NCBI GenBank assembly: GCA_002747015.1
Contig: NVXI01000020.1
Location: 1 to 33,168 of the forward strand
Direction: 5' to 3'
DNA length: 33,168 nt
Source: Zetaproteobacteria bacterium
Lineage (GTDB): Bacteria; Pseudomonadota; Alphaproteobacteria; Micavibrionales; Micavibrionaceae
Shown: positions 1 through 33,168 of the stretch, piece after piece
Position numbering within the stretch: the first letter of the stretch is position 1
Layout: each line of letters begins with the position of its first letter
Notes under the pieces: model-generated
Databases searched by the model: none
What the model saw: the letters and a program-made list of their open reading frames with translations, nothing else
What the model was told of the DNA's origin: nothing
Made by a program: the position numbers and the translations under genes

Positions 1-32
1 TTGGTTTTCATCTTCATTCCTTCGTCATTACG

Positions 33-494
33 ATGAAAACCAAAACACTCCCTTATGCAAGACCTTTAAATGGTCTCATAAGACCTGACGGGGAACATTC
101 GGCGCGCTGTTATCATGCTCGTGCACACAACAGAACAAAAGACGGTTGCCTTTTTGTCTGCGAAGAAGATCCTGACGGATTGGATCTGGAAACGATGGAT
201 GGTAAGAAATTTCTAACCATCAATGGTATCCAAACGCTCTCGCATAGCTGCCTGAACCTCATGCAAGAACTCTCCGAGATGGTAGAGATGGGCGTAAATA
301 AATTCCGCCTCTCCCCCCATGATCACGATATGGTCAAAGTCGCAGAGCTTTTTCGCGCTGTTTTGGATAAAAAGATGGTAACGGCTGAGGCAATTTCTCA
401 GTTAAAAGAAATAGGATTAAACGTGCCTTTTTCTAACGGTTTTTATCAAAAAGTTGATGGATGTCAGTGGGTTGAGTTAGAAGACGCCGCCTAA
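33..494 (+). CDS. ubiV: UbiV-like protein, C-terminal part only
   Basis: The protein resembles the C-terminal half of UbiV (peptidase U32 family), which with UbiU hydroxylates ubiquinone precursors without oxygen using a 4Fe-4S cluster. The visible signature is SARCYHAR with Cys26, then Cys39 and Cys43 (spacing 13 and 4, as in E. coli UbiV), followed by EDPDG, FLTINGIQTLSH and FRLSPHDHDMV. Family members are about 300 residues; only about 130 matching residues are here, so the TIM-barrel N-terminal half and the first cluster cysteine are absent. The frame stays open leftwards to base 3, so the gene may begin outside the window. However, residues 1-23 and the codons before them do not look like the expected UbiV sequence preceding SARC, so a rearranged or truncated gene is also possible. 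Family call is fairly sure; intactness is not. Confidence 0.72.
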   Translation: MKTKTLPYARPLNGLIRPDGEHSARCYHARAHNRTKDGCLFVCEEDPDGLDLETMDGKKFLTINGIQTLSHSCLNLMQELSEMVEMGVNKFRLSPHDHDMVKVAELFRAVLDKKMVTAEAISQLKEIGLNVPFSNGFYQKVDGCQWVELEDAA

Positions 495-676
495 TGTAAC
501 ATTAGTTTTTACGGGTTTTCATACGAGAAGGGTTATTATATCTAAGATATTTTTATATATCAGAGGTTATCATACCAAGTTGTTTTCGTACGATGCTAAC
601 TTTTCTTGGTTTAATTCTTTTATGATCACAATATGGGCTTTCTCTTGCTCAACCATACTGCTATCCTTTGTGCACC

Positions 677-1531
677 ATGGCACAAGTAGATGAATTCGAA
701 TCCATATTCCGTTCCGCACTCGTTGATATTTACGAGTATAACTTGCTTGAGGTGACGTCTGTTCTTTTAGTGACGGACAAAAGCGAGAACGATATTAAGG
801 CTTACCTGCATGATGTGCAGAGATTTTTAAGTGTTTTGGGCACGTCTGTGACATGGAATGTTCTGAGTGAAGATGATTTCACAACGACGCAAGATTTATT
901 GGATTGTGTCGAGAAAGCCAAACCGGATTTGGTATGCTCATACCGGAATTTAAGAAGCGAAGATTGGATCTATCAGCATAGCTTGGGGTCTTATCTTGAT
1001 GTGTTGATACAGCAAGCCGCCGCGCCTGTGTTAATCTTGCCGCACCCGAATGCAAATTATGCGCATGACCATGCGATGGAAAATACAGACAGGGTTATGG
1101 CGATCACCGATCATTTATCAAATGACCATCGCCTCATCAATTATGCGCTACGTTTTACGCAAGTGGATGGTTCTGTTTTTTTAACCCATATGGAAGATCA
1201 GGCGATTTTTGATCGCTATATGGATATCATTTCAAAAGTGCCTGAAATTAATACAGATGATGCACAAGAGGGAATTCGAGAACAGCTTTTAAAAGAGCCG
1301 CAGAACTATATTGAATCTTGTAAGACGGTTCTGCAGGAGAATAACTTACCTGTCACAATCGAAGATATTGTGACCTTTGGTAATCGCATCGTGGAATATA
1401 AAAAATTGATATTGGATCACAAAGTTGATCTTCTTATTATGAATGCGAAAGACCATGATCAACTCGCGATGCATGGTATGGCCTATCCGTTGGCCATTGA
1501 ATTGCGACAAATCCCCCTGTTAATGCTATGA
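677..1531 (+). CDS. Universal-stress-protein-like protein (two Usp-like halves)
   Basis: The 284-residue product has two alpha/beta halves. Residues about 1-125 hold a strand SVLLVTD, later KPDLVCSY and APVLILPHP. Residues about 135-284 end with DLLIMNAKD and IPLLML. This alternation of hydrophobic strands ending in PVLILP or PLLML is typical of tandem UspA proteins. The usual ATP-binding G-2x-G-9x-G(S/T) motif is not evident, so nucleotide binding is doubtful. The frame can also start nine bases earlier at a TTG; the ATG at 677 is preferred, although neither has a convincing Shine-Dalgarno. The stop lies 7 bp before the permease start, so the two are probably one transcription unit and this protein may be a cytosolic accessory of the transporter. 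The Usp assignment rests on fold-like pattern only. Confidence 0.6.
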   Translation: MAQVDEFESIFRSALVDIYEYNLLEVTSVLLVTDKSENDIKAYLHDVQRFLSVLGTSVTWNVLSEDDFTTTQDLLDCVEKAKPDLVCSYRNLRSEDWIYQHSLGSYLDVLIQQAAAPVLILPHPNANYAHDHAMENTDRVMAITDHLSNDHRLINYALRFTQVDGSVFLTHMEDQAIFDRYMDIISKVPEINTDDAQEGIREQLLKEPQNYIESCKTVLQENNLPVTIEDIVTFGNRIVEYKKLILDHKVDLLIMNAKDHDQLAMHGMAYPLAIELRQIPLLML

Positions 1532-1538
1532 GGATTTT

Positions 1539-2921
1539 ATGGAGCATCTAGAGCACGCGCTAAGCCCTGTTACCCCATCAATAACGGCCATGTTTGGTTT
1601 GATTTTGGTGATGATGATTACTTGCCTTGCGGCAGAGGAGAAACTTCACGCGAAAAAGTCGGTCATTGTCGGTGTCTTTGCAATGCTCAGTCTGTTCTTA
1701 GGCTCTTTCCTTGGCATTATACCATTTGGTGATGTCATTGTGGCTGGTGGGCATCATATTGAAATGCCGGTTTATATACCGGGCATAGATTGGAAGGTGA
1801 TTTCTATCATTGTTGGGTCTAGCGTTTTCGTCGATGTCACGTCTAAATCCGGCTTGTTTTCATGGATAGCGATTATGTTGACCAAGGCATCAAAGGGTGA
1901 TCCGCTTAAGTTGCTCTGGTCATATGGTATTATGACTGTGGTTTTTTCTGCAGTCTTAAATAACGTTACCGCAATGATTATTGTGGGGTCTTTGACGGTT
2001 GTATCTTTAGGGAAGTTAGAGAAAACAGGTATGCTCATGGCATTCTTATTGATCGAAGGGTTGCTTACCAATATTGGTGGTTTATTGACGCTTATCTCTT
2101 CTGTGCCGAATATTATCATTGGTGGAACGGCGGGGATTAGCTTCGTTAGCTTCTTCTTGAAGGCTGCGCCATATGTTTTTGTGGCGACGTGCGCGACTAT
2201 CTTTATGGGTGCAAAAATATTTAAGATTCAGGCGTTAAAAACGGAAGAGGAAAAAGCCGAAGCAGAGCATCTCATTCAAGGCTTTGATGAGAATGACGGG
2301 ATTGAGAGCAGGGGTTTTTTCTGGTTCTCCGTTGTTGTGCTGATTGCGTTTATCTTAACTATCGCAACAACATCTATTTTGCCCGTGGTTAAAGATTTGG
2401 GAATGGGGTTTGTTGCCCTTGCTTTTGCCACGCTTATGTTGATTCGCTATAAGGCCGAAGCAGATAAATTTTATAAAGCAATTGATTGGGATTTGATCGG
2501 GTTTTTTATGGCTCTGTTCATTGTGATTAATGTCATGGAGCATGCGCATGTTTTGGGCGCGATTGGTAAAGGTGTGCAGTACATGATCGGGGAGGGGGAA
2601 AGTTCTTTTGGAACTGGCGCGCTGCTTATTTCTGCTGCGGTTTTCAGTTCGGTAACGGATAATATTCCGCTTGCGGCGATGCTTGCAAAAATTTTGGCAA
2701 CACTTGGGACGGCGGCGGATTCTTCGCTTTGGTGGTCTGTTGTTTTCGGGGCGAATTTGGGCGGGAACCTAACGCCGATCGGCAGTGCATCAACATTGGT
2801 TGCAGTAACGATTATGCATAAGCATAAAGTACCGATGTCTTTTGCAGGATTTGTTGTAAAGGCCGCGCCTTTTGCACTTATGCAGATCGTCTTGGCGACT
2901 GTTTACGTCTTGGTTTTTTAG
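1539..2921 (+). CDS. ArsB/NhaD/SLC13 superfamily ion permease
   Basis: This is a 460-residue polytopic inner-membrane protein with roughly 11-12 hydrophobic helices. It carries the duplicated ion-transporter signature: LNNVTAMIIVG in the first half, and DNIPLAAMLAK followed by GANLGGNLTPIGSAST in the second. These Asn/Pro-rich re-entrant elements are typical of the CitMHS/ArsB/NhaD group (Na+/H+ antiporters, arsenite pumps, P-protein-like permeases). Length fits NhaD or ArsB. The substrate cannot be decided: the arsenic-related cluster begins about 440 bp downstream, but a Na+/H+ antiporter is at least as likely. GAGG overlapping the upstream gene's TGA sits 6 bases before the ATG, a good translational-coupling signal. 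The loop near residues 230-245 is acidic and lies between the two membrane halves. Confidence 0.82.
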   Translation: MEHLEHALSPVTPSITAMFGLILVMMITCLAAEEKLHAKKSVIVGVFAMLSLFLGSFLGIIPFGDVIVAGGHHIEMPVYIPGIDWKVISIIVGSSVFVDVTSKSGLFSWIAIMLTKASKGDPLKLLWSYGIMTVVFSAVLNNVTAMIIVGSLTVVSLGKLEKTGMLMAFLLIEGLLTNIGGLLTLISSVPNIIIGGTAGISFVSFFLKAAPYVFVATCATIFMGAKIFKIQALKTEEEKAEAEHLIQGFDENDGIESRGFFWFSVVVLIAFILTIATTSILPVVKDLGMGFVALAFATLMLIRYKAEADKFYKAIDWDLIGFFMALFIVINVMEHAHVLGAIGKGVQYMIGEGESSFGTGALLISAAVFSSVTDNIPLAAMLAKILATLGTAADSSLWWSVVFGANLGGNLTPIGSASTLVAVTIMHKHKVPMSFAGFVVKAAPFALMQIVLATVYVLVF

Positions 2922-3249
2922 GCGCGGCGGCTTTTGATTTCTTTTTTTCGAATGTAATATGTCTACGAAATAGAAATAAGAGTGTAAACCCATCCAAGCT
3001 TAGCCAAATTAAAATCCAGATAATTTCTGTATTTATATTTCACATCAATCAAGTTTTTAAGTGAAGCATTACAGAATTTGGAGGCGTAATGTCTGGCTCG
3101 ATGTTGAAACGCAGGGCTCTATGCTAATATTGCTACTCTGGACGCATCTTTATGCTGCATGTGGCGGTTGTTTTCATGTCGATCTATCCACCATTCTCTG
3201 TGTTTATTAATTTTGTAACTTTATAGACATAAAGTCTGAATGGTGCTTC
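2922..3249. other. Intergenic region, no gene recognised
   Basis: This spacer separates the permease from the small ORF and radical SAM gene. I see no hairpin with a T-tract, no tRNA-like fold and no ORF with a ribosome-binding site. A minus-strand open frame at its right end has no family resemblance and is treated as noise. Confidence 0.4.
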
Positions 3250-3360
3250 ATGAACTCTACGCTGGATACAAGTTATATCGACAAAGGCCGTGATATAGGT
3301 TTTATTCAGGTGCAGCACAAAACTCAAAATAGCTATGAGGAGATCTCTTACATTAAATGA
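3250..3360 (+). CDS. 36-residue ORF translationally coupled to the radical SAM gene (tentative)
   Basis: An ATG at 3250 opens a 36-codon frame. Its TGA (3358-3360) overlaps the ATG of the radical SAM gene (3357-3359) in an ATGA arrangement. A Shine-Dalgarno-like AGGAG for the downstream gene lies within its last codons, 14 bases before the ATG. The peptide begins MNSTLDTSYIDKG and ends EEISYIK; it has no Cys and no signal peptide. No strong ribosome-binding site precedes its own ATG. It could be a translational-coupling leader, a small substrate peptide, or chance. I recognise no family. The exact stop/start overlap is the only reason to list it. Confidence 0.3.
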   Translation: MNSTLDTSYIDKGRDIGFIQVQHKTQNSYEEISYIK

Positions 3361-4298
3361 GCGTAGAGAACCAAAATACAAAATTTTCTGACCCTTATAC
3401 CACCGCTGAAGGTAAGCAGCGTGCCTGGGTGGATTTAACCGCGCTGAAAACGCTGTGGTTTAATACGGGGACGTTGTGCAATTTGGCTTGCGTGAATTGC
3501 TATATAGAATCAACGCCAAAAAATGACTCGCTTGTTTATCTCATACTGAGTGAGGTTGTAGAATATCTCGACGAAATCATAGCTGATAAATTGCCGACGG
3601 AGGAAATTGGTATCACTGGCGGTGAGCCATTCATGAACCCCGATATTATTCCGATCATGGAAATAATCCTCAAACGCGGGTTTAAGCTTTTAGTGTTAAC
3701 GAACGCCATGCGACCGATGATGAAATGCCAAGAAGACCTGTTGCGCTTAAAAGATAAATACGGCGCGCAAATGACGATGCGTATCTCTGTCGATCATTTC
3801 AAACGTAGGCTACATGAAGAGGAGCGAGGGGCGCGGTCTTGGGGGCCAATGATGAAGGGGTTGCAATGGCTTTCGGATAATGAGTTTACGATTGATATTG
3901 CAGGACGGACGCGCTGGGGCGAAAATGATTTAGAACTGCGCAATGGGTTTGGCGCGTTCTTCAAAGAGCATAATATTAGAATTGATGCGCATGACATAAA
4001 ACAGCTCATGTTGCTTCCTGAAATGGATGAGAATATTGAAGTGTCGGAAATCACCACGGCCTGTTGGGATATTCTGAGTGTCAGCCCCGATAACATGATG
4101 TGTGCGTCTTCCCGTATGGTTGTGAAACATAAAGGTGATAAGAAACCATCCGTTATGGCCTGCACGCTTTTGGCCTATGATCAGCAATTTAATATGGGAA
4201 AAACCTTGAAAAAGGCTTCAAAGTCAGTTCATCTTAATCACCCGCATTGCGCCAAATTCTGTGTACTTGGTGGTGGAGCGTGCAGTGTCTCAGAGTGA
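3357..4298 (+). CDS. Radical SAM enzyme with C-terminal cysteine-rich region, linked to the arsenosugar-like cluster
   Basis: This 313-residue cytosolic enzyme has the radical SAM cluster motif CNLACVNC (Cys41, Cys45, Cys48; CxxxCxxC), then the SAM-binding GGEPF at about residues 87-91 and the LTNAM strand. The C-terminal third carries further cysteines, including TACWD, MMCAS, MACTL and a terminal HPHCAKFC...GACS set (Cys298, Cys302, Cys309). These could bind an auxiliary iron-sulfur cluster as in SPASM or twitch domains. It converges on and overlaps by 9 bp the TIGR04282 glycosyltransferase, which links it to the arsenosugar-type genes. It does not look like classical ArsS, the radical SAM enzyme usually paired with ArsM, so it may replace it or do another step. 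The substrate is unknown. The radical SAM assignment is secure; the pathway role is inference from context. Confidence 0.88.
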   Translation: MSVENQNTKFSDPYTTAEGKQRAWVDLTALKTLWFNTGTLCNLACVNCYIESTPKNDSLVYLILSEVVEYLDEIIADKLPTEEIGITGGEPFMNPDIIPIMEIILKRGFKLLVLTNAMRPMMKCQEDLLRLKDKYGAQMTMRISVDHFKRRLHEEERGARSWGPMMKGLQWLSDNEFTIDIAGRTRWGENDLELRNGFGAFFKEHNIRIDAHDIKQLMLLPEMDENIEVSEITTACWDILSVSPDNMMCASSRMVVKHKGDKKPSVMACTLLAYDQQFNMGKTLKKASKSVHLNHPHCAKFCVLGGGACSVSE

Positions 4299-4925
4299 CG
4301 AAACCCAGTCTAAAAGATTCTGTTGTTCGTCGCTCATTGCCTCAGGCATTTCTGTTTTAAGTTGTTGGAGATCATTTTGTGTATCAACATCGGTTAAAGG
4401 TTCAAGGTGACAGGGTTTTGAGGATAATAGTCCTTCCAGTGTTTGACGTGTTTGTTTGGTGCTCCATGGTACAGCGCTCCAGATATGTCGGTTAACAGGA
4501 ATCCGTCCACCAAACAAATAATAACCACCATCGTTTGCGGGTCCGAGTACAAAGTCATGGGTGTTTAAGGCCTCAATAGAGCGCTCAAGAATGCATGGCG
4601 AGAGTTGTGGTGCATCAGCACCAATCAAAATCACGCGATCATGATTAGAAAGCAGATGGTTATAAATATAGTGCTGGCGTTCACCCAGCCCCCCTTCACC
4701 AGTGTAAATTGTTTCGAATGCTCTCCAGAGAGGATTGTTCAGCCCTTCTTGCTCACCCACAGCCCAGAATACCTTTGCGTGTGTTTGCTTTACTGTTTTC
4801 TCGATAGCTTTTAAGCTGTGGATATAAAATTCTTCAGCTTTTTCTTTACCTATTCCTGCTGCAAGACGCGTTTTTAATGGCGACAGGCTAGGTGTTTTTA
4901 CAAAAATGGCAAGTGCTGTGCTCAT
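4290..4925 (-). CDS. TIGR04282 family arsenosugar-type glycosyltransferase (GT-A fold, DUF2064)
   Basis: The 211-residue soluble protein has the nucleotidyl/glycosyl-transferase-like layout of the family. KTPSLSPLKTRLA lies near the N-terminus (residues 10-22), GADAPQL at 102-108 (metal/nucleotide site), GPANDGGYYLFG at 128-139 and VPWST at 152-156. TIGR04282 proteins are annotated as arsenosugar-biosynthesis-associated because they recur beside ArsM and radical SAM genes; their exact reaction is not established. I start at the ATG at 4925 because it overlaps the upstream TIGR04283 stop as ATGA and has GAGG about 9 bases upstream; an ATG 33 bases earlier is in frame but lies inside the neighbour. 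It is the last gene of the minus-strand train, and its 3' end overlaps the convergent radical SAM gene by 9 bp. Confidence 0.85.
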   Translation of the reverse strand: MSTALAIFVKTPSLSPLKTRLAAGIGKEKAEEFYIHSLKAIEKTVKQTHAKVFWAVGEQEGLNNPLWRAFETIYTGEGGLGERQHYIYNHLLSNHDRVILIGADAPQLSPCILERSIEALNTHDFVLGPANDGGYYLFGGRIPVNRHIWSAVPWSTKQTRQTLEGLLSSKPCHLEPLTDVDTQNDLQQLKTEMPEAMSDEQQNLLDWVSSL

Positions 4926-5515
4926 AATTTCTGCCTCAATAATATCATCAACTGCCATTGCCGCAATAGTGTGAGCTTAGCCCACCCGTATGCTTTATAT
5001 TGTCGGGAACTGGTTTGCAGCTTTGAGGGGATGTTTTGCAATTTTATGCGTGCTTTTTTTGCATGGCGCACAAACAGTAAATCTTCACCATATGGTGCAT
5101 CTTCAGGATAACCACCAAGATCTTCAAATCGTTTTTTAGATAGGCACAACCCTTGATCACCATAGGGCAGATAAAAATAATGCGAGCGTATATTTGCGCC
5201 CCATGCGTTTAATTTCAGTCGTCCAGATATATCGAATGCGAGATCAAAATAATGTAGAGCATCGGGGCTTTGTTGCAGTGATTTTTCAAGGGCCACGAGA
5301 TTTTCCTTTGTCACACGGCTATCGGCGTGAAGGAACCAAAGGAACTCATTTTGTGTTTTTACAGCACCAGCATTCAGACTTTTTGCGCGCGTTCCCTCGG
5401 ATGAAATAATAATTTCAGCGCCGCAGTTTTTTAAATCATTCAGCAATTGTTCATGCGTTGTTTCATCCGGTGCAATGGGAATGATTATACTAATGTTTTC
5501 AAGCATGAAGTGCAT
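4922..5515 (-). CDS. TIGR04283 family arsenosugar-type glycosyltransferase (GT2)
   Basis: This is a 197-residue family 2 glycosyltransferase. Features seen are the ISIIIPIAPDE start of the Rossmann-like half, a DXD-equivalent LHADS (HADS at 63-66), GDQGLCLSKKRFEDLGGYPE around 119-138 (acceptor loop) and GEDLLFVRHAK around 143-153. These match the TIGR04283 pattern, a family recurrent in organoarsenical loci and presumed to transfer a sugar. There is no signal peptide or clear membrane helix; the C-terminus (LMILLRQKL) is mildly hydrophobic. The start at 5515 is chosen for length, but an in-frame ATG nine bases downstream would also fit. It lies 25 bp downstream of arsM, and its stop overlaps the next gene's start, implying co-translation. 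Confidence 0.85.
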   Translation of the reverse strand: MHFMLENISIIIPIAPDETTHEQLLNDLKNCGAEIIISSEGTRAKSLNAGAVKTQNEFLWFLHADSRVTKENLVALEKSLQQSPDALHYFDLAFDISGRLKLNAWGANIRSHYFYLPYGDQGLCLSKKRFEDLGGYPEDAPYGEDLLFVRHAKKARIKLQNIPSKLQTSSRQYKAYGWAKLTLLRQWQLMILLRQKL

Positions 5516-5540
5516 CCATCCATTGGTTACGCATAAGAAT

Positions 5541-6332
5541 TTAGCAGCAACCCTTCTTTTGACCTTTGAAGGCTCGCACTGTAATCGAGTAAAAATCGAT
5601 ATGCCCGATCTTTGCTTTTATATTCGGATCATCAAGTGTCATTTCGCGCTTGGAAATATAATCAATACCGCTCATACCACAATCTGCCATTATGGATTCA
5701 AAATCGGCAATTGTTAGGGCACCGCTGAGGCATTCACCAAGTAATACCGGATCACGTTGCAATTCTTCAGAGATTTGTTGTCCGGCAAAAACATCGGCGA
5801 AATATAACTCTCCACCAGATTTTAAAACGCGGGCAATCTCTTTAAATACCGCAGGCTTGTCGGCAGATAAATTAATGACGCAATTGGAAACGATCAAATC
5901 AATATCACCGTCTTCAATTCCAATAGATTGCAGATCTTCGATATAGCCTTTTTTGAATTCCACATTGGCTGTTTTGTAACCAAATTTATCCATGTGCCAG
6001 TTAATATGGTCATTCGCCACGCAGAGCTGCTCATCGGTCATGTCGACACCAATAACGCGGCCCTGTTCACCGACAATCTGGCTTAACACATAGACATCGC
6101 GGCCTGTACCGCAGCCCAGATCCAGAACAACAGAACCTTTGGAAATTTTAGGTAATGGTGTGCCACAACCATAAAACTTCGCTTGTACAGTTTCGTGAAC
6201 GTTTTTCAGAAGGTCTTGTATATGCGTCGGCGGAGCTTCGGATGGACAGCATGCGCTGGTTTTAAGATCCTTGTTCGTCTCCAGCACATTGCCGTAATAA
6301 TTCTTCACATCTTCTCTAATTGTTTTTGTCAT
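5541..6332 (-). CDS. arsM: Arsenite methyltransferase
   Basis: The 263-residue SAM-dependent methyltransferase carries the ArsM signature: YYG near the N-terminus, a CC pair (Cys28-29), KFYGCGTPLP (Cys56), SAM motif DLGCGTGRD (71-79), SNCVINL (Cys151) and GECLSGALT (Cys201). Spacings 28 to 56 and 151 to 201 equal those between Cys44/72 and Cys174/224 of the characterised algal ArsM, so the full arsenic-binding cysteine set appears present. It should methylate trivalent arsenic in the cytosol to mono- and dimethylarsenicals. The protein stops soon after the methyltransferase core with KKGCC; longer ArsM proteins have a further C-terminal domain, missing here. The terminal CC may be an extra metalloid ligand. 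Its ATG overlaps the upstream gene's stop (ATGA). Confidence 0.93.
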   Translation of the reverse strand: MTKTIREDVKNYYGNVLETNKDLKTSACCPSEAPPTHIQDLLKNVHETVQAKFYGCGTPLPKISKGSVVLDLGCGTGRDVYVLSQIVGEQGRVIGVDMTDEQLCVANDHINWHMDKFGYKTANVEFKKGYIEDLQSIGIEDGDIDLIVSNCVINLSADKPAVFKEIARVLKSGGELYFADVFAGQQISEELQRDPVLLGECLSGALTIADFESIMADCGMSGIDYISKREMTLDDPNIKAKIGHIDFYSITVRAFKGQKKGCC

Positions 6333-6775
6333 TCTTTATTTCCGGTCTTTGGTTTGTATTCTCTGTGACATTGCACGATTTTGGCGATCATTGCTGAATA
6401 TTTTTCAAGAACAAGATCTATATTCTCTTGTTCACCAGCTTTTGAAATATCGATTGCCAGATTATGAACAGCATTGTCGCAGAGTATGAAATCCTCTTTG
6501 CGTGGGCCAAGACGCTCAAACAAGTGGTGAAGGTCTTGCGTATCAATACCGGGATGGTTGGCAATGTCATGCGCAGAAAGGGTAATGGTAGGATAATCCT
6601 CAATAATGATAGCGTTGGTTAATTTGTGCATATTTTTGTTCATATTTCGCATGATCTCTATTATTGATTGCGTGATCTTACTGTTTTCATCGCCATGATT
6701 ATGTTCCTGTGCAATTCCGTAAGAGCTTATAAAGAACATGCCCATAAGTACGGTAGTTAAAGTTATAAGTTTCAA
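6329..6775 (-). CDS. Small exported protein, cytochrome c'/b562-like helical bundle (tentative)
   Basis: A 148-residue protein with an N-terminal signal peptide (MKLITLTTVLMGMFFISS, cleavage likely near residue 22). The mature part starts with a His-rich QEHNHGDE and is predicted all-helical. MRNMNKNMHK (42-51) resembles the first helix of cytochromes c', and VQCHREY near the C-terminus (Cys136-His137) resembles the heme-binding helix. However, a full CxxCH is absent: only one Cys precedes the His. A second Cys is at 99. It may therefore bind heme non-covalently, bind metal or metalloid, or be a heme-less relative. The start is a TTG at 6775; the first in-frame ATG would remove part of the signal peptide. 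It sits between the MerA-like gene (15 bp) and arsM (4-bp overlap), so it is clearly part of the train. Confidence 0.6.
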   Translation of the reverse strand: MKLITLTTVLMGMFFISSYGIAQEHNHGDENSKITQSIIEIMRNMNKNMHKLTNAIIIEDYPTITLSAHDIANHPGIDTQDLHHLFERLGPRKEDFILCDNAVHNLAIDISKAGEQENIDLVLEKYSAMIAKIVQCHREYKPKTGNKE

Positions 6776-6790
6776 TGTATTGTCTTTCTT

Positions 6791-8221
6791 TTAAAATGGT
6801 AACTTTTTTAACAATCTTACAATAAAGCGTGTCCGGTCACTAAACAAAGATGGCGTGAACCACGCACCTGCGGCACGTTTGCTGATCTCTCCCAGTGTCG
6901 GGTATGGCGCTATTATGCTGGTGATATCACCGATTTTCATACCCTTGCTCAGCGCCAGTGTCCAGAGGCCAATAAGCTCTCCTGCGCTGGGTCCAATAAT
7001 CGTTACGCCGAGGATTTTCCCCTTCTTCAGGCATGTGACTTTGATCATGCCCTCAGTACGGCGTTCGGATTGCGCCCTGTCATTTTCATCGAAATTCCAA
7101 GATATGATTTTAACACGATCCTTACCATGTTTCTCGATAGCCATCGCTTCGGTCAGGCCGACATTGGCCAGTTCTGGGTCGGTGTAAGTTACCCAGGGCA
7201 GGGCTGTGTAATCCACTTTAGCTGGTATTTTGAAGCAAATATTGCGAATAATAATTCCTGCGTGATAACCGGCGACATGGGTAAATTGCGGTCCGCCAGC
7301 GACATCTCCGGCGGCGAAGATATGTTTTTGTGAACTACGCAGGCGGGCATCAACCTTAATCCCTGAGCGATCATATTCAACATCTGCTTTTTCGAGATCC
7401 AGATCAGTATTAGGTATCCGCCCCGCAGCCACTAGAAGGTGTGAGCCTTCAACATTAAATTCTTTTCCATCTTTTTTGGCTGTGATAGAGACGCTGCCAT
7501 CTGCATGCGTCACGTTTTTAATACTGACATATTCGTATAACTCTATACCTTCTTCGATTAATCGCGTTCGTAGAATTTCTACCAGCTCCGGATCATCTTT
7601 GGGCGCAATTGGCCCCATATCCAATACGCTGACTTTGCTGCCAAGCCTTTTGTGAGCTTGTGCCATTTCAATACCAATCGGTCCGCCGCCAATAATTACC
7701 AGATGCTCTGGCTTTTGGCGCAGATCAAAAATATTTTCATTGGTAAAGACTTTGTCCGGTTCCAGCCCTTCGATCGGGGGAACAGAGGCGCGGGAGCCTG
7801 TCGCGATCACAAAGTAGCGCGCGCAGATTGTTTCATTACCGGCTTTCACCGTATGGGCATCAACGAAATGTGCAGCTTCGCGGATAACTTTAATGCCAAA
7901 TCCTTCAAATCGTTCCTGTGAGTCGTTGGGTTCAATCGCGGCGATAACATCGAACACATGGTCTTTTACAGCAGAAAAATCAATGTTAGGTTCTTGTGAT
8001 TTGATGCCAAAGGCATCACTTTTTCGAAATCCTTGTGCAACTTTTGCGGCTTGCAATAACGCCTTGGACGGGACACAGCCTGTATTCAAACAATCACCAC
8101 CCATCTCAGCTTTTTCAATCAGAACCGTGTTTAGACCAAGTTGTGCTGCGCCTGCCGCGACCGATAATCCACCAGAACCTGCGCCGATCACACATAGGTC
8201 AAATTGATTGTCTTTAGTCAT
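6791..8221 (-). CDS. MerA-like NAD(P)/FAD-dependent disulfide oxidoreductase
   Basis: The 476-residue flavoprotein belongs to the class I pyridine-nucleotide disulfide oxidoreductases. It shows an N-terminal FAD GxGxxG (IGAGSGGLS), the redox disulfide GGDCLNTGCVPSK (Cys44, Cys49), the NAD(P) motif IGGGPIGIE, an AAGDVAGG FAD contact and a dimerisation domain ending in PYPTLGEISKRAAGAWF. In that element a Tyr occupies the position of the usual catalytic His, as in mercuric reductase. It lacks the N-terminal HMA domain and the C-terminal vicinal cysteines of true MerA, so mercury reduction is unlikely. Genes of this type often accompany TVP38-family membrane proteins, as here, where the start overlaps the upstream fusion gene by 8 bp. 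In this locus a redox role toward a thiol-bound arsenical is a reasonable guess. Confidence 0.85.
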   Translation of the reverse strand: MTKDNQFDLCVIGAGSGGLSVAAGAAQLGLNTVLIEKAEMGGDCLNTGCVPSKALLQAAKVAQGFRKSDAFGIKSQEPNIDFSAVKDHVFDVIAAIEPNDSQERFEGFGIKVIREAAHFVDAHTVKAGNETICARYFVIATGSRASVPPIEGLEPDKVFTNENIFDLRQKPEHLVIIGGGPIGIEMAQAHKRLGSKVSVLDMGPIAPKDDPELVEILRTRLIEEGIELYEYVSIKNVTHADGSVSITAKKDGKEFNVEGSHLLVAAGRIPNTDLDLEKADVEYDRSGIKVDARLRSSQKHIFAAGDVAGGPQFTHVAGYHAGIIIRNICFKIPAKVDYTALPWVTYTDPELANVGLTEAMAIEKHGKDRVKIISWNFDENDRAQSERRTEGMIKVTCLKKGKILGVTIIGPSAGELIGLWTLALSKGMKIGDITSIIAPYPTLGEISKRAAGAWFTPSLFSDRTRFIVRLLKKLPF

Positions 8222-9635
8222 CGCGTTTTCCTTTATTTAGTGACCAATCATAGTTCATATATTGCAATTTTTTGTTCGTATTAAAACTCACATAGGACTG
8301 TAACCAACCCTTAACATCCCCATTATTGAAATCTTCAGAAAACCAGTCAAAAATTTTGCTTACATGCACAGTACCATCATTTTTTGCAAATCCTTTGCCT
8401 TCATTCGCAAGTGTTATCATCACTTGTTCATTAAGCTGCCTGTTCAGGCTTTTTGCCTCATAGGCCTCATCCCTTAAATCCGGGCAGGAGACAGAGGCGC
8501 AGTTAATAGCAAAGTGAATGCGCGGATCTTTCATTGAACGTAAAATCGCATGTTCAATCTTGTCCAGCGTATAAGCCTGCCCAGCAATAAGCCATTGATG
8601 TTTTTTCCATGGGGTTGTGAAGAAAGATCCCAGATTTTTAATACTCTCACGCTCTTCTTTTTTCACGATAAGATCAATAGTCAATAAATTATAGGCGTTG
8701 ATCCAAAAAGACATTTCCTCATTTTGAGTTTCAAAATCATTCGGGTTTGTTTGCGTTAAGCGCTTAATAGAGGCTGCATGACGTGCATCTTTTGCCCATG
8801 CATCGTAATCCACACCATTGTAGGTAATGCCGTTTTTCTCTGTCTTGTGAACATACTCTGATAGTAATTCATCGTAATCTCCAGCTTGCACGCTACTCGC
8901 AGCTAAAACTAAACTCAGCATAATCACGGCCAGATTTTTTCGTGTTTTAAATTGTTTATAGAGCGTTGGGATTAGTGCAAAAAATCCGAGTAATGCAAAG
9001 GCAAATAAGGTTTTCATGGACACTAAGTCCCCCAGACTTTCAATCTCTCCAAGTTGCTCTCCCAAATTTACAAAGACAAAGCTACCCGGCAGAATACCGA
9101 AGAAAGTCGTTAATACAAAAACACGCAAACGTACATTAAATAATGCCGGAATGATGTTGACTAGGAAGAATGGAAAGATCGGCACAAGACGCATAAATAG
9201 TAAGTATCCGGTGGCATTTTCCTTCATATTTTTTTCAACCCGTGCATACATTCCTCCTGCTTTTTCGCGCAATATTTTACCAAGAGCTGTCTTGGCAACA
9301 AGAAAGATAATGCTAGCGCCTAGCGTTGCTGCGCTCACAACATAAAGCGTGCCTAGCCATTTGCCGAACATAAAACCGCCAGTGAGGGTTAAAATCGTTG
9401 CAACCGGTAGTGATAACGCTACCGCTAAAACATATACTCCGATAAATCCCATAGCCGATAAAACTGGATGCATTGTGACCATTTCAAATAAATCACCTTT
9501 ATGTGTTTGCAAGGCGTCTAGGCTCAATTTTTCATGCAGACCAGTTGCAAAAGCAACAGCCATAAGAGACGCAATAATAATCAATGGTAAAAAGCGTTTA
9601 AGACGCAGGGTTTTGTTTGATTGTTCTTCAGGCAT
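8214..9635 (-). CDS. TVP38/TMEM64 (VTT) membrane protein fused to a DUF547 domain
   Basis: This 473-residue protein joins two families that are usually separate. Residues 15-225 form a VTT/DedA-like membrane domain with LPVATILTLTGGFMFG and the hallmark FMRLVPIFPFFLVN. Residues about 255-473 form a DUF547 domain with SFWINAYN, HFAINCASVSCPDL and IFDWFSEDF. Between them, KTRKNLAVIMLSLVLAASSV (231-249) followed by QAGDY looks like an ordinary signal peptide with an Ala-x-Ala-type end. This suggests that DUF547 was once a separately exported protein whose start codon was lost; here it would place the domain in the periplasm. Functions of both domains are poorly known (VTT proteins include lipid scramblases and candidate transporters). 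It overlaps both neighbours by 8 bp, so it is co-translated with PiT and the MerA-like enzyme. Confidence 0.87.
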   Translation of the reverse strand: MPEEQSNKTLRLKRFLPLIIIASLMAVAFATGLHEKLSLDALQTHKGDLFEMVTMHPVLSAMGFIGVYVLAVALSLPVATILTLTGGFMFGKWLGTLYVVSAATLGASIIFLVAKTALGKILREKAGGMYARVEKNMKENATGYLLFMRLVPIFPFFLVNIIPALFNVRLRVFVLTTFFGILPGSFVFVNLGEQLGEIESLGDLVSMKTLFAFALLGFFALIPTLYKQFKTRKNLAVIMLSLVLAASSVQAGDYDELLSEYVHKTEKNGITYNGVDYDAWAKDARHAASIKRLTQTNPNDFETQNEEMSFWINAYNLLTIDLIVKKEERESIKNLGSFFTTPWKKHQWLIAGQAYTLDKIEHAILRSMKDPRIHFAINCASVSCPDLRDEAYEAKSLNRQLNEQVMITLANEGKGFAKNDGTVHVSKIFDWFSEDFNNGDVKGWLQSYVSFNTNKKLQYMNYDWSLNKGKRDD

Positions 9636-10737
9636 ATAATTTCCCCAACATATAAATTATGGCCGCAAATATCGCCGCAACTGGTGCAGTTACAAGCCAT
9701 GCGAACAACATGGTTTTTACAGTTTTCATGTTTAGTCCCTTATGGTTTGCAATTCCAACGCCCATGATTGAGGAAGATGAAACATGTGTTGTCGAAACCG
9801 GTAAACCAAAACGACTAGCTCCGATCACTAAAAATGCAGAAACAAGGTTAGCCGAAAATCCCTGTTCATGGTTCATCTTTGTGACATTAAACCCGAGAAC
9901 TTCCGTTATGTTTTTACCGGCTATCCAGCTTCCTGCTCCCATTGCTAACGCCCCCCAGAAAAACAGCCATACTGGAGCGACTAAATTGTCCAATATCAAA
10001 AAGGGCATAACGATAGCAATCAGTTTCGGAGTATCGTTGAGGCCGCGGGAAAATGATAAAAGACCACTGGTAAACCAGTGCATATTATCAACCGACAGAG
10101 TAATGCCATGGGTAAGTCCTGCCTGCGGGCTATCACAGGCACAGACAAGACAATCTTTCAGCGGTTCCTGCGTTCTGTTGTTTGTATGAATAAGGGTGAC
10201 TTTGGGAACGGGCGTTAAGCATAACCTTATGCAGTTTATCATTTTTGCCGTTTTTTCTAACGTGGGCGTTAAAAACCACGCCAAAATAATTGCCATAAAC
10301 GGGCTAGCCAAAAGTGGCAAAGCAATCTTTTTCATGATTGTTGGCCAATCAATACCCTGCATACCATAAGCCATAAGCCCTCCGCCAACAAGGCCACCAA
10401 CAACGGCATGGGTTGTTGATACCGGCCATTTGCGCCATGTAGCCAAGGATACCCAGAGAATAGGCGCGATGGATATTGCCAATGCCAGGGGCATGTAAAA
10501 CTCATGCGAGTCCACATAAATACTGCTGGTTATATTTTTGATGATCGCGCTGCCCCAAAACAGTCCCGCCAGAGCACCAGCCATTGTCCAAAGTGTTCCC
10601 CACGCAATTGCACCGCGCACAGATGTCAATCCTGCTCCAGCTAATGTGGCTATGCCCTTGGACACGTCATTACTGCCATTGGCAAAAGCCAGAAAAAATA
10701 AAAGCACTGCCGCCAGTGCTGTCAAACAAAAGTCCAT
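9628..10737 (-). CDS. PiT family inorganic phosphate transporter
   Basis: The 369-residue inner-membrane permease has the duplicated PHO4 signature: FANGSNDVSKGIATLAG near the N-terminus with PVSTTHAVVGG, and the C-terminal repeat SRGLNDTPK with GLPVSTTHVSSSSIMGVG. About ten hydrophobic segments are visible, with a cytosolic loop around residues 165-200 containing several Cys. PiT carriers import metal-phosphate with protons and also let arsenate in, which fits its place as first gene of a train containing arsM. I start at the ATG at 10737; a TTG four codons upstream is in frame, and neither has a strong Shine-Dalgarno. The 3' end overlaps the VTT-DUF547 gene by 8 bp. No Pho box was identified by eye in the 170-bp divergent upstream region. 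Confidence 0.92.
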   Translation of the reverse strand: MDFCLTALAAVLLFFLAFANGSNDVSKGIATLAGAGLTSVRGAIAWGTLWTMAGALAGLFWGSAIIKNITSSIYVDSHEFYMPLALAISIAPILWVSLATWRKWPVSTTHAVVGGLVGGGLMAYGMQGIDWPTIMKKIALPLLASPFMAIILAWFLTPTLEKTAKMINCIRLCLTPVPKVTLIHTNNRTQEPLKDCLVCACDSPQAGLTHGITLSVDNMHWFTSGLLSFSRGLNDTPKLIAIVMPFLILDNLVAPVWLFFWGALAMGAGSWIAGKNITEVLGFNVTKMNHEQGFSANLVSAFLVIGASRFGLPVSTTHVSSSSIMGVGIANHKGLNMKTVKTMLFAWLVTAPVAAIFAAIIYMLGKLYA

Positions 10738-10827
10738 AACACTTACCAATCTAAAATATGATTGAATCTAAACCATCAAAGACTTATTCGGTTTGTTTTA
10801 AATAAAGTTACTGATGTCTTATGACTT

Positions 10828-10836
10828 TGATATAAT
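10828..10836 (+). promoter_or_regulatory. Extended -10 promoter for the zinc-ribbon membrane protein gene
   Basis: TGATATAAT is a perfect TATAAT with an upstream TGn extension. It lies about 85 bp before the gene starting at 10922, in the divergent spacer facing the PiT train. A -35 match is poor (TTACTG at 17-bp spacing), as expected for extended -10 promoters. Confidence 0.42.
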
Positions 10837-10921
10837 TGCCATACTGAATATTATCGGTTTGTTATGAGGTAAAAAAACGTAGTCCTTTTATGATTTTTAG
10901 TAATATGTGATAATGGGCAAT

Positions 10922-11290
10922 ATGAAAAAAAGATGTCCGCATTGTAACAAAGATACATTTAATTATTGGGAGTTGTTTTTTCCGTACCCAATAAGAGATT
11001 TTTCTATACCGTGCTCAAATTGTTCAACAAGAGTTTACCCTTTAGGGATATTGAATATTATACCAAATATGGTAATGTCGTTATTCCTTATCTTTGTATC
11101 ATTATTAGTGGTTATTGATATAGCGTTTGGGCAATTACCACATATTACGTTTGAAGGAATTGAGGTAGATGGCTACTATGGAATCTTTAAAGCTTTTATA
11201 GTTCTCCTAGCCCCGCTATGCCTAGCTAGGTTTCTAGATATCCGACTTTTTGATCTTGTAATGGAAAAAGAACATAAAGGTAGGGTTTAG
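10922..11290 (+). CDS. Small membrane protein with N-terminal zinc ribbon
   Basis: The 122-residue hypothetical protein starts MKKRCPHCNK and has a second pair CSNC at about residues 34-37. The CxxC...CxxC set would form a zinc ribbon in the cytosol. Two hydrophobic segments follow (NMVMSLFLIFVSLLVVIDIA and about residues 85-105). A GTG and an ATG lie in frame 15 and 9 bases upstream; the ATG directly before the lysines is preferred. This architecture (zinc ribbon plus two helices) recurs in small bacterial proteins of unknown function. It is a single-gene unit between the divergent PiT train and the convergent RNase H-like gene. Confidence 0.6.
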   Translation: MKKRCPHCNKDTFNYWELFFPYPIRDFSIPCSNCSTRVYPLGILNIIPNMVMSLFLIFVSLLVVIDIAFGQLPHITFEGIEVDGYYGIFKAFIVLLAPLCLARFLDIRLFDLVMEKEHKGRV

Positions 11291-11343
11291 GGTAACCAGT
11301 TGCACTTCAGACTGCTTTCACATACGCGGTACTAAGAGGGCCG

Positions 11344-11832
11344 TTAAAACTCTTCTCGCAACGCCCGTCTGGATGCCTTATCAACCAAACTGAACAATCT
11401 ATCGATCTGATCTTTCTTGCTAGATTCCTGATGGCCGATCACTTTAACTAATTTGAGTTTTATTCTTGAGGTTAATTGGTAGAACTCTTGGTACAGCTCA
11501 TAATTATTCAATCGCTTATTTTTACTTGAGAAGTAATTGCGCTGTTCAAGGCGGGTACGCCTTGCTGGCAGGCCAATAATATTTTGGGAATCTGTGTAAA
11601 CCGTCAATGTAAGCTCTTCCTCGTCTGCCAAAGCAAGTGTTTCACCCAGTGACCACAATAAAGTTTGCAATTCCAATTTAGTTGAACTTGTTTGTTCAAA
11701 ACGCTTAACTTTGACCTTGTCTTTGAGAGATTCTATAGGCGTACTCTGATCAGATACAACAAGGTAAGCGCCATACCCCACCTTTAATTGAGTATTAACA
11801 CTACCGTCAGTAAATACCTGCAAGTGAAGCAT
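11344..11832 (-). CDS. RNase H-fold protein (ribonuclease HI-like)
   Basis: The 162-residue protein has the four acidic positions of type 1 RNase H: FTDGS (Asp9), KLELQ (Glu54), YTDSQ (Asp81) and DKASR (Asp151). GHQ at 133-135 lies in the loop where the catalytic His of RNase HI sits. Its length fits RNase HI (about 155). The sequence is divergent from the housekeeping enzyme: the first motif is TDGSVN and the third is TDSQNI rather than the usual forms. It may therefore be an additional RNase H-like nuclease acting on RNA in RNA/DNA hybrids, possibly tied to the adjacent divergently transcribed recQ. A GGAAAAG ribosome-binding site precedes the ATG at 11832. Fold assignment is strong; substrate is inferred. 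Confidence 0.8.
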   Translation of the reverse strand: MLHLQVFTDGSVNTQLKVGYGAYLVVSDQSTPIESLKDKVKVKRFEQTSSTKLELQTLLWSLGETLALADEEELTLTVYTDSQNIIGLPARRTRLEQRNYFSSKNKRLNNYELYQEFYQLTSRIKLKLVKVIGHQESSKKDQIDRLFSLVDKASRRALREEF

Positions 11833-11991
11833 GCTTTTCCGTTCAAAAATGGAGTTCCTTTTATGTTGTTATAGCATATAACAGCCATGAACGAATATTA
11901 AGGGCATTCGCTTGATCGTATAATGTTGACGGATGCGAGTGTCTTGTTAAGATAGCCGCACTTAAGGAAAATATGAGGGCATTTTAGAAAC

Positions 11992-13839
11992 ATGGTGAAT
12001 GTCATTAATACGACTGAGAGTGATCTAATAGAAAATATCATAGATCCCGCACATATTCTGTCATCTGTATTTGGTTATGATAGCTTCCGCGATGAGCAGG
12101 AAGATATTATCAATACGGTTATATCTGGCCAAAGTTGCTGTGTTCTTATGCCGACGGGCAGTGGGAAATCGCTATGTTATCAAATCCCTGCGCTTTGCCT
12201 TAAGGGTACGGGTATTATTGTTTCCCCTTTGATCGCATTAATGCAGGATCAGGTTACCGCGTTAAAAGAGCTTGGTGTGAAGGCTGCGGCCATTCATTCC
12301 GCTCTGGAGCCTGCGCAGTTACAAGAGGCGATGAATGACTTTCAGGCAGGTAAACTTGATCTTGTCTATGTTGCACCTGAGCGCTTAGTGAATGATGCTT
12401 TCCTTGATATTTTAGATCATATTGATCTCGCATTATTTGCGATTGATGAGGCGCATTGTATATCTCAGTGGGGGCATGATTTTAGGCAAGAGTACAGACA
12501 GCTTTCTGTGTTACGCACGCGTTATCCTGATGTGCCCTGTATCGCTGTCACGGCAACTGCGGATGCGCCGACACGTAAGGATATTGTTGATCGGCTTAAT
12601 CTACCGAAAATCTATGTTTCTGGCTTTGATAGGCCCAATATTACTTACAACGTTGCTATTAAAGATAATCCGCGCCAACAACTCTTACGGTTTTTAAAAA
12701 CAAGAGCGAAAGACGAAAGCGGGATTGTCTATTGTCTGTCCCGTCGCAAAGTAGAGGAGACGGCAACGTGGCTGTCTAATCAAGGGTACAATGCCTTGCC
12801 ATATCATGCCCGCCTTGACAAAAATGTTCGCGCAGCAAACCAAGAACGTTTTATAAAAGATGAAAATGTTATCATTGTCGCGACCATTGCATTTGGTATG
12901 GGCATTAATAAGCCTGATGTCAGGTTCGTGGTTCACCTTGATTTACCGAAGAATATTGAGGCTTATTACCAAGAAACGGGACGCGCTGGGCGTGATGGTT
13001 TGCCGTCTATGGCATGGATGGTCTACGGTTTGCAGGATTTAGTCTTGCAGAGACAAATGATTGAATCATCCCAAAGCAATGAAGAACAAAAACGTATAGA
13101 GCGCCAAAAGCTGAGTGCGTTTCTTGGGTTTTGTGAGACAGCAACATGCAGACGACAAGTGTTGCTACGATACTTTGATGATCATTGTGAGGCCTGCAAT
13201 AATTGCGATACCTGCCTGAACCCGCCTAAAACATTTGATGCCACCATTGCCGTTCAAAAAGCGATTTCCTGCGTTTATCGAACAGAGCAGAGGTTTGGCA
13301 CTGGCTATATCATTGACGTCTTGCTTGGTAAGGATAATGAGCGTATCCAGAATTTCGGCCATCATACTCTCAGCACCTATGGTATCGGGACAGAGCATAC
13401 TCAAAAAGAATGGCAAAGCCTTATTAGACAAATTGTTGCACGTAATTTTCTATATGTTGATATGGATGCCCATGGAGGATTGAAAATCACAGAGCAGGGG
13501 ATGGATTTTCTAAAAAACGAAGAAAATATACAGTTACGTTTAGAGCCGAAGACGACAACCTCACCATCAAGAGGTATCAGGAAAGCAGCGCCCGCGATAA
13601 GTTTAGATAAGGAAGAGGATCAGGAATTATTCGTCGAACTCAAAGCTCTACGCTTATCAATCGCCAAGGAAAAGAATATCCCGCCATACGTTGTGTTTCA
13701 TGATAAAACTCTCATAGATATGGCAAAAAACAGACCGTCAACACTTGAGAAGATGTCGTTGGTTCCGGGGGTAGGGCAATCAAAACTTAAGAAATACGGG
13801 CAGGTTTTTCTTAATGTTATTGATAAATCCTCATCTTAA
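11992..13839 (+). CDS. recQ: ATP-dependent DNA helicase RecQ
   Basis: The 615-residue superfamily 2 helicase is complete. It shows the motif 0-like FRDEQ, Walker A MPTGSGKS (53-60), DEAH (152-155) followed by CISQWGHDFR (the aromatic-rich loop), motif VI QETGRAGRDG, the RecQ zinc-binding set (Cys386 in ATCRR, then CEACNNCDTC around 399-408), a winged-helix RQC region and a C-terminal HRDC domain from about residue 540 (VFHDKTL and PGVGQSKLKKYG). It unwinds 3'-5' at replication forks and in RecF-type recombination. Length matches RecQ (about 600). A GAGGG lies 16 bases before the ATG, rather far, so the precise start is slightly uncertain. It is monocistronic as far as can be seen. Confidence 0.95.
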   Translation: MVNVINTTESDLIENIIDPAHILSSVFGYDSFRDEQEDIINTVISGQSCCVLMPTGSGKSLCYQIPALCLKGTGIIVSPLIALMQDQVTALKELGVKAAAIHSALEPAQLQEAMNDFQAGKLDLVYVAPERLVNDAFLDILDHIDLALFAIDEAHCISQWGHDFRQEYRQLSVLRTRYPDVPCIAVTATADAPTRKDIVDRLNLPKIYVSGFDRPNITYNVAIKDNPRQQLLRFLKTRAKDESGIVYCLSRRKVEETATWLSNQGYNALPYHARLDKNVRAANQERFIKDENVIIVATIAFGMGINKPDVRFVVHLDLPKNIEAYYQETGRAGRDGLPSMAWMVYGLQDLVLQRQMIESSQSNEEQKRIERQKLSAFLGFCETATCRRQVLLRYFDDHCEACNNCDTCLNPPKTFDATIAVQKAISCVYRTEQRFGTGYIIDVLLGKDNERIQNFGHHTLSTYGIGTEHTQKEWQSLIRQIVARNFLYVDMDAHGGLKITEQGMDFLKNEENIQLRLEPKTTTSPSRGIRKAAPAISLDKEEDQELFVELKALRLSIAKEKNIPPYVVFHDKTLIDMAKNRPSTLEKMSLVPGVGQSKLKKYGQVFLNVIDKSSS

Positions 13840-13938
13840 ATCTAGGCATACGCCAAAGATAAGATAATATTTCAACGGAGCCTATATCAAAGACATAGCC
13901 AAACGTGAAACTGTTCAGAGCGCTACATTCAAAGGATT

Positions 13939-13967
13939 TTGACAGTGACATCAGGAGGGAATATTAT
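13939..13967 (+). promoter_or_regulatory. Near-consensus sigma-70 promoter
   Basis: TTGACA (13939-13944) is separated by exactly 17 bp from TATTAT (13962-13967). Transcription would begin near 13974 and run rightwards, antisense to the small minus-strand ORF at 14051-14206 and toward the XRE gene at 14264, giving it a leader of about 290 nt. Confidence 0.5.
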
Positions 13968-14050
13968 ACCCCTAAGGAAGAGTCATTTTAATCTGAGATG
14001 ATCGGCTGGTGTGTATGAGTTAATATTCAGGGAATAAGAATTGGCACTGT

Positions 14051-14206
14051 CTAATAAATCGTGAGAAGACCGCTTGGTACTTCATCATCAGACTCATAAC
14101 TATTTAATAGTAATTCGTCATCTGTTAGATTATCATTGCTAGGCATTGGATTAGGGCAACTTTTAGAACTAATTATTCTATCTATAAGAAAAATTTGGTT
14201 AATCAT
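14051..14206 (-). CDS. 51-residue hypothetical protein (tentative)
   Basis: A minus-strand frame from ATG at 14206 to TAG encodes 51 residues: MINQIFLIDRIISSKSCPNP followed by an acidic tail rich in Asp, Glu and Ser. GTGAGAA about 7 bases upstream could serve as a weak ribosome-binding site. No family is recognised. It fills part of the otherwise empty spacer between recQ and the XRE regulator and lies opposite a strong plus-strand promoter, so antisense control is possible. It could equally be chance. Confidence 0.28.
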   Translation of the reverse strand: MINQIFLIDRIISSKSCPNPMPSNDNLTDDELLLNSYESDDEVPSGLLTIY

Positions 14207-14263
14207 TTATCGTTCTCACTATTCATTTTTTATTTTACAAACAGCCTATTGGTACATTAAGTA

Positions 14264-14641
14264 ATGAGTAAAAAACAAGCAATTAAAATAAAAGGACGTG
14301 TCACATCAGTAGATGTCATTATAGGAGAGAACCTACATAAACTTAGACTCATTAACAATCTAAATCTAGAAATAATTGGAGAAATTCTAGGGGTTAGCTT
14401 TCAGCAGGTTCGAGAATATGAAAATGGCACGAACAGAATTTCTGCTGAAAATTTATACAAGTTATCCGATTTTTATGGTGTGGATATTAGAGTTTTTTAT
14501 GACGGTTTGATGAATAGACAGGGCAAAGAGTTTATGCTTGTATTTTCTCCTAAAGTACTTCAAATAGCAAAGTTGTTAGATGAGATTGATGACCCTGAGT
14601 CTGTTAATCAACTTAAAAAGATGGTTAAGGGCATGAAGTAA
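14264..14641 (+). CDS. XRE/Cro-C1 family helix-turn-helix regulator
   Basis: The 125-residue DNA-binding protein has a single HTH_3 domain at residues about 18-75: VDVIIGENLHKLRL, EIIGEILGVSFQQVREYENG (recognition helix FQQVREYENG) and NRISAENLYKLSDFYGVDI. The FQQVxxYExGxNRISAxxLYxLS pattern is very common in alphaproteobacterial XRE regulators, which supports the taxonomic reading. The C-terminal 40 residues (LDEIDDPESVNQLKKMV) are probably an oligomerisation helix. It is convergent with luxR, 62 bp apart, and may regulate the quorum-sensing island or itself. No strong Shine-Dalgarno is visible before the ATG at 14264. Confidence 0.88.
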   Translation: MSKKQAIKIKGRVTSVDVIIGENLHKLRLINNLNLEIIGEILGVSFQQVREYENGTNRISAENLYKLSDFYGVDIRVFYDGLMNRQGKEFMLVFSPKVLQIAKLLDEIDDPESVNQLKKMVKGMK

Positions 14642-14649
14642 GTTTTAGG

Positions 14650-14680
14650 AAAAAAGGTGTCAATCTTCATTGAGTCACTT
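14650..14680 (-). terminator. Rho-independent terminator of luxR
   Basis: Read on the minus strand, an imperfect stem (GTG-AC-TCAAT, loop GAAG, ATTGA-CAC) is followed by CTTTTTT. It lies about 24 bp past the luxR stop. The two-base bulge lowers confidence. Confidence 0.5.
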
Positions 14681-14703
14681 CTTGGTATTAGACCTTGATA
14701 AAT

Positions 14704-15447
14704 TTATGTATGAATAAGGCCTAAAGATATGGCCTTGGAAATGGCAACAATCCTATTATTGGATTTTAGTTTTTTGAAAATATTTCTAAAATGGTAGTTA
14801 ACAGTAAAACTTGAGATAGTCATAATATCCGCAATATCGTTATCCGATTTGCCTTGTGCAGCCCAAGTTAATACTTCTTTTTCTAAGAAAGACAAAAACA
14901 AGTTGTCATATTCTTCATTTTTTATTTTCGTGACCTGTTGTAATCTTTGGAATACTAAATAAAAGTGGTTACAATAAGCAGTAATGATATCACGAGTTTT
15001 AGCATCATAGTGACAAGCATCCGTCTTTTCTGTGCTTGCTAAGCTGACCCCTGCAAATCTATGGGGTCCCCATAAAGGAGTAAATGTGCCATTAAAAAGC
15101 TTGGCTTCTGATCCAAGATTAAGACATACCTTTTGTTTCTTAGTCATGGACATTTTTCCCTCCATTTCATCCCATGAGAAGGTACCTAAATTTTGCCGAC
15201 CATAAGTCAAAACCGGATCAAATCGATCAAAGTCATTTTCAAAATAATGGCTTAACCAATCGTCAGGATAATTATTAATATATCCAACACCGGCCTTCAG
15301 ACCCAGATTATTATGATTAGAAAGAAGACAGAATGCCATTCTATCATAGCCAAGTTTAGCTATTTCCTTAAGAAAAATATTGACCAGCTCTTCCGCAGTA
15401 CTTACTGAAGCAGTACTCTCAACAAACCCTCGGAAAGAAATCGACAT
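14704..15447 (-). CDS. luxR: LuxR-family acyl-homoserine-lactone receptor/regulator
   Basis: The 247-residue regulator has an autoinducer-binding domain (about 15-165) and a LuxR HTH (about 185-245; LTWAAQGKSDNDIADIM and TVNYHF). All six canonical ligand-pocket residues are present at a constant +7 offset from TraR: Trp64, Tyr68, Asp77, Pro78, Trp92 and Gly120. It should therefore bind an acyl-homoserine lactone and then DNA. The cognate synthase lies 1.1 kb away on the opposite strand, separated by a dioxygenase gene on the same strand as luxR. A long inverted repeat lies just upstream (15464-15502). The start at 15447 has no obvious Shine-Dalgarno. The family assignment is very secure. Confidence 0.93.
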   Translation of the reverse strand: MSISFRGFVESTASVSTAEELVNIFLKEIAKLGYDRMAFCLLSNHNNLGLKAGVGYINNYPDDWLSHYFENDFDRFDPVLTYGRQNLGTFSWDEMEGKMSMTKKQKVCLNLGSEAKLFNGTFTPLWGPHRFAGVSLASTEKTDACHYDAKTRDIITAYCNHFYLVFQRLQQVTKIKNEEYDNLFLSFLEKEVLTWAAQGKSDNDIADIMTISSFTVNYHFRNIFKKLKSNNRIVAISKAISLGLIHT

Positions 15448-15463
15448 TTACCCACCACATAAT

Positions 15464-15502
15464 ACGAAATTAACATAATGTAAGAGAATAACATTATTTC
15501 GT
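15464..15502. promoter_or_regulatory. Inverted repeats upstream of luxR
   Basis: ACGAAAT (15464-15470) and ATTTCGT (15496-15502) form outer arms. Alternatively ATAATGT (15475-15481) pairs with ACATTAT (15491-15497), 9 bp apart. The site is 17-55 bp upstream of the luxR start and could be an operator. The two pairings have different centres, so at most one is a real dyad. Confidence 0.35.
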
Positions 15503-15537
15503 TTACACTTTCAAGGTTGTATACTAAATGTTAAAAT

Positions 15538-16437
15538 TCATGCTGCTTGCAGAGATTTTCTGTGTTCTTCGAGAATCTTGAGAACGTCATTGGGAATGAA
15601 CTCCCTGAACTCCTTGTTTACAATATCTTTATTCTGCAAAATCTCAATAGGATCTCTGCCTTCTATCTGACCTAAATTAGGTTGATGTACAAAATATCCT
15701 AAGAGACGTTGTAAACGCTCGGGAAGAGTTTTCGCTAAGCCTTGCGGAACCGCTAAGTATGAGTTTTCAGATTGTCGTAACCACCCTAAAGAGTAGCTGG
15801 TTACCATTCCTGTTCTTGGTTTAAGTGTTTTATTTGCTCCGCCACAATGAAGCAGAGAACCAAAATATATTAGCACAGAGCCAGCGGGCATCGCACCTTG
15901 AATTATTTCATGTTCTTTTGGTTGACGTTCTGGCATTAACCCAACACGCTTCCATTTATGGCTCCCTGGAACAATGTGCGTTGCTCCATTTTCTTTAGTA
16001 AAGTCATCAATTGCCCACATACAATTAATCATCTTCTCATTATCAGGAAGTGAAAATGGGTACATAGGGTCATCAGGATGCATGACTTGCTGTGGTTCCC
16101 CAGGCCCGATCTGGATTGCTTGGGTAAGACTTAATTGGTAATCAGTACAACTTCGTAATAGAAACTCATCCATAACAGCCAAGACGATAGGATCAATCGT
16201 AAGATCTCTGCATATAGATGATTTAGAAATAAGAGAACTGATTCTTTTTGTTTTGTATCCGTAAAAGTCTCCAGAACAATTCGGTGTTTCTTCAAGATGA
16301 GGCTTTAGTTCATCTCTCAGTTTTTCCAGTTGTTTGCTGTTTATTGCATTCATAATTACAATACAGCCATCTTTTTCTAGAATTTTATTGATAATTTTAA
16401 TATCTACTTCTCGATCTACTTTTTGAACATTTGTCAT
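15538..16437 (-). CDS. PhyH-family Fe(II)/2-oxoglutarate-dependent dioxygenase
   Basis: This 299-residue oxygenase of the phytanoyl-CoA dioxygenase family has the metal facial triad HPD (His120, Asp122) and His197 (SLLHCGGAN), with Arg208 (KPRTG) as the likely 2-oxoglutarate clamp. GATHIVPGSHKW and PAGSVLIYFGS are family hallmarks. It would hydroxylate a small molecule in the cytosol. I choose the ATG at 16437 because AGGAGAG sits 7 bases upstream; the frame extends 13 codons further without a better signal. It lies between luxR and luxI, divergent from luxI across a 141-bp spacer with a lux-box-like palindrome, so quorum control is likely. Possible roles are tailoring the signal or making a quorum-controlled metabolite; the substrate cannot be read from sequence. 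Confidence 0.87.
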   Translation of the reverse strand: MTNVQKVDREVDIKIINKILEKDGCIVIMNAINSKQLEKLRDELKPHLEETPNCSGDFYGYKTKRISSLISKSSICRDLTIDPIVLAVMDEFLLRSCTDYQLSLTQAIQIGPGEPQQVMHPDDPMYPFSLPDNEKMINCMWAIDDFTKENGATHIVPGSHKWKRVGLMPERQPKEHEIIQGAMPAGSVLIYFGSLLHCGGANKTLKPRTGMVTSYSLGWLRQSENSYLAVPQGLAKTLPERLQRLLGYFVHQPNLGQIEGRDPIEILQNKDIVNKEFREFIPNDVLKILEEHRKSLQAA

Positions 16438-16498
16438 TTTGATCTCTCCTGTAAGTTTTAAAACATAGACAAACAATATCTGTATATCGCTTTACAAA

Positions 16499-16520
16499 AA
16501 ACTACTCAGGTAAGTAGGTT
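16499..16520. promoter_or_regulatory. Putative lux box between luxI and the PhyH gene
   Basis: AAACTACTCAGGT followed by AAGTAGGTT is a 22-bp imperfect dyad: 16 of 22 positions pair around a centre at 16509.5, with CTACT/AGTAG arms. It is centred about 42 bp before a plausible luxI transcription start, with TCTTAT at 16541-16546 as -10, the position expected for a class II LuxR activator site. It could also act toward the divergent dioxygenase gene. Confidence 0.5.
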
Positions 16521-16578
16521 CTTTTAATCTCTATTCCTGTTCTTATTTGTTTGTAAAAGTAGTTGAAAGGAGAAATAT

Positions 16579-17217
16579 ATGATTGAGCTTGTTGATATAT
16601 CTAGTGCATCAAATTTTGTAGGAAACCCCCTAGCCGAGCAACATAAACTACGATATAGATCTGTCATTGAGAGACAGAAATGGGATGTTCCTCATCACAA
16701 TGGGCTGGAATATGACGAGTATGATAACCCTGCGGCAAAATATCTGATTTATAGAGATAAGCTAGGAATAGCGCGTGGAGTTAGTCGGTTTTATTCAACG
16801 CATCTTCCCTATATGTTAGAAGAAAAATTTCCTCATTTTGTCACTAAAATACAAATTCCAAAGGACGAAAAAATTTGGGAAGGATCAAGATATTGCATTG
16901 ATCACAAAATATCGCCTAAGACTCGGCAAGATATAATAAATCAATTAGGCATAGCATATCTTGAAATGGGTCTGAATGCAGGGATTGATGGGATTGTTGG
17001 TCTTACTTATCCAGTCTTTTGGAAAAAACTATTTATCGATTTGGGATGGCCTATAGAGTTTATCGGTGATGTAACAAAACTTGACAATGGGCATAAAGCG
17101 CAAGCTGCCTGGCTTCCTGTTAGCCAAGCTATTCTTGATAACGTTCGTGAAGTAACAGGAATATATGAAACTGTATTATATCTAGGAATCAATAATGACA
17201 ATAAAAAAGCAGCATAA
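16579..17217 (+). CDS. luxI: Acyl-homoserine-lactone synthase (LuxI family)
   Basis: The 212-residue enzyme makes N-acyl-homoserine lactones from SAM and an acyl donor. Conserved LuxI positions are visible: Arg25 (LRYR), Trp35, Asp46 and Asp49 (EYDEYDN), Arg70 (VSRFY), and Glu101/Arg104 (WEGSRYCI). Thr at the fatty-acyl selectivity position near LTYPVFWKK (about residue 143) hints at, but does not prove, a 3-oxo acyl product. AAGGAGA 7 bases before the ATG is a strong ribosome-binding site. Its 3' end overlaps the following 119-aa gene by 23 bp, implying coupled translation. The lux-box-like dyad 59 bp upstream suggests autoinduction through the neighbouring LuxR. Confidence 0.94.
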   Translation: MIELVDISSASNFVGNPLAEQHKLRYRSVIERQKWDVPHHNGLEYDEYDNPAAKYLIYRDKLGIARGVSRFYSTHLPYMLEEKFPHFVTKIQIPKDEKIWEGSRYCIDHKISPKTRQDIINQLGIAYLEMGLNAGIDGIVGLTYPVFWKKLFIDLGWPIEFIGDVTKLDNGHKAQAAWLPVSQAILDNVREVTGIYETVLYLGINNDNKKAA

Positions 17218-17554
17218 CAAAACATGTGCGGGTAAAACATACGCGAAAAAACCAACAGTATATTCCATCATGGATGCTGTCAGTTATCTTATTACAGAAT
17301 GTCAAAGGCTTAATGACATTGAAAATATTTGCATTCTCCAAAAAGCTTTAGCAGAAATGCAAGAAGGAGAGCCACTTTCTGAGTTAGATAGGCAGGAATT
17401 GGATAAAATGATTGATCTATTTCGTTCAGTACTAAATTTGAGTAAATCAGAACGATTAAGTCTGGTAGATTTATTGGAAAGACACGAATGTGAAAACATA
17501 ATCAATCTATCTGAAGTAAAAAGCTTAAGAAGTACACGCGCGAACAGTAAATAA
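17195..17554 (+). CDS. 119-residue hypothetical protein overlapping luxI
   Basis: This short, soluble, probably helical protein has no recognised family. After a basic N-terminus (MTIKKQHNKTCAGKTYAKK) comes an amphipathic stretch SIMDAVSYLITECQRLNDIENICILQKALAEMQ (split here as residues 24-56), then an acidic linker and LDKMIDLFRSVLNLSKSERLSLVDLLE. The Leu/Ile heptad-like pattern suggests a helical bundle or protein-protein interaction. It starts 23 bp inside the luxI 3' end, with AATAATG context and no independent ribosome-binding site, so it is probably translationally coupled to luxI and made under quorum control. A role as modulator of the LuxI/LuxR pair is conceivable from position only. 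Confidence 0.7.
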   Translation: MTIKKQHNKTCAGKTYAKKPTVYSIMDAVSYLITECQRLNDIENICILQKALAEMQEGEPLSELDRQELDKMIDLFRSVLNLSKSERLSLVDLLERHECENIINLSEVKSLRSTRANSK

Positions 17555-17636
17555 ACTTAATGAATTTATCAGCTTCGTTATTCCATATTCTTCGCATAAC
17601 GGTCTGTTTGAATAATAGCGCCAATTCTTTTAATAA

Positions 17637-17668
17637 ACCTATTTCCCTTTTTACTAAGGGGAATAGGT
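17637..17668 (+). terminator. Hairpin downstream of the luxI operon
   Basis: ACCTATTTCCC (17637-17647) and GGGGAATAGGT (17658-17668) form an 11-bp stem with one G-T wobble and a 10-nt loop, 82 bp past the last stop. It lacks an immediate T-tract (a T7 run appears about 23 bp later), so it may be a weak terminator or an mRNA 3'-end stabiliser. Confidence 0.35.
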
Positions 17669-17789
17669 CTGTATTGACGACCACTTTAAGTTTTTTTCAC
17701 AACTAACAATTCATAATAGTTTCCACTTGACCAGATTCTACCGTCAGGCCTTGTTTCGAAGTTATCACTCAGTGAAGACTCTTAATTCA

Positions 17790-17818
17790 ACTAATTTACT
17801 TTATTCTCGTAAATTAGT
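17790..17818. other. 10-bp perfect inverted repeat
   Basis: ACTAATTTAC (17790-17799) and GTAAATTAGT (17809-17818) form a perfect stem with a 9-nt loop, 21 bp beyond the stop of the minus-strand GcrA-like gene. It may be a bidirectional 3'-end structure between that gene and the luxI operon. The AT-rich stem makes it a weak terminator. Confidence 0.4.
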
Positions 17819-17838
17819 GACACGCTTCTTTTTAATAT

Positions 17839-18012
17839 CTAAGAAGCTTTGGGCTTGCGGGTGGGGGCTTGCGCCTTCTCCATGTGTGTCTCACAGTAGG
17901 GCAAAGTAGGCAGGCTTGGATCGCCACAAAAATGAAAATCCTCATCCTCGGGGTTGCCAATAGGCCATCGGCACATCCCGCTTTCTAATTTCATCATAGT
18001 CATGATGCTCAT
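17839..18012 (-). CDS. 57-residue GcrA C-terminal-domain-only protein
   Basis: The small protein matches the C-terminal zinc/sigma-interacting region of the alphaproteobacterial cell-cycle regulator GcrA: MCRWPIGNPEDEDFHFCGD, then PTLPYCETH, with Cys14, Cys29, Cys40 and His43 as the likely zinc ligands. GcrA itself (about 170 aa) has an N-terminal HTH that binds methylated DNA and this C-terminal part that contacts sigma-70 domain 2. Here the HTH is entirely absent: only 13 residues precede the first ligand. AAGGA sits 8 bases before the ATG at 18012, a good ribosome-binding site, so it appears to be a real gene and not debris. It is 26 bp downstream of the cold-shock-domain gene, on the same strand. 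It could modulate sigma-70 without binding DNA. Confidence 0.8.
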   Translation of the reverse strand: MSIMTMMKLESGMCRWPIGNPEDEDFHFCGDPSLPTLPYCETHMEKAQAPTRKPKAS

Positions 18013-18031
18013 GCTCAAATCCTTTCGGCAA

Positions 18032-18049
18032 TATTAGGTTAACCTAATA
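18032..18049. other. Perfect 18-bp palindrome spanning the csp stop codon
   Basis: TATTAGGTTAACCTAATA is a perfect dyad centred at 18040.5. It covers the last codons and stop of the cold-shock-domain gene and the start of the 26-bp spacer before the GcrA-like gene. It could be a protein-binding site or an RNA feature between the two cistrons. Confidence 0.6.
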
Positions 18050-18245
18050 GTTTTATATTAGTAGCTGAATTTTTTCCATCTTTGGATAAAAGATCAAAAG
18101 TTAAACGTTGTCCAATTTCTACTTTATCAATACCAGAGGCTTGTAATGCAGAAATATGCAGGTAAACATTATCTTCGCTGTCTTTAAGACGAATAAAGCC
18201 ATAGCCTCTATCTTCTTTGAAAGAAATTATACTTCCTGTCAGCAT
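18039..18245 (-). CDS. Cold-shock-domain protein (CspA family)
   Basis: The 68-residue OB-fold nucleic-acid-binding protein has RNP1 RGYGFIRL (13-20) and RNP2 VYLHI (27-31), both slightly divergent from the usual KGFGFI and VFVHF. Length equals CspA. It should bind single-stranded RNA/DNA as an RNA chaperone. AGGAG is 8 bases before the ATG at 18245. It is probably co-transcribed with the 57-aa GcrA-like gene downstream. The 5' region extends over 430 bp without a gene, so a long leader is possible, but I cannot identify a cold-box. Confidence 0.9.
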   Translation of the reverse strand: MLTGSIISFKEDRGYGFIRLKDSEDNVYLHISALQASGIDKVEIGQRLTFDLLSKDGKNSATNIKLLG

Positions 18246-18675
18246 GTTTTGTCTCCTGTAATAATTTGAATACTCATAAAAATATTTCCATCATTTGCAA
18301 TTTAATAAGTGTACTAGTTTTTACTTACTAACGTAAGGGGGAGGCGCTGTCGAGTTACTTATAAATAAACCTCGATAGAGACTACCAAATTGAAGGGAAT
18401 AAGATGGTGGCCTCAATAGAAGAATACGAACAATAACACACCAGTTTCCAGAATACATATTTTTCAGAAGTACTTCTAGCCAATTAAAAATGGCTAGAGC
18501 TAAGCTGTTGTACGTCTGGATAATTCTGTGAATAACTGTACTACAACCACACGATAGTAATATATTGGTTCTTATAGTGACTACTTTAGGTCAAACACCA
18601 ACAAATTAGGGAACTTGATTTAACGTTTCAGTAATTGTAGGTTGTAGGTGTATTTTTTAAATAAGGAAAATTATT
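18246..18675. other. Divergent intergenic region with one hairpin
   Basis: This spacer separates the csp gene (minus) from the exported-protein pair (plus) and must hold both promoters, though none is clear by eye. One perfect stem is present: TCTAGCCA (18475-18482) with TGGCTAGA (18491-18498), an 8-bp stem and 8-nt loop with no T-tract. I see no ORF with a ribosome-binding site. Confidence 0.4.
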
Positions 18676-19344
18676 ATGTTGATATACCCGACTTATATTC
18701 CAAAAAAGAATATTTATTTCATACTATTCTTTGTAAGTTTTTGTTTATCCGTGGTATTTTCTGGTGCGGTACAGGCAAAAATGTTTAAATTGCCTCAAAC
18801 ATTGGTCCTCAAACACGAAGAACATGTTAAACCTTATAAAAAGCAAACAGGATCAATAGGCCTTTCAGGTATTATGTCTGATGTAGCAGAATCAGTAGCA
18901 GCAGGACATCCCGTGGGGTGGGTTGCAAAGCAGGGTAGTTCCGGTGAACACCCTCCTTGTCTTGTCGCAAAAGAGGGAGAGCAAGGGGCAGGGAAATTGG
19001 TTGCAAAACTGATTTCAAGTGTTGGGGTTACCGGAGTTCGTAAAAGAGATGCAGATTTGCAGTTTCGTTTCGGGTTCAAAAAAAAGCCACATATTTTATA
19101 TGAAGAGAAGAATGCGCCTGAAGCGTGCGAAACAGATCTTAAAAAACGTGCGGAAGCTGAACTTGCGCGTATTATAAAAGATCTTGATACGCCAACGACA
19201 GTCACAGCGGCTGAAATTTTTAAGCATATACCATTAGGCGGAGAAGACGGGGAGTTCAAGCCTTTAACTCTTAAGAAAAAAGTTAAATTTTTTGGAGATG
19301 AAATAGAATTGAAATTTGTAATTCCTCTCGGTCGTATTTTATAA
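18676..19344 (+). CDS. Exported hypothetical protein (222 aa), partner of the large exported protein
   Basis: The N-terminus has a basic segment and a hydrophobic core (FILFFVSFCLSVVFSG) ending in AVQA, a likely signal peptidase I site near residue 34. The mature protein is basic and Gly/Lys-rich, with two cysteines (HPPCLVAKEG and PEACETD). The C-terminus has alternating charged/hydrophobic strands (KVKFFGDEIELKFVIPLG). No family is recognised. AAGGAAAA about 6-10 bases before the ATG is an acceptable ribosome-binding site. The stop is 25 bp before the strong Shine-Dalgarno and start of the 1079-aa protein, so the two form an operon and probably act together outside the cytoplasm. Confidence 0.65.
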   Translation: MLIYPTYIPKKNIYFILFFVSFCLSVVFSGAVQAKMFKLPQTLVLKHEEHVKPYKKQTGSIGLSGIMSDVAESVAAGHPVGWVAKQGSSGEHPPCLVAKEGEQGAGKLVAKLISSVGVTGVRKRDADLQFRFGFKKKPHILYEEKNAPEACETDLKKRAEAELARIIKDLDTPTTVTAAEIFKHIPLGGEDGEFKPLTLKKKVKFFGDEIELKFVIPLGRIL

Positions 19345-19369
19345 AGAGTGAGATCAAAGGAGGCAGGCT

Positions 19370-22300
19370 ATGCTTTCATTTATACAATCTGTAAAAATAC
19401 ATGCGGTTTTGGTGTTGTTTGTTATGTTTTTTCCCAGCTTGGCCTATGCGCAAGATTGGGATTTAAATGGAGACTGGGAATTACGGCAAGGCGAAAATGT
19501 AAGGGCAATGCCGACGCCTTTATCTATCGTCGTTGAAGATAAAACGATAAAAGGGTTCCTGAAAAAAGAAGACCCTCAGTTTGGCTATGCTGCCGGAGAA
19601 ATGGTTTTACGGGGGAGCATAGAGAATGGCAAAATTACAACGCTTGAAAAACTCGCCAAGCCTAGGGGCGATAAATGTCCTGCTCTTGAAGGGTGGAAGG
19701 TTATCCATGATATCAAAATACGGGATGATGGTGGCGAAGAAAAACCTAAAATAGCGATCATCAAAAATCTTAAATCTAACAAGATAACAGAGGTTAAACT
19801 TAACAGTTGGATTCCGCAGGCCAATGTCATTCAGGGGCAATGGAAAGCCGGTGTTTTTTTACAAGAAACTTGCCTTAGTTTTGATAGGGATACTGATTTT
19901 ATATTGGTGCGTGTTGAGGAAGACGCTACCAATAGTACAATAGGTGTTACGACACTTGACCCGCAAGTCCCATTGAAATCTGTTGAGCTTCTTGGTCTTA
20001 TGCGTGTGAAAGTGGAATTTGAAAATGGCCGGCTTTTTGTATCCCGGCCTGTGCTTATTAGTGTTCCAAATGCGAAACCTCATAAAGAATTTGCAGAGGT
20101 GCATGCTTGTCCTGATAGCACGCTCTCTATTTCTGTGAAAAATAAGAATATTACAATTCCCGTTATTCCTTCGGCGGATCGTAGAGCCCCTAAGCCGTGT
20201 CATCAAGGCGAGTTTTCTGCGCTTGATTTTAGTCCGGTTGGTGAAACAAATATCACGTTGGACCCGCAAGCCGGTAAGGGACGTCCTTTAATAATGAGGT
20301 TACGCGACAGTGAAGGAAACGCATTGCCTAATGAACCTGTCATCTGGAAAATTGCAACATATGAGGACGCTGTTTTTGAAACCTTTACTGATGAAAAGGG
20401 AGAGGCCCGGTTAGATTTTACTGTGATAGAGAGAGGACATTTTCAAGCTGTCGTTGACGGTTTGCCAGCAGGGCCAATGATTTTTTCAAGCACTTCCATC
20501 ACTATAGATGTTTTTCTAGGGGAACCCATTGTCGGCGCGCTTTCTGCTAATTCAAAGTACAGATTTACGGTTGATTTGGTCAAGCCGACAACGATCGAAT
20601 TTTTTGTAAGCGGCGGTGCAAAAATCACTAATTACCTTAAAGATGATCAGAAATTTTTTATAAGATTGCGGCTCGGGGACTCGGATAAGCAAAAATATAG
20701 AGGAACAAGTGAACTTACTGTTAAGCTGACGGGGAATGATGGAAAAAATACGCAGGATGAAGATACATTGTCCCCTTCTGTCATAAAGACAGTACCCGGT
20801 ATTTATGAAAGTCGGGTGCGTACAATTGCTACGGATTCCGATGTTGCCGTACGAACAGGAGAAATTGTCGCCCCTAATGGTGGGATTATTACAGCTTCTT
20901 TTAATGGTGTAGCTCTATCTGTTCCGTTTTATAAAACAGTTTGGCATGGCGCTGTTATCGCTGCTGAAGCGCGGCTTGAAATTGCCAGACTCATGGTAAA
21001 TATTGCTTCGCAGCAAGATAATATTCCCGCAGAATTAAAGAAAGCCTTACAATTAAAATCGAATTTGGTTACGACGGCGGATCAATGGAAGACAATAGAG
21101 CATCCTTCGCGCCGTATGCGTGCGGTCATTGCCAATACGTATGCTGATTTACTGGAGGCGCCTGTCTCTGCGTTGGGCAGTGTAAAACACACGACGCTTC
21201 AAAGCCACGCTATACCGCATTATTTACAAGATAGTACGACAGCACCTATTTTATTCAGAACAACAGGAGAGGCAACCAAAGTTGTCAATGCTATCAACGC
21301 AGAAGCACGGGCGATTCTCGGTATTGCGGCAAGTATTCCCTCCCAATTAACGCACCATGTTATCAATACGGCAAAAGGTCTTCCCGAGGGTATCATTAGC
21401 GGTGGTTACGTTCTCGCAACAGGTTGGACAGTTGATGGTCAAATTGCCACCAATATGGAACGTGTGGTGGGGGCCATTGATGTATTGACCATGGTTGGAG
21501 GAACAGCGGTCGTCGGAAAATTGTCTTCATTAGGGCGTTCTGCCCGAGCTTTAAAACTAAGAAAAGCAGCTAAAGCAAAGCCGAAGGCAAGTGGACGATC
21601 AGGAGGGCCTGCTACATTTGCTTCTGAGGCCAGAGCGGGAGGTGGGTCGTTAAATCCCAAACCCTCTTCTAGTGTAGTCAAAAAAGCACTTGAACCTGCC
21701 GATATTCCTCGCGGTACCAAAAAGCTTGAAGATGCAACTCGGAGACTGGAAAATTCGCAAGGGTGGGTAGAGCATTGGGCAGGAGATATTGGTCGCTTTG
21801 AAACTAAGCTAAGTAAGCTGGAAGGTGAGTTAAAAGCATTACAAAAGAAAAGAAATGCAGCCGCTTCGGCTAACAGAGGGACTTTGGCCGTAACAGATCA
21901 AATTATAAGCAAATGGAGCCATATACAAAGCACTAAGAAATCAATCGTGATCCGTAAAGGAAAAGTGTCGCATTGGAAAGGTGTTTTAGATAGAGCCAAC
22001 TTTGATATCTCACGTATCACAGGAAGAAATTTATCGTTGAGACAGTTAGAGAAATTGAAGCAACAAGGGAAGCTACCGGCTGCGACGGATCGTATTCATA
22101 ACAGGACAGCATACGGGCAATATGAAGGTCAGCTCAATAAAGCCTTAGCCGGCGAGGGCTATACTCCTGGGTACGGCATAACTCTAGATGCACCGATTCC
22201 TTCTTCTCTTGGCAAAGGTTTCGGTGCAACAGCTAAGCGTGGCTGGCGCGGTCATACGAAAGCTCCCGTTATGGATCATATAAATAAAACGACATTTGAT

Positions 22301-22609
22301 ATGGCCGATTCTAAATATTATAATATTGCTGATGATGTTTCTGATTCTGTAGCAAAACAAGTGGCGCGTGAAATTAATGAGACAATAGAAAAAGGCAGAG
22401 CTGTACAAATTAAAGAGCTGGGTAAGAAGCTTGGTATTACAGATAGCAGTAAACTCTGGCGGGAAGTTTGTAAAAGAAAAATTACAATATATACCCCTAG
22501 GGGCTTGCCCAGAAGGGTTAAGGATATGATTCGTAAGTTGCAGGGTCCCCATTCCGGTCCAACAATTAAGTTTAAAGTGGTTGAGGCTGATTTTATGTCT
22601 TGGCGTTAG
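19370..22609 (+). CDS. Large exported protein with Ig-like and toxin-like modular layout (1079 aa)
   Basis: A very strong AAAGGAGG precedes the ATG, and a signal peptide ends in LAYA before QDWD (residues 28-32). Residues 30-285 are beta-rich with several cysteines. About 287-370 resemble a bacterial Ig-like domain (NITLDPQAGKGRP, GNALPNEPVIWKI, FTDEKGEARLDFTV). About 640-722 are Ala/Gly-rich and hydrophobic (GAIDVLTMVGGTAVVGKLSS), like the pre-toxin segment of polymorphic toxins. A basic linker follows, then a coiled coil at about 784-875 and a compact C-terminal domain at about 910-1079 containing PVMDHINKTTFDMADSKYY. No known toxin family is recognised, and no immunity-like gene follows. 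It may be a surface effector or a structural exported protein. Modular architecture is clear; function is unknown. Confidence 0.7.
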   Translation: MLSFIQSVKIHAVLVLFVMFFPSLAYAQDWDLNGDWELRQGENVRAMPTPLSIVVEDKTIKGFLKKEDPQFGYAAGEMVLRGSIENGKITTLEKLAKPRGDKCPALEGWKVIHDIKIRDDGGEEKPKIAIIKNLKSNKITEVKLNSWIPQANVIQGQWKAGVFLQETCLSFDRDTDFILVRVEEDATNSTIGVTTLDPQVPLKSVELLGLMRVKVEFENGRLFVSRPVLISVPNAKPHKEFAEVHACPDSTLSISVKNKNITIPVIPSADRRAPKPCHQGEFSALDFSPVGETNITLDPQAGKGRPLIMRLRDSEGNALPNEPVIWKIATYEDAVFETFTDEKGEARLDFTVIERGHFQAVVDGLPAGPMIFSSTSITIDVFLGEPIVGALSANSKYRFTVDLVKPTTIEFFVSGGAKITNYLKDDQKFFIRLRLGDSDKQKYRGTSELTVKLTGNDGKNTQDEDTLSPSVIKTVPGIYESRVRTIATDSDVAVRTGEIVAPNGGIITASFNGVALSVPFYKTVWHGAVIAAEARLEIARLMVNIASQQDNIPAELKKALQLKSNLVTTADQWKTIEHPSRRMRAVIANTYADLLEAPVSALGSVKHTTLQSHAIPHYLQDSTTAPILFRTTGEATKVVNAINAEARAILGIAASIPSQLTHHVINTAKGLPEGIISGGYVLATGWTVDGQIATNMERVVGAIDVLTMVGGTAVVGKLSSLGRSARALKLRKAAKAKPKASGRSGGPATFASEARAGGGSLNPKPSSSVVKKALEPADIPRGTKKLEDATRRLENSQGWVEHWAGDIGRFETKLSKLEGELKALQKKRNAAASANRGTLAVTDQIISKWSHIQSTKKSIVIRKGKVSHWKGVLDRANFDISRITGRNLSLRQLEKLKQQGKLPAATDRIHNRTAYGQYEGQLNKALAGEGYTPGYGITLDAPIPSSLGKGFGATAKRGWRGHTKAPVMDHINKTTFDMADSKYYNIADDVSDSVAKQVAREINETIEKGRAVQIKELGKKLGITDSSKLWREVCKRKITIYTPRGLPRRVKDMIRKLQGPHSGPTIKFKVVEADFMSWR

Positions 22610-22750
22610 TATTTTCTCCTACCAATGTTTTAATCCTATCATTAACATCGTATCTTGAAAGAAAACCCTGATAATTAATTAAAGTTATTTCCAAATCTTT
22701 ATTTAACCATACAATTCCACCAGAACGACCTTTTGATGCAACTAACAAAG

Positions 22751-24316
22751 CTAGGCTGCGTTTATAATAGTTATATTTTTATTTAAAGACCTTCGGTGTT
22801 CTTCCCTTTTATCAAATAAATAGGTGCCAAAATTATTTATCAATAATGAAACGAGGCCATTATATTTTTGATGCTCGGGTTTTCTTGAATCATAGATAAT
22901 TCTGTCTTCGTATCCTGTGATCCAAAGTGCCTCTGGATTTCGTTTGGCAATAATTAGGTCACCTTGTGTTCGTGCCTCATGCGGGGAGCGATGTGATTTG
23001 AAAATCACTAGGCCATCCCCTAATAATTCCTTTACCGCAACTTGTAATGCCATGGGTAACAGATCAAAGTCAGTGGTGTTATCTGTGATTGGATCAAGCA
23101 CACTGACGACTTCTATCTTCCCCCATTCTGTTGACATAGAAAAGCGGGAGCGCGCTGTATCTGATAGACCTTTCATTGCGTTATTATGGATGCGCCACGC
23201 CTCTTCAACGGGAAGAGAGAACGCTTTATGGCCTTCTATATCTCGGCTTTGGAATATATATTTGGGGCGAATACCCATGCGCCGACATTCTTCATGTAAA
23301 ATTCGCAAGTCCTGCTCTTTATCGTTCACTCTTAGGATTAAAGGCGTTTGATTTTCTATTGTAACAAAGCTTAAGCTCAGCATGTTTTCAACAGCCGCCT
23401 TCGAAACATCCATCCATTTATAGCCAGGTCCATTTTCATTCGGGATGTAGTTATTATTTTCATCGCGCTCCAAAAATTCATCAGGGTGAGAGAAATGTGA
23501 CACGATATAAAGATGCATATGAGGGTACTTTTCGTGGATAATACGGAATGTATCTGCCATCGCTTTGTCAAAACGTTCTGGTCTGAATGCAATTTCTTTT
23601 GTGCCGAAGCGCAAGATGCTCACGCCAGCCTCACCAGCGGCAACTGCAAATTTGTATAGGGTACGGTTTGGCAGAACCATGATATCTCCACCAGACAGTA
23701 GTAGCTCACGAATAGGGTAGCGACGCTCTCCTGTGGATGGATCAATGCCACCATTTTTTTCTAACGTGTTATTATAATTTAGAATGTAATCTCGTAGCTC
23801 TTCTGGGCGAACACTGATTTTTCCGGTGTCCTTGTTAAATAAATCAAGACGATAACAATACCGGCAGTGCGCCGAGCATGTGGGGGAGGCATATCCCAAA
23901 ACAATTTCATCATATTTGTGCAGTAATTTACCGTGTAGGCTATTGCTGTTTGGTGTGAAACCCATTTGGTTTCCGGGGTCTTTTGCCCCTTCCATGCTCA
24001 AGGTTTCATTTAATCTGGGAAGGATCAATGCTGCGATAGGTAGGCTTGGTGGCATTTTAGGAACAAGAATATTATTATCTTGATCAACCAGTTCTTCCCC
24101 CATAACAAGTGCTTGATAGTGAGGATTTGTACCAAACATCATGCGTTTATCAATGCCTGTTCTTTTCATTTCGGCATAATCATCCGCATCATAAATATTA
24201 CGTAATAATTCATCAACGCGACTATGTGAAAAGCGTCCACGCAAAGGTCTGACATGCTTCATTTTTGTTTTGGGAATATCAACTCCGCGACTAGATATAA
24301 TTGTATTATTATCCAT
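22751..24316 (-). CDS. Lysine 2,3-aminomutase (KamA)-like radical SAM protein
   Basis: The 521-residue protein has the radical SAM motif CSAHCRYCYR (Cys147, Cys151, Cys154), LLSGGDIMVLPNRTL (SAM-binding GG and the KamA-like strand), LRFGTKEIAFRPER and MGIRPKYIFQSRDIEGHKAF, all typical of the KamA family. KamA is about 420 aa and uses PLP bound to a lysine in a Gly-rich PGGGGK-type motif. I find no such motif; the corresponding C-terminal part instead contains DGLVIFKSHRSPHE and DLIIAKRNPEALWITGYEDR. It is thus probably a divergent relative with another substrate or cofactor arrangement. GGAG 7 bases before the ATG supports the start. It is monocistronic, and its upstream region contains a hairpin and a 19-bp palindrome. 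Confidence 0.85.
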   Translation of the reverse strand: MDNNTIISSRGVDIPKTKMKHVRPLRGRFSHSRVDELLRNIYDADDYAEMKRTGIDKRMMFGTNPHYQALVMGEELVDQDNNILVPKMPPSLPIAALILPRLNETLSMEGAKDPGNQMGFTPNSNSLHGKLLHKYDEIVLGYASPTCSAHCRYCYRLDLFNKDTGKISVRPEELRDYILNYNNTLEKNGGIDPSTGERRYPIRELLLSGGDIMVLPNRTLYKFAVAAGEAGVSILRFGTKEIAFRPERFDKAMADTFRIIHEKYPHMHLYIVSHFSHPDEFLERDENNNYIPNENGPGYKWMDVSKAAVENMLSLSFVTIENQTPLILRVNDKEQDLRILHEECRRMGIRPKYIFQSRDIEGHKAFSLPVEEAWRIHNNAMKGLSDTARSRFSMSTEWGKIEVVSVLDPITDNTTDFDLLPMALQVAVKELLGDGLVIFKSHRSPHEARTQGDLIIAKRNPEALWITGYEDRIIYDSRKPEHQKYNGLVSLLINNFGTYLFDKREEHRRSLNKNITIINAA

Positions 24317-24351
24317 GCTTTCTCCAGAAACCGTTGTTCTATAAAAATGAA

Positions 24352-24376
24352 AAGACAGACGTTTTTTGCCTGTCTT
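24352..24376 (-). other. Hairpin in the kamA-like leader
   Basis: AAGACAG (24352-24358) pairs perfectly with CTGTCTT (24370-24376) across an 11-nt loop. Read on the minus strand, the 3' arm is followed by TTCATTTTT, so it could act as a weak attenuator between promoter and the KamA-like start 36 bp further on. Confidence 0.35.
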
Positions 24377-24437
24377 GGTTCAAATGTTATTATTACACTG
24401 AGAATTAAAGTTACATTAGGAAACAAATCCCGTGTTT

Positions 24438-24456
24438 TTTGGAATATTATTCCAAA
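24438..24456. promoter_or_regulatory. Perfect 9-1-9 palindrome upstream of the kamA-like gene
   Basis: TTTGGAATA and TATTCCAAA flank a single T. The site is 122 bp upstream of the KamA-like start and about 470 bp before the plus-strand EF-hand gene, in the divergent spacer, where an operator for either would be expected. Confidence 0.45.
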
Positions 24457-24923
24457 CTATAAAAAAAGCAATAGGAAAAATGATGTAAACCTTTGTTTTT
24501 AATGTGTATTTTATATGCGGTGCAATATGCCATAATATAAGTTGTATGATTTATTGAGTGTTCATAAGAGCTTAAATCACTCTTTGGTTTTGTGCGTTTG
24601 CAGCATTTCGGTTATATTGTATTGGTCGCATACATACGATTGGAACGCGTATTGCGTGGCGAGAGTTTTTGTATGAGATCTATGATCTTTGCTTGAACTT
24701 TTAATTACATGGTGGAAATGTGACTGAATGGCAGAGTGTCCAGTCTACTGCCAATTATTCTCTTGAAAAATCATTTAAATAATTAAGTTAAGTGGCTGGT
24801 GTGTTCTGCCGATTAAAATGCTTAATATCAAAGTATAGCGGCTTGTTTTAATGGATTATTCTGTGTCTTTATGATAGAAAATATAATACTTAAAACTATG
24901 GATTTTTTGTCAGGGGAACTCAG
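24457..24923. other. Intergenic region before the EF-hand/Sel1 gene
   Basis: There is no ORF with a ribosome-binding site and no tRNA-like fold. It contains the first copy of a 46-bp element repeated at 30277 (24722-24767). Within that element TGGCAG and CTGCCA form a short stem. The 3' end carries AGGGGA six bases before the next ATG. Confidence 0.4.
24722..24767 (+). repeat. Degenerate intergenic repeat, copy 1
   Basis: This 46-bp segment begins GACTGAATGGCAG and aligns without gaps to 30277-30322 (31 of 46 positions identical, the first 13 exact). The preceding GAAATGT also resembles GAAACGTA before copy 2. In this copy GGCAG and CTGCC can pair; copy 2 does not preserve the stem. Confidence 0.45.
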
Positions 24924-27900
24924 ATGATATTTTTTATACGGCGATTTTTGATCATATCATTATGTCTTTTTACGTTTGTGAATGTAGCTGATGTATTTGC
25001 AAAGAATAATGATGATGCATATCAAAGTTATTACGATATTCCGTATTTTATAAGTTTTGACGATCAAATTGGTATGGAAGAGTTTATGCAGGATGTTTTG
25101 CAAGATCTGCAAAAACGTTTGATACAGGCGCCACGTTCTAAAAAATTCCTTGATAGAGACGGAAATATAACTCGCAAAGGTTTGGAAAAGTATAAAAAAC
25201 TAGCTAAAAAGCACCTTTTGGCTGTTCAAAAACGACATTATGCGAAGTTGGATATAAATTTAGATAAGGTTGTTACGTTAGAAGAAATATCACAAGATTA
25301 TGATTATAAATTAGATGATCTTCTCGAGCTGTATGATGTTGTTAATCAATTTGGTGGCGATGCATTTGATAAATTAAATCCAGTATTAGAAGGTATGGAC
25401 AAGAAAAAACCTGGCTATTCATCACCGCAGTGGTTCTTAGAGGCGTCATTTATGCCCTTTATTGATTTGGATGTTAATGCTGATAAGAAATTATCTGTCG
25501 AAGAAATCTTATACGTTACGGCAGATGTTTTTAAAAAGGAAACCTCTCATGTTATTGCCCAATATGAATCCTACTTGGCACTTTCTAAAGATGGAAACTC
25601 CACAACATTAGAGCAAGTGAGTGACGCCGCTGTTAAGGCCTTTAATACGTTGGATTATAAAAAGGATGGGACCATCTCGCGCAAAGAACTTTCTAGATAC
25701 CGAAGGGCTCACCGCTCTAAGAAAACAGAATGTAGTGCTCCATTTTTTGGCGATAAATCTATACCAATTTATGCTGTTGTTGTTTGGGGTAGTAATGCAA
25801 TAACCTCCCTTCAATTTAATGGCGTTTTTAGTGAATTTGTAGGTCATGTTGACGTTGAAATAGAAAAGCAAGATCGGCCTATAAATCTTGTTCTGAGTTC
25901 TTCTCAGCATATGGTTTGGTCAATAAAAGGGGATGTTTCATCTCTTAACCATATATTGGTTTTTGGAGCCGCAGGTAATGATGAGGTGTTGGCCGGTGTT
26001 GCCGGAATTTCTTATGAGAAGGTGAGCTTTATGAGTAGGGCATGTTGGGACGCCCGAATATCTTCTCCCCGTGCTTTAGATATAAAAAAGAAAGAAAATT
26101 TGGCAAAGTCTTTAGGGATCTTTAAATCTATAACTGGGCGACAGTTGTCTTTGTTGAGAGATAAGGGAATGGTGTCAAGGATAGTAGTGAAGAGCTCTCC
26201 CGAAGTTGAATTTTCCGATGATACCGCTGATAGCTTAAGGAACGCACCTGACGGGTTTAGTAAGGAATATTGGGATGAGTTTTTGACATGGAAGCCTTCT
26301 GGGCATAAATCTGTAGATATCCAGAACGTCGTTTTGGGGGGATATGTGGCTGAGGCAAAAATGCTCCCTGATTGGGCGGGCTTTGCACAATTAGAGAAGG
26401 AAGGTGTTATCGCTCCACTACATGTTGATTATGAGAAAAGAAAGGCTGTTTTCTTGCTTCGCAAGGATTTACCTATATTTCCAATACTGAGGAATTCAAA
26501 GGCGTGGCAGATTACTTTGATTAAGGATCGTGATGCTATCAGGTATCCTAAATTATCGGCTAATTCTTTACGTTACTGTATTTTGTCGCGTGACGGAGCA
26601 TTGTTACGGGGGACTCAATCTTGTTCTCAAATGGACTTGATGTATCTTAAAGATAAAGATGATAAAATTTCCTCTGTAAAATCACCTGTCTTTTTAACGT
26701 TGAATAAATACATTCCGGTTCTTCCTGCAAACAAAGACAGCATTGATATAAGCTTAAATATAGATGGTAGGCTTTGTAAAAAGCAGTATGGGGATCAATA
26801 TTTAAAGAAATGTGTCCTTTCCGATGACGTTCTGAAGTCAGATATTCCTGTTTATGCATTGTCATTGGAGCCTAAGATAGCAGGCACATTCTCGTGGAAG
26901 GATAAACACACCCTCACTTTTACACCCACTGAGGTCTGGCGCGCCGGTGCACGCTATACGGCAACGCTTGATTTTGATCTTATGGGGCTGCCGAAGGGTA
27001 TGTATGTGAATGATGAACGTAAGGCAACCTTTACTTTCTATGCCGCGGAGATATTTGTTCAAGCATTGAATCCTGTGGTTAAAGTGCATCCGAAGTTTGC
27101 GGGTATAAATTTACTTTCTGCTGATTTTGTTTCGAATTACCCGTTGACTAGCTTAAGTATACAAGCCGTTTATGTTCCCAAAAATGGAACCCAGCCCGAT
27201 GAACATATATTGGGCTCGCGGGAGTATGAGTACATGGATATTGATAGTGATAATGGTAACCCATCGTTTGAAATTCCCGATATGAAAAGACGCTTAGAAC
27301 AGACGATCGATCTGTATGCAAATGGTGAGTTTCCAACCTATTTGTTGTTGTCAGACCCGATTGGTACTTTTCCTTTAGATATTGGTTCGTCTAGACCTGT
27401 TTGGGTTCCGTTCAATGAGGGTGAGCAGCAATATATTACTGAAAATATCAAACCGCTAATCGCTAAGGCAAGATCCGGTAATGTTGAATCACAATTTGAA
27501 CTGGGGAAGATGTATTTGGATGGTAACGAAATTTCTAAATCCCTATCCCAAGCGCGTAAATGGCTTACGAAAGCGGCGACTCAAGGCAATGTTGAGGCTG
27601 CTATTCAGTTAGGGTATTTGAATTTAAAACAATATTCTTGGTATAATTCTACCCCTGAATCCTTCTATTGGTTCACAAAAGCTGCACAAACGAATGATAA
27701 AGTCGGACAATTTGGTTTGTGTCAGTTTTATCATGACCGTTATGGTTTTGATGATTCTGCGCAGGGACGCAAATGGTGCCATAAATCTGCGGCACAGGGG
27801 CATGTTCCTGCAATACATTATTTGGGGCGTATATATGAAAGAGGGCTTGGTGTAGAGGTCGGATATAAAAAGGCGTTAAAATTCTACCGCAAAGCTGCTG

Positions 27901-29024
27901 CCAAAGGATCTGCAAAGTCGTTGGCGAGCATTGCACGGTTCTATCATTTAGGTCTTGGGGTTAAGCAAGATTCAAAGCAAGCCTATAGCTATGCAAAGAA
28001 GGCTCTTTCAGCTGCGCAAAGAGATGATCTGCGCGTTCGTAATATAGTGCAAAGGATTGTGGCAGATATTTTATTAGATGAGTTTAGTGATGTAAAAAGT
28101 TTTAAAGCTAAGAAGGGGCTGATTGCGAATAAAGTCTTTAAAGACTTTTCAAAAGACTATGTCAGAATGTGGATTGCACAAGGGTTAACCAACAAATGGA
28201 ATGGCGGGAATAGAAGCCATCATATAGCCGAAACAATTATCAATAAGCAGAGAAAGAAAACGCCAAAATTGCCTGAAATGCTATATGCCGAAGCGTGGGT
28301 TATATTAAAGGATGGGTATCGTTTTAATAAAGGATCTATTGGTCAATATATTCCAGTTGCGCGTAATGCTGCGATCAGGATTTTAGAAGGTTTGCAGGAC
28401 GATGATGTGTTGGGATTTAACGTATTTATTGATCTTATCTATTTATATTTAAGCGAGAAGAACCCTGATAAAGCGGAAGCGCTTATTGAAAAGGTACGTG
28501 TGGAAAAATATTTTGATGGTCGTAAATTGAGGTCGGCTCGTTCACGGATCTCACGATACCGTGGGCGCATTACGAAAGATATGAGGATGTCTAATGATCC
28601 GGATGACCAATATGCGGTAGCCAGAAGAGATAATTATACTAAAGAGCATCTTGAGCAATGGAATGAAGAATATAAAGAGGGTATAAAAAATAACCCTACG
28701 CACGCTTGGACTCATGGGAATTATGCAAGTTTTCTTTTACACAGTATGGGAGATTATGATAGTGCTATTTTTTATGGCAATAAAGCCCTGGAATTAATGC
28801 AATACCCAATGGCACGAGCTGTCACGGGGATGGCTTATTTAGTGAAGGCTTCCCAGCTTTTTAAAAATGAAAATACGAGGAAGCAGTCTAAAAAGTATAT
28901 TAGAAAAGCTTTATCCTATGGGATTGATCAATGGTATATCAAGGATCATTGTGGAAAGTTTTGTGCGGATATTGCGCGTATGGGTAAGGCATATAAAGAG
29001 ACTCGCTCGGAGAAACCACTTTAG
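24924..29024 (+). CDS. Exported EF-hand / macroglobulin-like / Sel1-repeat mosaic protein (1366 aa)
   Basis: A signal peptide (hydrophobic residues 8-22, VFA near 26) directs export. Residues 77-255 contain calcium EF-hand loops: DINLDKVVTLEE (110-121), DVNADKKLSVEE (183-194) and DYKKDGTISRKE (244-255), plus a degenerate loop at 77. Residues about 640-695 (LEPKIAGTFSWKDKHTLTF followed by TPTEVWRAG) match the N-terminal beta-domain pattern of bacterial alpha-2-macroglobulins. Residues about 845-1035 hold Sel1-type repeats (SQFELGKMYLDG, AIHYLGRIYERGLGV, KALKFYRKAAAKG), and a TPR-like element follows near 1285 (ASFLLHSMGDYDSAIFYGNK). The full macroglobulin thioester region is absent. AGGGGA precedes the ATG. 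It is followed after 41 bp by another Sel1 gene. It probably acts as a calcium-responsive periplasmic or surface scaffold; the domain calls are firm, the role is not. Confidence 0.78.
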   Translation: MIFFIRRFLIISLCLFTFVNVADVFAKNNDDAYQSYYDIPYFISFDDQIGMEEFMQDVLQDLQKRLIQAPRSKKFLDRDGNITRKGLEKYKKLAKKHLLAVQKRHYAKLDINLDKVVTLEEISQDYDYKLDDLLELYDVVNQFGGDAFDKLNPVLEGMDKKKPGYSSPQWFLEASFMPFIDLDVNADKKLSVEEILYVTADVFKKETSHVIAQYESYLALSKDGNSTTLEQVSDAAVKAFNTLDYKKDGTISRKELSRYRRAHRSKKTECSAPFFGDKSIPIYAVVVWGSNAITSLQFNGVFSEFVGHVDVEIEKQDRPINLVLSSSQHMVWSIKGDVSSLNHILVFGAAGNDEVLAGVAGISYEKVSFMSRACWDARISSPRALDIKKKENLAKSLGIFKSITGRQLSLLRDKGMVSRIVVKSSPEVEFSDDTADSLRNAPDGFSKEYWDEFLTWKPSGHKSVDIQNVVLGGYVAEAKMLPDWAGFAQLEKEGVIAPLHVDYEKRKAVFLLRKDLPIFPILRNSKAWQITLIKDRDAIRYPKLSANSLRYCILSRDGALLRGTQSCSQMDLMYLKDKDDKISSVKSPVFLTLNKYIPVLPANKDSIDISLNIDGRLCKKQYGDQYLKKCVLSDDVLKSDIPVYALSLEPKIAGTFSWKDKHTLTFTPTEVWRAGARYTATLDFDLMGLPKGMYVNDERKATFTFYAAEIFVQALNPVVKVHPKFAGINLLSADFVSNYPLTSLSIQAVYVPKNGTQPDEHILGSREYEYMDIDSDNGNPSFEIPDMKRRLEQTIDLYANGEFPTYLLLSDPIGTFPLDIGSSRPVWVPFNEGEQQYITENIKPLIAKARSGNVESQFELGKMYLDGNEISKSLSQARKWLTKAATQGNVEAAIQLGYLNLKQYSWYNSTPESFYWFTKAAQTNDKVGQFGLCQFYHDRYGFDDSAQGRKWCHKSAAQGHVPAIHYLGRIYERGLGVEVGYKKALKFYRKAAAKGSAKSLASIARFYHLGLGVKQDSKQAYSYAKKALSAAQRDDLRVRNIVQRIVADILLDEFSDVKSFKAKKGLIANKVFKDFSKDYVRMWIAQGLTNKWNGGNRSHHIAETIINKQRKKTPKLPEMLYAEAWVILKDGYRFNKGSIGQYIPVARNAAIRILEGLQDDDVLGFNVFIDLIYLYLSEKNPDKAEALIEKVRVEKYFDGRKLRSARSRISRYRGRITKDMRMSNDPDDQYAVARRDNYTKEHLEQWNEEYKEGIKNNPTHAWTHGNYASFLLHSMGDYDSAIFYGNKALELMQYPMARAVTGMAYLVKASQLFKNENTRKQSKKYIRKALSYGIDQWYIKDHCGKFCADIARMGKAYKETRSEKPL

Positions 29025-29065
29025 GTTTATATCACGGCGTATAACAGTTGTATCAGGAGAAAAAT

Positions 29066-30004
29066 ATGAGGTTTTTTTTAATAATTAGCTTGGTTGGAAT
29101 TGGTTTTCTAATGAATTTAAATGGGTTTGAATTCGGGCTGTTTCAAGTTGCTAACGCTGAAACCGCAGTTGCTCAAGAAGATGATTTTAAAACTTTATTG
29201 GAGTTGGCAGAGAATGGTGATGTAGAGGCACAATATAAAATAGCCTTAAAATATGATTTGGGTAAGGGTGTGGCTGAGAATATTGATGAAGCCTTGAAGT
29301 GGTATCTTAAGGCCGCAGAGGAAGGAGATGCCCTCGCTCAGTATAGGCTAGGTTTGTTGTATTCTTCTGGTCAGAAGGTTCCTAAGGACATGGATAAAGC
29401 TGTTAAATGGTATGGAAAATCTGCCGCGCAGGGCAATACTTGGGCGCATTTGAACCTTGCTCCCCGTTATTTGGCCGGTGTAGGTGTTAAGAAAGATGCA
29501 AAAAAAGGGATAGATTTACTAACAGAAGCATCCGAATTGGGGGATATGAACTGTCAGTTAAGTTTGGCAATGTACTATTATATGGGTGAATATATACCTA
29601 AAGATATAGAAAAAGCAGCTTATTGGTTCTCCAGGGCAATGAAACAGGGCCATCCAAGTGCTAAAAAATATCTAGATGAGATTAATGGGATTACAAAGCC
29701 GATAGTTCGAATAGTAAAAAATAATGATAGAAAAGATTTTATGAAGTTATATCGGATAAAGGAGCAAATTAATGAAGATGAGTCAGATTGTTGGGATGGT
29801 GGTTATAGCCATAAGGAGTGTATGTGCGTTCTTGAGGATGAATACAGTGATTTAAGACAGACGTTGGACGCCGTGAAAACGCGTCATGCAGATTGGGAAG
29901 GGAAAAATTTATCATATAAAAATAAGAAGGGGTATAAAGTTGGTATGTCTCTTGATTCTGTTAGAAGTAAGATAAAAATGTATGATCAAATGTGTAAGGA
30001 TTAA
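29066..30004 (+). CDS. Exported Sel1-repeat protein
   Basis: The 312-residue protein has a signal peptide (hydrophobic residues 3-17, cleavage near ANA at 29-31). It has about four Sel1 repeats at residues 52-87, 88-123, 124-159 and 160-196, with AQYRLGLLYSSGQKV and KAVKWYGKSAAQG as examples. A Cys-rich C-terminal region follows (CWDGGYSHKECMCVLEDEY and a terminal MCKD), probably disulfide-bonded in the periplasm. AGGAGA lies 7 bases before the ATG at 29066; an in-frame TTG 18 bases upstream is less likely. It is in the same operon as the EF-hand mosaic and repeats part of its architecture, so the two may share partners. Sel1 proteins commonly mediate protein-protein contacts in envelope stress or adhesion. 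Confidence 0.85.
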   Translation: MRFFLIISLVGIGFLMNLNGFEFGLFQVANAETAVAQEDDFKTLLELAENGDVEAQYKIALKYDLGKGVAENIDEALKWYLKAAEEGDALAQYRLGLLYSSGQKVPKDMDKAVKWYGKSAAQGNTWAHLNLAPRYLAGVGVKKDAKKGIDLLTEASELGDMNCQLSLAMYYYMGEYIPKDIEKAAYWFSRAMKQGHPSAKKYLDEINGITKPIVRIVKNNDRKDFMKLYRIKEQINEDESDCWDGGYSHKECMCVLEDEYSDLRQTLDAVKTRHADWEGKNLSYKNKKGYKVGMSLDSVRSKIKMYDQMCKD

Positions 30005-30628
30005 CCAGTGGTTATACTTAGATTGAGTTACATAAGCTATATTTATCTAATTACACACTGTACATTATCGCGCAATGTTATGGAATATTTTTTTTGTTTT
30101 CGGCCAAAAGCAGGCGTTTTGTAAAAACCTAAGCACGTGAAAACAGGGCGCAGAGAATAGGCGACATATAGATGATGAAAAGTGGTTCTCCGGAGTCCTT
30201 CGGGAATGGTATAAGCGGGAAGTGCCGTAACACGCGGGCCTCATGGGAAAATATTCTCTGATATAGTTGAAACGTAGACTGAATGGCAGTGCTTGTAGTC
30301 GGGTGCTAACTGTTCTCCGAATGCTGGTATAGCATGAATTTAGTCGAGATAGCAGAAGACCTGATTTACTATTATTAAGAATAGGGCTTTATGTCTTAGA
30401 TAAGCTCGATAACTAGCGCATATATGTACTATGATACTCGTAATAATTGTATTATTTTTTTCTAATATAATTGGTAAAGTCCCTCTAATGCTTGGGTGTG
30501 GCTTAGCACAACCTTATGTTTGAGTAGTCTCTGATACTCTTAAATTCATACAATTTTAAGTAAATACTTGTAAAATAGTAAATATAAGAATTTTTACTGT
30601 AATAACGTGATCTTAAGAAGTAAGTTTG
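30005..30628. other. 624-bp intergenic region with repeat copy 2
   Basis: No convincing ORF or known RNA was found. A small perfect dyad, TAACCAGTGGTTA (30002-30014), overlaps the upstream stop. The stretch at about 30180-30250 is more GC-rich than its surroundings. Copy 2 of the intergenic element is at 30277-30322. AAGTA and TACTT (30558-30569) form a short dyad 60 bp before the RTX gene, in a strongly AT-rich promoter-like region. Confidence 0.4.
30277..30322 (+). repeat. Degenerate intergenic repeat, copy 2
   Basis: This segment begins GACTGAATGGCAG and aligns without gaps to 24722-24767 (31 of 46 identical). It lies about 310 bp upstream of the RTX gene, whereas copy 1 lies about 160 bp upstream of the EF-hand gene; both are in the same orientation as the downstream gene. 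Confidence 0.45.
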
Positions 30629-33168
30629 ATGGAGTACTTAGATAAATACTATACAAAAGATTACATTGAAGGTGTTTCTTCAGATCTTAACTTTGCCGAA
30701 TTAGTCCAATTGATCAAAGAAATTTCTACAAAAAATGGTGTTAAATTCGAAATATTTGAAAATGGAGAGATTAAACTTTCTGGTTCTGCCGACCTTCTAG
30801 GCAACATTCACGACAGAATTAATAACTTAAATAATGGCACGAACCAATCTGATGATGTTTCGTCTTCTGTTGATCGTGATATGAATGAGATTAAAGTTAA
30901 CGCTGATAAGCGTGATGATGGAAATGACGGGCAAGACGATCTATCAGGGCGTCAGCATGTTTCTATTGTAGATCATTTAGCATTAAATTTTATAAGTTCT
31001 GATCATGATAAACTGGCTGAAGATCCTGAGCATACGCATAGTAGGGAAAAATCATCATCTAACTTTAATGATACAAACTCTGAGGGCGATGAAGTTGTTT
31101 CAGATTCTATTGGCGCGTTCGAAAAATTAGAAGTAGGTGGTTTAGACCTTTTAGAGGAGGGTAATCACTCGACAACGGGAGCGCTAACGACTGATATTGA
31201 AGGGGAGGTGTCTGCGCCGTTTTTTCATGTTGTGCCAAGTGATGCTGTCGTTATTGACGTTCCTGTAAAAGATATGCCCGCGATACCTCAAAATGTAAAT
31301 CCACTCGCTGGTAATGATGTTGTGGCAGTAAATCAGGATACGCTTTCTGCGAACATTCATTCACTATTACTTTCTAATGATACTGATGATGAGATTTTGG
31401 ATATATTATCTGTAAATAACGCAGGTTTATTAGGGCAAATAACCTTTAACGCCGGCAGTGATACGCTTACCTACAACACAGGTAATGTATTTGATTATTT
31501 AGCAAGTGGCGAAACAACAACTGATATATTCACCTACATCGTTACCGATGGCTTGGGTGGTCAGGATACTGCAAGTGTAACGGTGACTGTTACAGGTGTA
31601 AATGATGGTCCTGGCGCGTTGGATGATGCATTCCTTACTGATGAAGACACAGGGGCGACCGGCAATGTTCTTGTAGATAACGGTAGTGGCAGCGATTTTG
31701 ATGTTGATGTTAGTGACACGTTCTCAGTTACTGCGGTAGCGGGGGATATTGTAAATCTAGCTGTAGGAACAGTAGGGAGTAACGGCGGAACATTCACCAT
31801 CCTGGCAAATGGTAGCTTAAGTTTTTCTGTAGGGTCTGACTTCCAAGATCTAGGTTTAGGTGAAACGCGCGATACGACGATTTCTTACACGATTACAGAT
31901 AATAACGGTGGTACAGATACAGCAACGGTTACGATGACCGTAAGTGGAATTAATGACATGCCAAATGCCGTTGATGATGGTGTTTATAGCGAAACGGACG
32001 AGAATGGTAACTCTATTATCATTTCAGAAGCTGATTTAATGGCAAACGACACGGACCCTGAAAGTGATCCTCTTGAAATAACCAGTATGTCTATTGGTTC
32101 AGGTGAGGGAGGCCTTATCGATAATGGTGATGGTACTTGGACCTATACTCCTCCAGCTAACAGTCTATCATTTAGTGGAATGACCACTATTACCTACACA
32201 TTAGAGGATGACAGTGGTTTATCTGATACCGCGACGTTCCAGCTTCGTGTGTTTAATGTGATTAATGGCACAAATGGTAATGATACGCTTACCTATGAAA
32301 ATAATAACACTTCTCATAAATTTATAGCTTTAGATGGTGATGATACTATTATAGGCTCTGATCAGAGAGATATTCTAATCGGCGGGAATGGAAACGATGT
32401 CTTAATTGGTAACGACGGCGATGATGACTTCATCTTTGAAGGGAATTTAACTGGAATTGATAGTGTTGATGGAGGTTCTGGGGTAGATAGAATTCTTGGC
32501 GGGACTGGTGATGATACGTTCTCACTCTCTTCATTTACCAGTATTAGAACAATCGATATGGGTGCTGGTACCGATACTCTTTTAGGAACAGCTGGAAATG
32601 ATGCATTTAACTTCTCTGGAATTACGATCACAGACCTTGACGTGATTAATGGCAATGGTGGAACAGATACAATTGTTGGCACGTCTAGCAGCGATACCAT
32701 TGATCTATCTAATGTTACTTCATTAATTGGTATTGATTATATTGATGGAGGAGATGGCAATGACGTTATTCATGGTTCTCAGAGTAATGACCAAATTATT
32801 ATCAGAGACGGAACTGACCAACTCTATGGTGAAGGCGGCGATGACATATTCCAATTAACGACCGGCCAAACAGGACGTAAATATATTCATGGTGATGGTG
32901 GATATGATCAGTTATTGGGGACAGCAAGTGATGATTTTGTGCGGTTGGCATCCATTACGAATATAGAGCATATCGATTTTGGAACAGGGACCAATACCCT
33001 GTACGTCAACTATGATGCTACGGTTGATTTTTCCTCATTCGCGGCAGCTGACTTTTTGAATGTAACATATATCGCGGATGATAACCACCGTGAGATGATT
33101 ACTGGATCACAGGGCGATGATGTCTTTCATATAAATGCAGACGGATATAATGACGTATTTAACGGCCA
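30629..33168 (+). CDS. Giant RTX/VCBS-type secreted protein, N-terminal part (runs off the window)
   Basis: An uninterrupted frame from ATG 30629 to the window end gives 846 codons with no stop. There is no signal peptide (MEYLDKYYTKDYIEG), as expected for type I secretion with a C-terminal signal outside the window. Residues 1-220 are acidic and Asp/Ser-rich. Three cadherin-like/VCBS domains follow at about 224-327, 328-446 and 447-541 (FTYIVTDGLGGQDTASVTV, ISYTITDNNGGTDTATVT and ITYTLEDDSGLSDTATF). From about 545 come hemolysin-type calcium-binding repeats, such as GGNGNDVLI, GNDGDDDF, GGTGDDTF, GGDGNDVI, GEGGDDIF and GSQGDDVF. This is the pattern of large calcium-dependent adhesins or RTX exoproteins. 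The ribosome-binding site is weak (AAGAAGTAAG). An upstream in-frame stop at 30614 fixes the start region. Confidence 0.9.
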   Translation, partial: MEYLDKYYTKDYIEGVSSDLNFAELVQLIKEISTKNGVKFEIFENGEIKLSGSADLLGNIHDRINNLNNGTNQSDDVSSSVDRDMNEIKVNADKRDDGNDGQDDLSGRQHVSIVDHLALNFISSDHDKLAEDPEHTHSREKSSSNFNDTNSEGDEVVSDSIGAFEKLEVGGLDLLEEGNHSTTGALTTDIEGEVSAPFFHVVPSDAVVIDVPVKDMPAIPQNVNPLAGNDVVAVNQDTLSANIHSLLLSNDTDDEILDILSVNNAGLLGQITFNAGSDTLTYNTGNVFDYLASGETTTDIFTYIVTDGLGGQDTASVTVTVTGVNDGPGALDDAFLTDEDTGATGNVLVDNGSGSDFDVDVSDTFSVTAVAGDIVNLAVGTVGSNGGTFTILANGSLSFSVGSDFQDLGLGETRDTTISYTITDNNGGTDTATVTMTVSGINDMPNAVDDGVYSETDENGNSIIISEADLMANDTDPESDPLEITSMSIGSGEGGLIDNGDGTWTYTPPANSLSFSGMTTITYTLEDDSGLSDTATFQLRVFNVINGTNGNDTLTYENNNTSHKFIALDGDDTIIGSDQRDILIGGNGNDVLIGNDGDDDFIFEGNLTGIDSVDGGSGVDRILGGTGDDTFSLSSFTSIRTIDMGAGTDTLLGTAGNDAFNFSGITITDLDVINGNGGTDTIVGTSSSDTIDLSNVTSLIGIDYIDGGDGNDVIHGSQSNDQIIIRDGTDQLYGEGGDDIFQLTTGQTGRKYIHGDGGYDQLLGTASDDFVRLASITNIEHIDFGTGTNTLYVNYDATVDFSSFAAADFLNVTYIADDNHREMITGSQGDDVFHINADGYNDVFNG

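What the first reader, a model, noticed from the sequence alone, without database searches (positions are those of the whole stretch)
3357..10737. Arsenosugar-type cluster with a non-ArsS radical SAM enzyme and an unusual redox/membrane set
ArsM, TIGR04283, TIGR04282, PiT, a MerA-like flavoprotein, a VTT-DUF547 fusion and a small exported protein form one train with 4-8 bp overlaps at most junctions. The radical SAM gene converging on the train has an extra C-terminal Cys set and does not resemble classical ArsS. The gene content fits organoarsenical synthesis, but with a different radical step and with redox/export functions that standard arsenosugar pathways do not include. It may make a distinct arsenical or arsenolipid. 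The family links are established; the pathway is inference.
Basis: partly seen in the sequence, partly recalled or inferred. Interest (0 to 1): 0.75.

Follow-up and report, generated by a model that had tools for sequence, protein, structure and literature searches.

The report
Arsenosugar-type cluster with substitute radical enzyme
This bacterial gene cluster looks like a pathway that builds arsenic-containing sugars, but the known key enzyme (ArsS) seems to be replaced by an unstudied, widespread radical enzyme that almost always travels with one of the pathway's other genes.

Summary
The gene train is real. The radical SAM protein (3357-4298) is not ArsS: 53 bits against a cut-off of 300. 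It belongs to an unnamed, conserved family with six invariant C-terminal cysteines (26 of 26 aligned).

The family behaves like a stand-in for ArsS. In 299 sampled genomes of one phylum, 17 have it; all 17 have the pathway marker TIGR04283 and none has ArsS, which 114 others have. In 198 genomes of the Sulfitobacter family, 99 have both it and TIGR04283, 1 has it alone, 12 TIGR04283 alone, 86 neither.

In relatives an MTAP-type phosphorylase gene lies within 6 kb (21 of 80 loci), and the TIGR04282 protein is predicted to fold like CofC-type guanylyltransferases. Proposed: adenosylation of arsenic, adenine removal, nucleotide activation, glycosyl transfer. The gene pattern is shown; the chemistry is inferred.

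Against arsenic as the general substrate: 16 of 77 genomes with this enzyme have a detectable ArsM. New variant of a known kind.

The parts
3357..4298 (+). Radical SAM protein, 313 aa; CX3CX2C at C41/C45/C48, C-terminal C236, C249, C269, C298, C302, C309; proposed ArsS stand-in
   Evidence: PF04055; TIGR04167 53.4 of 300 bits; NF049973 76.1 of 380; these Cys invariant 26/26; AF2 mean pLDDT 84.7, SPASM/twitch-type matches
4290..4958 (-). TIGR04282 protein (DUF2064), CofC-like nucleotidyltransferase fold; likely start at about 4925
   Evidence: 138.9 bits, over cut-off 134; AF2 mean pLDDT 93.7; fold matches
4922..5515 (-). TIGR04283 family glycosyltransferase (GT2-like)
   Evidence: 139.9 bits, under the curated cut-off of 182, only NCBIfam family matched; tree
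5541..6332 (-). ArsM-type arsenite methyltransferase
   Evidence: NF008823 188.6 bits (cut-off 263), NF040538 161.8 bits (cut-off 500); Cys pattern
6329..6775 (-). Small protein with signal-peptide-like N-terminus (by eye), function unknown
   Evidence: no NCBIfam or Pfam match at 1e-3; relative in L001 at 54%
6791..8221 (-). MerA-like FAD/NAD(P) disulfide reductase with CxxxxC (C44/C49), no C-terminal vicinal Cys pair
   Evidence: TIGR02053 380.2 of 454.45 bits; NF004991 439.9 of 620; Cys list
8214..9635 (-). VTT domain fused to DUF547
   Evidence: PF09335 and PF04784; two neighbouring frames in L014
9628..10737 (-). PiT-type phosphate (possibly arsenate) transporter
   Evidence: PF01384, 244.2 bits

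Best explanation
The cluster encodes an arsenosugar-type pathway in which an uncharacterised radical SAM family takes the place of ArsS. Proposed order. (1) PiT and reductive steps supply As(III). (2) ArsM methylates it; the MerA-like reductase may keep the arsenical trivalent. (3) The radical SAM enzyme transfers the 5'-deoxyadenosyl radical to trivalent arsenic. (4) An MTAP-type phosphorylase removes adenine and leaves an arseno-ribose-1-phosphate; its gene lies in the module in relatives and was not found in this window. (5) The TIGR04282 protein, a CofC-like nucleotidyltransferase, activates the sugar phosphate or the aglycone phosphate. (6) The TIGR04283 glycosyltransferase joins sugar and aglycone. 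Shown by computation: family assignments, mutual exclusion with ArsS in the genomes tested, co-occurrence with TIGR04283, linkage to MTAP in relatives, a predicted nucleotidyltransferase fold. Inferred: every reaction and the identity of the acceptor.
For: In 299 genomes of one phylum the radical SAM is in 17; 17 of 17 have TIGR04283 and 0 of 17 have ArsS, while 114 of the other 282 have ArsS. Among the 185 genomes without ArsS, TIGR04283 is in 17 of 17 with the radical SAM and 28 of 168 without, Fisher p 2.4e-12. 74 of 77 genomes chosen for the radical SAM have TIGR04283; ArsS over the cut-off is in 0 of 27 and ArsS at E 1e-30 in 0 of 50. Within the family of G012: both 99, radical SAM only 1, TIGR04283 only 12, neither 86 of 198, p 1.7e-41, although the genes can lie far apart (738 kb in G012, about 31 kb in G552). 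MTAP within 6 kb in 21 of 80 loci, in at least four gene orders; two of these scanned and confirmed as MTAP-type. ArsM near the radical SAM in the window, L001, L003, L004 and in the more distant L171 and L172. An arsC-like gene next to it in L001 and L003 (L001 is 67.1 of 174.3 bits on TIGR02691). Among genomes without ArsS, ArsM is in 8 of 17 with the radical SAM and 11 of 168 without, p 3.7e-5. The TIGR04282 model matches CofC-type and phosphoglycerate guanylyltransferases. Some radical-SAM genomes carry TIGR04283 proteins that group among those of ArsS genomes.
Against: ArsM reaches E 1e-45 in only 16 of 77 radical-SAM genomes, and NF038099 reaches E 1e-30 in 5 of 77. In 13 loci from genomes where TIGR04283 is away from the radical SAM I recognised no arsenic gene beside it, and TIGR04282 in 6. 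The window has no MTAP match. 59 of 80 loci have no MTAP and 60 of 80 no TIGR04283 within 6 kb, some because contigs end. The C-terminal resemblance to ArsS does not exceed shuffled controls. Genomes in a sample share ancestry, so the p-values overstate independence. TIGR04282 and TIGR04283 carry 'arsenosugar' in their NCBIfam names; I saw no assay.
Confidence: 0.6

Rival explanations
1. The radical SAM, MTAP, TIGR04282 and TIGR04283 make a non-arsenic adenosine-derived glycoside in most hosts, much as HpnH and HpnG adenosylate a hopanoid and then remove adenine. ArsM was added only in the window's lineage and in the lineage of L171 and L172.
For: 61 of 77 radical-SAM genomes lack an ArsM at E 1e-45; the radical SAM is in 100 of 198 genomes of one family; no arsenic gene recognised beside TIGR04283 in 13 loci where it is unlinked; HpnH and HpnG precedent (passages of PMC12583986).
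Against: Exclusion with ArsS over the same marker; ArsM enriched; ArsS genomes also miss ArsM in 49 of 114; no HpnH among the 25 NCBIfam rows shown for the window protein.
Confidence: 0.25
2. The radical SAM is an unrelated neighbour, and the train on the minus strand works with an ArsS elsewhere in the genome.
For: It is on the other strand and convergent; no whole genome is held for the window, so its ArsS content is untested.
Against: ArsS was not found in 77 genomes that hold a relative (27 over cut-off, 50 at E 1e-30); linkage recurs in several gene orders; near-perfect co-occurrence within one family.
Confidence: 0.04
3. The MTAP neighbours only clear the 5'-deoxyadenosine by-product of the radical SAM enzyme, so they say nothing about the product.
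For: MTAP-type enzymes act on 5'-substituted adenosines in general (recalled); 4 loci have MTAP without the two glycosyltransferase-type genes within 6 kb: L010, L011, L033, L034.
Against: 15 of 80 loci hold MTAP together with both TIGR04282 and TIGR04283; no MTAP match beside ArsS in 20 loci.
Confidence: 0.3
4. An arsenic detoxification train without a glycosidic product: methylation, reduction and export.
For: ArsM and MerA-like reductase and PiT are present.
Against: Does not explain the nucleotidyltransferase, glycosyltransferase and MTAP that accompany the radical SAM elsewhere.
Confidence: 0.06

Closest known systems
ArsS (TIGR04167) arsenosugar clusters
   Same: TIGR04282, TIGR04283, ArsM, MerA-like and VTT genes recur beside ArsS; radical SAM cores related (profile comparison probability 98.3%)
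   Different: Radical SAM protein 53.4 of 300 bits; not found together with ArsS in the genomes tested; MTAP near this radical SAM in 21 of 80 loci, near ArsS in 0 of 20
Rv1681 family radical SAM protein (NF049973)
   Same: Best NCBIfam match, residues 32-217 only
   Different: 76.1 of 380 bits; no function known from a call
HpnH/HpnG adenosylhopane route
   Same: Radical SAM adenosylation followed by a putative phosphorylase that removes adenine (passages)
   Different: No HpnH match over cut-off seen; different acceptor proposed; nucleotidyltransferase added
Arsinothricin arsQML
   Same: ArsM plus a radical SAM enzyme making a C-As bond (passages)
   Different: ArsL is predicted to transfer 3-amino-3-carboxypropyl and is 428 aa with three conserved Cys according to the paper; no glycosyltransferases in arsQML
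CofC-like MM2497, Rv2983 and 3-phosphoglycerate guanylyltransferase
   Different: 14-18% identity; substrate unknown

Membership tests
ArsS (TIGR04167) | Score over the curated cut-off of 300 bits | tested here: not met
   53.4 bits; distant relative in L171 57.9 bits
ArsS (TIGR04167) | Radical SAM CX3CX2C motif | tested here: met
   C41, C45, C48 in 26 of 26
ArsS (TIGR04167) | Homologous C-terminal Cys domain | tested here: inconclusive
   Both have invariant C-terminal Cys, but the local profile score of 13.25 is not above 100 column shuffles (median 12.06, top 23.55); global mode scored 0.03
ArsS (TIGR04167) | Adenosylation of a trivalent methylarsenical | not testable with these tools
   needs an assay
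Arsenosugar gene set | TIGR04282 over cut-off | tested here: met
   138.9 of 134 bits
Arsenosugar gene set | TIGR04283 over cut-off | tested here: not met
   139.9 of 182 bits, only family matched
Arsenosugar gene set | ArsM over the curated cut-off of NF008823 (263 bits) | tested here: not met
   188.6 bits, still the best of 33 families; Cys at 28/29, 56, 151, 201, the pattern recalled for ArsM
MerA mercuric reductase (TIGR02053) | Score over cut-off 454.45 and C-terminal vicinal Cys pair (pair recalled) | tested here: not met
   380.2 bits; no Cys after residue 397
HpnH (TIGR03470) | Score over cut-off 225 | tested here: inconclusive
   Not in the 25 rows shown of 39 for the window protein; 25.2 of 225.05 bits for L171
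SPASM/twitch radical SAM fold | Partial barrel plus C-terminal auxiliary-cluster region | tested here: inconclusive
CofC-type nucleotidyltransferase fold (TIGR04282 protein) | Fold | tested here: met

The most novel reading that the evidence does not exclude
A second, unrecognised radical SAM family, present in 100 of 198 sampled genomes of the Sulfitobacter family and in other proteobacteria, has replaced ArsS several times in the TIGR04283 pathway. It works with an MTAP-type phosphorylase and a CofC-like nucleotidyltransferase, so the missing middle of arsenosugar synthesis (adenine removal, sugar activation, glycosyl transfer) is laid out side by side in relatives. In hosts without ArsM it acts on an acceptor other than home-made dimethylarsenite.
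Probability: 0.35. Interest if true: 0.82.

Novelty: new variant of a known kind. Interest (0 to 1): 0.62.

Why it matters
To my recollection, how arsenosugars and arsenolipids are made after the ArsM and ArsS steps is open. If this enzyme stands in for ArsS, many bacteria that would be scored as unable to make arsenosugars would have to be counted as possible makers. The linked MTAP and nucleotidyltransferase genes also give concrete, testable candidates for the next two steps.

Tried and rejected
Viral contigs: no match to the radical SAM patterns. PDB by sequence with the single protein: nothing; with the profile, 12 matches to the radical SAM core. C-terminal homology to ArsS suggested by eye (HC..C..G.GxC endings) was tested against shuffled columns and dropped. 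NF038099, the arsenosugar ArsM model, was tried as a second ArsM probe and found fewer, 5 of 77. Plasmids: one match, Roseomonas, annotated 'radical SAM protein'. Papers: searches on arsenosugar with ArsS, radical SAM, alphaproteobacteria and arsM, on 'arsenosugar biosynthesis', TIGR04283, and arsenosugar with methylthioadenosine phosphorylase listed no paper whose title or abstract start describes this family; I read passages of two and none of the others. The library holds open-licence PMC texts only. The main ArsS papers (Cheng 2021; Xue 2019) were seen only as references in those passages; Xue 2019 is not held. The first gene caller picked wrong frames in GC-rich loci (e.g. L056), so I went over to tblastn. 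The 'ArsS' protein queries came from wrong frames; in that output ArsS shows as weak 'rSAM' hits, and coordinates were used from then on. An earlier count said MTAP 20 of 80; one search gives 21.
Full report
What is there. The eight genes lie as described. The seven minus-strand genes follow one another with gaps of -8, -8, +15, -4, +25 and -37 bases. The last becomes about -4 if TIGR04282 starts where its relatives begin to align. The radical SAM gene converges on the train and overlaps it by 9 bases. Upstream of it, not part of the train, are a CitMHS/ArsB-like transporter (1539-2921) and a protein with a sub-threshold Usp match (668-1531).

Neighbourhood in relatives. Within 6 kb of the radical SAM gene, by tblastn (window excluded), lie TIGR04282 in 20, TIGR04283 in 20, an MTAP-type phosphorylase in 21, a metallophosphoesterase in 10, MerA-like in 9, a match to the VTT-DUF547 protein in 8 (L044 weak), ArsM in 4 (one of them, L034, at 28% and doubtful), arsC-like in 2 and PiT in 1. 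15 of 80 hold TIGR04282, TIGR04283 and MTAP together. Gene orders differ: convergent (L008, L026), co-directional with MTAP first (L002, L005-L007), glycosyltransferase-type genes first (L019, L023, L056), and radical SAM with MTAP but no such gene (L010, L011, L033, L034). Some contigs end close by, so these are lower bounds. Two MTAPs, the L001 arsC-like gene and the L017 phosphoesterase were checked by family scans; the L008 MTAP scores just under the TIGR01694 cut-off (268.3 of 274.85), the L013 one over it (279.8), and the arsC-like gene under its cut-off (67.1 of 174.3). More distant genomes (L171, L172) have radical SAM, MerA-like, ArsM, TIGR04282 and TIGR04283 in one stretch.

True ArsS loci as a control. 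I picked 20 of the 114 ArsS genomes to spread over the score list and fetched the surroundings. A MerA-like reductase is found in 7 of 20, in 6 of them with a VTT match, and ArsM in 9 of 20 (the same places appear). The L188 protein is one VTT-MerA-like fusion. MTAP was matched in 0 of 20; three of these loci are under 9 kb. So the redox and membrane genes are common to both kinds of locus, while MTAP, in this sample, marks the new kind.

Co-occurrence. In the same 299 genomes of one phylum: ArsS at E 1e-30 in 114, this radical SAM at E 1e-60 in 17, TIGR04283 at E 1e-25 in 147. All 17 radical-SAM genomes have TIGR04283 and none has ArsS; TIGR04283 is in 102 of 114 ArsS genomes and in 28 of the 168 with neither. 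Of 77 genomes reached from the 80 loci (L048, L078 and L080 left out), 74 have TIGR04283. ArsS over the cut-off is in 0 of 27 (each of these has a weak sub-cut-off match), and ArsS at E 1e-30 in 0 of 50. Because kinship could explain this, I repeated it inside one family (198 genomes, family of G012, the genome of Sulfitobacter dubius in L050): both 99, radical SAM only 1, TIGR04283 only 12, neither 86; Fisher p 1.7e-41. The two genes can lie far apart there: 738 kb in G012, about 31 kb in G552. ArsS is in 0 of the 80 of these genomes that I tested, 68 with the radical SAM and the 12 with TIGR04283 only. The p-values ignore remaining kinship. The search scores only the best first-look candidates in each genome, so single misses are possible.

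Evolution of the partner. In a quick tree of 93 TIGR04283 proteins (86 different; SH-aLRT only, many weak forks), the 68 rows from radical-SAM genomes fall into a window-type clade of 16, a clade of 36, a clade of 5, two lone rows and nine rows among proteins of ArsS genomes (L056 with its duplicate L205, L074 with L206, L203, L204, L208, L209, L221). The label needs at least 7 changes on this tree (shuffled mean 22.2); starred branches force 2. This fits more than one exchange of the radical SAM enzyme over the same pathway, but also strong clustering by lineage.

The arsenic question. For arsenic: ArsM near the radical SAM in the window and in two separated groups of loci; arsC-like genes in two; exclusion with ArsS; ArsM in 8 of 17 radical-SAM genomes against 11 of 168 with neither (p 3.7e-5). 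Against: 16 of 77 radical-SAM genomes reach the ArsM threshold, against 65 of 114 ArsS genomes. In 13 loci where TIGR04283 is away from the radical SAM it lies near genes such as an ABC transporter and a YgfZ-like gene (6 loci each, names by eye), TIGR04282 is near in 6, and I recognised no arsenic gene. I therefore hold the substitution for ArsS to be well supported as a pattern, arsenic as likely for this window, and arsenic as open for the family at large.

Noticed in passing
14704-15447 (-), 15538-16476 (-), 16579-17217 (+): A LuxR-like regulator (by eye) and a LuxI-type autoinducer synthase (PF00765) with a PhyH dioxygenase gene between them.
   Followed up: partly
19370-22609 (+): 1079-aa protein with a signal-like start, a sub-threshold bacterial Ig-like match and a long unassigned C-terminal part.
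   Followed up: no
24924-29024 and 29048-30004 (+): 1366-aa Sel1-repeat protein with EF-hand-like stretches, followed by a second smaller protein with Sel1-like repeats (by eye).
   Followed up: no
22751-24316 (-): KamA-like protein (by eye) with only a sub-threshold Pfam radical SAM match.
   Followed up: no
6329-6775 (-): The small protein ends in a QCHREY stretch that recalls a cytochrome c' haem site lacking its first cysteine (recalled); among the 80 loci one relative, in L001.
   Followed up: partly
L014, L016, L017, L027, L031, L039, L052, L058, L071, L076: A calcineurin-like metallophosphoesterase (L017 confirmed) with a cysteine-rich stretch lies within 6 kb of the radical SAM gene, in several loci right beside it: a possible further pathway enzyme.
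   Followed up: partly
28 genomes of the 299 and 12 of 198: TIGR04283 without ArsS and without this radical SAM at my thresholds: incomplete assemblies, misses or a third adenosylating enzyme.
   Followed up: no
L003:10907-12397: MsrA- and MsrB-like genes (by eye) sit between the radical SAM/arsC-like genes and TIGR04282.
   Followed up: no
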